From Deuterostichococcus epilithicus (Eukaryota > Chlorophyta > Trebouxiophyceae > Prasiolales > Stichococcaceae): a stretch of DNA of 64,000 nucleotides. The notes under the pieces are model-generated. The model was not told the DNA's origin and searched no databases. It worked only from the letters and a program-made list of their open reading frames with translations. The stretch lies in the NCBI GenBank assembly GCA_033439295.1, contig JAVTLE010000004.1, forward strand, positions 1,798,012 through 1,862,011, in the 5' to 3' direction. How positions within the stretch are numbered: the first letter of the stretch is position 1; every line of letters begins with the position of its first letter. Shown here piece after piece: positions 1 to 64,000 of this stretch. The translations under genes were made by a program, and so were the position numbers.

Positions 1-3000
1 AGGGATGGTTGGAGCGGGGTAGGACGGCAGCGGCGGCTGACTTGGCGGCGGACAGGGGCTGCATGAGAGGTGTTTGGCCCTGATGCATGCTGTTCCCGTG
101 GCGGCGTGAGGCTAGGACATCTCCACGAATGTCGGCGGAGACTCTGCAATAGGTCTTCGCGCCAGCCACGGCTGGCGCGAGGTGCCGGCCGCAATGGGAG
201 CAGACTTCCTTGCCCGAGGCTCCACACCAGATTCAGTTTCAGCCGCACCTTCTTCTCCGCCTTCGGCGGGCCCTTGGGCGCCACCCTGGCTTTTTCCTTG
301 TCGTAGTCCGCGGCCGCTGCCGCCAGTGCCGCCTGGATCGCCTTGTCCTTCTCCTTCTCCGCCTGTTGAGAGCGCAGTTTAGGGTTCTCAGGCTTATTGC
401 AGAGGGGTCACGCCCGCCTGGGGCGGCTTGTGCGATGTGCACAGAAGCGCGGCGGCGGTGTCGCCCCTGGATCGCCTTGTCCCCCACCATCTCCGTCTGC
501 AGAGCTGCACATGCCAGACGGTCAAGCCTGATCAGAAGTCGACCGGATTGTCTTGTCGTTCGCCTTTTCGTTCTCCACCTGTTGTGACGAGGCTTCAGGA
601 ACGCTCTCGAGCTGCTGCGCGAAATTGTTCCTGTTTTGGGTACAATTCCGATCAACTCCTCGAAAGCAATCCTGTCTCGAACAGGTTGGGACGATTGAGC
701 AGGCACTGTGCTTGCATTTGTGTCGAGCGAGTGGCATTGAGCACGTGGTCAGCGGCTGCTGCCGTACACGCCGCCTGGGTCGCCTCGTCATTCTCTGCAT
801 TTCGTGGACATTTGAATGGGGCTCGCTTCTGGGCCGTCATGCAGCGCTTGGTGGGGCTGGCGTGGCAGGTTCCAGGCAGGCGCACCTGCTCGCACGGAAA
901 TCGAGGCCCAAGAAACTATCTGGCGCAAGGTGGAATTGCGCTGGTGTGTGGCGCGCTGCCGGCGTGCCAACACAACACTACTGGGAGCTGGGCCCCAGGA
1001 AGGCGTGCATGGTTCCATCGGCAGCGGCGGCGCGGCAAGGCGGTTCACTCCTGCTCCCATCCCCCTCCATCAGAGAAGGAGTCACCTCCATGCGCTCACG
1101 CTCGGCTTCCATGACCTCCTCCGCGCTCAGCGCCGGGCCGGAGGACGCCTTGCGCGCCGCCCGCTTCGCATCCGGGTCCTATGCGAAAAGAGGGGGTGTC
1201 GCAAGGCGGTCAGGAGCACATTTGTGGTGCGGATCGTGCGAGGAGGGTGTAGGGACCCGGACATGCCTCTGCACCCGAACGTGCTGCGGGGCGGACAGGG
1301 CGCCCGCTTCCAGCAATGCAGATGCGCGGCCTCGATTTCCGGCAGTGCTTCCGGCAATGCAGATGGACAGGTTGAGTTTCAGCAGTGCAGACGGACAGCG
1401 TGTGCCGACAGGGGCAGCGGCAGGCACCTGGGGCACCGCAAGACCCCTGAACTTTGAATCCACACCTTCTTGCGGCGGCCACCGACTGGCACGGCGGACG
1501 TGCCCTTTCCAGGCGCGGCGGCGGGCGCTGCGCCGCCGGCGCCGCCCGCAGCTGCGGGGGCGCCTCCGTTGGTCGGGTACGCCGACTCGACGCTGTAGTC
1601 CGAGTACAGCAGCTCGCCCCAGCTGTCGTGCACACCTGCAGGTCACAGATTACGACGTCAAGAGAGACGGGCTGAGCGGCAAAGCAGGCAGAGCTGCAAG
1701 TACTGGGCCTGCCATCTGCTTCGAGGTGCAATCAGACCGAAGCGACACCAGCAACTGCACGGCTACTCAGGGGGCATAGGCGCGGCAGCGGCAGCAGGAG
1801 ACACGTCCAGTGACGGTCGGCGGCCTGCCGCCGCTTGTGCAAGCCGTCCCTTGCGAATCGTGGCCCAGTGCTGCACGTCATCTGTACCACAACAGCGCCA
1901 GCGCCGCACCGACAAATGAGTGTACCCAAATTGCACCGGACTCAAGGCCAGACAAGGCAATTGCGCGCACGTTGACGTGGCGTTTCGATATACAACATAC
2001 AATGTGGTTCAGAGGTAGCAGGGGCTCACCGACACGGGAGCGGAAGCTGTACTTTGTTCCGGGCTTGAGACCGGGAACCGTGACAAGTGGCTCGCGTGTG
2101 GAATCGACTGCGACCGCCCACTGCGCGTCAGCGGCCGCCTTGGCCTCCAGCTGCCACGCATGTCCCGGCGGCGCCTGCGGGCAGTGAGTTCATTTACTTG
2201 TTGGTGAACAGGTCCGTAGGCGGTTGCGGAATCTCAGCTGGCAGCCCGCCCACCGCGCGTCGCCCGCTGCCTTGGCATCCTGCTGCTGCTCCTCCCAGGC
2301 GGCGCCAGCAGGCATGGCGGTCAGTGGTGTGGCAGTCGAATGGGAAAACACTGGATTTGGTTCTACTTGGGTAGAGCTGCGACGAATGGACAACTTTGTC
2401 TGCCTGCCCTGCTTGTCTGCAAGTGTCCCTCCAAGCCCTGCGGCAACTACGGAAACGCCCATGCCGAACAGCCGCTGCGTTCTGAAGCGATCTGTATGGC
2501 AGCATCGTGCTGCAGGAGAGGCCACGGCGCTCCAGTACACTCATCGACAAGGAGTCCGCCAGGGTGGCTGTTGCGTGACCACACTGCACCTTCTGGCCAG
2601 AGCGCGGCAGCGCCAGCGTCATGCAGGTTTTTGTCTCGACCGCATCACCGGCCAGCTGTCAAGACGCTGACCGCTTTGCTGCTGTGAGGCCAGATGCCGG
2701 TCCAGGAAATTGCATAACCACTGCTTGCCTCCGCGCCCAAGCGCGGTAGCGCCAGCTTTATGAGCCTATTTCCGTCTCGACCCGCACCACTGGCCAGCCA
2801 GCATGACCATTCACTTTGCGCATGAGACGGCAGGGCGGAAATTTTTTTGTGCAAATGACACGCCTTCTGCCCGGAGCGCAGCAGCGCGAGCGTGATGGAC
2901 GTCTCGGTCTTCTCCCGCATGACCGGCCGGTTGGGCTTGCCAAGGCTGGCCAGCAGCTCGGACCGCGCCTTGGCCCGCCGCTCCACCTCATCCTCCTGCC

Positions 3001-6000
3001 GCTGCTTTGCGCTCTTCTTCTGCAGCTCAGGGTGTCGCAGCGTGATTAACGGGAGTACAGAAGGCCTTCTCCCAGGCGCAATGGTTGCCACGGCTCCTGC
3101 GCCAATGATTCTGCCCGCCGCGCGGCCTCGCCCCCTCTGACGCTGGCTCGCACTCTCCTGTGGACATTCAACACCGTCGATGTCGACGGCCAGCTGCACC
3201 GCCGCAGCTGTCGCTGCTGTTTTGATGCGGAACCCCGTTTTCTGGTTGGCCACTGCTGTTGTGTTCTTTAAGGTGACGGTCCACGCACTGCTGGTGGTGC
3301 ATTGCCGACACCTTGGCCCGGGCTGTGCGTGAACTGCCCTGCAGTTGCTTTGCGTCCCGGCATTACTGCACCAGAGAACGAGCTGTCGCTCTTTCGCACA
3401 TTGTCACCCGGATTCACTGCACCAAGGCAGCAGGCCAGGACCGGAGTTGGAGCAGCCGTCAGTGCAGCTGCCAGCCAGACGTTCCCGGAGGAAGCAGTGC
3501 TTCGGGGCAGTCCCACGAGCTCGCCGCGAGGCGCCCGGCTGGGGTATCGCATCGACACCTGGCCACCCACTGGCCATGCCAGGGCTATGCTGGGCCTTGT
3601 AGCAGATCAAATGCGCAGCTGACGCTGTTACAGAGCCGATCAGCGTGCGCCAGGACGGCAAAAACTCCACGGGAAGCACCTCTCTGCGCTGCGCAGCACA
3701 GTCCCGTCACATGCACGGCCTCGAGGGCGGCGCCTGGCATGAACCACGAGCCAAGTATGTCCAGAACCAGGTACAAGAACCAGACACTGCACGATCTGTG
3801 CGCTGCGCGGCACGATGCTCGTGTGCGGTCTCGCGGGCGGCGCCGCATTCAAGTAAGATCGGGATCTCATGCAAGACGTAGCACGTTGCGCTGCGCGCGG
3901 CAACCGGACGGCGCAGTCATGGTGCTGCGCTGTGAGCCAGCTTCCTCTGAGAGACCGGCCCCTGGGGTGGCTTGACGAACAGGCACTCTGCACACGGCAC
4001 GGCCTGTTGCGGTGGCTCGCGGGGAACCGCAGGCGTCCGAGACGCCCAACTTCGTTCACGACTGGACGAAAAAGAGCTCGAGAAGCAGCACCTCTTCGCG
4101 CTGTGCGGCGCGGTCCTCGCGCGCGGCCTCGCGGGCAGCGCCCACATCAGAGGCTTTCCGCGCAGCCTTCTCCTGCTTCGCCTGCCGCTGCCGCCGCAGG
4201 GACTCGCGCTCCTGCCTGCGTGCCCAAGCGAAGAAGAGGTCATCACAGAGTGTCAGATTCCGTGATCCCTGATATTCACAAATGCATCTGCTGTCGACAC
4301 CGCCTGCTACTGCTTCGCCTGCCGCTGCCGCCGCAGGAACTCGTGCTCCTGCCTGCGCATTCCGCGTGAACGAGAGGTCAAAGTCCCTAAACATGGAGGC
4401 TCACAAACGCATCTGCTATCGTCACCGCGTTTCCCGGCTTTGCATGCCGCTGCCGCCACCAGAGCTCCTGCCCGCGGTACAGAAAAATGAGTGCGCATCA
4501 CACAGCTCCTGGCAAGCTCCACGAGGCTTGCGGCTCATTCACTGCCCTGCTGTGCTGATGCACTGCGAGCTGTTGCTGCTGTGGGCCGCCTCGCGCCTGC
4601 TGTGCGTGCATGCATGCCGCAGCTGACGCCTCTTGAAGTGTACTTTGCTGTGGACGTCAGCACTCACTTGGTCTGATCGTCCCATTCGTCCTGGGCCCTT
4701 TTTGAACGCGGCGAGGCACCAATGCCGCCAAAGCTGCCGCCGCTGCCGAAACCGCCNNCAAAGCCTGCCCCGCCAACGCAGCCGCCAAAGCCGCCACCGT
4801 AGCCACCGCCTGGGTAGTTCCCACCTGGATCGCCACGGAAGCCGCCGCCGCCGCCAATGCCGCCGCCCATGCCGGCTGCATGTCAGTGATTGTGATGACG
4901 GTGAGCATGCAGCGCTTTTCTCACATAGCACATGAAGTGTTCCCTGCAAACGCAGATCACTGCCAGGTTTGGGGTGCGTGATATGCTGTTGATGAATGGA
5001 CAAATCTTAGTTACGAGCCGAGGCGACAACCCGCGGCAGGCCCGAGCTAGGGTGCTCACCGCCTATGGGGCCGCCGCCAAACATCATGAAGCCGCTGCGG
5101 CCGCCACCCAGGTTGACGGGCATGCCGCCCATGCGCTCCATCCTGCACGATGACATACGCTCTGCTTCATGCTGTGGGTTGGAGGAATCCGATCGGGCGC
5201 AAGCTGCACCTGTCGCACCCTCAGCCCGACGGGCCCTATGAAAAATCTTGTCATGTCCAGCAACATCGCAGCTGTATTCGACCTGCCGCTGTGTGGAAGT
5301 TGGAAGCACTCTCGACGAAGGAGCATTCGGAAACCCTAAACCCTCAATGCTTTCGCACATGAACATGAAAAAGTCCATGGCCTCGTCCATGGCGGCCTCG
5401 TAGTTGTCGTCATCAAACTCCTCGTCCTCGTCCTGGGAGCCGTCAGCGTCACGGCCCATGCGCCGCTGCGCTTCGAAGATCTTCTTGAACATCTCCGCCG
5501 CCTCGTGTTTGTTGTCCGGGTTCTTGTCTGGGTGCCTGAGTGGAGCGGCAGGTACCCGATTTGGTCATATGTTTGACGGACGGCGTTTTGCGGAGTGGCA
5601 TTTTGCGGAGGGGAATCCTCTGCCGCCTCCTCCTTCTTGTTCGTGTTCTCGTCCGGGTGCCTTTGTAAACGGAATATGGGGTTGCATTTGACAACTGCTG
5701 ACGATTCTTTGGACAACCCAACTCCAGAACACGTGCCTGCGCGCATGGGTAGCGGGTCGCAAGGCTTTGGGGCTGACTGGCATGGCAAATCCTCGTGGAT
5801 AAGCACACGGTGGTTTGAGGCGCTGACGAGCCCCCTGGCAGCCTGGAGAGGACATTCTCACAGCGCGGAGCCTGTTGGTAACCGTCTCCGCATGCTGCCA
5901 TGGCATCATCGTCCAGGTCTGCTATGAGCCCACAACAGACAAAAGTCAAGCCCCAGCTCATCGCTGCTGCTCGTGCTGGATGTTGGAAATGTGGCTGAGC

Positions 6001-6559
6001 ATGGTTTCCAGGAATCGCACCATTTGAGGGCCATCTTCTTGTATGCGGTGCGGACGGTGCTCTCATCTGCTTCGACCTGCACTCGCACACGCAACTGCTT
6101 GATGGGCGCTGTGCACTCATGTACACTGCCAGCCTCGTGACCAGTCTCCTGGCGATCTGGCCGGCCGAGCCGTGCATCGCGGGCGTGCTGGACAGCGCAG
6201 AGGTGTCGAGCTGGACTGTCGTCGAGTCCATGTGGATTGAGTGCACTGACTGCCAATACATGGGCCGTCTACAGTATGCATTGTGGTCCATGCCTTTGCA
6301 GCAAAGGCGTGCGTGTGCCAGAAGGAGGCGTGATCGCAGCAGCACGACCCACGAGGCAAACATGCGCGCGATGCCCTACACATGCGCCCATGCATAGATG
6401 TGGATAAGGATGCATCAGCACATCGCACAGACATCATAGCTGATTGAAGGCTGTCCCAGCGTGGCCTGCGCGCTTTCGAAAGTTCAGACGAGGCTGGCAA
6501 CAGCAGACTCTCACGTCTATCTCTAGGAGCTCCGCGGCGTCCTCTTTGGTCATCCGCAT
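1..6559 (-). CDS. J-domain (Hsp40/DnaJ) protein with a fibronectin type III domain, 3' end off the window
   Basis: Likely an Hsp70 co-chaperone with an added protein-interaction domain. Exons on the minus strand: 6559-6515, 6076-6021, 5535-5359, 5142-5060, 4875-4668, 4215-4092, 3019-2864, 2174-2030, 1635-1466, 1178-1086, 362-228 and 58-1; all join in phase, at least 480 residues. The J domain comes first: AELLEIDVEADESTVRTAY, KKMALKW, then HPDKN, with the HPD split by an intron. A Gly-rich stretch and a charged, coiled-coil-like segment follow (exon 4215-4092). Exons 3019-1466 encode an FN3 fold, with TETSITLALL, VPGLKPGTKYSFRSRVG and LLYSDYSV. More charged sequence follows. The intron after 2864 needs a GC donor, which the phase supports. 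The short first exon (MRMTKEDAAELLEID) is the least certain. Two Ns lie at 4757-4758. The J and FN3 folds are seen directly; client and location are unknown. Confidence 0.8.
466..803 (-). repeat. three ghost copies of the start of J-FN3 exon 362-228
   Basis: The exon start with acceptor (CTGGATCGCCTTGTCCTTCT, then TCTCCGCCTGTTGAG on the plus strand) recurs at about 466-503 (CTGGATCGCCTTGTCCCCCA), 541-592 (GGATTGTCTTGTCGTTCGCC, then CTCCACCTGTTGTG) and 765-803 (CTGGGTCGCCTCGTCATTCT). All lie upstream of the exon in gene sense. Confidence 0.85.
1445..1466 (-). repeat. degenerate telomere-type/shared intron motif after a J-FN3 donor
   Basis: On the plus strand CCTGAACTTTGAATCCACAC abuts the donor at 1466. 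A close match, CCTAAACTTTGAAATCCACA, lies after the WBP11 donor at 27894. Confidence 0.7.
2240..2316 (-). repeat. ghost copy of the start of the J-FN3 FN3 exon 2174-2030
   Basis: CACCGCGCGTC..CCGCTGCCTTGGCATCC and GGCGGCGCCAGCAGG parallel CACTGCGCGTC..CCGCCTTGGCCTCC and GGCGGCGCCTGCGGG at the true acceptor. Translated, it gives a decoy resembling the true exon (AWEEQQQDAKAAGDARWA against AWQLEAKAAADAQWA). Confidence 0.8.
2590..2805 (-). repeat. two ghost copies of the end of J-FN3 exon 3019-2864
   Basis: The exon end (GAGCGCAGCAGCGCGAGCGT, then CTCGGTCTTCTCCCGCATGA on the plus strand) recurs at about 2590-2660 (GAGCGCGGCAGCGCCAGCGT) and 2727-2805 (AAGCGCGGTAGCGCCAGCTT). Both copies continue through a CTCGACC...GGCCAGC block. 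They follow the donor in gene sense. Confidence 0.85.
3660..3925 (-). repeat. three ghost copies of the end of J-FN3 exon 4215-4092
   Basis: The donor and exon end (AAGCAGCACCTCTTCGCGCT, then GTGCGGCGCGG on the plus strand) are echoed at about 3660-3735, 3775-3850 and 3876-3925. Each keeps a GCAC/GCGCTGCGC core, and two keep CTCG(A/C)GGGCGGCGCC. Spacing is ~100-115 nt. Confidence 0.8.
4295..4480 (-). repeat. two ghost copies of the start of J-FN3 exon 4215-4092
   Basis: CTTCGCCTGCCGCTGCCGCC, CGCAGG and CTCCTGCCTGCG are shared almost exactly between the exon start (4170-4220) and 4312-4361. A weaker copy (GCCGCTGCCGCCACCAGAGC then CTCCTGCCCGCG) lies at 4446-4477. This exon therefore has ghosts on both sides. 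Confidence 0.85.
5334..5344 (-). repeat. telomere-type motif after a 5' splice site (J-FN3 gene)
   Basis: In gene sense AGGGTTTAGGG begins 15 nt after the donor at 5359. It is a plant/green-algal telomere repeat and a half. Confidence 0.8.
5617..5664 (-). repeat. ghost copy of the start of the J-domain exon 5535-5359
   Basis: CCGCCTCCTCCTTCTTGTTC, then CTCGTCCGGGTGCCTTTG, parallels CCGCCTCGTGTTTGTTGTCC, then CTTGTCTGGGTGCCTGAG at the true exon start and acceptor (5494-5541). It lies about 120 nt upstream in gene sense. Confidence 0.8.
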
Positions 6560-7010
6560 GTTGCAGGATCGTCTGCAGATCGAGCCTCTAGCTCAAGATG
6601 CCTTCCTTGCGACTCTGTGTCGTGCACGCTGCGCAATCCAAGGTCGCAGTGCCCAATGCGCGTAGCCCCAGCGACGCGTCCGCTGTGGCCCTACGCTGAA
6701 AGCTACAGCCACTTTTCTAGCAGCGCAGCATGCTTGAAACACTGCGAACACACCAAGACTGCTGGGGAGCCAACGTCGGTGTGAACAAACTGCAAAGGGT
6801 TTTGCACTTGGCAGATTTCAGCGTTTCGCCCAACCACGCGTGGAGAGATCCTTAGTCATGGCACAGTCAGTGAGTAAGCGAGTCAGCGCGTTGCCGTGCC
6901 GATGCCATTCTTGGATCCGTCTACCAGCTCGGGAAATTGCTGATCGTCTGTGTGGTCTGCTCGGCGCACGACTCTGAGCTCCAACCGCGAGCTTAGCCAA
7001 ACCGTCCGAC
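6560..7010. promoter_or_regulatory. divergent promoter region between J-FN3 and AGT2 genes
   Basis: These 451 bases separate the two divergent start codons (6559 minus, 7011 plus). No coding exon or clear TATA box is visible. It must hold the 5' UTRs and promoters of both genes, perhaps as a shared bidirectional promoter; this is inferred from geometry only. Confidence 0.4.
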
Positions 7011-10000
7011 ATGGCCCTCCGGCGAGCTACTGCCCGCCTGGGCTGCTCGCTGCGGTGTTCATCCCGTGCATTTGCCAGCGTGCCAGAGGAGGCGCCTTCG
7101 GTGCCTGCGAGGGAGCCGCAGATGCCGGATTTTGAGTGAGTCGGTGCATGCCTGGTTGACCTGCTGTTGGGTCAGATGCAGTCCCTGAAGTGAAGGACCA
7201 CAACACTGACTCGGCTCACCACATCGCAGCTACACACCGCCAGCGTACACAGGGCCCTCAAAGGAGGAGACCCTCCGCCTGCGGAAGCAGTACATGAGCC
7301 CAGGTATGCACTAGTGACTCTCCGACACCGGCAGAGCCACGCAGCGGCGTCCGCTGCATGATCGCCTGCAGCAGAGCATCAACCTGGCTCAGTGGTCTCT
7401 CATGCGAGTCCTAGAAGTGATTGTGGGAGTTTCCTAGATGACACATACTGCAGGGTCATGCGCGCATACCTGCGATGTCATGCATCACCTGCAGCAGAAT
7501 GGATGGTATTTGCTGATGTTTGTGGGCCTCGCACATTCATAGAGCACTGCCTGCAAGATGCTGTCAATGCAGCACGGGAAAATCGGGCTCCTGCGACGTG
7601 CGGCGCTCTGGTGGTCAGGATGAGCTTGGAGTATGAATCTACATTTTACGTCCGATCGTGTGATAGCAGAAGGTTCTGCCTGCAGCCATCTTTCACAACT
7701 TCAAGGACCCGGTCATGATCGTGGACGGCAAGATGCAATACCTGTTTGACGAGACGGGGCGCCGCTACCTGGATGTGAGTCCGCTGCCCTGCCCCTTGGA
7801 AGGCAATGGCCAGTGTGCGCGCACCTGCTTGCACGGGGCCATCGCCTCTGGTTGTATGCCAGCACGCTTGCTGCCACAATTCGGATCGGCTGTTGGGTTG
7901 GCACCATAGCGTATGGACTTGTCGAAATCGCTGCTGTCGGCCCGCCATCTGAGCCAGCCGTGACTCTGCTCGCAGGCTTTCGCGGGCATCGTCACGGTCA
8001 GCGTGGGGCACTGCCACCCCAAGGTAGGCTTGGTGGCCCTGCCGGAGCACGTTTCCCCGTCCAATGGTGGCCCAGTTTTGGTCCCCACCCACAGCTGAGG
8101 CAGGAGTGCCGCGAGCACTCCGCACTTGCGCTGTCCTGCACACATCGGCGGCGGCTTGCGCACATGCGGCGCTCAGCCCGCAGCGCGGCAGCAGTTGCAT
8201 GGGGCTTTTGGTTCCAGCGGCAGAGTCCAGCTGGTGCAAGCGTCACGCTGGGCACTATCTCCAGCACACCCCACGCTCGGTCTGGGCCGCGCCGTTGCAG
8301 CGTGCCAATGCCCCTGAACCCTGCGCCGTGCCGGTGACGCACACCGGCTGCATTTCAAACATGTTGAAACCCGCGCCTGCCCCCCAGGCGCGGGTGCCGG
8401 CGGCCATACCGCGCGAGGGGAAGATCGGCTGCAGCACCACCACTGCATCATCTGCAGATCGCAGCCTGTGACCCGGGCCAATGCCCCGATGCACAGGTGC
8501 TGGCTGCTATCCAGACGCGGTGGAACCGGCTGCGACACACCACCAATGTCTAAGTCTCCTCAAAATTCTGTACTAGGCTCCGGACGCAGGTGTTGGCGGC
8601 CGTCCAGGCGCAGGAAACCCTACATCCTGACCGGCTGCAGCACACCAAATGTGTGACACGGTCAGAGGAGCATCCCCTCGACAACTCGGTGCCCCCTGGG
8701 CGCAGGTGCTGAAAGCCATCCAGGCGCAGGAGAACCGGCTGCAGCACACCACCACCATCTACCTGAACAACGAGGTGGCAGAGTATGCAAAGGAGCTGAC
8801 CGACCGCATGCCCGGCGACCTGAAGGTGCGGACAACACGTCATTGTAAGAAACGAAAGCAGTGGTGGTTCTGCCTAGAGCTGCAAAGCGGGATGGAGCTG
8901 CATTGCGCACGAGGAAATAGGATCGGACACGCCGCAGGCGCTGGCGTCGACAGGGCCAGTGAGGCCAAGCACATGGCCGTTATGATGGCACAGCACGCAC
9001 CCCTCAGCGCTCCAAGCTGCTCTTCGCCCTCCGCTGCAGGTGGCCTACTTCGTCAACAGCGGCAGCGAGGCCAACGACATGGCCATCATGATGGCGCGGC
9101 TGTACACCGGAAACTACGACCTGATCGGCCTGCGGAATGCGTACCACGGGCTGTCCTCGGCCACTACGGGGCTGCTGGGGCACTCCACCTGGAAGCCCAA
9201 CACGCCAATGGTGCGCCATGGGCTGGCTGTCCCAGTCTCATCGATTCCGATGCCGGCCTGTGGCAGCAGCGAGCTGCGCAAGTCAATAATGACACGTCTA
9301 AATCGACACACAACAACACAGCCAAGGTGCTCCTGGACGTGCCAAAGATGTCTGGCGGAAGCTGCAGCGCTTAACGCGGCGATACTGCAATGGTTGCAAG
9401 CATGGATGACAAATGTTGAACCCTTGCACACGACAGCCTGTGACGCGGCGGCAGCCCCCGGAATTCGCAAGCCCTCTGCCTGGCGCTCCAGGGCTTTAGC
9501 GTGGACATGACGCATAGAAGCCGGCACTGCACCGCGGCGCATCGTCCGACGGCTCCAGAGATCCCACTACCTGTGTCATGACTTGCGTCTTGCTCTCCAG
9601 GGCTTTGGCGTGCACCATGCGCTCAACCCGGACCCGTACCGCGGCGCTTACGGCAACGACGGGCCCGCTTACGCGGCGGACGTTGCAGACCTGATTTCTG
9701 CCGCCACGCCGGGCGTCGTGGCCGGCTTCTTCCACGAGACCATCCAGGGCGTCGGCGGCGCGGTGCCGCTGGCGGATGGGTATCTTCCGGCGGTGTATGA
9801 GGTGAGGGCTGTGAGGCCACGACTGTGGCGGCGCGGTCCCGCTCGCAGACAGCCAAAAGCCCTGAATGGCGACACGGCCACTCGTTCGCGGGTGACAGCA
9901 TGCGGCGCAGGCGGTGAAGCAGGCAGGTGGCCGCACCACTGTGGACGAGTCGCACAAGTCTCTGAACAGCGAGAATTGGTGTCGTTCTTGGTGACCCGCA

Positions 10001-11934
10001 GATGGTGAAGGAGGCAGGCGGACTGAATATTGCGGACGAGGTGCAGTCCGGCTTCGGCCGCACCGGCAGCCATTACTGGGGCTTTGAGACCCAGGCGAGT
10101 CTCCTAAACCCTTGAATCCTGAAACACTGGGATCCTTGCCCCAGGCGCGTCTCACGGCAAGCTGCCCCTGCGTGTGAAGCTCCGGGCTGCAAAACGCTCA
10201 GGCTGCGGAACACAACTCTGGTGCAGTTCATGGACCGCCTGCATGCTGGATCACCGTCTAGGCAGTCATGTCAGCCGCCCCCGAGGTGCTGGTGCCGTCT
10301 CCTGCATCTACACTACAGCCAGCACAATTCTCGACATCGGCAGAGCTGATTCCCCTCTGTTCTCATGTGAGCCGAACCCGGTGCGCACAGGGCGTCATGC
10401 CCGACATCGTCACCATGGCCAAGGGCATCGGCAATGGACTGCCGCTGGCGGCGGTGGTCACGACACCCAAAATCGCAGCGGTGCTGGCCAAGAAGCTGCA
10501 CCTCAACACCTTTGGCGGCAACCCGGTGTGCTCCGCCGGCGGGCGCGCCGTGCTGCGCGCCATCGACGAGGACGGTCTGCAGGCCAACTCTGCGAAGGTG
10601 CGCTGCCGTGGGAAGAAAGGAGCGCACGAATCGATGCTCGAGAGTGAGGTTGCGAATACCCCATGGACGAGGAAGGCCCCAAAGTCTACTCTGCCAAAGA
10701 GCGGCATATCTCGACATCGATATTGCTGCTGGACAGGCCTGCAGCCAGGGTCGACGGCTGGCTTGCAATTGGGGGCTCCAGCAGGGCCTCGCCTGCGAGC
10801 TGTCGAGCGCCCGCTCTCACAGTCTCCACAACGAAAAGGGCACCTGACCTCAGGTCCCCTCAAATTCCTCAAACCCTGCCTGCAGGCGTGCACCAGGTGG
10901 ACAGGCTGCACGAGCTGCAGGCGCGGCCCAACACCGTCTGACCCCACCACCGCAACAAGGCCGGAAGATATTCCTTCCTGAACCCCTCGGGATTCCCCGC
11001 AGGTTGGCGTGCACCTGGCGGACCTGCTGCAGGGGCGGCAGTCGCAGTTGCTGCCCTACTTGCCCCTGCACTAAGTCCTGCACTATACACTGCAGGTGGG
11101 CGCGCACCTGGTGGAGCGGCTGCACGAGCTGCAGGCGCGGCACGACATCATCGGCGACGTGCGCGGCCGGGGCCTCATGCTGGGCCTCGAGCTCGTGCGC
11201 GACCGCGACACCAAGGTGGGCATCGGCCCCTCGTCACAGTCTCCAGCTCTCCTGGCCCCGGCATGCTCGACCTTGTTTTGCAACTGAGGAGCATGCGGGC
11301 GCAGAAACAGCAGTCACCATGGAGGAAGCTAACAGGGCGCGGCCATGCTCATCGGTGGGCCTCAGAACGCCTGACGATGGCCGGACACCCGGAGTCGGGA
11401 TCCCCTGCTGGGTACACGAGCCGGCAGGCGCGGAGGCGGCGGCGGTCCTGAATGAATCACAAAGCACTTGACCGTGCTCATCAGTGGGCCTCAGAACGCC
11501 TGGTCTGACACCTGGGATCCCCTGCCGGCACAGGAGCCGGCAGGCGCGGAGACGGCGGTGGTCATGGAGAAGATGAAGGACCGGGGCGTGCTCATCGGCA
11601 AGGGCGGCCTGCATGGCAACTGCTTCCGCATCAAGTGCGCGCCCGTGACACACCCGGAAGCGCGGCCAGCAGCCCTGAGACGTACACGAGCCTCTGGTGC
11701 TGCTGCCTGCGCCGTGGCGGCCGGCCTCGCCCCCTGCCCCTGTTGTGTCTACCCTTCGGGGTCTGAGGCTGCTGCAAGGCAGATCGCGCACTCCTGCAGA
11801 ACTCGCTGCGCGGGCTGCAAGCGCGTGCCGCCGATTGCATGCTGTTCCTCGAGTGCAGGCCGCCGATGTGCTTCGACCTGGATGACGCGGACTTCCTGAT
11901 CGACACGCTGGACGCTTCGCTGGCCGAACTCTGA
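7011..11934 (+). CDS. AGT2: alanine:glyoxylate aminotransferase 2 (class III, PLP-dependent), mitochondrial type
   Basis: Expected to transfer the amino group of alanine to glyoxylate, giving glycine and pyruvate (photorespiratory/glycolate metabolism). Exons: 7011-7135, 7230-7303, 7686-7774, 7976-8023, 8706-8825, 9040-9210, 9601-9801, 10002-10094, 10391-10597, 11096-11215, 11534-11634, 11859-11934; they sum to 1425 nt, 474 residues, the usual AGT2 length. The N-terminus ([20 protein letters not shown]) is Arg-rich and lacks acidic residues, like a mitochondrial presequence. Class III marks: [33 protein letters not shown], and TMAKGIGNG holding the PLP-binding Lys. The protein ends [24 protein letters not shown]. 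The intron after 10094 starts with GC (GC-AG), required by phase. Its introns hold at least nine decayed copies of exon edges, listed separately. Identification is firm; targeting is inferred. Confidence 0.95.
8388..8656 (+). repeat. three tandem ghost copies of the AGT2 exon 5 start
   Basis: The acceptor plus first ~60 nt of the exon at 8706 is copied three times upstream in the intron, at about 8388-8450, 8491-8554 and 8583-8656, spaced ~90-120 nt. Shared blocks include CAGGTGCTG, ATCCAG and CCGGCTGCAGCACACC. The middle copy is ~75-80% identical by eye. Two copies run into stops (TAA, TGA) just after the shared block, so they are not usable exons. Confidence 0.85.
8934..9001 (+). repeat. 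ghost copy of the AGT2 exon 6 start
   Basis: The stretch resembles the acceptor and first ~65 nt of the exon at 9040: GCAG, then CGGCAGCGAGGCCAACGACA replaced by a similar block around AGTGAGGCCAAGCACATGGC, then ATGATGGC. It lies just upstream of the true exon in the same intron. Confidence 0.75.
9485..9552 (+). repeat. ghost copy of the AGT2 exon 7 start
   Basis: CTCCAGGGCTTTAGCGTGGA matches the acceptor and first bases of the true exon at 9601 (CTCCAGGGCTTTGGCGTGCA). Similarity continues through ACCGCGGCGC. The copy sits ~115 nt upstream. Confidence 0.8.
10103..10111 (+). repeat. telomere-type motif after the AGT2 GC donor
   Basis: CCTAAACCC begins 9 nt after the exon end at 10094. Confidence 0.7.
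10884..11050 (+). repeat. two ghost copies of the AGT2 exon 10 start
   Basis: Copies of the acceptor and start of the exon at 11096 lie at about 10884-10940 and 11003-11050. The first keeps GCTGCACGAGCTGCAGGCGC exactly and then ends in TGA. The second keeps GGCGTGCACCTGGCGGAC, compared with GGCGCGCACCTGGTGGAG in the exon. Confidence 0.85.
11288..11500 (+). repeat. two ghost copies of the AGT2 exon 11 start
   Basis: The exon at 11534 (GAGCCGGCAGGCGCGGAGAC) is echoed at about 11288-11372 and 11420-11500. The second copy keeps GAGCCGGCAGGCGCGGAGGC. Both keep a TGCTCATC block ~60 nt in. The two ghosts share GTGGGCCTCAGAACGCCTG, which the exon lacks, so one ghost was copied from the other or from an older common unit. 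Confidence 0.85.
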
Positions 11935-12973
11935 TGCGGTGTGACGGTTGCAGCTCCTGGAAGCAGGCGGCCAGCGCCCTTGCACGGGCAGTGGATGAGT
12001 TGCGGGGGGTCCGAGGCAAATGTGGCCATGACGGACATGGTTCTGACAGCTGCCGTGACTGTGTGCTGATGGGCCGCACTGTTTGTCAAGGCTGAGTAGA
12101 GAGTAGGGGAGGCGTGGGTCTTGACGCTGTGTTTTAGTCAGTTGGGGAGTCCAACATTCTTTCGTCGCCGCTCTGAGCGGCAATGCATCATTCTCAACGA
12201 CGAAGAGAGCGGCTGACATGTTGAAGGCGCGGATGCGGTGCTGGTTGATCGATTAGTCATTGTAGAGAGCCGTGACATGATCCTGCTGCAGCGACACTGT
12301 TCATGCGACATCTCAAGAAATGCTAGGGGGGTTGAGGAGTTGTACTTCAAGGGACAGCTCTTCGGGTCAGGCATTTGTCACCGGTTGCAAGTGGTCTGAG
12401 CGGTGTGCTTGCGAGTAATACTCGTACAGTACCGTGTGTAAAAATTTACAGTCGCAAAATTTCAGTGCTTCAACTCCGAGGTCCATCTACAATGAAACGC
12501 GCATCGCCTGCACCAAAATGTGCCGCTGCTCTTACATCCTTCCCTTCTTCTCTGAAACCAATCGCAAGTCCTCCTGCCCCAAGCTTGCTAGAGCTCAATC
12601 CACATACGCTGTCCCAAAGCCCACTTGCCTTGCGCAGCGGCAGCGGCACGCCAGAGCAGCGCTCAGTCCTCGCTCGTGTAGCCTGCGTTCGATGGCGATG
12701 TCTGGGTCAGTGCTGAGGAGTGCTACTGAATGTACCTGGGTTTGTGCATGCAGATGGGAGATCTGACTCCTGCTCCTGCGACCACTCTGCCGAAAAGCCT
12801 GGCAGCCACATCGCTGCACTCGCACAGACTGATTAGGCACCTCACCAACAAAGCAGCCAGGCTGGAGCCACGAAAGCCTGGTGACAGGCTGCTGTGCCGC
12901 AGGAGGCCGCAGGAGGCTGTGGCAGGCAGGCAGACTTCAAAGCAGGCCGGCGCACAAACAGCCAGCGCCGCAC
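11935..12973. other. 3' intergenic region between convergent AGT2 and TPM genes
   Basis: About 1.0 kb holding the 3' UTRs of both genes and the paired TGTAA/TTACA motif. No further gene is recognised. If the last TPM exon is not spliced at 12974, its reading frame continues to a stop at 12723. Confidence 0.5.
12437..12450. terminator. back-to-back polyadenylation signals (TGTAA / TTACA)
   Basis: TGTAA on the plus strand (12437-12441) and on the minus strand (TTACA, 12446-12450) sit in one near-palindromic 14-mer between the convergent AGT2 and TPM genes. TGTAA is the usual chlorophyte signal. It is about 500 nt from each stop, so use by both genes is plausible but inferred. Confidence 0.5.
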
Positions 12974-15400
12974 CCCAGTACTGCAGCATGGGCACGACGA
13001 CGGCGATGAAGAGCAGCGTCAGCACGATGGGCCCGGTGACGCCCTTCTTCTCTGCCGTCTCGCCCTTGGTCTTGTACGTGCGCACGCGCTCGGCATCGCG
13101 CTTCGCCGGGGGCCCCGGATCCGCCTGCCCCGTCAGCTTCGCCTGCGGCAGGCATTTGATCATTGACAGCAAGGCGGTGGCGGTGACGGTGACGGTGGCA
13201 CCCGCAGGGACAGTCCAGAGGGCAGCCCACAGGACAGCCCAGGGTGACACGGCGATGGGGCGCCGCGGGCAGCTCGAGGCCCCCCCTCTGGGAGGCGGCA
13301 TGGGGTACTGGGGGCACCCATCAGGGCAGCCAAGCACAGAGTTCCCGGTGCAGGCATGCTTCATTCAGCTCGGCAGCGTCCCGCCGCGCTGACAGCAGCC
13401 AAAGTTCGACGCTTCCCAGGGGCTGCGCCCCCGTCATGCAGGCTGACTCGCGGCCGGTCACTCGGTTTATCCAGTTTATCGATCTTGTCAAGACATAGGT
13501 CGCACCTCAATGCGCTTGATGGAGGATGTCACAAGCTCGTTGAACTTGGCCTCCTCGCCCAGAATGGGGATGTTGTCGCTGATGATGGAGTCCACCAGCT
13601 CGTCGCCCACCGTCTGGGGGGGGGAGCAGCATCACAGCCTGGAGTCGGTTTCGGTAACCTAATGCTCCAGGGTGGGCAGCCAGCCGGTGACGACACCCGA
13701 GGTGACACGAGTCCACCAGCTCGTCGCCCACCGACTGCACATGACTGTGTTGGACCCTTTTGATGCTCCAGCGAGTGCGCTCCCATAGCTTGGCCACAAG
13801 TCGACGATGCGGTGGGGCACAGAGGGGCGCCTGCTTGCTGGTCCCCCGCCCCCCCAAACGAATGCAGGCAAGGCGTCGTCCAGGGCTAGGCAGCCGCCGG
13901 CATGCGAGCACTCTTCCTGGCTCCACGCCAGCCGTGGGCTCGGTTCCCCTCACGTGCATCTGGCTGACGCGGCTCCGCACGAAGGGGAAGCGGGCCGTCA
14001 GTGGCCGCGGCCACCGCCGGCACATGCAGACACTGCATCGCAGGACACCATGTCAGGCAAGCGCTGGTTCAAGCGCTGTTTCTGAAAGCACGGCGCGCAC
14101 CCGCATGAACTTTGGGCCGCCGGACAGCGCGCCGTCCTTTGCGGTGGTGACCACCAGCAGCAGGCCCTTGTTGTTGCCCTCCTCCGCGGTGGGGTACCAC
14201 CTGTGGAAACAAAAGAATGTATTGGTTACAGGTAGGGGAAAAACCTGGACTTTGTTTGCCCTCCCCCGAGGTGGGGTACCACCTGTGGGGACGAGGCCAG
14301 GGAGACTGTGGAAGGGGCGCCAAGATCTTGTCATGTGCTGCACACCGGGGGTGCAGACCGCTGAGGTGCCGCTGTGCTGCTGTGCTGTGTTCACGGCGGT
14401 GCTGAGTCCCCATGCGCGACGGGCCACTGCGCAAGCCAGGAGGGGCCAGAGCTCGCTAGACTCCGGTGGTGGTGTGGGTCCGAGGAGGGCAGAACCGGGG
14501 CGCACTTCTCGACGATTTTGTCGGCAAAGCCGAAGGCGTCGTTCTCGAACTCCAGCTTCCGGACGGTGACCACCTGCAGCCTGTACCCGGTGTCGATCTG
14601 CGCGCACGGCACAACAGGATTCATCAAGTCTCGATCTAGCTTCCAGAGTCTGGGACGTCAGAGTCTGAGACGTCAGCATCGGAATGTTTCCCCCCTCTAT
14701 GGCTGCCGGCCCCTGCAGATTGCAGGCCTGCGCCTTGCGCTTTGCAGCTGTGTGCATGCGCCGACACACACAGGCCAAGGGAGGCCTCCTCTCCCTGCAA
14801 TCCGTTCGCTCGTGACGCCCCTGCCTGGCAGAGCAGCAGGCAACAGGAAGATAGTCATCCGTTCAGCACCACCCAGCCTACCAGGCCCCGCCACAAACCC
14901 TGCAAAAAACCCACCTCAAAGCGGGTAAGCTCGTCATTGACGCCCTTCTTCGTTGTGCGGTTCATGACGCCGGCGTCGTCGATGACGTGCTGCGAGCTGG
15001 GCCGCGCCTCCTGCATAATGTCCAGCTCGTTGGCGAGCGCCGCGCCGGAGACGCTGCCGGCCGTCAGCACCGCCGCGGCCGCGGCCTGCGCGCAGCACGG
15101 TTGCTGATGATGATCCAGGGCCCCTGCACAGGCCGCAAGAGGTAGGGCACAGCTGCCTCCGGGGACACGACAGAGGCTTCCTGTGGATGCGCGCGTTGTA
15201 AGCGCTGGCATCGAGGGATGTGCCAAGCCTGCGGATATGTCTGCTGCTCCCGCTATGTTGCGGCTGTACTGCCCTGTGCAGGGATTCCGTGCACGGCAGC
15301 ATGTTCCTATGCGTCCGTGTTCTGCACGGCGCAGCGCGTGCAGAACAAGCTGACTCACCGCTGCCGCCTTGCTGCGGACGGTGTCGAAGAACGATGGCTC
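12974..15400 (-). CDS. TPM-domain thylakoid protein (TLP18.3 / Psb32 family), first exon unresolved
   Basis: Members of this family sit at the thylakoid membrane facing the lumen and help photosystem II repair. Exons: 15400-15359 (transit part, EPSFFDTVRSKAAA), 15085-14915, 14597-14506, 14200-14101, 13613-13506, 13142-12974, in phase. The TPM domain reads HVIDDAGVMNRTTKKGVNDE, VVTVRKLEFENDAFGFADKI, EKWYPTAEEGNNKGLLLVVT, GALSGGPKFM, then VGDELVDSIISDNIPILGEE. One C-terminal helix follows (PIVLTLLFIAVVVPMLQYW), as in plant TLP18.3. The Ala-rich stretch ending SGAALANE looks like a lumen signal. The ATG exon is not settled; one candidate is at 15721 (MQRACSASLSRSGRRCFP). A short last exon below 12974 is possible. 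The family call is firm, the ends are not. Confidence 0.85.
13709..13733 (-). repeat. ghost copy of a TPM exon start, 25 of 25 bases identical
   Basis: Bases 13709-13733 repeat 13588-13612 exactly. The source is the first 25 nt of the exon 13613-13506 (coding VGDELVDS), and the copy lies ~120 nt upstream of it in gene sense. It is the freshest boundary duplication in the window. Confidence 0.9.
14243..14295 (-). repeat. ghost copy of the TPM exon 14200-14101 start with its acceptor
   Basis: GGTGGGGTACCACCTGTGG occurs at the true acceptor (14190-14208) and again about 85 nt upstream in gene sense, flanked on the exon side by a similar TTGTTTGCCCTCC block. Acceptor and exon start were copied together. 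Confidence 0.85.
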
Positions 15401-16887
15401 CTGCACAGGCGCAGTAACACTATGTTGCTGCGGCACTCACCGGGTGCAGGACAAGGCACAGCGCCACGTTTGTCAACAAACCAGCGTGCAAAGGAGCAAA
15501 ACAGCACAACATGGTTTGATGCTGCAGCACGACCGGCCGACGGTTAGTCCGGAGTGCTGTGCACACGCAATCCGTCCGACCAAGAGAATGCTGCCAGACG
15601 GTAAATTCCTTGATCTGCTGCCTCTGCAGCGTCGCAGATGCTTACAAAGAGGTGATACGAAGGTTCTGGGGAAGCATCGGCGGCCGGAACGCGACAGTGA
15701 CGCACTGCACGCCCGTTGCATCTGAAGCCACGTACATGTTCCCGACATCGCTAAATCAGCACTGCCACGCGTGACCCACCTTTTGTGCGCGACAAGTGAC
15801 CTGAAGCTGCCTGGTGCGTGCGGCAGTTGCCGGCAGCGTCCCGCAGGCTGGTCGCTGCAGGGTCTGCATGCCACATCGCTGGGGCTGTGTGCACTGGGAC
15901 ATCCTCAGGGCTGTCATGGCTGCGCTGAGAACGTGGGTTGTTGAGGAACCGATAGAGACTCTGTGAGGCAGGTTTTGATAAGGAGAGGGGTGCTGATCGC
16001 GCAGACGGACCGGATAATTTGCCAGTCGCTGCGAACGCCACGCCAGCTAGGCTCCATGAAGGATTCGAGATTTGACAGTCAGGACTCAGGAGATGGTCAG
16101 CAGTCCCCCTTTCAAACGGGCCGGACTACCCCTTTTGAACGGGCCAGAATGGGCTCCCGGTCGGTGGAGCCTATGCCTGCCATTGATGCAGCCGGTGCCA
16201 TTCCTTCATGCAGTGGCAGTGTCGTCACATATACGTGAAATAAGCTTCGAGAATGTTGAAAGCACAAGCCGTTACAGCCTGAGCTGCCCTGCTACGGGAC
16301 CTTGCCAACAACTCTGCAGCCGCACACGCGCGCATGCATCTCGAATGCAGAGACTTGCTGCACGACGGAGGGAGCACGATGCAAAGGGGAGACTGACGTC
16401 TGAAACACAACATGGACAATGCTGTCTGTGAGAGGGAAGCAGTCCGAAAAAGTCTCGTCTGATGTTCACAAACCCAGAATGTCTTACAGCGGCTGCAGCA
16501 AACGTGTAGGGCATCCTGCGGCAGAGGTGCAGGAGTGGGCCTCGAGATTCGTCTCCCACCAGCTGTGTTGCGTGGGTCGCACCATGTGACACACCATTGC
16601 TACTCAGCGGAAGGTGCGCTGCTGCTATTGGGCACTGTCACTGTGAACCAGAGATGCCCAGCCCATATGACCGTCCATCGCAATGTGCTACGGCCGCAGC
16701 TGGCGGCGCCGCCTGCCATGCACCTTGTGGCAGCTGCAGGCGGCGCCGGCACCAGGCGCGATGCCTTTATACACCTCGCTCAATGAAACTCGCTCACCCT
16801 CGCTCGCTCACATGCGTCGCCTGCCTGCCGGCCCGCCCGGGAACACACTTTCCACGGCGCGGCGGCACAATCATCCCCCCGGCAGGC
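15401..16887. other. region between TPM and F-box genes
   Basis: About 1.5 kb. It should hold the unresolved 5' exon and promoter of the TPM gene and the 3' UTR of the F-box gene; a minus-strand TGTAA lies near 16484. Reading frames here show no family resemblance. Nothing else is recognised. Confidence 0.4.
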
Positions 16888-19800
16888 TCAGGGCGAGCCG
16901 TCCTCTCTCATGGGCTGCAGCCCTGCGGAGGAGTCCGAGCTGGCGGGCGAGCCGCCGGTCACCGAAGCAATGGAGACGCCGCCGCGCCGCAGCTGCGCGC
17001 CCGCCGCCGTCTGCGCCGAGGCCGCCGAGTGGAGCGAGCNCCAGCCGCGGCGCGGCGGGCCTTTNGGCTCGTGGTGGGTGGGGCGGGGCGTCGCCGCCGC
17101 GGCTGGCGAGCCACCACAGGCGCCAGCGGCTGCTGACGGGGTGCCCGCCGCCGAAAAGGCGGCCTGCGGCTGNGCGCAGTGTGCAGGCGGGCCGCCGGCT
17201 GCGGCGGTGGCGATGCTTCCGGCGGCGGGGCCGGCCCCAGCGGCGGCAAGGTCCTCGTCAACAGCCATGGCATCGGCCGGCAGCCCGCCCTGGCCGGGCG
17301 TTGGCAGCAGCCAAGCTGGCAGGGCGGCATGCAGGCCGCCGCCGAGCTGCTGCTGCTGCAGCGGCGGCGGCTGCGGCGACGGCTGCTGTTGAACCGGCTG
17401 TACTGGCTGGTGGTGGGCCAGGAGGCTGCCGGCTGCCTGCTGCTGCAAGTGGCCCCACGGCACCGCCGCCGCAGGGGCGCCCCACACGTGCTGCGGCAGC
17501 GGCTGCGGCGGCTGCGCCACGGCGGCGGCCGCCAGAGCCGCCCCGCCAACCAGCGGGCACGTCAACCGCGCCTCCAGCTCGTCGGCGTTGCGCGGCGCAG
17601 CGTGCTGCATGCACGGTCCAGGCTGCGGGGCCGCGGCGGGCCCGCCGGCCGGGGCCGACCTGGCGCACTCGTCTTGCAGCGGGTGCAGCACGTCGAAGAG
17701 GCCCTTGGCCCAGCAGGTCAGCGCCAGTCGCACATCATAGTGCGGGGGAAAGTCCTGCTCCAGTCGCATCTCCACCGGGCCCCTGCACACCGCACAGCAC
17801 CAGCTGAGGCGGGGACCGCTGGACCCAGCCACTCAGGTGAGGTCCACTCCTGCGCAGCCCAACCCGGCAGCGACACGGCGTGCGGCGGCGGCGCGGCCTG
17901 CCTGACTGCGCGGTCAGGCCACGCGAGCCGCAGGTTGTGGAAGCAACAGGATACCCATCCTGCGTGCCCGCCAGGCATACGCGAGCTACTGCCGGAACTG
18001 AGCTGCCGAGAGACCCTAAAGACCAGCTCACCGGTAGGTGCGTGCCACGGCCTGGCCGTTGACCCAGTGCATCTCCCGCGCCTCAGGCTCGCTGGTCACC
18101 AGAAACTCCACACGGCCGCGCCTCGCTAGCACCTCCACCACGCTGCCGCGCATGACCGACGCCTGCGGGGAGAAGACATGTCGAGAGCATCAGCCTGCCG
18201 TGCGAGCGGTTTCCTGCTGAAGCCCTGAAGGGGTGCGCCAGTGCTTCCAGACAGGCAGCCGCATTGCCGCCCGAACGCCGTCTGCGATAGCCGGGATGCG
18301 GAAGTACAGCCAGTGCGTCCACAGAGACAGCGGCAGCACGGTCGTACCCGGAAGGCGAGGCTGCTGCCGGCGGTGATCTGGGAGCAGAAGCCGACGGCGC
18401 GCTGCCCCGTGTCCCCGGGCGCGCTCATCTGCTTGTGCAGCGCGCCCGGCAGCCGGGCCAGACCCTCCGGCACCACGCCAAACTCCACTGCCGTGTTGCC
18501 TCGCACCTTCAGGCGCCTGCAGGACCCCGGCCGCTTCAGGACGAGTGATCGCCTCAGGGTGAGTGAACCTGCCAGCTGAAGCACCTTTCCCAGGCGTGCT
18601 CCCGCCCCGCAAAAGCGCGGTCGTGATACGGGATGGGTGCTGTGCTGGGGGCCCGCTCGAACAGCACATAGGGGATGCGACCATTTGAGATGCAGCATGG
18701 ACAGCAGCAGCAGCAGGGGGCAGATCAGAAGCAGATCAGGCAGGGAGGCCAGTCGCGGCAGCATACCAGCGGAGCAGGCGCCCGCCGGCTGTGGACACGT
18801 CGGATGTCAGCAGCTTGGGGCCCATGCCTGCCAGCATGAAGCCGCCAGGCGCATCCGTCGTTGAGCCCGACCGGAACTGGAAGCCTGCGCGTGGGATGGG
18901 GCAGGCAAGGGAGCTGTCAGGCCACACACATTCAGCATCCAGCCCACTGGCTGGCACGGCAAAGTAACATCGCTTGGTGACTGTACCACTGCAGATTCAT
19001 TGTGGGCTTGACAGGTATGATGCAGCCGATTGAGTGGGGATGGTAAAGCTTTCCATACTAAGGCTTTTGCTTATGACGGTGCAAGACGGAAATTCCCAGG
19101 AATGGGGCGCACCATTGGCGGCGGCGCAGGCCACATCGAAGCCCGCAGCCGATTGTTCGATGTGCAGCCGCTCCTTCCAGTTGCGGTGCCTGCACGAAGC
19201 GCCAGGACAGACGGATTGGTCATCGCTAAGCGCCATTTGCTTATATTGTGTACCTCAGTAGTACTGGGGTACATTCGTCTCGAGAGTACGACCCAGGTCG
19301 CGCCCCGTCCGGAGCATTTCAAATTCAATTGTAGTGAGACTCAGACAGGCTAGAGAGAGTCTGCCCAGAGGTGATTGAATGGTTATGATAAAGAGCAACA
19401 GCTGCACGGTGCCCAGGGCCAGAACGTACAAATACAGCTGGATGATTAGACAATGGTACGCCGAGGAAATCGAAACGACGGGAAGGTAGTCCCGCACACC
19501 CACTTGATCTGGCGAGGCAAGCACTGAGTTGCGTCGCTTGAGGCGGAATGCAACAGTGCGGCCAGCAGCGACAGCTTCGTTGACGTCGCAGGGCACTCCA
19601 CCACGCCTCTTGGGCTGAGACGAGCAGGGACAGCACGCACAGTGGCGGCGCGAATGGATCGGGTACGGAGTGCGGGTGTGGACAGGGATCGCGAACCACT
19701 CGTAAACTAACTCTAGCATCGCAGCGTCTAAGACAGGAGCGGGGGGCTCGTGCGACAAAATACACGGCGCCGGTACACATCGCGTGCCTGTGTTGTGCCT

Positions 19801-20605
19801 GACCAGCTGGCGGATCCGTATCGAGGCTCTCCGCACCTCCCAGTCCCTTGAAAAAGCCAGCATCGCAGAACTTCAGAGCACTGGTGGCCATGTACGGTCG
19901 AGACAGCACCAGAGAGCACTCTGAACAGGGTACTCGACAGTACCGCCGCGACGTCTACCCTGTCAAGTCGAGATACGCCAATCTAAGTGGTAAGCAGAGC
20001 TCCGTGTCGATGCCGGTGAGCTTGCGGCGTCTACTAGGCGTTGGAACGATGGTACGCTGCCCCCACGCCGATCAGGGGCCAATATGCTCACACACAGCCT
20101 GTGGCGAAACCGCCGACGGCCTCTGGCCAGCCCAGCGGCCTTGACGCGCGCTGACTGGCCCAGCCTGCCGGCCTCAAGGCAGTTGCCGAGGCCCTACAGG
20201 GCTGTCACTGGCTACGCGGGCCGTTGCCAAAGAGGCTCTTGCGCTTGTGAAGGTCGACACACCAAGAAAGGTGGTTTCAGCAAGTCCACCTCGCGCCGAT
20301 TTGGCTGGCAGATCGCAAAAAGACGCGAGATCGCAGCGCCAGTGAGAGTGAGGGTGCTTTCGAAAGCCACGTCCGAAAGGCAGCAGGCTGACTCACCTCC
20401 AGCGCGCAGCCCGCGGCGGCTCGCCGCACAGCCGAAGCACCGCCTCCTGTGCTGCTCGCTCCGCGCTCAGGCGCCGCCCGCGGAAGGCTGTGCTGACTGC
20501 CTCGAGGCGGGCGAGGCTGGGAGCATCCAGTTGAGACATGATGTGTTGCACCAGCTCTGTGGGCAGGCAGCTAAAGGCGCCAAGGGTGTCCATTACCACC
20601 GCCAT
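16888..20605 (-). CDS. F-box protein with a SPRY-like central region and low-complexity tail
   Basis: Probably a substrate adaptor of an SCF ubiquitin ligase. Exons: 20605-20397, 19189-19113, 18884-18767, 18516-18348, 18162-18032, 17782-16888; total 1599 nt, 532 residues, in phase. The F-box is at residues ~10-45 (LPTELVQHIMSQLDAPSLAR, then LEAVSTAFR), followed by RWRHRNWKERLHIEQS. The middle (RWRLKVRGNTAVEFGVVP, GFCSQITAGSSLAFR, GSVVEVLARRGRVEFLV) looks like a SPRY/B30.2 beta-sandwich, which would bind the substrate. The last exon begins GPVEMRLEQDFPPHYDVRL and becomes a Gln/Pro/Ala-rich tail with ambiguous bases at 17040, 17065 and 17173. The F-box is firm and the SPRY-like call is moderate. 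Note the 1.2 kb first intron. Confidence 0.75.
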
Positions 20606-21722
20606 GTTTCCGCACCTCCGCTGCCCCCCGGCGCCCTGTCCCTGCCGCATAGCAGGCGCGCTAGTGTCCTGTGCAATCCGTTATGCGTCATCAGGAGCTC
20701 AAGGACGTGACCCAGGACTGGAGGGACAAGGTGATGGCAGGAATCCCCCAGGCTGTTTTGTCGCTTGGCGCCAGAAATGTAGGTACCTATACCCATAGTC
20801 TCTTTCATTTCCTTGTCGGCGGCTGCGCAAACCTAGACAATTCAAACCCACTCCCCTCGTCGAAGAGCTCTATACGTTATAAGCGCTGGCGGATGCGCCA
20901 AGGCGGCACGCGACCGTGCCGACACCGGCATGGCTGACTACCTACTTGTGCACCTCGAGCTATCGAAGCTGAAGATCCTTTTAATAGTACCTACCTCAAA
21001 ACCGATGCCAATTGCTCCCAGAAAATGCCAGTAACCCGCTCGTTGCTGCCTGCCGTCGCAAGCCGAGCCTGAGCACAGTCAAGTTTCCAAGCTGAGGCCA
21101 GTGCCGCTGTGCAGATTGCTGCAACCAGATTGTCAGCCGCCGACCGCCCAGTGTGCATGGCTGTGCCCACTCTGGTCCAGCTCCGTGAAAGTGCAGTGTC
21201 GCGATGCTGCCTGTCACCCCGCCGCCGCCGCAGCCGCTGCAGCTGTCGCCTCTTCCTTCTGCAGCAACCCCACTCTGCCACGAGCAGCATTGACGGATTG
21301 CGGCGCTTCTCAGACGTCACAGCCGCTATCCAGTACGACTGCACGGGGCTTCAGGCTGTGTCCTGCCCATGTCCCAAGAAAGGATGCGGCACGCACACGC
21401 GGCCTCAGCGTTGGGGGTACCTGGCGCCATAGAAATTGGCAGATTTGAGGTAAACGCATCACTTGACATGGGCTTCGCTGGGGTGGCTTTTGGTACCCTG
21501 AGCGCAGACATGGCACAGCCAGCAGGCGTGCATCACCATGGAAGCAGCAGAGGGCAGCGAAAGCACAGGCCATGCTCCGCACATTCTCCAAGCCGGGTTC
21601 AGAGGCCATGCACCACCCTAAATTCAAGGCTGAAATCGCAGGCGGGGCATCAACGGCACATGCACCCACAACGCGTTCCAAATGTCGGAGGCTGGGCAGA
21701 GGCTGCGGGAAGACCAAACGCC
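20606..21722. other. region between the F-box gene start and the Cys-rich gene end
   Basis: About 1.1 kb holding the F-box gene promoter and 5' UTR and the 3' UTR of the next minus-strand gene. I see no coding exon, repeat array or clear signal in it. Confidence 0.4.
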
Positions 21723-24700
21723 TTACCCGGGCGGCGGGCCCTGCTGGTAGCCCTGCTGCTGGTGGTAACCGGCCTGGCAGCGCACGACAGCAAGTCAAGT
21801 TGAGACGGAACCTGGTAAGACGAAGATCGATTGAAGCGAATTACATATGATACTAACACCATTTGAAGGAATCGACGCAAAATTCGTGGCAGACGTGGAG
21901 AGCTCTCAACCAGAGGGAGGGTGAAGCACCAGGCGAGGGCATTCGTGCAGGAGCACAGCAACAGTAATTCACGCTTGCACAATTCACCAAACGGGGTTTC
22001 GACCAGAGGGGCACGGCCCACCTGGGGGGCGTACTGCTGGCCCTGAAATTGCGGCGCCGCCATCTCGGGGTGCTGCTGCGGCGGGTACTGCTGGTAATTG
22101 AGGCCCGGCGGCGGCATTTGCTGCAGGGCGAGAGCAGGTGGTGGACAAGCCGCAGTTAATTTTACCCGCTTGCAGGCAGGAGGCACGCTGCGGCGCCGTG
22201 CTATTAACCGGCGCCTCCGGCAGCATGCACCCAGCGAGAGGCAAGCACGGGGGCAGGCAGCACAGAAACACTGCGTCGCCGCTGGGCACTCCATCGCGTG
22301 TAAAACCAGATTGGCAGTTTCTCCCAGAAAGGTCGTCTCGGCGGGAGGCGATGCGCACCTGCATCGGCGGCGGCTGCGCATACTGCGGGTTGTAGGAGCC
22401 CTGCAGGGTGCACCGCGGCTTGTGAGCACCCGATGTCTCAGAGCAGGGCTACCAGTGGTCACACTGGTGGTCGGCGCCAACATTTTGGGCGCCGAAGGGA
22501 TCGGGAGCTATGCTGGATGCCTGTCTGATAGGGTGTCAGGGTGCCAACTCTGGTCAGTCTTGAACGCACCTGCGGCGGCGGGTAGTTGCCCTGCTGCGGG
22601 GCGCCCATCGGTGGCGCGCCGCCCATGATCTGCTGCGGCGGTGCCTGCAATCAACGGGAGGCCCCCCCACTTTCAGCCCAACCTGCTTTGGCAATCAAAC
22701 CCGCTCTCCAAATCGCATCCCCTGGCGCCGCCAACCTGCTTATTGGCTGCGACTGAGCTACTGGCCACTGCTCGCAAAGAGGCAGTATCAACTTCATACC
22801 CTTAGACAACCTCAAGCAGGCAGCGAATGTTGGGAGGTGCTTCAAGTTGCGCATACCACATAGGGGTTCGCCGGCGGCCGCACGATCGCGGGGTTCTTCT
22901 CCCTCAGGTCCAGCTGCACCTTGTGCTGCGTCAGCATGCCTGCGCGAAACATAAAAGCGTTTGTCCAGTGCACGAAACACATGCATGCGATTACAGGAGG
23001 TGCAAGCCCTGACTCCAGGACAAGCGGCAGTTGGCTGCCGGGAAGTGCTGCTCAACACACAGGACCGGCAGCTGCACAGGCAACACAGCACTGGCAGGCC
23101 GTCCTAAATCGCAGCTGTGCTGCAGGAGGATATAACCTTAGCAGAAGCTGGTGGCCAGAGCGGGAGCCCAGAATAGGTGGCCGGGGGGGCGGAGGCTTGG
23201 AGGGACAGCGGCAGGGGCCGTGGGAGGCGAGAGGCTTTCTAAATATGATTATGGAACAAAAAAACTCACAAGCGCAGACGGAGCACCAGATGATCTGGGA
23301 GATCTCCTGGATGATATCCGCGATGAGGTCCAGCTCGCCAACTTGCGTCAGGCAGGCGATGATGTTGCAGATGCTGCGCACAGGAGGCGATGTGGCTCAT
23401 TGAACGGCACCCGGAGAAGGGGGGGCATTCATTTCGCCGTCGCATCCGCACACCCGAGCTTGGCGGTTGCGCCTTCTGTCAAGGCACTTTGCATGGAACA
23501 GACAGGAAGGCTTCAGCAAGATCTCGTGAGAGAAGTGCGCACCAGGACAGGTAGGCGCAGAAGAATGCCGTCCCGATGAGGCAGTTGTCTGTGCGGCGCG
23601 ACAAACCCCGTCAGCGGCTGACAGGGACAGCCACCCCAGGGCGAGGTAAAAGAATTGTGACTTCACCGTGTGCAACTGCAGTCTCGCAGGCTGCAGCAAG
23701 GCGCGCATCCCCATCCCCATGCTGCGTGCGCCGCCCCCCCGCAGCACAGCGGTAACCGGAGACTGGGAGCACTCACCGCACTTGGTGTTGGCGATGTGCA
23801 TCTCGTCCTGCAGCATCCACCGCGTGGAGGCCACCTGCAGGGCGGCAAAGACAGCAGCGCCATCGACAGCAGCGCCACCGGCCGAGCCCGAACAACAAGC
23901 GGCAGCCGGCCCCACATCTGAGTGAAGGCAAGAGCCGCAGGGGTGCGGACCAACGAGCAGGCGTAGGGCAGAGCTGCCAGCGGCCTCGAAACATATGAGA
24001 ACAGCGGGCAAGCAAGACGCACCGACTGCGTGAAGCACACCACCACCTCCATGCACAGGCAGAACTCTGGGCACCTGCGTTCCATATGGCAGGATGTAAG
24101 ACGCCAAAGTATGGCAGGTCGTATGCTCGCACATGGCCAGCGCCATCGTGTGTGCAGCGAGCTGCAACAACGGCGAGCTTGACTTCAAACACATGCATGG
24201 CGCAATTCGCACTTGCTCTCGCCCATACGGCCGGAGCAAGGGCAGTCGCCGTTGCAGCATACATCTGCGCCAGAATCAGCATGTCTCGTCGGAGCGCCCA
24301 CCGTCTCGAAAGGGTGATTCATGTCGCATGTGACACGGAATGAGTGCAAACATCTGATGTGATCGGATGGGCGGCACAGTCGCTATGCACAGCAACGCAC
24401 GGGAGGCGCACATCGGTTCATGTCATGGTACAGCGCCCGCTTGCGGGTCAGGTAGCTCGAGATCCAGGGGCTGCAAGACAAGATCCGCATCGGCATTCAG
24501 CAAAGGTGGTCATGCACAAGCGCGAAAATCAAAGAATCCGCAGCATGGCGGCGCAGGGCTTCAGCTGGGCCGATGTGGCTCCTTCGACCAAGGCTCACCA
24601 GATCACGCCGCAGCCGATGCAGTACAGGGGGTCCTTGCAGCACGCATCCTTCATCTCCACCTGCAGCAGCGGCGCTGCAGAGTCAGTGGAAGCAGCACGG

Positions 24701-25159
24701 CGGTGGCCCGGGCATTGCATAGGTGAGCAGACGGTAGAAAATCACAGCCAGAGAACCAGACGCACGTACCGCCCAGGTGCCGCCGTAGGTGCCATTTCGA
24801 CGGACGTCGGTCTTGGCGGCCTGTGAATTGAAACCAGTAGCGGTCCTGATGTGTCTCGGGCCCGGCACTGCAGCGTTGCTACAGCTGCATGATGCCATGT
24901 TTCGTGCACAACACCGGAAATCCAAAGCTTCTTCAAGCATCGTCACGATTTCAAGCTGAAAGCGACCATCTGCTCCAGAGGGCTTCGGTGGCTGCGACCT
25001 GGAGCGGAGCCTCCGCTGGCGCACTGCCGGCTAGTGCAGTCGGTTCTCGGCTGGGCGTGCTCGACGCCTGGTCACAGCAGGAGGAGACGTGTTGCAGCAG
25101 ACCAGGCGGCAAGACCTCACCTTGCGGTCCTTGAAGTCAGCATTGCCTCTCCCGACCAT
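21723..25159 (-). CDS. conserved Cys-rich plant/algal protein of unknown function, Pro/Gln-rich tail
   Basis: I recognise the family from plant proteins but cannot name a function. Exons: 25159-25121, 24820-24770, 24660-24599, 24470-24412, (gap), 24074-24023, 23834-23777, 23588-23543, 23373-23270, 22939-22857, 22644-22570, 22400-22359, 22120-22022, 21773-21723. The start is MVGRGNADFKDRK. Conserved Cys blocks: MKDACCKDPLYCIGCGV, CPEFCLCMEVVVCFTQS, VASTRWMLQDEMHIANTKC, DNCLIGTAFFCAYLSCICN and WCSVCACMLTQHKVQLDL. Hydrophobic runs between the Cys blocks may be membrane-embedded. The tail is rich in PPQQ/GYQQ. A short link between MNR and CPEF is unresolved; that intron also repeats a CCTGCCATA block. 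The gene has about 14 exons, several under 65 nt. Confidence 0.75.
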
Positions 25160-25625
25160 GCCGGCGTTCAAGGAAGTTCTCCGGGTCTGCAGCGGAACCG
25201 GTTGATCTGGCACACTGTCCCGGCGTCCTCAGACCCCTGCAAGCGGTCCGCTGCGCGAGCCTGGAGCTCGACAGCCCTCAGCACCGTTCACTCTGGCGCT
25301 GCGAAGACAATGTGCTAGAACACGGCTCGGTGATACGGTCAGCTGACTACCCACGATACCCAGATTTAGGAGTCCCTGTGTGACTTGGACTCTAGCATTC
25401 GGCACTTGGCAAGACTGGACGTGAATGTGCCAGTTTCGCACACAACAGCGCTAAACCAGCAAAGAGCATCATTCTCTCGCATTGCAACCGGCTGGGCAGG
25501 CGTGAGAGCTCGTAGCGCATCGGAAGGCTCGCTGTCGGTGGCCTGCAGGCTTGCACTGCTAGTACTCGGCAGCCGTGAGCCGCTGCAAGGTTGAGAAACC
25601 GCCGGTCTAGTGACATTCAGCAGCC
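25160..25625. promoter_or_regulatory. divergent promoter region between the Cys-rich and WBP11 genes
   Basis: Only 466 bases separate the two start codons. There is no coding exon and no obvious TATA box. A shared promoter is inferred from the spacing. Confidence 0.4.
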
Positions 25626-28600
25626 ATGGTGAAGAAGAAGGTGAGCCGGGCTTCCTATTCCTGCGGCCTGCGCACGGATCCCGCACGGTTGTGCAGTGGC
25701 TGAAAGCAGTGCACATGCGCTGCCGCTGCCGTGCACCACTACGGGCTCACGCCGCGATCCCAGAAGTACATATCCTCACGGGGCTTCACTCCAACAGCTG
25801 TGTATCCTCCATGCTGGTGATCCCAGCTGCGCCAGGAACGGCATGGCCGCGATGCCCTGGCGTCGGCAGCCCATCGCATGCCGCTGCCCTTTGACGGCCC
25901 GCAAGGTGGCCGGCAACCCCTGACGCAAGAATCCGACACGCTCATCCGTGTGCGCATTGACTGCGTCCTTGCGACGTGCAGGGCGGCCGGGACATGAACC
26001 CGGCGGACGCGTTCCGCAAGGTGCAGCGCCAGAAGGAGATCGCGCGGAACAAGAAGGAGCGCCAGTTCCAGCGCGATGCCAGCAAGCTCAAGTCGGACCC
26101 GGACGAGATCAAGGGCCAGCTGCAGGAGGTAGGCAGCGTGCCATGATGCAGACCTGCGCTGGTCAGGCGGCCGCCTCCGAGGCGCTACTTGTGGCTGCAT
26201 TGCGCCATGGCCTGCGCCGTTGACCGCAGAGCTGCGCATTCAGCGCATCCGTGGCTTGTTGCAGGTGCTGGAGATGCAGGACGACGGTAAGTACAACATG
26301 AGCCTGAAGCTGAAGAAGCGCGCGCTGCAAGGTGCGGCGGCAGTTTTGTGTTTCGACTGCGCTCATGCGTGGGCCTGCATGCTGACGGTGCTGAGGGCAG
26401 AAGCGGACCATATGACCATATATACGCCTTTGTCGGTCCACTGAAGTGGCGCACGGATCCAGTGCACTAAAATATTCGCGTGTGCGCCGCCGCAGGGGCG
26501 CTGGATGCATCTGTGCGGAAGCGCAAGGTACTTGCACTACTGCTTTTTCCTCACTTCAAAGCAGCCAACTTCATTGGCGGCCAGCGCATGCGGGGCACAG
26601 CGCATGGATCACACGTGGCAGAGGAAGACTCTTGCCTGTCCTGTAATATCCCCATAGCTCACTGGGAGAAGGCTGCATCCGGCGGCGCCTGCCTACGAGT
26701 TTGCGGCAACGACCATGCTGTCATGTGTGCAACCTTCGTGAACGTTGCACGAATTGGAACGAGTAAGGTGCAGCGCATGTGGAGCATGGCAACGCGGCGG
26801 CGACTGCCACTACATGGTGACAACCGTGTAAGCCCTGCGTTGTAGGAGGAGGCAGTGCGTGCGGAGTACGGCGATGCAGCTGCGCCAGCTTTTGCGGCGC
26901 CGCACGGCCACGGGGTCCCAGAGCAGCGCCCGGAGGAATCCGTGTACTACCACCCCACCCTGAACCCCACCGGCACCCCGCCGCCAGGCAAGCCGCAGCG
27001 CTACCGCACGTCCGCGATGATCGAGGCGGCGCCCTCAGGTGTGCGGTCCCCTGCCGGCTTTCCTCTGGCACGCTGGCTGCTGAGAACAGAAACTGCCTCT
27101 CGCTCTGGAGGAACTGGAAGAACCGCAGCTGTGTGCGGCTCGGCGCACCGCGGCGGAGCGTGTGTTCCGCTTGGCAGCACCACGCTTGACATTTGCTGGA
27201 GGCGGGGAGGCGCCGCAGCACCTAGCATGGCCACCAAATGCGGCAGCAGTATCGGACCCCTGCAGCTTGTGCAAGCAGGCTACACTGCCAGCAGGCTCCT
27301 CGGCTGCTGCCTGTTCTGGACAGGAACCGAAGCATCACCCTCTGTGTCACCCGGCTCATCTCGTGTGCGCGCAGGCACGTCGGCGGTGCCGCTGCCAAAG
27401 CCGCCACCGCTGCCAAAGGGCCCAGCGCCGCCGTGGCTCAGGCCGCCGCCGGCCGACGGCAGCGCACAGGCGCCGCTGCCGCCGCCCGCGGGNGCGCCGC
27501 CGGGCTCGGCGCCCATGCTGCCGCCGCCGCTGTTCCCGCCAGGCGCGCACCCGCCTGTTGGCATTATCATCGATTTGTTTCAGCGATTCATGAGTGCTGG
27601 ATATATATGAGTGCTGGAGCGGGATGCATGTCGCAGGTCAAGTCCGCAACGCGCCGGCTGCGGCTCTCCCGCATTGAGGTCTGCTATCGGACTGCCCTGT
27701 GTGGCCCAGCTGCCGCCCCGGGCGGAACGTGTGCACGTGTCTCACGCCCTTCGATGCACCGACAGAAGACCTCAACCAACTGAACTGCACTGTTCTCTTC
27801 TAATTGTGCAGGCGGGCCAGGGGCGGTGCTGCCGCCGCCGGACGGCCCGCCTCCGGAGCGGCCGCTGCTGCCGCCGCCAGACGAGCCGCCGCCAGGTGCC
27901 GCTAAACCCTAAACTTTGAAATCCACACCACCTCACCACCCAACGACACCACGCTTACTCGACGCATCTCGAACCCTCTGAGGCGCCCTCGGGCACGTCG
28001 TGCCTGCGCTCGCTGAGCAGGCTTGCAATGTTTTGATGTCGCGCCGCTGCTTGCCGAGTGCGACCCTGCCGGTCACAATGCTCCCTGAAGCATCCCAAGA
28101 CTCTGGGAGAGTGCGACTCGCCAGTGAGGAGCACATCCCCCTGCTCGCAAGTTGTTGCCGTGCATCCAGCTTCCTCACTGCGCCGCAGGTCTAGCAGCCC
28201 TGGGTGGGCGGCTGCCGCCGCCGCCGGGGCCGCCGCCCGGGATGATGATGCTGCCCCCGCCGATGGGACCGCCGCCGGGCATGCTGCCGCCGCCCGGCTT
28301 CCCGCCTCCCGGCTTCCCGCCGCCCGGATTCCCGCCGTCAGGTGAGACCGTCGCACCGGACTGATGTTGCTGGGGATCCGCCGCTGAACAACCTGATTCT
28401 GGAGCGCGCCGATGCAGCGGGGCGCCCCAACCACGATCCGGGCTTGATCACGGACTGCTCTTGCCCCCATTGAGGTTTTCGAAGATTTGGCGAGACCCGC
28501 CCCAACTGCTGCCCGTGCGCACATTCCCGGCCATCCCTCGTGCACGCCATTTGACATGCAAGCTGGAGAGCCACGCCCGTGCTGCACCACCCGCAGGCGC

Positions 28601-29391
28601 GCTCGGCGGCGGCGAGGCTGCGGCGGCGGCGGCGGCGGCGGCGGGCAAGGATGCGGGCGCCGCCAAGGCGCCGACCATCAGCGCGCACTCGACGGTCACG
28701 CCGCGCATCCCGGCCGCCAAGGACCGCAGCCTCACCTCCATGGTGGGTCGCTTCTGCTCTTTGCAATGCGCAGGGCATAGCTTGCACAACCAGCTCCAAG
28801 TCGGCCTGATACTTTTGGCTGCCGGGCGCCCCTCGCTGCCCACAAGGGTGATTCAGGCCTCACAGGGCAGCACAGGGATAGCATGCCCTGGCAAAGTCTC
28901 GTTCCGGCAAGCTTGTGACAGGGCACGGCCGAATGACCTGCCGACTGCCCTGGCAGAGCGCCGCGGCAGCAGTTTGCAGTGGCGCTTGTGCTTGCGCTTG
29001 CAACCGCACCTCCCCTGGCGGCCTTGCAGTTGCATTCGTAGTGACTCTGCACAGGCTGCCATGCCAAGACTGGACCTGCCACCGAGCATGTCCCCGCATG
29101 TTTTCCTGTAGTACGGTTGTAAAGCGGCGTTCTTGCACTGTGCAGGTGCCGGCGTCGGTGCGCGTCAAGCGTGACGCGCAGCAGCAGCGGCAGCCNGGCG
29201 CGGGGCTGCTGCCGGCGCGCAACGCAGCGCCGCCCATGGCGCCCGGGTTCGGCCTGGCGCCGGCTGCGGCACCGCAGCGGGCGCTGCCGCCGCGGGCCCC
29301 AACGGCAGCTGCACAGAAGCCGGCGAGCACAGAGGACGCAAAGTACCTCCAGTTCATGTCGGACATGCAGAACCTTGGCGCCATCGTGTGA
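25626..29391 (+). CDS. WBP11: WW-domain-binding protein 11 homologue, splicing factor
   Basis: WBP11 is a nuclear spliceosome-associated protein whose Pro-rich stretches bind WW domains. Exons: 25626-25640, 25982-26128, 26265-26331, 26496-26527, 26845-27038, 27375-27542, 27812-27894, 28189-28341, 28597-28742, 29146-29391; total 1251 nt, 416 residues, in phase. The N-terminal WBP11 block reads [25 protein letters not shown], then [20 protein letters not shown] and LKLKKRALQ. The middle is a chain of Pro-rich runs ([20 protein letters not shown], then repeated GFPPP). The end carries [10 protein letters not shown] and [16 protein letters not shown]. The first exon is only 15 coding nt. The intron after 27542 needs a GC donor. 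N at 27493 and 29196. The family call rests on the N-terminal block and order of parts. Confidence 0.85.
27902..27913 (+). repeat. telomere-type motif after a WBP11 donor
   Basis: CTAAACCCTAAA begins 8 nt after the exon end at 27894. Confidence 0.8.
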
Positions 29392-30347
29392 TTGGCACGG
29401 GTGCTGCGGCGACACTGCAGCGCACACACAGCGGCAGCAGTGCCTGCGGCAGCGGTGCTGGCAGAGCGCGTGCGGCGCAGCGCGCGCGGCGCACGCGGCG
29501 CATATCGGGTCCGCAGCATGCCTCTCCCCCCCGTTCATTGGCAGCTTCCAGAACGGAAGGGCCTTACAACTTGCCGAAGTATGTTTACTTGTCAGCCTGT
29601 CGTGTGAGGTTCAGCAGCATGTCAGCAGACAAGCGATGTGAGTGTGAGAGCATGACCGATTGCACTGCGTCTAGTGGATGCTGAAGAAAGCTAGAACGAT
29701 ACCCAAGTCATGGCGGTGGTGACAAAGCAGGACTGGTTCACTACACGTCTCTGCCACCTCTTGGAGATTACTCTGGTATCCCCAGCCGCCGTGCTCAGAG
29801 AGGACAGTTGCATCCCGCACCACGGCCTAGCTGTGTCTGCAGCATGCTCAGCTTGCGAGTCAGCTCAGCAGGCATTGCTAAATAACAATGCGTGCCCTTT
29901 GCTGGGTCGGTGTTTCAGATCAGCTGGTGCGAACTTCAAGACCAGTGTACGTCTGGGCTTGCGGAGTCAGCATTGCAATATTGCCGCTGCAATAAATCAG
30001 ATACAGGCCAAGCTTGCACCAGCGCAGAACATTGAAGAACAGGTAGGCGTGAGTGGCTCCACCGCTGCATGCTGGTCAAGCGACGCTGTAGCTGGCAAGG
30101 CGGAAAGACAAGGTTTGCGCAAGCCGCAGCGGCAGCAACCTGCTAGCACTGCGACTCGTTCTACAGATGGGCAGCTCCTGGGCACTGCTACTGCCGACTG
30201 ACAGCCGTGCCGTGCACATCTCTGCTAGCAGCCGCCCGGACTCTGGTTTCAGCCGCCGCCTCGCACAGCTGCGCTGTCCGGTCGAAGCGCTGGTAGGTTC
30301 CGCGCCTAGACGCCACATGTCGGATGTTGGACGCCGCTGCCGACGCC
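29392..30347. other. convergent 3' region between WBP11 and CWF19L2
   Basis: About 0.95 kb, mostly 3' UTR and spacer. It holds the ghost copy at 30266-30297 described separately. A minus-strand TGTAA lies at 29563-29567. No gene is recognised. Confidence 0.4.
30266..30297 (-). repeat. ghost copy of part of the last CWF19L2 exon
   Basis: This 32-nt stretch matches 30351-30382, the last coding bases of the gene, at 26 of 32 positions by eye. It sits 85 nt downstream of the stop in gene sense, so boundary duplication also reaches the 3' UTR. Confidence 0.75.
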
Positions 30348-33300
30348 TCAAAGCTGCGCCGTCCAGTCGAAAGGCTCGTAGGCGCGCATGAAGTCGGCCG
30401 CCCGCTTTCGTTGCAGGGCCTCCGGCTCCGCCTTGGCGGTCGCCTGTTGGAATGAACTTTGGAACGGATTTCAGCAGCCACTTTGCCGTTGATGCAGGTG
30501 GTGAAGGTCCGATTATTGCCGGACATCGCTGCCGGTGACCGAATTGAGATTGGGCCCGAAGCCACTCAACACGCCACCCGCATGTGCACTGCAGGCAACA
30601 CTGCTGAAGTGTCTGAGGCAGCATGACGCAGCGCGCCGAGCGGCAGTGGCCACCACAGTGCTTGAAGATGCAAGTGATTGCATGCAATGCTGCGCCATGC
30701 GGGATGTGAAGCTGCTGTGCGGTAGTGTGCGAGCCGGTCGGAGTGCCGGCACCACTCGCATCCAGAGGCAGCTGGGCATGCACTTCCGTTCCGACAACAA
30801 CCGCATGGATCATGTTTATTATATGCCATTTTCACCGGTGCGCCGTTTTCACTAGTATTGCTGAAAATGCCGCACCTTGCCAACGTTGGCGTCCAGGCCC
30901 AGCAGCCCTGCGAGGATGCTGCGTCCGAATGTGGCGTCCCACCTCGTCTCGTCGTCGATGACGTGCACGAAGCCGGCTGCAGGCAGCACAGAATGCTTCT
31001 GAGCACGAGGCCACGAAGGCTGTGCTGGAGTGGTGCCGCAGAGGCGTCTGCATACTCCTGCAGACCTCTGGCCGCCGCGGGGAGCAGCGAGCAACAGAAT
31101 CTTCCAGCAGCGAGCCCCAGACCGTGGGGCTTGCTCCAGTGCAGCATCGGTTGTACACATGACCCTGGCGACACACGCAGACAGGCCACCCCGCTGCCTG
31201 CAGCAGCAATCTGCCGCACCAGGAAGGCTCGAGCAGAGGGCAGTTCTGCTGGGAGATCAATGTTTGGTTTCTGAGTTCTCTGAACAGCCGCGGGACGCAC
31301 CGGACAGGCCGAACTCGACGTGGAAGTAGGGGAAGTTGGGGGGGATGCTGCCGCGCAGGCCCTTGGCGCGCGTGTCGATCATGCGCTTGGCGTGGTGCTG
31401 GGACCACTCACTCTCTGCGTCGTCGATGCCCTGTGAATCCACAGCGGCAAGCTGGGGGCTGCTCTTCGAGTGCGCCAGCAGGCTCCTGGGCAGTCGAGCG
31501 GCACGCCATGCACATGTGGGTGAAGCGAGGCTGCACCCAGGGTGGACGGCAGCTGTTGACTCGAGGCGGTCTCAGCTGGGAAGGAAGCATTCCGTGTGAC
31601 TCAAACAAGGTTTCCTACTTGTGTGTGTCCACATCTCAACTTGTAGATCGGCTGACCTTTTTGAAGTACAGCGGCGCCTTGGCAAACGCCTTGGCCGGAA
31701 GCGGCACCGCCTCAATGCACGCGTGGCTGCGCGCGTCCTCCAGCCGCACCGCCGTCTCCATGAACACCACGTCCCGGTCCTGCGGGAACAAGTCCGGTTT
31801 GGCTGTATGAATTTGTCCCGATCCGGATGCAGCGATCACAGCATCTCGGCATGGGTCCAGATGCTCGCCTTCACGGAGGCCATATTGTGCATTTCGAGCG
31901 ATGGGGTCTCGAGCTGTCGAGCCAGCGCAGGGGCGGGAGCACGCATCGCCTGGTTCACAGGGGGCCATGTGCATGACATGAGCGGGACGCCACCTGCTGC
32001 AGGAACATGCGGTGTACTACAGGCGTTCAGCTTTCATGCTTGAGCTTGCTCGACTAGACACGTGATCTCAAGTTCCAGGACATGAGCGCAGCGCGACCCC
32101 AGAGGCTGGGAGGTTGCAGCAAAGCGGCGTGCCTGCTGCATGAACATCTGGAGCAGCGACTTCTTGAAGTTGCGCAGCTCCGTCCAGGCGGCCTCGTCGG
32201 TGCGGCGGCCCGACGCCACATGCTCCGCCGGCACGAGGCAGACATGGCCCTCCGCCAGGGAGCCCCTGCAGCGTGTGCAGAGAAACAGTCTTCACCAGTC
32301 TTCAGGAATGCCGGCGCATCAGACAGGTGCATTTAGTCGCGCCGCCGCCCATGGCGACGTGGCCCGCCATCCCGCCATCAATGGTGGGATGCATCATGGC
32401 GGACGGGTGGGAGGCGAGGCGAGGCGAGGCGAGGGGCGATGGGCGGGGAGGTCTCTGGTCGGTGTGTGGAGAGGGCTGCCCGGCCGCGTCAGAATTGCGA
32501 TCCCAATAACGGCAGGACCAATGCAAGACAGAGGCCCGTATCACCCAGGCACTCTCAAGTCTGACTTGGCATGCCGCGAACAGCAGAACAGCGCTGCTGC
32601 CGCCAGCCGGCGCGATGCCGCTGCCGTCGGCGCTGCCTAGCAGGGCCGAGCCCGGGTGAAGTGTGCCGCCTCCAGCTTGGCAGCCCCAACTGCTGACCCC
32701 CAGGACCATGTCACAAACACCTGAGAGGTGAGAAGTGTTTCCGAGAGGGCCTGACGCTGTGCGGGTCGGGGGAGAAAGGGAGACGCTGAGTGAAGAATCG
32801 CACTTGTATGACATCATGAGGTAGGACACTTGACACTTTGTGGGTCGGGAGGAGAGCAGAGTTGAGCAAGCGCACTTGGGCGGCAGCATCAGGTAGGTCG
32901 CCTGGCCGATGGCGAGGGTCAGGTGCCGCGGCCGCCTCGCCGAGGCGATGCACAGCGTGCACGCGTCCAGGCCCCTGTTCATGCGCTTGGCGTCTGCGAT
33001 TGCAGCAGACCGCGCCCGCTTCGCCTGCTGCTCCTGCGGCGCATGGATGCAGACAGGGGTTGCAGACAGGAACTTTTAGAAGGGCGAGGGGTAGTCGCAC
33101 CCCACTGCTCGCCTTGTCGCCAACAGGACTGACGGATCCCAACATGCAGTCAACACACTGCAAAGCGAACAGGACACGTGCATGTTTGCCCCACCTGATC
33201 GCCCTTTTTGCGCTCGTACATGTCGATGCCCCGGTCGAAGTCGTACTCGTCGTCCGCGTTCAGGTCGTCGGCCCTGAAGCGCGCCTTCTTCATGATGTTG

Positions 33301-36300
33301 CCCGCCAGCGCGGCGTCCATGTCCGCCGCGCCCTGGAGACAGGTTGCAGACATATTGCCGCATTGCATGGCTCAGGCATCGAGCTGTTGTCACAGAACGA
33401 GAACCAGATGAGATCCGCCTCGCGCCCGATGCTCTTGTCCAGCGTGGCAGCCATGGCCGCCGCCTGCTGCAGAGCTTCAGATTGCTCAGCCTTCGCATGT
33501 CAGGTTGACCCAAGGCCGGCGCGACGTTGCGCTTCCCCGCGCCTGGCACCTATGAGCAACGCCGAGCAGCGCTTCCTTGCTCACGCATGCATCACTTTCT
33601 GCCTTTGCTCGCACGGTCAACCATACCGGAACACCTGCAGCACGTCCGCACCACCCAGCGCTTGCACAAGCCGGCTGGCGCCAAGCGCTTGAGAAGGAAT
33701 GCCTCCGGCGCCTGTATTCACCTCGTGCTTCTGCCGCTTGACGAGCGTCTGCAGGTCGGGGTTTGCGTCGTCGTCCGCCGTCCAGCGCTCGCGTTTGCCG
33801 TCCGCGTCGTAGCGCTGGATGCGCTTCTGCTTGCGGCCTGCGGGAGCATGACGCGCCAGGCTGCATCAGTCATCGTGCTTGGTGTTCAGAGATTGGCAGG
33901 CGGGGGAGGGGGCGCAGGTGCACAGGTATTGGGGTTCAGGTTTCACGGCCGTGCACATCGCCATGCACGCAAGAGGTCGGACGCTAAGGTGCTGATGCCA
34001 GTTCATTTTAAGTTGCACTCCGCCGCTCACGTGCGCTGTGGCAGCTGCTGCGTGCGGCAGCGCTTTGCCGATGCATTGGTGGCAGCAACCAATGCTACCA
34101 GGCCTGCGGCCTGTCGGCCAGCGGCGGCGGTTCCTCCCACCTGGAGGCAGGGCGCCCTCGCCGGCGGCCTCCCGCCCAAAGGCGCCCGGCACGGCACGCC
34201 CTGCGGCGTCCACCTCCGGCAGTACCTCCACCTGCCTCCTGCCGCCTGCTGTCCCGCCGGCGGCAGCAGCGGCCGGCGGCGCCTTGCCCTGTGCGCCAAT
34301 GGGAGGGCGGCATCACGTGTCAGCTGACCAGAATGGTCAGCAGATGATGGCCAGCTGCCTCGACAGGGCCACCTGCGGTACTGGGACTGGGTCGACAAGT
34401 TCCTCGACCTGAAAGGGTGAACGTGTGTTGTGACGTGAGACAAAATGCTGTGCTCTCCCAGAGCCTGGTGCTCAGTGCCTGTGCACCTCAAAGCCTGATT
34501 CCCCACTACCATGACGCCAAGCTGTTTGGAGAGGTCTACTGCCCACTGCAGGGCGCTGCAAGGGACGCACCAGCAGGCGAGCTCGCAGGGCGGCCGCCAC
34601 CGACAGGTTGCCGCCGGCGCCGCCGGCTGCGGCTGCCAAGGGCGCGGCCGCTGTCCGCGCCGCGGCAGCGGCGGCGGGCGGCGCGGTCGCAGCCGACGAG
34701 GACTGCGGCGCCGCCGCTGGCGCCCGGGCCGTGGGCTCCGGTATGGTGGTCGGCGGTGACGGGCTCCGGCTGCCGGGCTCCGGAGACCTGACGGACATAG
34801 AAAGTCTAAACAGCTGGTATCCATGAGAAACTGCTCAATGATCGCCTGAGACAATGTGCCACCTGGGAGTTCGTTTGCCTTTGTGACACCTTGAGCCTGA
34901 AGGCGGCCCGAAGGTGTTTCAGTAACGGGGTTTCAGCGCCCAAGGTCGTGAGTGGAAGAGCAAGCGTGTGAGGGGCGACCCAACAGCCGTGTGGATGGCG
35001 ATTCACTACATCGCTAGCGCCCAGGAACAAGCACGAATGGGCAGTGCGTCTCGGCGCCCAGGCCAGCTTTGCTCCGGGCGCCAGCGCCTGCAGTGCGATT
35101 TGCCATGCACACCGCTGCCGCAGGGCCGCTGAGGCCAAACATCCCCACGCTGGGGAGGTGCGGCAAAAAGGCTCGCGCTCCAATACACACAGGGTTAGGC
35201 TTGCCCACGACTCCAATGACGTTGGCTGCACATGAAGACTGGCTGTTGACGTTCAAGCACTGGGTCTGGCAAGACGAACTGCATGGCTGGTGCGAGGAGG
35301 GAACGGAAAGGGCGGCGACAAACCCAGCAGGAGAGGCATCCTTGGACCCCCGCTGCTGCTGCTGCTGCTGCTGCTGCTGCGCAAACTGCTCCATGAAGCT
35401 GCCGTCACCAGCGTAGGCATTGAGGCTGCCGGCCACCGCACGCAGCGCATCCGAGTCTGCCTGCGCCACATGACGCAACACAGGCTCACAGAATGGGCGC
35501 GGTGGCCGCGCAGCGGACTTGAGCGTGCAATCTCACAGGAGGTTGTGCCAGTACGCCGCCGCACATACTGGACCGTCCTCGGCAGGCACCAGCTTCTATT
35601 GGCTGCTGAAGAGCAGTGCTGTTGTAGAAAATGCTGCGACACCAGGCCGTTGATTCAGAGTCCGGCAGAAAGGGCACCTTGCTTCCGAGTGGGTCCCGGT
35701 GGGGGCGGCGCCGGCCGCCATCTGCTTCCTGCTTCCGATGCGGCTCCCTGCGGGGATCGCCCGCATTGCTGGCCCGGCCGCCGTTCCTGCCAGCGCCGGC
35801 GGCGACGTTCCTGCCCGAGCCTCTGCCGTCCTGCTCCGAGCCCCTGCCATGAGCGTCGCCGCCGACACCGGCGCCAAAGCTGATGCGCTCGCCGCCCCGC
35901 CGTGGCGGCTCCGACTGCATGCCGCAGCCGGTCGGTTCCCTGCTGCCGACGTCCCTGCCATCTCGACTGCCGCCTCCAGCTCTCGGCCCGCCGCCGCTGC
36001 CGTTGTCGCCTCCGTCGCCACCGCCCCGCCCGCCGCTGGCTTCCGCGCTGCCGCTGCCGCCGACCCCGCCAGTGCCGTCGCGGCCGCGCCGGCTCAAGGC
36101 GCTGCCGAAGCCTGAGCGTTCTGTTGGCCGCCGCATCTGTGGCCGCTCGGCCTTCAGCTCCTGGAGGTAGCCAGCCGCCTCGGGCCGCGCCTGCCTGCCA
36201 CTTCCGGCTTCCCTGTCCCCGCCGCCATCCCTGCCGCTGCCGCCGCCGCCGCCCTCCCGTGATGGCCGCCAGTCCTCGCCGCTGCCGGTGGCATCGCGCC

Positions 36301-38362
36301 GCTGCCGCGCTGCCGCCATGTGCGCTTTGGCTGCACACGCACCAATGGATGAAAATGCATGAGGGTGTTTGGATCAGGCATTGCCGTCGTCCCCCGGGGC
36401 AGCACAACGTGAAGCTCAACAGCAGGTGAAACAGCAGGAACTCGCGGAGCTCACCAAGCTGAGCACACTGGGCCTTCCCCATCCCTGACACTATGCAAGT
36501 AAGCAGTCGTTGCGCACCGTGCGCCGCCCTCTGCTCTGTCAGGCCGGCCGTCAGGTTCCCCAGGGAGCCCCATCGCTCGGCCACCACCTGCATTGGGCGC
36601 AGCCAAAACACGTTCCCACATTGCTGTGACACTTTAGAGTTTAGGGCACTGTTGTTCTAAGGCTGCATGGCTCCTTGGCATGCCGGCGGCCAGCAACCAG
36701 TGACAGTAGCGGAGCTATGGGAGTTTCGTAGCAGCGAGCCAACAGCAGTGACGCATCCACCATCAACTGCTCCGATGTGAAACCGTTTGAGTCAGACGCC
36801 AGAGGTCATCCACAGCAATGCCCGGGACGAAACTGCTCGAGCAGCCTGCCCGCCGTTGCAGTGAATCATACGCCCCTGAGCACACAGGCCCGGCGGCGGC
36901 AAGCGCTGAACCGCCAAATGGCATAGCAGGAACAACCACATCCAGCACACCACTGGGTGGACAGAATGCATCCGAACACGTGTCAGCAGGAAGGAGGCTC
37001 ACATCCTTTCTCACATCCTTTTTTTCCTTTTTGTTATTTACCTCCTTGACATCCTTCCCCTGCTCTGCGGCCGCCGCCTGCGCCCGCCGCAGCGCCTTGA
37101 GCCGCCAGCTGCTGCCGCCGTCGCCGACGCCGGCAGGACGCGTGACGACCCTGGCCGCCGCGCCCGCCGGCGGCACGCCGTCGCCGCCGTCCTTCCAGTG
37201 CGGGTTCAGCTCCCGGGCCTGCCGTGTCAAACGTCGCGATTGCTGTTGGGGCTTGCACTGCACGCGTAGGATCGCTGGCTGGTGCCCGCGCTGTTGCTGC
37301 CTCTCGCACAGCAGTGCAGGCTGACGGCAATCTAGCGGGATCAAGTTTGGCAGCCCTGCCGTCTTTCTAGTGCGGGTTCAGCGTTTGGGCCTGGAAATGC
37401 AGTGTTCAAGCAAGTTGAATCCTCTGTCTCGAGCCGCTCACGCGTCCAAAGGGCCCACAAGTCATAGAGTTTGAATTGGTGGAGACAGGTGGAGACAGGG
37501 CTGCCGTTGCTCCGGCAATGACTGAGTCCTGTGGCATGCCAGCAAGGCGCATGGTAGAACGGATGCTGCAGGCGTTGGTTGCTGGCGCATGCACTCGAGC
37601 CCTTAAGTGCCCCAAGGCTTCCGGAGGGACTGAGCAGTACGACACAGCCTGCGCCCTCTCCAATGACATTCCCCAGGCAGGCCGTCCGGGCAGAGACAGG
37701 GCTGCAAACGAATTTTGGATATTTCGACAAGGCAAGCCGCTGCCCTCACCGCGGCGATGGTCGCCTTCTCTTCAGCCTGCTGCTGCCTGTCCGGCTTGGC
37801 AGGCTCCGTTGGTGCCGCCGCCAGCGGGCGCCCCATCGGCGTCGTCATCCAGTCCTCGCGCGCTGCCGTCTCAGCCGCCGTCGCTGCCGCCGAGGTGCGG
37901 GCGTCACCTGTCTCGGCATCGCCCGCCGCCACAGCGCCGGCGTCGCTCACTGAGGACGGTGATGCTGGCTCCTCTGCGGCAGCCGCGCCCGAGCCTGCGA
38001 CAGCGTGAGCATGTGTTTCCAACATGTCTGCATGTCGGGCAGGAACGTCACGGCTGTGGAGCAACAGGCGTCGTGCGCTGGCGCCTGTCGCTCACCTTGC
38101 CGCCGCTGCTGCTTCCGGGCGGCCTTCTTCTCCTGTGCCACAGTGGAGCCGCGCTCAGCTGTTAAGCATACTGCTTGTTCTCCTCATGTCGTTTCCATGC
38201 AGCCAGCAGTGCGATGGCAGCAACACATTGCGCAAGGGCGCCACACAGGCCATCATGCACCTTCTTGAGCTGCTTCTTCTCCTTCTTCTGCGCGCGCTGC
38301 TCCTCTCGCACGGCAGCCTCAGCGGCTGCCTTATCGACGATCTTGATGCCGGCCAGCATCAT
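30348..38362 (-). CDS. CWF19L2: CWF19L2 / CwfJ-family spliceosome protein
   Basis: CwfJ proteins bind late spliceosomes and the lariat-debranching enzyme. Exons: 38362-38261, 38132-38096, 37994-37750, 37218-37042, ~36332-35678, 35460-35324, 34787-34571, 34288-34141, 33837-33722, 33332-33195, 33033-32876, 32265-32133, 31779-31657, 31430-31301, 30976-30876, 30443-30348. It starts MMLAGIKIVDKAAAEAAVRE. Marks: REDWMTTPMGRPLA, VGDGGSSWRLKALRRAQ, KQKRIQRYDADGKRERW, EYDFDRGIDMYERKKGD. The CwfJ core has LDACTLCIAS, GHVCLVPAEHVASGRRTDEA, DRDVVFMETAVRL, and GSIPPNFPYFHVEFGLS. Phase holds except where the Gly/Arg-rich exon at 36332 joins, so a small exon is missing there. A (CAG)9 run encodes polyglutamine. 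The intron after 32133 has a GC donor. Its ~8 kb span makes it the largest gene here. Confidence 0.9.
32411..32434. repeat. (GGCGA)n microsatellite
   Basis: Four to five copies of GGCGA/GAGGC in an intron of the CWF19L2 gene. Confidence 0.8.
32799..32826 (-). repeat. ghost copy of a CWF19L2 exon end with its donor
   Basis: The stretch parallels 32871-32899, the last bases of the exon 33033-32876 and the adjacent donor. Matching flanks (GTGCGGGTCGGGGGAGA against TTTGTGGGTCGGGAGGAGA) show that the unit is about 72 nt and includes the start of the intron. Confidence 0.75.
33427..33479 (-). repeat. ghost copy of the start of CWF19L2 exon 33332-33195
   Basis: In gene sense this reads CAG followed by GGCGGCGGCCATGGCTGCCA, paralleling the acceptor and CGCGGCGGACATGGACGCCG of the true exon, then CGCTGG and CATC in register. 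It could pass for an exon, but its end would break the phase. Confidence 0.65.
35353..35379 (-). repeat. (CAG)9 coding microsatellite (polyglutamine)
   Basis: Nine CTG triplets on the plus strand encode a Gln run after FMEQFAQ in the CWF19L2 protein. It is in frame and likely length-variable between strains. Confidence 0.85.
37362..37396 (-). repeat. ghost copy of the start of CWF19L2 exon 37218-37042
   Basis: AGTGCGGGTTCAGC, a short divergent gap and GGGCCTG repeat the order seen at 37197-37220 (exon start and acceptor). It lies about 165 nt upstream in gene sense. Confidence 0.7.
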
Positions 38363-38859
38363 GTGTGACTCTGCCAACTGTCGAGCTGGTGCAAACACCT
38401 TGACACTACCTCACCGCAGTGCTTCGCTGAGTGCTCAGCCTTGTCACGGCCTCTGTGCTGAAGCTTGAAAAGACTGTGCGATATTTGCAAGTGTCAACAT
38501 GTGGGGTCTTGCTCATGAGACAGAGTTGTGACTGATCTTCCGGAACCATTCACTGATGCGACCCTTCTCAGATGCTCCGCTCCTGCGGCTGCGGGTTGAT
38601 ACGTGTTAGCTACTTGCCCCTGGTGCTCAATCACTGCACCTGCTGCAGAATACTGGCGCATCAGGCATGCAAGGCCGATCTCAATCCGTCATTCACGCCC
38701 CTTCCTCGTTTTGGGGATTTCGACACCTTGTTGAAGCCCTGAGGCGACAAGAGGTCGGCGTCATTCATACAACTCGCATCGCCCTCCGTGTTCACACTCC
38801 GCCTCTGCTCTCGCTGTTGCTAGCGTTCTCCGGGCGCGTGTGTCCAGACTCAGCCTGCC
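38363..38859. promoter_or_regulatory. divergent promoter region between CWF19L2 and the small basic protein
   Basis: Roughly 500 bases between divergent start codons. No coding exon is seen. Presumed promoters and 5' UTRs of both genes. Confidence 0.4.
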
Positions 38860-39214
38860 ATGCCTGCCCCTGCTGCAAAGCTGACTTCTGGAGAGAAGGC
38901 AGCTCTCAAGAAGATCAAGGCAAAGGAGAACAAGGCCAAGGCCAACCCGGCGCTTGCTGAGGCTAACAAGGTGCGGCAATGCAAGTGGGCTGGGGCGGCA
39001 ACTCTGCGCGTTTTGACATTTCAATCTGGGCAGAAGACTGCGAAGCTGGAAGTTTGTGCTAGCCATCTGTGTGTGACGGACAGCCAGCCAGCCAGCCAGA
39101 CATCCATGCGTTCAGCAAGCGCTTGTCGAAAGTGCTCGTGCAACCGTCCAGGCGTCGGCTGATGCCAAGCGGGAGCGGAGAGCTGCCTCTGGCTCGAAGA
39201 AGGAGTTCAAGTAG
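38860..39214 (+). CDS. small (57 aa) highly basic protein, unrecognised
   Basis: Two exons, 38860-38970 and 39152-39214, join in phase with a clean GT-AG intron. The ATG sits in CAGCCTGCCATG, a good context. The product begins MPAPAAKLTSGEKAALKKIK and ends ASADAKRERRAASGSKKEFK. It is Lys/Ala-rich, probably one long helix, with no Cys or hydrophobic segment. Such a composition suits a nucleic-acid or ribosome-associated protein, but I do not recognise a family and give no function. The gene is divergent from CWF19L2. It is more credible than a chance frame because the exon edges, phase and compositional bias agree across both exons. Confidence 0.6.
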
Positions 39215-41735
39215 CATGATCTGCACACTGTTCAGCGCGGCGGACTGCAGCGCTGCGCTCCGCGCACCCCGACACACACGATCCAAGAGCTCGCTCGTAA
39301 AAATACCAGTCTGCCGGCGTGCGGCGCCGAGCAGATAACGCTTGGACGCAGGTACGCTGAGTTTGGTTTTTGGAAGTTGCAACTCTGCATCCATCGCAGC
39401 CATTGTAGGCCAGAGGAGCAGACCTGATGTTCACCTGTCTTTGGCTTGGCTTGTCTCCCTCATTTCTTCATGTGTACGCACAGGCGGATGGCAGCATCCC
39501 CGTGCCAAGGGTTGGTCAAGGCACCCGGCCGGAGGGAAGCAGCAACCGATTGTGAACATGGCCTTCAAGGGCGGGTGCTCCTACTTGCGCAGCCAACCCC
39601 TGATTCGAGTATCGTGACCACAACACGATGCGCCTACAATTTGTCTGGCAAGCTTCACCCAAATTGCTGGGCTTCTACTTTCACCTGCACGCCTCAGGTC
39701 GCAGCGTAATCCCTGCGTTGGGTGCACCTTGGCTACTCCAATGCGCGCCGCTCTGTCTGAACAATAGCATCTGGGATTGCGTCGAACCGCTACATTGGTC
39801 ACTTGCCATATGCCATAGGACGCAGCCCAACTGTCTCCCACGAGGAGCTCCACGACTGCAACCCGTTTGGTCAGTCAGATTATTTCGCGGCCATGAAACG
39901 TGAGGTCTCACCTCAGTGGCACAAGTTGTGGAGGTTCAGATGAAATGATGAGCTCAATTTGACGTTGCACTTGATCAGCTCTTGCAATTAGCCTTCAAGC
40001 GATCCCAAGACATACACGCTGTGTTTACGGCAGCGAATACGCCTTCTAATACGCCTTCTTCCTTTCCCATCCTCATCAGCCGTGGATCCCAACCATACAG
40101 CGACTTACGGCCAGTGTGTTTTGCGGGGCCTGCTGGGCCTCACCCTCAGCGGACTCATCATGGCCGCCCTGGAGGTCCTGGAACTGCGTGGCATACGCTA
40201 GTAAATGGACGCGGCAGCTGTGCAGGCTATTTCCGGGTTGAGGAGCCTGATTCCGGGTTGAGGAGCCTCCGGCCAGTCAGCTTCACGGAATGGAACTCCG
40301 TTGGCTCCCTGCTGGGCAGGCTCGTGAGGGGGCTACACGACGGCGGCATCAAGGCACATATGAGTTTGGCCCTCTAAAGGCCTCATGCACATGCGCTGCC
40401 TAGCTAGGTATCATTACCAACATGCTGTTTTTTGCTCGACTCATTGGCTCTGTCCATGAAGACTGCGCGCAGTGCTGATCAGCCTGGTTCTGGCGTGATT
40501 GCCATGAGCCGCCTGACGTAAGAACCTAGATGCAGTCTCGTGCTCAGGGTAACATTCTCGCAGGAGCAGCGCTTTCAAACGGTAGTCAACTTGTATGCCC
40601 GGCAATTGCGTGCCTGTACTGAAGCGGCGGCAGTTGATGGCAGCAGCTCCCACACGTGACATGCCGACGCGATGGCACCCCACTCACAGCGCGCAGCCGA
40701 GCCGTCGACTGCTTGCCATCCAGTCACCGGCCCAGCATTACGATGAGCCTGCTATGTGGCAGTCCCACTCGATGAGGGTTGCCAAGCTAGCGTTTATCTG
40801 CTGGGGCCGCTGCATGATGATGGATGGCACCTGATGCTGTGCTCCCCCGCTGCACCGCTCGGCGCTGTAGTCGTGGATGCATTTGCTCGAGGTGCCCTGC
40901 CGCATCTATTCCGCCTTGTTGATGTCGCCTGTCGTGAGGACTGCTCCCATAGCTTTGTGCTTGGGCTGCGGCCGTGTCTGCATACCTGCTTCACCCACAT
41001 CAGAGCACCTGACAGCTTGGTGAAGGCACCCGGATGACCGCACCAAGGTAATCTTCCGGGCGTCTTGAAAGTTGAATGTTTGACGCCGTCCGCGCCTGGA
41101 CGGGCGTTGGGTGGATTATTTAAGCGACAGGATTCCCAATCCCCAGTTGCTGACAGACAAGTCTGACACTCCGCTAAGAATGCAGGTCTCCCAATCCCTC
41201 GCAAGACCATACCACAGTCTACCGGGCAGAGCCTCGCCTCTAAATGCGCCTCTATGGTGGCATGCAGAAGTGCAAAAGAACCTCGCCAGGTACATGCAGC
41301 TGCCCGCCAGATTCCCCACTACCCATATTCGAAAGGGTAGGGATTGCGATGATCCCGCATCGCCTTGTCACTTCCCCTCAAGACACTTTTCGACGCAAGC
41401 TCTCGGGCAAATGACTCAGCAGCGGATTCTGCGAAGATCGGAGCCTCTGCCACGGCGTTGACGCAGTTCTATCGCGTCGCCGACCAGCAATTCGTGTCGC
41501 AGCCGCTTTGGTACACTTGTCGAGGCGCACCGACCCGGATAAGTTTTACACTCAGAGGGTGCGCAGAAGCCGACCCCAGCAGCAAGATCCTTAGTTCGCG
41601 AATCTTGCGGCGCCGCGAGCCGCGATGACCTGAGCCCCCGGGGCTGCCAGGCACGGCAGGTTCCTCAGCGCCAAGGGTCGGACGACTGCAGTGCACCCGG
41701 AGGCGAAAAGCCTGCCGCAGTGGCCCCGGATCAAC
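39215..41735. other. 2.5 kb region without a recognised gene
   Basis: Reading frames here are short and resemble no family I know on either strand. A small tandem duplication lies at 40231-40268. The right end should hold the UVR8 promoter and 5' UTR. A missed short gene or an RNA gene cannot be excluded. Confidence 0.4.
40231..40268. repeat. 18-bp tandem duplication
   Basis: TTCCGGGTTGAGGAGCCT occurs at 40231-40248 and again at 40251-40268 with no mismatch. It is a recent local duplication outside any recognised gene. Confidence 0.9.
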
Positions 41736-44700
41736 ATGCAGGCCGACGCGGTCATGCATGAGGAAGAAGCGCCTGGATCGATCGTGCCAGCGCCTGTGGT
41801 CGCGGCGGCGGTGTCAGAGCCTTTGGAGGTGATCTCGCAACGCAATATTCACACCCATCGAGGGTGGCCAAAACTGCAGCACAGCAGTTGTGATCCTCCA
41901 ATAGGGGGCCTGACCTGTGAGATCGCTTGTGCAGGTGACGAGGGTCAGCTGCGGCAGCTCCCACTCCCTAGCTGTCCTGAGTAAGGCCCCTGCAATTCTC
42001 GGGCTGTCTGTCGTCCAGCTCGTCTCATGCCTGTTCACAGCATTTGAGCATGTAAGCACCTGGTCGAGGAAGTGTGCACGTGGCCGCCAACGCCGATCAG
42101 GCCTGGCAGCTGTTGATCACCGGCACTGCCGCGCAGGCTGTGACCTGCTGGTGGCATGGGGTCGGGGAGAGGACGGCCAGCTAGGTGGGTCCCATCCCAG
42201 GTTATCTCCCCCTTCCAACCCACGCGACCTGCCCGTCTCAAAGCGAGGACGCTGGCGACGCTTGTGGCGGGCCGCCAACGTCCGCCTTTGCCGCCGATGC
42301 ATTGCTGGCGGCCCGCTTGCTGGGTGGTGTTCAGCCAGTAGTCATGCCCGAATGCATGCGCCGCCGCAGCACAGCAGCCGCGTCCGGAAAGCTGCACTCA
42401 AACCACTTATCATTGCGACCGGCAGCCCGAGGCGCAGGTGTCGGGCAATACTGGCGCCAGGTGTGGTACCCGGGCGCGGCGCCCACTGGCACGTGAAACA
42501 CCTCGCAACACCAGGCGTCACAGCCGTGCTGCGCGTGCGCAGGTCTGGGCGATGCGGAGGACCGACTGGCGCCGACGAGCGTGGCAGCGTTGGCGGGGCA
42601 GGGCGTCTCCGCCATTGCATGCGGCGCAGAGTACACGCTCGCGATCTCCCGCGCCCAGCAGCGCGTCTTCAGCTGGGGCTGGTGCGTGGAAACACAATCG
42701 GAAAGGTTCTCAGGCTGCAGCCTCGGGGCCGAAAGGGCCTTGACTGCCGGCGGCCCGCTTTGCGCTGCACTCGCACTCGGGGCAAGCGGCAGTGGGGTGC
42801 GGCCGGCAAGGGCGATGGCGCCGCCACAAGGGGGAGCGTCCCGCCTGTGCCTGCCGGGCCTGGCACAACCTGCACCGGGGGGTCCCACTCCAACACACTG
42901 CTGCTGCCGTGTGCAGGGGCGACTTTGGGCGGCTGGGGCACGGCGACTGCGGCGACGTGTTCCTGCCCAAGCCCATCAACGGGCTGAACGACATAAAGGT
43001 CATCGCCTGCGCGTGCGGCGACACGCACTCGCTGTGTGTTGCCACGGACGGCGCGCTGTATGCCTTTGGCCGCAACTCCAACGGGCAGCTGGGCAACGGC
43101 ACGAGCGAGGACGCGACGCAGCCGCAGCAAGTGGCCGCACTGCAGGTGGGGCCAAGACAGTTTCCGGCTCCACGCAGGCTGAAGCGAGGGGCTGTGGCTT
43201 GCTGCACGGCGTCAGGTGTGGCTCAGCATCACAGCCGGTAGGCGCAGCGGACAGCAGGCGGTGCAGGCTGTGGCGTCGCGCCGGCAGGCACAGAGCTTGG
43301 GCCGCACCTCGGAATGGGACTAGTAACAGATACCAGCGGCGGCTCACCAGCTGTGCAGCAGCTGGCCGGCAGTGGGACGCAGCCTATAGGTGCCCTTCCG
43401 TGCAGATGACAGCCATGGCAGCGATGCTGCGCAGCCGTGATGGCAGTGATGCCACACATTCCAATGATGACCCACCCCGCGTGAATTGTGATGCGCGCAG
43501 GGCCACAAAGTCACATCTGTGTCATGCGGAGCAGAGCATTCGGTCGTATCGACCGACACCGGCGAGGTGAGACTGTGCAATTGCAGCACAAGACCCTCTG
43601 GGTAGCACCGTGGCCGTGATCTGGTGTCTGCGAGCTGCATGCCTCGTGAGCGCCGCACCATCAGCGTCACTATAAAGGCAGTCAACCTTACAAAAGCTTG
43701 AATGCCCGGCGCTTTGAGTGTTATACGGTGGATGCGAGGGCGGTAAATGAGAAGCGCTTGTGAACGGCACCATTTGTATGACTTTATCCTCAACCTCTAC
43801 CCAACCTGCTGCGCAGGTTTATGCCTGGGGGTGGGGGCGCTACGGCAACGTCGGCGACGGCCAGCGGGTCGACAGGTGCGCCGGCGCATGCGCTGTAACA
43901 TTGCAGGAGGTTCATTTGTCAGCTCAATCGAGTTCCGACCGGCAAGAGTCTGGAGGATGAGCGGCTGCAGCAGTGGCAGGCTTGGGTGCAGCGGCGGCCG
44001 CCTGTTGCGCTTCCTGTGGCAGGGCAGTGCATCGCATCGCCTGTGCCGCTGCTGCTGAGTTGCGCTAGGCTGGGCGTGCCATGCGATTTAGCATGCGCCG
44101 CCTCTGCCTGCAGCATCGCTTCGTGCGGGCTGCATTGCAAGCTGCAGTACATCGGCGGGGAAACCCCCCAAGCCGCGGCGCCCCCCTCCCCGCGCAGGCT
44201 GACGCCCACGCGGGCGGCGGTGCCGGAGGGGCGGCACATCGTGTCGGTCGCGTCTGGGTGGCGCCACTCGCTGGCGCTGGATGCGGAGGGCCGCATCTTC
44301 TCCTGGGGCTGGGGCAGCTACGGGCAGCTGGGCCACGGCCTGCGCCAGTGCGTCGCTTTTCCGTTTCGGCCTGTCTTTCCTCATCTCTCCTGCAAAAGGC
44401 CTGCTAGAGTCGATGCACGGCGAGGGGCGGCCCTTCTCTCTGGACTGGGTCAGCCCGCTGCGTGCCACGCTGGCGGTCAAGCACTGGAGCGGAAGCAGGA
44501 AGCGGGTGTGCCCTGCTGCCCAGGCAGCGTGAGGCGCCGCCGCTGCAGGCGGAGGCAGCCGGAGGGACGGCGCCTTTGCACTACTCCCTGACGGTCGGTG
44601 ACTGTCAGTGCAGGCTTCCCCTGAGCATGGTCCAACCGCATCAGGCACGGGGGAAGCAGAACAAGGGACGAGGGGCGGAGCGGCAGGCGGAGGCTCTTGC

Positions 44701-46483
44701 AGGGCACCGCATCTGGAACACGGAACGCGGAACACCCTGACGCTGAACTGCCGTGACGCGCAGGGACGAGGCGTCGCCGCGGCAGGTGGAGGCGCTCTCG
44801 GGGCGCACAATCACCAAGATCGCGGGCGGCTGGCGGCACACTCTCGCGGCGGACAATGACGGCCGCCTGTGGGCCTGGGGCTGGAACAAGGTGGGTTCGG
44901 GGGTTTCAGGGGAGCAATGCGATGCTGCAGTGGGCACTGGGGCCGGCAGAGGTGGTGGACGGCTTCTTAGGAGGGGGAATTGATATTATTGTCTGAGTCA
45001 GCGGCACAGCGGACGCGGCAGCAGCGGCCATGCGCGATCTGCGTGCTCGAAACTCAGCGCGAGGCAGCTGTGAGCTCGAGCCTGCATTGAGAAATGGGGA
45101 CTTGTCCACCGCACATTGCTTGGGCAGCGTACACACAGGCCCACCTACAGGAGCTGATGCACGTGTGCTCAGTGCCACCCGAGGAGCAGACTCTAATCTC
45201 CTCAAGAACCATGCGACTCTGCCACGGCTCGAGTTGCTGGGCCTGGGGCGCGTGCCCGGCCCATCGGCAAAGTGCGACAGCAGAGTTGCATCGAGAAGTC
45301 CAAGCAGTAGAGGAATACCATCATGGGTTCACCACCGTCTTTCCACTCGTTTTCCTAAAGAGCATGAGATAATGCAGATGTGCCATCGTGCGCCGCGGTC
45401 TGGGCACCTGGGGCCGCAGCGCATTCTCCACCAACCGACTTGAACAAAGGGGCACCTGTAACCACAAACAAACCACATGTCATGTGGCTTGCCGGCCCGC
45501 AATTCGACCAGCTGGGCCTGGAGCGCGTGCCTGACCAGCTGGTGCCTGCGGTGGTGGAGTCGCGTCGAGCAGACCGGCTTCAAGCAGCAGACACATACCC
45601 ATGATGGTTTCACCATTGTTGTGCTGCAGTTCGGCCAGCTGGGCCTGGGGCGCGTGCCCGACCAGCTGGTGCCGGCAGTGGTGGAGGGTTTAGCATCCGA
45701 GCGGGTGCGGGAGCTGGCCGCGGGCTGGCGACACAGCACCGCGGTCACCGCCTCTGGCGGCTTCTACTCCTGGGGCCGCGGCTGCTCCGGCCAGCTGGGC
45801 GCCGGCGGCAACTCAGACTCGTGAGTCATGCACGAAAACCGAAATGAAAACACAAACAGAAACACATACGGGGAAAAAAAGCTGAACATAAACATAAATC
45901 AAACCAAACCCACAGAAAGAAGACCAAACAGTTGCTTGTGTGCGAAGGCGCACCAGGTCGTCGTACACTGTCTGCGCTGTCCGACAGTGCCTGGGAAAGT
46001 GCCAGACAGTGTGCCAGACAGTGTGCCAGACAGTGTCTGCACACTGTCGCCGCACTGTCAGCACTGTCTGGCAGTAAAATGTTTGCACTGCCTTGGCGCG
46101 GAGCTGCTGCGTGTCGTGTGTTGGGCTTGCCAAGCAGCCATGAGTTGCCGAGCCTCGCCTCTGCAGCGTATAGTTCGAGAGGACGCCTCCTCTGGAGGGG
46201 GGCTTCACCCCCTGACGTCACCGGCATGCCACAGCATGGCTCCACCACCGTTTTGTGTTCAAACGATGAAACTCCTGTGTGCTGCAGCGATGTGCCGCGG
46301 GCGGTGCCGGCGCTCAGCCGCGGCAGCATCGATGCGGCGGCGCTGTGCGACGACTCCGCCGCGGCAGCTGCCTTCGTCGCGCCCGCGGACCGATACGCAG
46401 TAGTCCCCGACCGGCGCTCGGACGACGGCGGCTCCGGCGCCGTGCCGCAGTCGCCGGCGCTGGCCAAGCGGCAAAAGCTGTGA
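41736..46483 (+). CDS. UVR8: UV-B photoreceptor UVR8 (RCC1-type beta-propeller)
   Basis: UVR8 is a dimer that splits on UV-B absorption by Trp residues, then blocks COP1 and induces photoprotection genes. Exons: 41736-41828, 41935-41980, 42137-42184, 42543-42681, 42917-43145, 43501-43566, 43817-43875, 44198-44347, 44764-44890, 45630-45820, 46288-46483; total 1344 nt, 447 residues (Arabidopsis 440), in phase. Blade motifs: AWGRGEDGQL, WGWGDFGRLGHGD, VYAWGWGRYGNVGDG. The photosensing GWRHT-type motifs are all present as SGWRHS, GGWRHT and AGWRHS, matching the W233, W285 and W337 positions. The C-terminal COP1-binding VP motif is present in VAPADRYAVVPDRRSD, and the protein ends VPQSPALAKRQKL. 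The ATG at 41736 is the first in frame after an upstream GTG-only stretch. It appears functional. Confidence 0.95.
45229..45620 (+). repeat. two ghost copies of a UVR8 exon start (exon 45630-45820)
   Basis: The exon start CAGCTGGGCCTGGGGCGCGT is echoed at about 45237 (GCTGGGCCTGGGGCGCGTGC) and about 45509 (AGCTGGGCCTGGAGCGCGTG). Both copies are followed by a similar CATGGGTTCACCA / CATGATGGTTTCACCA stretch, which itself precedes the next copy. The unit therefore includes intron 3' end plus exon 5' end. Confidence 0.85.
45835..45932. repeat. A-rich tract in the last UVR8 intron
   Basis: About 100 bases dominated by AAAC, AAAT and AGAAA runs, starting right after the donor at 45820, in otherwise GC-rich DNA. 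It could be a simple-sequence expansion or the tail of an old insertion; no element body is recognised. Confidence 0.7.
45999..46072. repeat. 12-bp tandem repeat with an inverted partner (hairpin)
   Basis: GCCAGACAGTGT is repeated three times (46001-46036). CACTGTCTGGC at 46062-46072 is the reverse complement of its first 11 bases. The transcript could form an 11-bp stem with a loop of about 26-50 nt. It lies in the last UVR8 intron. Confidence 0.8.
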
Positions 46484-47540
46484 CGCTCGCCCCTCCGAGC
46501 GGCGCGGCGCGGGCGGCGGCCATTGCCCCCTACCCAGCGCGCCCAGCGCGGGGTGCCAGAGGCTCCGGTGCTCCGCCTGGTGACGCCAACTCCCGGGAGG
46601 CCCCGGCAGGCTGCGCCCCTCTGAGGGACAGGGGCGCGCCTCTGCCTGGCATTTGAGCTCGTGGTGGGTTTCCAACCAAGGTGGAGCCTTTGGAGCTGCA
46701 GCTCTGGTGAGGCGGCAGATCGATGCATGCGGTGATGATTTACAGCTGTGCGGATGTCGAGTCGGACATCTGTCAGTGTTGCCACTTTCTGACTCGCTGG
46801 CGATGGTGCTTGATGGGTCAATGCGGCCCATCTGATTTTGGTGAAGTGGCGGCTGGCACGTCTTCATCCACGGTCTTCGTTTTCATTGCTGCGATGTGAA
46901 ATGACGCATTGGGCGCGTCCTTGCCATTTGCTTGCTGCGTCAATTCAGTTCCACGTTCCTGGAATTGTTGGCCACATCCAAATCAATCCCAATCCAGGTG
47001 AAGCGTTGGCAAGAGGCACTGCTAAGGGACCTGGACATGGAGCAGTTTGTGCCTAAACTGCAGCTCCACAGGGATTTGTGCGAAGCATGACGAGCGTGTC
47101 TCTGTAATGGTCCGCATTATCTCTCGCGACTGTGATATAAATGCATGAGATGATAATTGAATGAAGCTGCATGTCTGTCTGCAAATTTTCCGGCCACCTC
47201 TCCGACACTTGTGGGCTCTATTCTGGATGTGGAGTCGAGACAACCCTGTTTCAAACCAAAACTAGATGCCAAGAATGTGGCGTGCACACAACCAACCAGT
47301 GCGACATGCAATGGAAGAAGTCATCAGATAATGTCATCAACAATCACGACAACGGGACATCTGTCATTTCGAATCTTCTGGCACAATGCCACCTCCTGAC
47401 CGCCCACCTCCTGTCTACTGCCGAATCTGAATCAAATCTGTTTGCTAAGGGTGAACCGTGAACGTATGTGAACGTCCATTATTGAAGAATTCCATTATTG
47501 GAAGATGCTAACGTCTGTCTCGTGCAGTGCTGCCAAAGGC
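46484..47540. other. convergent 3' region between UVR8 and the LHC-like gene
   Basis: About 1.06 kb. TGTAA occurs at 47103-47107 (plus) and a minus-strand TGTAA at 46739-46743. Base composition becomes AT-richer than the genes. No further gene is recognised. Confidence 0.4.
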
Positions 47541-50500
47541 TCAAAAGCCTGAGGCTGGGCCCAGGATGTTGAGAGCCTGCAAACGGAACACAACATCAAT
47601 ACCCATACCAGCATGATGTTATACGCATACAAGTCAAGTGTTGCAAGCACCACCTGGCCGATTGGCGGGGATCAAGGAACAGCGGCAGGAGCGCACCTTG
47701 AGATACAGCACCACCTGGCCAATAATGCCGCGGCCGGTGGCTGCCTCCACGATAATGCAGGCCCAGAAGCCCAGCATCGCATACCTGTATGCGGCCATTC
47801 TCAGATAAAGATCACCCGGCGTAAGGGAACCAGACCTTGGCATCTGCTTTCCAAAATGTTCCCCACACATCTGTAGTACATGGCACAAACCCCGCGGAGG
47901 GTCCCATCAGTACGGACTGGTCAGGCGCACAGCGGGGAAAGGTGGTCATGCACATGTGTGAGGGGCACACACCTGCCATTGGTGACCTCCACCTGCACAA
48001 ACACGCAGAGACAGCACATGGTCAGGCATAGCCATGCGGCAGCAGCAGCGACAATTTGGTTCAGCCATCTGGCTAAGATCCAGGCGAGTGAGCCGACCAG
48101 CTCGAAAAGATGCAGTCAACAGGAGGGGCGAAGACAAGACAGCAGCCCAGAGTTCAGGTGCGAACCCCATGCGCAGCCCACCTGCCGTGCGTACGCCCAC
48201 TCGCTGGCCTGCGCGCTGGTCTGTTCCATGATGTCCGACCGCGCGTTCAGCGACAGCGACGGGCCCTTGCTTTCGGATTCCTTCGACCGCTGCTCCTGCT
48301 CCTTCAACTCACGCGCAGCCTGCAGCACAGACCGAGGGAGACGACAGTCAGCGCAGCAGGCCGGAGGTCTCGGCAGCCTGAACCGTTTAGGGACATCCGA
48401 CCACGGGGCTGAGGTAGCTGATGCTGCTCGACTAGCTTGCCCGTAGACTGCATCTCAAGACGACAGTGAAGCTGAATGGCGAGGTTGTCAATCGGGTGAA
48501 CGTTGTCTTGCCGCTGCCATCCCATCAGCTGTGCCGGCTCACCCAGCTGTCACACAAGCCGCAGCTGATTGAACACAGCAGGTTGGCACAGCACTGAGAA
48601 CCCAAGCAAATTTTGAAACACCACTTCTTGACCCTTCTTCGGCCCTGGACTTGCAGGTGCGTGCCTGATTGGTGTCCTCATAAGCGCCTGTGCAGCATCA
48701 GTGACAAGCACCTATGAAATTTGATGATTGCTGCTCTTGCTCGACTGTTGCTCGCGAGTGCATACCTGGTTGGCATCCTCGTCTGTGCCGGAGATGTCCA
48801 GGAACTTGTCAGCTGGCGTGCCTTCTGCCTTGGCCTGTGCGATTTGCTGCGCGCACACGAAAGCCAAGGGCGTCAGCATGGGGGCATGGCCGTGGCGAGC
48901 CGTTGCCCCGCCTTGCAGGTACGCGGCGACATCACGAACTGATGATGCACCACGCGGCAGCGGTACAGGCGGCTGCGAGGCCGCGGCCCGAGCTGGCAGG
49001 CCCGAACCGGCAGGCACCGCGAGTGTGCAGGAGCAGCAGACGGCTCCCTTCCTCCTACACCCTGGCTACTCTAGCCCGCTGCCTGCCCATGCATGCGCGC
49101 CTCTGCCGCCCGGTGCGAGACGCGCGAATGACCTCAGCATATTGGCGGACCGACCTCCGTTCAGAGCTCACCTTAAAGTCCTCTGGTGAGGGCGGGTCAG
49201 TGAAATCGCCGCGCCGCTTCAGCTCGTCCGCCACGGCGTCCACCTCCGCGTCGGGCTGGATGCCGAGGAAGCTCTTGTAGCGCTCCACCTGCCTGCAGGC
49301 GCACACATCTGCAGCAGGTCGGGGTTTGCGCGTTGGGAGACCGTGCGGTGGGGTCTGGCGCCCACATGCGCACCAGGTTGAACGTCCCGGACAATCATGC
49401 ACTGCTTTGCATGCCCGCAGGTGACTGCAGCTACAGCAACGTCAGAGCGTGTGGCAGGATGCGCATGCCAGGCCGCCTCGTGGCACAGGACAGCTGGTGG
49501 CCGGTGTGCATCACGCCACCAGCAAGCGTGCATGGTGGATAGACAATGCTAAATGTGGCTGTCACACCGTGAGCTAGTGAAACCAATGAGATGCTGAGCT
49601 GCGGCGCTATTGCCAGGCGTTCCTGCAGAACAATCCCAGCAATGCATGCAGGGCAGGGGGCTGTGCCAGTGGACGAGACTCACCGCGGCTCCAGCTGGCC
49701 AGTCTGCGCCTTGACGAGCGTCTGGCTGGTGGCGAACAGCGTCGCAAAACCAGTCAAGGTGGAGATGGCGATGAGTGCCGTCAGGGACGGCGTCTCAAGA
49801 CCAATCTGCTGCAGGGTGCCCTTGCCGGTCCAGAACTCCTCCAGCACCGACACCAGGAAGCCCATCATGGCGAGCCTGCCCACCCACACTGCATTTCGAG
49901 GACAGATGAAAGCCGTCTGGACGCAGGCGGTTGCAGCAGGTAACAGCTTTGCAGGCTGTACAGCGAAGGCCAAGCAGGGAAAACAGGAGAAAGAGCTTGA
50001 ATGGCGCACCTTCTGGGAAGGGCTTGAATCCGAACAGGCCCTCATCGGTCGGCAGCCCTACAGTGCGGTGAAGACCCGGCGGCGTCAGCAACACAACGTT
50101 GAAGTAGGGTCAGGAGAGTCAGAAGATTCACGGCATGACCTTGCTGCAACCTGCGACCTTGCATACAATGATATGTAAAGAACATATTATGGAGGCCGAT
50201 GGCAGCCAACATCCCCTGATTGCACGCTTGACAAAAAGCAGAAAACGAGTTGATGGGAAGCAGCCAGGTTGGTCTCCCTCTGCGAATCCGGAGGAAGCTA
50301 CATTTCCATCTCACCGATGCTGTCTGCAAACTTGGCCACGTCCGGCTTGTCCTCGTTGTCCGTCGGGGGCGGCTCGGTGTCCACTGCCGCGACAAGGACG
50401 TGTCGCGGCCTCTGCCGTGGACCCGCCAGACGCAGCGGCTGCGCCGACGGTAGGACGGATTGTCGCATAGTATTCCTGGAGCTGGAGACTGCGGCGCGGG

Positions 50501-50552
50501 TGCATGGGCCTGCGAGGGCGCCTGACGTGCGGTGCAGCACTTGCATCACCAT
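47541..50552 (-). CDS. three-helix LHC-like (ELIP/SEP/PsbS superfamily) thylakoid protein
   Basis: Probably a pigment-binding photoprotective thylakoid protein. Exons: 50552-50315, 50057-50010, 49888-49684, 49292-49172, 48846-48766, 48319-48182, 47992-47973, 47784-47697, 47576-47541; total 975 nt, 324 residues, in phase. The first ~50 residues are a chloroplast transit peptide ending HVLVAA before VDTEPPPTDNEDKPD. GLPTDEGLFGFKPFPE leads into helix 1 (VGRLAMMGFLVSVLEEFWTG). A second hydrophobic helix is TALIAISTLTGFATLFATS. A charged linker (residues ~165-275) precedes helix 3 (NGRYAMLGFWACIIVEAATG). Helices 1 and 3 carry the LHC-type E/N-x-R...M/G pattern. A 20-nt microexon codes VEVTNG just before helix 3. 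Which LHC-like subfamily it belongs to is not settled. It is convergent with UVR8. Confidence 0.85.
47646..47659 (-). repeat. ghost copy of part of the LHC-like exon 47784-47697
   Basis: AGCACCACCTGGCC at 47646-47659 repeats 47707-47720 exactly. The source lies inside the last 25 nt of the exon, and the copy sits about 60 nt downstream in gene sense. Confidence 0.65.
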
Positions 50553-51625
50553 CGTGTGCTGAGCTTTTTCAACACAGGACTGCGGACAGTGAGGTTGGGG
50601 GTCTCAGATCAGGAGGAAAGCTGAGATGCTAGGATCGCTGACAATAAATTGTTCGCTGCAGTCTGCAAACTGCCAGAACTCTCAAGGCACTTGCTGTGGT
50701 AGCGACACGAACCTGTCGACGTGGTTGTCTGAGACAGCGAGCTCGCCATTTGGTGGCTGAGGGCTGACATGAAGTTCACCGGTCCTGGTGAGTTGGAGCA
50801 CGAATTGCTCATTTGGTCTGAGCATTAACCACTGCTTCAGTTTACAGAAATGCAACTGCCGGAAAGCACAGCAAGACACTGTGCACAAAGGTGCGACTCC
50901 GTCTGGCCTGGATAGCAAACCGCTGCGGCACTCCTGCTGGCACATAGCAGATCCCGCCAGTCAATGCCGCCGGCCTCGTGAGACTGCCGCGCGTTCGTGT
51001 GCATAGATCGACAGCACGTCACATGGTGCCAAACACCCTCGCCATCAAGTGTGCGGCCTCGGTCACCGCCGAATCGCTACTGTAGCGCTCAGCGCGGCGC
51101 ACCCACTGCAACGCGGCTGCCCGCCACCGGCCCAGGGGGGGTTCTGTCAACGGCTCGCACGGCCAGGATGAATGGCTGAGAACAACCCCAGTTCTCACCG
51201 CTGGCCAGTGTCTCACAGTATTGGGCCCCCCAGACGCCTGGCAGCCAACAGCCGCGCAACAGAAGGCGCCGCCGGCCTCACGCACCCCTTAATCATCCCC
51301 GGGATACATCCTAGTCAGTTTCTTGTCCTCGTAAACTCCCCCGCAGACGCTGCTTCGACAGCCAGAATCCCCATGCCGCCACGGCACACTCGCACACACC
51401 CGCACTTTCGCTCCTGTAGCGCGGCGCAGCCAGAACGACAGCTGGCCGGCCACAGGTCACCACTGCTTCCGTGCCCTGCTTCATCACGCGGCCGCGCCGC
51501 CCACTGTGATGTGCGCCCCCCTCCCGCCCACAGCATTGGGCCGCCGCCGGCAACCCGCCCCACGGCTTGAAGCCACGCTCGGGCTGCGCCAGCAGGCAGG
51601 CACGCCCTGCTGCCGCCGCCGTCGC
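50553..51625. other. region between the LHC-like gene start and the WD40 gene end
   Basis: About 1.07 kb with the LHC-like promoter and the WD40 3' UTR; a minus-strand TGTAA is at 50842-50846. No gene is recognised. Confidence 0.4.
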
Positions 51626-54600
51626 TCAGACGCGCCACACGGCAACGTCGCCGCGCGAGTCGCCAGACACAATGGTGTGCTGCGGGCCGGCGGCGAGCGT
51701 GCGCACGGGCGCGTGGTGGCAGAACAGCGGCGGCGCCGCCTCTGCCAGCAGGCCCGCCGACGTGATGCCCGCAGTCCAGCGGCGGATGAGCTGCGGGAGG
51801 GCAACAGCACGACATCGTTCAGTCGACGTGCGAGCCCGGCATGGCAGCCGCTGTCTGCGGCCTGCAAGGGCGTTATGCTGGAGATGTGTCAGAAGCACTG
51901 CTGCCACGACGCGGTCGGCAAAGTCCATAAGGACAGCAGCAGCACCGCAGCCGCGGAAGGTGTGCAGCGCTCTGCAGCACTCCCATCACACACTGCGACG
52001 AGATGGCAGAGACATCAAGAACGACAGAGGCATCAAGAACGACACCACACCTTGTCCTCGCCGCCGGTGTAGATGAGGCCCTCCGGCCCCACTACCAGGC
52101 AGTGGACCTTGCCGCCGCCGTGCGCCGCGCGGACGCAGGTCACCAGCTCCAGGGAGGCGTCCCACATCTTGAGGCAGCCGTCGGCTGAGGCGGTGTACAG
52201 GAAGCCGCCGTGCCAGGCGGCGGCGGATATGCGGTCGGCGTGCGCCGCGTCGGCGGCATGCGCCGGCACGAGCTCGCCGCCCTTCCTGATGGCCCAGGAC
52301 CTGCAACAGCAGGACAGGCTCAGGGGGACGTGACTTTGTGCGATGGAGCTGAAACAAAAGGTGACAATCAGACAGATGCCCCACCAACCACTCGCAAAGG
52401 CAGCGCGGCGCTGGAGGGCAGCCAGGTTGGCAGCAGCAGCAGCAGCAAGCTGCAGCTTGGTGCACCGCTGAGCCCGCCAAGGCTGAAGCCAGGCGGCAAA
52501 CTCCCGATGCATTTAGAAATCCAGCACGAAGCCTCACCGCAGCGTGCCATTAGCGCCCGCGGTGAACAGCGTGCTGTTGCCGGTGCAGGCTGCCAGGATG
52601 TCTCCCGTGAAGGAGGCTACCGTGCGCACATGGCGCGGCACAGCCCGCGACATGTCCCACTGCTGCACGGTGTTGCAGGAGCAGCTGCACGGCAGCAAGG
52701 AGAAGGAAGAGTCGGAAAGAGGCTTTGGCAAGCGATTCTGCAGAAACGGGCTCGAGGAGTAGTACAGGGCCGTGCAGCAAACGGATAGCAGAAATTCAGA
52801 AATGCAAGCGGGGCTGCAAGCCGGCTGCGACTGCTGGATTGCCCCTGGCTATGGGGCTGCTTCACGCCTCGTGGGCCAGGCGGCGACGGCTGCAACAGGA
52901 ATAGGAAGACAGCAGACAGGCAGCATGAAAAAGTTCCACCTGAACAGCCAGCGGCCATGCTGCGCAAGCGCTCGCACCCAGCCGGTGTGGCCGCCCAGCT
53001 TGACGTTGCCGACGAGCTCCGGCTGTGGCGGCTCCCAATCCAGGATCTCCTTTGCCGCCGTGCCAAGGAACACCTGGACGGCAATTGACGACAGCGGCGG
53101 TCATTCACCATGTGCGCGGCCGGGTCTGAGCATGCCCTATCAGCAGGCGGGTCTGCATGACGGCCGCAGCGACACAGCTGGTGTGAAGCCAATGCCTGCA
53201 TGACTCTGGTGACATTTGAGATGCAGCTGCTCAGATACAAATGCGAGCAACTGGTGTCCGCTGGTTTTGAGTTCGGTTGTCATCAACACACCTGACGCCG
53301 TCCGGAGCCGCAAGCCTCGCTGTCGAGCGCCAGCGAGAAGACGGGGGCGCCAGGCACTGTAAGGCGCAGGCCGCGCTCCAGTCCGCCGATGCACACCCGC
53401 GGGCCGTCTGCCGGGCTGTGCTCTGGCAGCTCTGCCGAACCCTGCGCCAGCAGCAGCGACAGACAGTCGGTGTCAACGTTGAGGGTGAAAGCCGCCTCGC
53501 AGCAGGAGTAATGGTCACGAAGCGGTGCATGTATCTGCGCCCTTCGCGCTTGCTTTGATGGAGGGTGAGTGCTGGGCGGTGAGGTGCTTGTGCACATGTT
53601 GGGAGGCGCACCCGGGCCGACCAGAGGGCGACCGACTTGTCTAGAGATGCTGTGATGATCTGCTGGTGATCACCTGCGAGCAAGCGATCGTGCCTATCAC
53701 TATCAAATGCTGTGCTGACAAGTACAGCAGCCTGGTCGCCTGCGCAGTCGGGGTTGTTAATCATCATCTGACCAGCTGTTGAATAGATGCAGAGCCCAAG
53801 GGTGCAGGATTCAGAAGCAGTAACGCGCTTCACCTGTGTCTGTCAGCACGAGGGCTGTAGTAAGGGCTGAGGTGTGCGCCTTGAATCGCTGGCACAGCAG
53901 CGCCTCTTGGTGCTGTCCCGGGGCTACTGTCGGCGCTGCAGCCGGCTGCTGCGGGCTGTGCTGCTGCGGCTGTGCGACTGCCTGCGGATCGCAAAAAAAG
54001 AACGCATGTCAATCCACAGCGCCTGGGCAGAGCACAGGCAAAGCTTCGGTGAGACTGTTCCCCGCAGGGAATGGAGCCCTGAGGCCGAGGCCTGCTGGTG
54101 ACCGTTCCAGAAGCACCGACCGGTCGCAACTTGCAGCAAACCGGCGTTTGCAACTGTCATGCGCAGTAGGTACGACCCGTTGAGTCCGGCCGCAGCCACC
54201 AGTGCAAACAGCAGAGACAGCAGAGCGGCGGAGGCTTCTGGCACAAAGCCTTGCGGATGCTGCCAAGTGACCTGACTTCAGAGGCCGAGGCAGAGACGCT
54301 TCAGCTGCCAGCCGCACTGCAATCCCAGAAGCGTAAAAGTCGCCGCCCCACCCCGTCTGTTGTGCCATTGGAGTTCAAAGAGCTCCGCTACGCGAGCAGC
54401 AGCCCCCGCCCCCCGCGGGGAGCTGAGCACGATCCAGACGCCATTGGAGCTCGAGGAACGCTGGCCCCACGCCGAAAGGCCGAGCAAGCCGTGAAAGGGT
54501 GTTTTGCCCCATCGTCGACGAAAGCCCTTGCTTCAGCTCCCGTCGTGACGGCGGCTCCCTCTCGCCGGCGGGGCATCGTGCTTGATACACATGCACAACA

Positions 54601-54801
54601 CTGATGCCCTCCTCCGTAGCTCACCGCGAGACGCTGTGGCCGCCGGGCTTGTTGCTGGGGCTGTGCCCTTCTCGCTGGTTGTCGATAAGGCGCCTGGCCG
54701 CTGCTGATGCCGCACTGAACCGGCAGAGCACTTGCTGATCGGCTGGCTGGAGCTGAAGGCGCCAGGCAGCGCGTGGGACTCCGCAGCAACTGAGTTGCCA
54801 T
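51626..54801 (-). CDS. WD40-repeat protein with transit-like N-terminus
   Basis: A beta-propeller scaffold of unknown partner. Exons: 54801-54625, 53981-53834, 53673-53612, 53441-53292, 53073-52940, 52684-52538, 52300-52051, 51790-51626; total 1233 nt, 410 residues, in phase. The N-terminus (MATQLLRSPTRCLAPSAPAS, then Arg/Gln-rich) looks like a chloroplast or mitochondrial transit peptide. Blades: FKAHTSALTTALVLTD with ITASLDKSVALWSA; LGGHTGWVRALAQHGRWLF with CNTVQQWDMSR; LFTAGANGTLRSWAIRKGG; ISAAAWHGGFLYTASADGC then LKMWDASLELV; LIYTGGEDKLIRRW; HAPVRTLAAG with IVSGDSRGDVAVWRV at the C-terminus. About six to seven repeats. Plastid location is inferred only from the N-terminus. Confidence 0.85.
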
Positions 54802-55380
54802 GCTGCCTCGCTGTCGAGCTGCGGGCTTCGACGGGAAGCTGACGCAGCCGTCAGGGGCCAATCAACGCCCGAGCAGTGTCCCACGGTTTGTCGATGCGAT
54901 GTGCAGGAACCCCTGGGCGGTGTGGGGCGGGACCTGCCGGGCTGCGCAAGCGCGAAGTTGCTGTTAGAAGCGGCACCGCAGACTCCGCAACGTTTTGATT
55001 TTTGCCGATCGCTGCAGGGCGGGCAATAAGGCGATTTCGTGGACCCAGAGATACTGGGACCCACTTTACTGGGTCCTAATCAGCTGTAATCAGCAGGACC
55101 ACGTTTGATTGCTGGGGTTGCCATTTGCTTTTGTTCCGCAAGACACGCACTTGTTAGACTCGAAGTAAGCTAGCTGTTGCTTGCCGCTGCTCATCGCCAT
55201 CCTGACGCTGATTGTGGCATCCGTCAACTCCATCACCAACTTCCGGAAGCTCAGGCAGAGGCAGCTGTGCGTTGTTTGAGATGCAATACTAACAATCCAT
55301 CATAGCTCCGAGGTTGTCCGAGAAGAGGATCCGAGCAGCCCTGCATCTCGCACAGCATCGAATGTCACCAGCCTCCAGTC
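54802..55380. promoter_or_regulatory. divergent promoter region between WD40 and LRR genes
   Basis: 579 bases between divergent start codons. Contains no recognised exon. Near 55050 a short repeat reads GGACCCAGAGATACTGGGAC then CCACTTTACTGGGTCC, a minor local repeat. Confidence 0.4.
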
Positions 55381-58169
55381 ATGCATCATGACGCGGCGCA
55401 GCCTGCGGCGACGGTGGCGCTCAGCGGGAATCGAGTGCTGACGCTGACGCAGCTGGCAGCTGATGCTGTAGCATGGCAGATTTTGACGTGCAGCTACGGC
55501 CTAGACGCCAACATCGCACGTGAGCCGGTCACAAACGCGCATGCGCATAGTGTGGGGTTGATTTTAGAGACTCCCTCGAAGGGCTCGACCTGCAGTCTGA
55601 GTTTATGAGTGCAGTTGTGGACCGCATCCCGGAGCCGGAGCTGGCGCGCGATGTGTGGGACGCCTGCTGCAAGTGAGGCGCATGCATTGAGCTGCGCTGT
55701 GCATGCCATGCAGGTTCGTTGGTGTGTCGTGCCTTCGTGAGCCTCCTTCGTGAGCACTTTGTACGACATGCATGTGCCTTGTGACAGGAACGAACACGCT
55801 GCCCATGACAGTGCTCTGTCCGGAGTACACGAGGCATTTGCGGCGACATTCTGGTAGGTGGATGGTCCTTCTGTCCCATTCGCCCGCTCATCTGACACGA
55901 ACCCTCCAAGCTGCATGCTGCCCTGCCGCTCGCGCCACCTATGGCCTTTACGGTCACAATATGCACGGCATTCAGTAGGCAAGAAACAGCGCGGAAGGCG
56001 CATGGGTGGAGCGTCATCTGAGCAGCTGGTCCTGCCATCCGCAGGCAGCCGACGTCGATTGAGGTGGACTCGCCAGACCTGCCGTGGCTGCTGGCTTGGG
56101 TCGGGCGGCAGCTGTCCCACCTGCAGCTGTCCGACCCGCGCATCACGAACCTGCACTGGATAGCAGGTGCCTTCCCACGCCGTGCGTCCGATCGCATCCC
56201 CCCACTCGCATGCATGCATCCTCCGCTGCCTAGCGGCGCTCGGGGGGCGCCTCCGCTTTTTCGCCCCGCTGCCAACATTGGCAAAATCCTTTGAGCGCTC
56301 AGAGTGCAGCGCCGGCACGGCAGCGAGCCGCAGCATCAGCTCCTTCTGCGCTGAATGCAAGCTTGTGCGCCGCGACAGGCATGCGAGACATCGTTTGCCT
56401 CAGCCTGCGCGGCTGCGCAGCCTTACCCGCCGGCGCGCTGGCGAGCCTGGTGGGGCTCGGCCACCTGCAGGCCCTGGACCTGGAAGGGCTACAGGGTGTC
56501 CAGGACGCCCCGCTGGCAGTCGCACTGGCGGCGCTGCCGCGGCTGCGCGTCCTGAACGTGTCGCACACCGCCGCAGGCGAGGCAACGCTGGCAGCGCTGA
56601 CATACGCGCACCGAGCCGCCGCATGGGCCCAGGAGTTCGGTGCGCTGCCCCTCACATGAGCAACAGAACAGTGGCTTTCAGGCTGGTGGGTGCCTGGTGC
56701 TTCCATCATCCATCCGCTGGGTCCAAATGTGTGGTTCCGGTCGTTGACTGATTGCGACCGCCGCCGTCACATGGGGCCAGCTGCATTGTATGGCCGTGCA
56801 TTCGAAGCCTTCATGAAGCTCTAGTCCGCTCGCATGCAAAGTCGCGAAATTGTGTCTTTGTGGCGCGATCGTCGAGAAGCTAGCTGCATTAATAGGTTTG
56901 CAGTCGGATTCGAGAACATTTGTCAACGTCTCTGGCCTGCCTTGTAGCCACATGCGCACTGCCGCCTGCAGGGCAGCCGCTGCCGGAGCAGCAGCGCGGC
57001 TGGCGGCCTTCGTCGCTCTGCCACCTGCGCGCAGAGTGCTGCGCCGCAACCGCAGAGGGCGTGACCCACCTGCTGGCGCTGCCGCGGCTGGACTTTCTGG
57101 ACATCCGCGGCACCGCGGCGCTGCAGCATGGCATCCTGCAGAAGCTGGCGCGCCGGTTCCAACTGCAGGTGCTCGACTCTTTCCCACTGTTTCCCATGGA
57201 ATACAGCAATCAGTAAGTTCCAACTGGCGGTAAAGGTACATGACACTGCGGCGCGGCAGCATGGCATAATACTGATGCTGGCGAGTCGATATCCGGGGCA
57301 GCTGAGCTGCTCTACCCCGTCTGCCACTCTCAGAAACAAGAGATGTCGTGCCACTGCGATGGTGCAATGCGGGCGCTGCAGCATCAGCTGGTGCGCCGTG
57401 TCCGGCTGCAGGTGAATGGGCCGCATCCGAAATGCGGAATAGATGTCCAGAGCTTCGAACCTGTGCTGTGGCTTGTGCTGCAGATGTGCCCAGAATGAGG
57501 CGTGCAAAGGCGGCTGAGATGGCGCAAACCCTGCCTTTCCCTGGCACACGCAACAGCTGTCCTCAGTGGGCACATGGCTGCGTGTGTCACACGCACTGAG
57601 GCCTCTTCTGAGGCCATCCTTGCAGAAACGATCAGCTTGGGATGTAAGCGACTCTCTGGTGTACATCCGCAGGTGATACAGGGTGGCGTGCTGGCGTTGA
57701 GCGCGACGCTCGCAGCGGCCGTCATCAACGAGAATGCGGTAGCCTGCATGTGCGGCAGTCCCCCACCAGGTGAACCCGCCTGCATTCGAGCTTTGGAAAT
57801 ACATTTGCATCACGAAGCATAAGATCGTGTCACCAACTGACGGACCCGGATCCACGCCCTCGAAGAGTGGCCCGGCAGGTCTGCCATGCAGCTGTGCGTC
57901 TGCTGCTGTTGCATTCTGTTTTGCATCTTGCAGAGCTCAGCTGATAAGCTTCCTCCAACTGCAGGCGGCGGCACGGGCGACTGGCGGGATGAGTGGGCGG
58001 CGCGTGGCATTGCTGAGATGACGCAGGCGGCGTCGGTCGCCGTCGGCGGCGCCGTGGTGCGCCGCGTGCCCATGGACGGCGACNCCCCTCGGCCGCCCCG
58101 GCGCAGACGCCGTGGGTGGCGCCAGGCTACCGCCGGCCGCGGCCGCCGCGCCAGCACCAGCACTACTGA
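55381..58169 (+). CDS. leucine-rich-repeat protein, C-terminus uncertain
   Basis: Probably a protein-interaction or ubiquitin-ligase adaptor. Exons: 55381-55487, 55568-55672, 56045-56166, 56379-56639, 56972-57168, 57673-57769, 57965 onward, in phase. The N-terminal part (LTQLAADAVAWQILTDSLEG, RIPEPELARDVWDACCK) resembles the region before the repeats in LRR E3 adaptors, though no clear F-box is seen. LRRs: DIVCLSLRGCAALPAGALAS, LGHLQALDLEGLQGVQ, LPRLRVLNVSHTAAGEATLA, LPRLDFLDIRGTAALQHG. The last exon reads GDWRDEWAARGIAEMTQAAS then reaches an ambiguous base at 58084. As written the frame continues to 58401. Another frame after the N gives a more natural end (TPWVAPGYRRPRPP, stop 58167-58169), so the N may hide a lost or gained base. 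Confidence 0.65.
57218..57414 (+). repeat. ghost copies of the LRR exon 56972-57168 end
   Basis: Copies of the exon's last ~60 nt lie at 57218-57282 and 57370-57414. The first keeps GGCAGCATGGCAT and GCTGGCG. The second keeps GGGCGCTGCAGCATC and GGCTGCAGGTG, so the donor itself was copied. They follow the donor, not the acceptor. Confidence 0.75.
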
Positions 58170-58401
58170 CGATGCCCGCAGGTGGGGGGACACCTCCAAT
58201 GATAAGGCATCAGGTCATCCTCGCCTCTCACCTTGGCATCCTGGCCTTGCCGTTCGACTCGACATATTTATATGGCTGCTCCGGCGGCAACCTCTTAGAT
58301 GGCGCAGCAGTCACAGCGGGCACATCTCATTGCCCCGACGTTCTTTTGGCCGGCCTGTAGTCACTGCTGTTGTCCTTTTCCTCACCCTGCCGCCCAGTTG
58401 A

Positions 58402-58924
58402 GATGTTTGACAACTGAATGACATCACTTGCTGCCCTGGCTGTGGCCGTGCGAGTCGCACCATTGCGAAGTCCGGCTGCCTTCGGTTGTCCGGCTTGCTG
58501 GCTAGGGCACAGGTGCTGCCTCACCCCCGTTACCTGAGACAGCAGGAACTTCAGCTCTCGAAAGGCGGAATGCTTGCGGAACGGCCCTGTATTTCGGTCG
58601 TTGCGGCAGCGTTGCTTGCTGGTTGCATCTGTCTGACAAGCACGCTAAGCACGTGACCGCTGCTGTAGCACGCTGACATAGCGGGCTGCACTTGCGCGAG
58701 TAACACTCTTCGGTACTTTTCAAACTAGAAGTGCTTGCATCTCCGGGAATTTTGACGCGCTGTCACCGGCCGACAGTGCGCGAAGACTCTCGCCGGCGTG
58801 TTGTGAACGCCATCGGAACCGAGCACGGAGGTGCAGCCACTTTGAAAGCCGCGACGGCAGCATTTTCGATCGGCGACGATGTTTCAATCTTAGAACAGAA
58901 TAGGTTTGTGGCTCTTGCGCTCCG
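58402..58924. other. region between LRR and MSL genes
   Basis: About 0.5 kb with the LRR 3' UTR and the MSL promoter. No signal stands out. Confidence 0.35.
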
Positions 58925-61900
58925 ATGCAGCCGTCCAATGACGAGTCCAGCGCTGCCAAACTGCTCGGTGACCCTTGGCAGGCAAGCCAAACCCCAGCAG
59001 CTCGGCTGACGCCCGGCTTCACGTACGACGAGGCTTTTGCGGACAGCACATCCCATCCTCTTGTGAGGTGGTCCAGCGCCAGCATCGAGGCCGATTTGCT
59101 GGCTTCCTTTGACGAATTTGGCCGCCCACCTTCCCGCGGTGGCGGCGCCGCAGCCTTGCTCGGCCCTGCAACTGGACAGCATGTCCGATCGATGCCGACG
59201 ACGCAAGCGTCGAGGTGCTTGGGCTCGCGATGAAGCTTGAGGCCGGAACACGCCCAGCATTTGGGCGGCCGCCCTCAGAATTTGTTGCACGCTTCTGAGT
59301 CTGTTGCTCGTTCTAGACGAGGTGGCAAACACAGAACTGAAAAGGATGCCGTTGCGCCTCCTGACAAATGAGCTGCCGGGCCGAGCTGGACAATTGCTAC
59401 GCCGAATACTTATCCGGACTCACGCACCCTTAATGGACTGCCGTTGACGTCCACCTCCACACCCTTGGTGTAGGTCTGCTTCCCCAGGAGTGGAGCCGCG
59501 GCGGATCACCGCACAGCAAGCGCTGCCAGGACCGCCGCCGCCGCCGCCGCCGCCCCGACCCGGCAGTAGCGGCAGGGCCATGGCCCACGATCTCTCTGCG
59601 ACCGATGTGCCCGCGTTCATGCGAGGTGGGTGGCCTGGGAGCAGCGTGCAATCCTCCGAATCATGCGGCTGGTGCATGGTCCCCATCGAGTGTCCATCAC
59701 ATGCCTGCTTTCCAGAATTTGAACCCAGTAAGCTCTGCCTACCAGGTGCATGTGACGGGTGCCCTGTCAAAGGCGCCGCCATGCTGCCAGAGTCCGGACT
59801 GAGGCCTACAAGCAGGTCATTGGATGCGTTGCTCAGCAGCGAATGTGTGGCATTTCCAGGGATTAAGGAGCAACCCCCGCAGGCGGAGCACCAGCCAGCA
59901 GCGACGATCATCTCGGCGGGTGCGCGCAATCGCGGATTCGCTTCCCTGCGGCGTCCCTGCGGCGCCTGGGGCACGGTGCCTGCTCCGGTCTTGACCGCTG
60001 CTACCGTGCTGTGCTGCCTGACCGCTGCTTTTTCAAGTCTAGGCCCTCGGAAGAGCCTCAAGCCTATCCCCTCGGATGAGCGGCCGCGCCAAAATCCCAA
60101 TGAGACGCCACCGCATCTGCCCACAGGTTTCACGGCGGCTGCTCCAGCGCAGTCTCCACCGCCTGAAGACTGTGGCCCGCACCGCCATGTGGCGCTGCGC
60201 ATCCGCAGCCCGATGGACGGTGGCAGCCCAGCCGCCATCAGCAGGGCGTCTTCTGCCAGCCATGAGCAGGCGCCGCTCATGGACCTAGGCCGGGGCAACT
60301 CGTCTGATAAGGGTGGCGGCGGCGCTGCTGGCGGCGGCAGACTGGGTGGCAACAACGGCAGGAGCGACGGCGGCGGGGCGGCGGGCACGCATGTGGCACC
60401 GGAAGATGCAGGGACCTCCACAATCGACGTGAGGCAGCGGCACTGCACGACCTTGCTCGGAGTAACAACTCGTGGTTGACCTCCGATCAGCCTCCTTTGG
60501 CTTTTGTTTGATGCTTGAAACCCAGCAGCCTGTTGCTGCTGATATCGAACCCGGGGGTCTCTCAAACCTGCAGCTGGAGGAGGAGGCCTGGATGCAGGAG
60601 GAGGCGCCTGCTGCTTCCGGTTTCTGGCGGTGCTGCCGCCGCCACTGGCGCGCGGCCATACCCGCGCTGCTGGCGGCCGCCGCACTGAGCGCCGCATCCG
60701 CCCTCCGGCTGCTGCGGCCGCGCCAAGTGCGATTTCAGGGTGTGGTATCCAGGGCAGAAGTCCTGCTGGGCGATATGTATCGGTTTGCGGTGTTGCGGTT
60801 GGTGGCACACGCACATTTCCAGCTTGAGCTAGCCGCTGCAGACGCGACTGCGTGCCAGACGAAACCTTACGTGATCCGGGTGATGTTCAAGTGCTGCAGA
60901 CCTGCGAACTCTCGTGCTGGTGGTCGCTCGCCCAGTGTGGGAATCGGCTGAAATCCTAGATGGGCAGCAGGCACAATCAAAGCAGATGAAGCGACACTCT
61001 GGCTTTGTCAATTTTTGTTTGTGTCGATCCCCACTGCATCTGCAGCAAGCAGTTGCTGCTCGTGAGACATGATTTCAGCGGACCCACAGTCCGTGCTCCA
61101 CAGCAGCCTGCAGCCTCTGCCGCGCGGCTCACCGCCATGCTATGCAAGCCTGAGGCTGTTTCTTGAGGCTGTTGCCTTCCGTCCCGCAGCTGTGGGTGTG
61201 CCTACCGGCGTGGCGGTGGTGCCTGTTTGCCGCCGGCATCGCGCCGGCGTGGTACGCCAGCGCGGTGGTCATGCGCGGCCTGGTGCTGCTCGTAGAGTCC
61301 CGCTGGCTGGCCACCTACCAGGCCCTCTACTACGTCGTCAGCATCCGGGTACGCATCTCGCAGTTCAGGTGGTCGAGAAGGCTGCGGGGCCGCTGGCGGA
61401 GCCTGCTGGCTGGCTGGCCCCCTGTCACGTGTGCCCCCATCTCTGCTGTGCTGTCAGCAACACCCTGGGTGAGGCCCAGGGCACCCATGAAATAACAGTC
61501 CTCAGACAATGCAAACCATGGGATTGGAACCCACAGTCAGGTCGTGAAACTTCGTTTCGAATGGTCAGCACATGATGGCCTCCTGACTTGTTGAGGAAGC
61601 CACCTGCTTCTGACTGGACACTGACATGTGTAGGGATGCTTGCGCGTTCAGTGATGCACCTGGACGTCTAGACTGGTGACGATGTGTGCCGCCCGCACAG
61701 GAGCCGGCGCTGATGGCGGCACGAGCGCTGCTGCTGCTGCCGCTGTTCGTGTTCGTCTTCGGCGACGAGCCGCCGCCGGCAGGCGAGTCTGCAGATGCTG
61801 CCTGGGGCTGGATCGTCTCTGTAAAGGTGGCGTCCTCTGCCCCCTGCCTCTGACATCGGCCGCGTGCCCCCTGCTATCCCACGCCCCCTGCTCCTGAAAT

Positions 61901-64000
61901 CGGCCATGTGCCCTCCCATACGCAACTCCACGACCGATCGCCATCATTGCTGAAGCTCCATTGCTGGAGCTTCGCCGACGAGGGCGGAGCTCGATGCCTG
62001 TTTGGCTGGTGCCGGCGCGGCCAGCGGAGGTTTGATGCAACATCATCTTAGGGTTTCATTTCTGATGAAGCGGGTGGACATGTTGCAGGTGCTGGTGTGC
62101 CTCGTCATTGGCGCGGCAGCAAACGTGCTCAAGACGCTGGCCGCCAAGCTGATGGCCATGCAGTTCCACCGGCAGGCGCACTTTGACAAGATGCAGGACG
62201 CGCTCAGCAAGGTGTGCACCTGGATTTAGGGTTTAGAACCCTGAACTTGTGCGCCTGGACAAGGTTCCCGTCAAGTTCCTGGCAGATGCTGCTCGACCGA
62301 CATCGGCTGCGCATCAGGGCTAGGGCACATCCCGAGCAGGGATGTTGCAGTTGCACTGACCTGCCCTCATGCAGCGTCATCGCAGCCAGTGCACCACCGT
62401 CCAGGACTCCCTCTGAGCACCACCGCGACGGCGCAGGCCCTGAACTGGCTGGACCTTAAAGCCTGCAAAACCTTGTACCCAGTGGTGCCAAAACCCACTG
62501 CATGACTTCCCTCTCCCGCCGCCCCAGGAGTACTTTTTGTTGGCGCTGTCCCAGCCACGCGCGGAGCTGTCTGCCGACGGCGGCACCCCCGCATCAGCCA
62601 GACACAGCGCCTCTGGGCTGCAGGTGGGTGTCCGACCACCCGGCGAACTGTGCACCTCACCACGAAGTCTGGCGGCATGTTAGGGTTTAGGGACTGGGCT
62701 CAGCCGAGCAGCTTGAAGGTCACCCCAGTGGCTTGCTGTTGGCATGACCCGCCACCATCTCGATGCAGACTTTGACTTGCCCCTCCCGGCAGGACCGACT
62801 GAGCCTCGGGCTGCGGCCGCGGCGGCGCGGCGGCCGTGCCGCGCTGGCGCCATCCGTCGGCTTCAAGGCGTCGGTCGCGGGCGAGTTCGCCGAGTTCGTG
62901 GCCGACGTGCGGCGTGGCATGGTGCAGGGCGTGCGCGCAACTACCAGGTGGGAAGGGTTTAGGGTTTTGCTCCACCGGTTGTCTTCTGCTGGCCACCTGC
63001 TCGACCACCATGGCATGCAGCGACATCCTTGCAGAAGTCTGGTGAGCGGCCGGCATGACGTTGACTGGGTCGCCGCCTGATGCATTGCACGCCACCTGTC
63101 CCGCCGGCGCTGGGTGTGCATTTTGCGGCTTCACGGTTTCTCCATCAGCAGCGCGCACGCCACTGCAGTTGCACGACAGTACCGAACTGCAGCGCCGCGT
63201 ACCTGCAACGAAGCTGCTAGCAGCCTCACGCGTGCTGCCGCCTGCAGGTTGCCCCTGCACGCCAGCCGCAGCTTCACGCAGCTGCTCAGCCCGCGCCATG
63301 CCCGCAGCGACGGCGGGCCGCCGCACAGCGGCCGCCAGACCACCAGCCCCCGGGCCGCCGCCGCGGTGCGAGGCACCCCCCACCTCCCCCTGCGCGCCCG
63401 TGAGCCAGCACAGGGTGGTGCCGCCACCCAGGCTGGCAGTGCGCGCACTTGAATGCATAAGGCAGAGGGGAAGGGCGCAGGGCGCTGGACGAATGTCAGA
63501 CAAAGGCAGTGAGCACCCAGTGCCAGCGGCGGCGCTCTCGCTTCATGCGGAGAAGCAATAGGATTTTTTGGCTGTCAGCGCCGAGGCAGCTGTCGGCTCG
63601 ATTGCCCGGGAAATGCTGGCGGCGGGGCCAGCAGGGCTAAAGCCAAGCCGTGGGCGACGGCAGCGGCACAGCGGCACGGTGCAAGCAGTCCGTCCTCGGC
63701 TCACGTGTCAGATTTGGCGCTCACTCGGGCTGCAGGCGGCAGAGCTGGCGGGGCTGGCCAAGGTCGCAGGCGCGCCGGCGGCAGCACGGCTGGCGCGGAT
63801 GGAGAAGCACATGCGCGAGCGCAAGCTGCAGGCGGCAACGCTGACAGAGCGCCTCGCCCGCGTCGACGAGCAGGTGAGTGATTCTGTTTCATCTCCTGCA
63901 GTCTTGTCACGCAACTCCCTGACGACCTCGAACGTCGACGGCGTCCCTGTGCAGGTGGCAGACGTGTCCTGATGCGGCGGCGCAGCATCGCCGCGGCAGC
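58925..64000 (+). CDS. MscS-like (MSL) mechanosensitive channel, 3' end off or near the right edge
   Basis: Plant-type MSL proteins are tension-gated anion channels of the plasma or organelle membrane. Exons: 58925-59138, 59488-59625, 60043-60428, 60574-60726, 61190-61348, 61701-61826, 62089-62211, 62528-62623, 62793-62947, 63248-63365, 63736-63873, all in phase. A long hydrophilic N-terminus starts MQPSNDESSAAKLLGDP. Membrane segments: RAAIPALLAAAALSAASAL, then WCLFAAGIAPAWYASAVVMR, MAARALLLLPLFVFVFG, and VLVCLVIGAAANVLKTLAAK. The last runs into AMQFHRQAHFDKMQDALSKE and YFLLALSQPR, the pattern of plant MSL10-type proteins. The pore/beta domain is not reached. After 63873 a frame ends VADVS-stop at 63972, which may be a wrong join or an early end. 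The N-terminal exon is supported by phase. Confidence 0.8.
59262..59292 (+). repeat. ghost copy of the first MSL exon end
   Basis: ATTTGGGCGGCCGCCCTC parallels ATTTGGCCGCCCACCTTCCC at the end of the exon 58925-59138, about 140 nt downstream of the donor. Confidence 0.55.
61862..61914 (+). repeat. short imperfect tandem repeat in an MSL intron
   Basis: GCCCCCTGCT..TCGGCC..GTG units recur two to three times between about 61840 and 61920 shortly after the donor at 61826. It is a local duplication not copied from an exon. Confidence 0.5.
62048..62968 (+). repeat. cluster of four telomere-type motifs in MSL introns
   Basis: TTAGGGTTT at 62048, TTTAGGGTTTAG at 62225 (14 nt after the donor at 62211), TTAGGGTTTAGGG at 62680 (57 nt after the donor at 62623) and AGGGTTTAGGGTTTT at 62954 (7 nt after the donor at 62947). 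Three of the four follow donors. Confidence 0.8.

Follow-up and report, generated by a model that had tools for sequence, protein, structure and literature searches.

Decayed direct copies of exon edges in adjacent introns of a 64-kb algal window, possibly left by repeated short duplications across exon borders

Genes and gene models of the window

The window, the whole 64-kb stretch of DNA analysed here, has a GC content of 62.7% and intron-containing genes, and appears to be nuclear DNA of a green alga. Domain searches identify DnaJ, class-III aminotransferase, F-box, Wbp11, CwfJ, RCC1, chlorophyll a/b-binding and WD40 domains, and the product of the UVR8 gene matches plant UVR8 structures at an E value of about 1e-109. 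A Pfam scan of the LRR/MSL and PLAC8 proteins gave no match; LRR, MSL, TPM and PLAC8 are tentative working labels. Rfam and tRNA scans of the window were empty. No relative of the UVR8 and CWF19L2 proteins was found among viral contigs, and comparison of the UVR8 protein with genome contigs returned one match, bacterial and distant. The record contains seven isolated runs of unresolved bases (4757-4758, 17040, 17065, 17173, 27493, 29196 and 58084), and a proline-rich tandem repeat with a 15-nt unit lies inside the WBP11-like coding sequence (28272-28337).

The exon-intron model was trained on the window itself. The TPM gene was added afterwards, and AGT2 exons 1-3 and 8, DNAJ exon 7 and the FN3-like exon at 2030-2174 were corrected by eye. 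The final set comprises 12 genes and 106 introns. An earlier set of 96 introns, giving 192 adjacent exon-intron pairs, served for the pairwise controls, and from it the intron linking the LRR and MSL models was dropped before counting. Two introns apparently start with GC instead of GT, at the donors of AGT2 exon 8 (10094) and DNAJ exon 7 (2863), as judged by protein continuity and by the copies described below.

The gene labelled AGT2 (7012-11934) has its best structure match in ethanolamine-phosphate phospho-lyase (6tor, E 8.7e-103), which belongs to the same fold family. The label is kept as a provisional enzyme name. The protein can be aligned to a solved homologue over residues 52-476 of 479, and at the junctions relevant to the copies it shows no insertion of more than 2 residues relative to solved homologues. 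The gene models other than AGT2 are less certain.

Copies of exon edges in AGT2

Exon 5 of AGT2 (8706-8825, plus strand; own gene model) lies where the protein is colinear with solved class-III aminotransferase-fold homologues. Upstream of it are three decayed direct copies of its acceptor and first ~50 nt, about 93-116 nt apart, much as the original prediction had described. The oldest (8378-8443) lies 312 nt upstream and is 75% identical to 8690-8755, and the second (8491-8545), 209 nt upstream and preceded by CAG, is 80% identical to 8700-8754. The nearest (8582-8647), 104-116 nt upstream, is 71% identical to 8698-8751; it carries a small internal insertion and is scored as two pieces among the 27 matches counted below.

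The same arrangement is found on the plus strand before five further exons of this gene. Single copies represent the acceptor edges of exon 6 (8945-8989, 82%, shift 106 nt), exon 7 (9480-9540, 76% to 9589-9647, shift 109 nt) and exon 8 (9906-9949, 75% to 9997-10040, shift 91 nt). Exon 10 is preceded by two copies, the nearest at 11003-11045 (79%, shift 93 nt) and the second at 10885-10933 (88%, shift 214 nt), and exon 11 likewise by two, at 11418-11482 (78%) and 11289-11355 (72%, shift 245 nt). For the nearest copy of exon 11 the spacer is also homologous, and 11343-11482 aligns with 11472-11596 over 140 nt at 75%. A weaker match (9827-9849, plus strand, 87%, S 31, E 7e-5) corresponds to the donor side of exon 7, 25 nt inside the edge.

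Copies in the other genes

In the DNAJ/FN3 gene, on the minus strand, both edges of exon 6 are represented. The copy of its acceptor edge at 4302-4352 (92%) has a homologous spacer, so that 4165-4346 aligns with 4302-4471 over 183 nt at 71%, and a second copy lies at 4434-4457 (88%, shift 262 nt); copies of its donor edge occupy the downstream intron at 3800-3844 (82%) and 3680-3734 (75%). The donor edge of exon 7 recurs at 2590-2653 (78%), a copy whose end coincides with the donor, and at 2740-2798. Further acceptor-edge copies belong to exon 3 (5618-5660, 79%, shift 125 nt), to the FN3-like exon 2030-2174 (2246-2305, 77%, shift 131 nt) and to exon 11 (249-362), for which there is one copy at 466-495 (87%) and an older one at 744-795 (79%).

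The TPM gene (minus strand) contains a copy of the edge of exon 13506-13613 at 13709-13733 that is identical at 25 of 25 positions (shift 121 nt), and a copy of the edge of exon 14101-14200 at 14256-14282 (93%, shift 82 nt); CAG precedes both. At a lower intron penalty the gene finder called the former (13717-13734) as an exon. On the plus strand, UVR8 holds copies of the edge of exon 7 at 44666-44705 (78%) and 44531-44556 (88%). The edge of exon 8 is copied at 45503-45559 (91% over 57 nt, shift 127 nt), where the acceptor now reads CAA, and in an older copy at 45236-45261 (96% over 26 nt), whose 3' spacer is homologous to the spacer 5' of the real acceptor (p = 0.0007). In LRR, also on the plus strand, the donor edge of exon 4 recurs in the downstream intron at 57244-57283 (82%) and 57386-57414 (83%).

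CWF19L2 (minus strand) contains a copy of the edge of exon 4 at 37358-37382 (92%, shift 172 nt) and a weaker one of the edge of exon 11 at 33439-33463 (84%, shift 134 nt, E 2e-4). A further copy lies in its 3' flank (30252-30297, 80% to 30339-30382) and consists of the last ~35 coding bases and the stop-codon region, decayed and displaced 87 nt downstream. In the gene model used, this end of the coding sequence has no splice site, and so the duplication is not confined to splice junctions.

Extent, direction and edge anchoring

With the corrected models and a threshold of S at least 30 (all E < 1e-3), 28 matches between an exon and its adjacent intron are found in 18 of the 106 introns, with exon parts of 15-65 nt (median 42 nt). 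One of them, in WD40 (15 nt, 87 nt from the edge), is probably due to chance. The remaining 27 fall in 17 introns of six genes: DNAJ/FN3, AGT2, CWF19L2, UVR8, LRR and TPM. At this threshold the MSL, F-box, PLAC8 and WBP11 genes have no match, and LHC has only a 17-nt match at S 29, below the cut-off. The pattern is therefore present in 6 of 12 genes, short of the nine or more of thirteen originally claimed. The description of the introns as filled with copies was likewise too strong, since the matches account for 1,110 of the 37,228 intronic bases overall and for 1,095 of 8,704 within the 17 introns.

Within the window, the similarity stands out against both non-adjacent exons and shuffled introns. 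At E < 1e-4, 16 of 192 adjacent exon-intron pairs are similar, compared with none of 950 non-adjacent pairs from the same gene, none of 192 reverse-complement pairs and 13 of 9130 pairs from different genes. Above 42.1 bits, the same-gene hits comprise six proximal direct ones, with no proximal inverted and no distal hit, whereas the maximum reached in 20 shuffles of the introns is 26.3 bits. Two tests are independent of the gene models. Ungapped 40-nt windows with at least 31 matches, 30-3000 nt apart, yield 25 direct segments and no inverted one, and no segment in any of four Markov-simulated sequences; three of the 25 are exon-exon, and the other 22 pair an exon edge with its copy or join two intronic stretches of an array. 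Self-comparison of the whole window at E < 1e-3 gives 17 direct and 4 inverted hits. Three hits join different genes and none represents a repeated intron family, so the window gives no sign of introner elements, which are similar intron sequences inserted in many genes.

The matched exon part begins no more than 11 nt from the edge in 23 of the 28 matches (3.9 expected) and no more than 1 nt from it in 14. Such anchoring would follow from duplicated blocks that reach across the border, those internal to the coding sequence being removed by selection. Acceptor edges are affected more often than donor edges, 16 against 3 (p 0.004), a count that includes the acceptor edges of AGT2 exons 7 and 8, which emerge only when flanking bases are added, and leaves out LHC and the weak donor match in AGT2 intron 7; with the weak match the figures are 16 against 4 (p 0.012). 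The duplication reading does not account for this excess. Copy-bearing introns are longer than the others (median 492 vs 256 nt, p 1.4e-5), although a match is also more likely to occur in a longer intron. Confidence is high that the repeats exist and are anchored at exon edges; the pattern is well supported and unusual.

Spacing and spacers

In 15 of the 16 arrays the acceptor-edge copy closest to the real edge is 82-137 nt away from it; in the remaining array the distance is 172 nt. In some arrays the shifts are roughly regular (312/209/104-116, 262/137, 245/116 and 214/93 nt), and in others they are irregular (442/134, 402/127 and 237/98 nt). Homology usually extends 0-9 nt into the intron, with 12 and 16 nt in two AGT2 copies and 62 nt in one.

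The spacers were tested over full intervals in 33 comparisons. At p < 0.01 three of the 16 arrays have homologous spacers (DNAJ intron 5, AGT2 intron 10 and UVR8 intron 7), and at p < 0.05 five have; by the criterion used in the simulations, S at least 31, the count is 2 of 16, with a third array at 30. All 18 exon-derived pairs within arrays are similar at p < 0.01, compared with 4 of 27 spacer pairs. Twelve of the 18 pair two intronic copies, with neither side coding, and the contrast arises partly by construction, because the exon-derived stretches were chosen for matching one exon. Tandem Repeats Finder reports no row with an array unit, its longest period being 30. Noncoding-only direct repeats up to 600 nt apart are absent at S of at least 31; lower cut-offs give one at S of at least 28, and four direct and no inverted repeats at S of at least 26 within 300 nt.

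The sequences that flank the copies bear on two further candidates. The end of the previous exon precedes none of 24 copies (p < 0.05), which rules out derivation from spliced mRNA. The stretch after the copies resembles the continuation of the exon in 1 of 24 cases (p < 0.05), and tandem duplication of exonic sequence, in which the duplicated sequence makes up a new intron (the AGGT model of Rogers), is rejected as well.

Decay and splicing

The 27 matches contain 173 substitutions in 1087 aligned sites, together with 10 gap events. The copies look noncoding in character. Of 145 changed codons 100 are nonsynonymous and two are stops, and mismatch rates at codon positions 1, 2 and 3 are 0.125, 0.156 and 0.197 over the same matches, a mild third-position excess (p 0.03). 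The synonymous share of the changed codons is 0.31, against an expectation of 0.19 for drift confined to the copy, an elevation that silent changes in the exon, or later refreshing of the copy, could explain.

The AG is still present at many copies. It has been lost from the corresponding position of the nearest copy in DNAJ intron 7, AGT2 intron 10 and UVR8 intron 7. On a matrix trained on real acceptors, the real acceptor scores above the nearest copy in 14 of 16 arrays. Inclusion of any of the 16 nearest acceptor copies in the mRNA would shift the frame or introduce a stop. The cell must then consistently choose the site next to the exon, which is what would be expected under exon definition.

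Origin of the copies

What has to be explained is a set of direct, local and edge-anchored copies with noncoding decay and characteristic spacing, in which the spacers are homologous in three arrays. The best reading, held with moderate confidence and put slightly on the probable side, is that short tandem duplications have recurred across exon borders while splicing has kept to the exon-proximal site. Each duplication, mostly of ~80-140 nt, would span the border between a coding exon and noncoding sequence, usually at a 3' splice site, and the spliceosome would go on using the copy of the site next to the exon, so that the protein remains unchanged. The copy so displaced, made up of 25-65 nt of exon edge and a short piece of intron with the AG, would stay in the intron and decay; the intron would become one unit longer with each event, and repetition would produce arrays. 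The exon-derived parts may outlast the spacers because the adjoining intact exon serves as a conserved reference, and that exon might also act as a template from which copies are refreshed by local gene conversion. Growth by repeated duplication across a border, as originally proposed, is retained as the best reading, to which the homologous spacers of the three arrays and the greater length of the introns lend support. Its plain random form fits badly with spacer homology in 2 of 16 arrays and with the lack of noncoding-only repeats at S of at least 31 within 600 nt.

That plain form, in which tandem duplications arise anywhere in genes, decay neutrally and are seen only at edges since the exon is a slow-changing reference, would produce the edge anchoring, the direct orientation and the mostly nonsynonymous changes. 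It was simulated with a simple substitution and indel model on present-day introns, either with any exon share allowed (four settings) or with an exon part no longer than the unit less 50 nt, a limit that raises both the expected detection of spacers and the ratio of interior to border repeats. Spacer homology is expected in 40-51% of detected cases without the limit and in 61-81% with it, compared with the 2 of 16 arrays observed by the same score. Interior duplications should be about as detectable as border ones when any exon share is allowed (ratio 0.89-1.02 per event), and in the limited simulation 2.6-3.3 interior repeats should be detected for every border repeat; none is observed at S of at least 31. 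In the unlimited simulation 44-46% of the detected units have an exon part of more than 66 nt, whereas in all 28 observed matches it is at most 65 nt. Random duplication with neutral decay alone does not account for all the data, and as a full explanation it is distinctly unlikely. The results for spacers and noncoding repeats point either to renewal of the exon-derived parts from the intact exon or to copying confined to the edge.

Copying limited to the edge, in which 25-65 nt of exon edge and the AG enter the adjoining intron without the intron sequence beside them, could proceed by template switching, by staggered-nick repair with filler, or by an RNA-linked step that halts at the splice site. 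It fits the short reach of homology into the intron (mostly 0-9 nt), the spacers, which do not reach p < 0.01 for homology in 13 of the 16 arrays and in 23 of the 27 comparisons, and the absence of noncoding-only direct repeats within 600 nt at S of at least 31. However, it sits poorly with the homologous spacers of three arrays, with the absence of the previous exon's end before all 24 copies, and with the copy that crosses the CWF19L2 stop codon, where a copying step based on splicing is not needed; a new downstream acceptor would, moreover, require its own branch point from unrelated spacer sequence. On balance it is rather unlikely. Selection that maintains exon-like copies as decoys, tuning splicing or intron retention, would agree with the better preservation of exon-derived parts than of spacers, even between two intronic copies, with the survival of the AG at many copies and with the somewhat high synonymous share. 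The preponderance of nonsynonymous changes, the three nearest copies that have lost their AG and the weaker acceptors of the copies in 14 of 16 arrays speak against such a function, which is very unlikely. An origin in misassembly or chance similarity has the seven runs of unresolved bases in its favour, yet misassembly rarely makes copies that differ from their exons at 173 of 1087 sites, and shuffled introns stay below the six proximal hits (at most 26.3 bits vs more than 42.1 bits); its probability is close to negligible.

Comparison with known systems

Within-gene duplications are known to reshape exon-intron structure. The original prediction linked the layout to no named intron family, but a named phenomenon of this kind exists: exon stuttering, or sequence stuttering, described mostly for genes of chicken dot chromosomes (Hron et al., 2026, PMC12954441). 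There, partial copies of exon edges lie with their splice sites in adjacent introns; more than 90% have their source no further than 1 nt from the border, the exon parts have a median length of 36 nt, arrays have a median of 4 copies, and 190 of 5,572 dot-chromosome introns qualify at a threshold of 42.1 bits. The stuttered introns are also dense in repeats detected by Tandem Repeats Finder, and show intron-only stuttering and length differences between birds (PMC12954441).

The two systems share direct partial copies of exon edges with a splice site in the adjacent intron, a GC-rich context and a similar exon part (median 36 nt in chicken, 42 nt in the algal window). At 42.1 bits, 5 of the 106 algal introns qualify when only same-gene introns are counted, against the 190 of 5,572 in chicken. 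Apart from the host, a plant-lineage alga as opposed to bird dot chromosomes, the differences available for comparison concern the form of the arrays. Border anchoring is looser in the alga, with 14 of 28 matches within 1 nt and 23 of 28 within 11 nt, and its arrays hold one to three decayed, older copies. By contrast with the dense arrays and intron-only stuttering of chicken, Tandem Repeats Finder detects no array unit in the algal window, and noncoding-only direct repeats at S of at least 31 within 600 nt number zero. Exon stuttering is the closest known phenomenon; the algal setting and form are new, and the phenomenon itself was already named in 2026. A bolder reading, tentative and somewhat unlikely, is that of an edge-aware mode of intron growth, in which coding edges would be specifically copied or refreshed while the intervening intron sequence is lost, and which would have arisen convergently in a plant-lineage alga and on bird dot chromosomes.

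In the potato RdRp gene one tandem-duplicated block runs from the 3' portion of an intron into the 5' portion of the exon that follows (PMC4974935), a single event of the same elementary step as the algal copies. In potato a new intron results through a cryptic donor, whereas the algal copies stay inside existing introns (17 of 106). Among the top-ranked results of a literature search no report of the exon-edge copy pattern in an alga was found, and the available parts of the papers on Auxenochlorella (PMC12636532) and Coccomyxa (PMC3446292) and of a review of intron gain (PMC3443670) do not describe it. Short local duplications recognised through interrupted transposable elements may likewise include exons and splice sites; unlike the algal copies, they are not found as exon-edge arrays.

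Implications

Intron growth is rarely visible. At the exon borders considered here the neighbouring exon provides a slow-changing reference, so that single events can be recognised and roughly aged. The copies also bear on the choice of splice sites, as any of the 16 nearest acceptor copies, if used, would break the frame or meet a stop, and copies as good as that in TPM could mislead annotation. If the pattern extended genome-wide in an alga, exon stuttering would not be a peculiarity of birds, and its cause, whether high GC content, replication trouble or template-switching repair, would become open to study in a simple organism.
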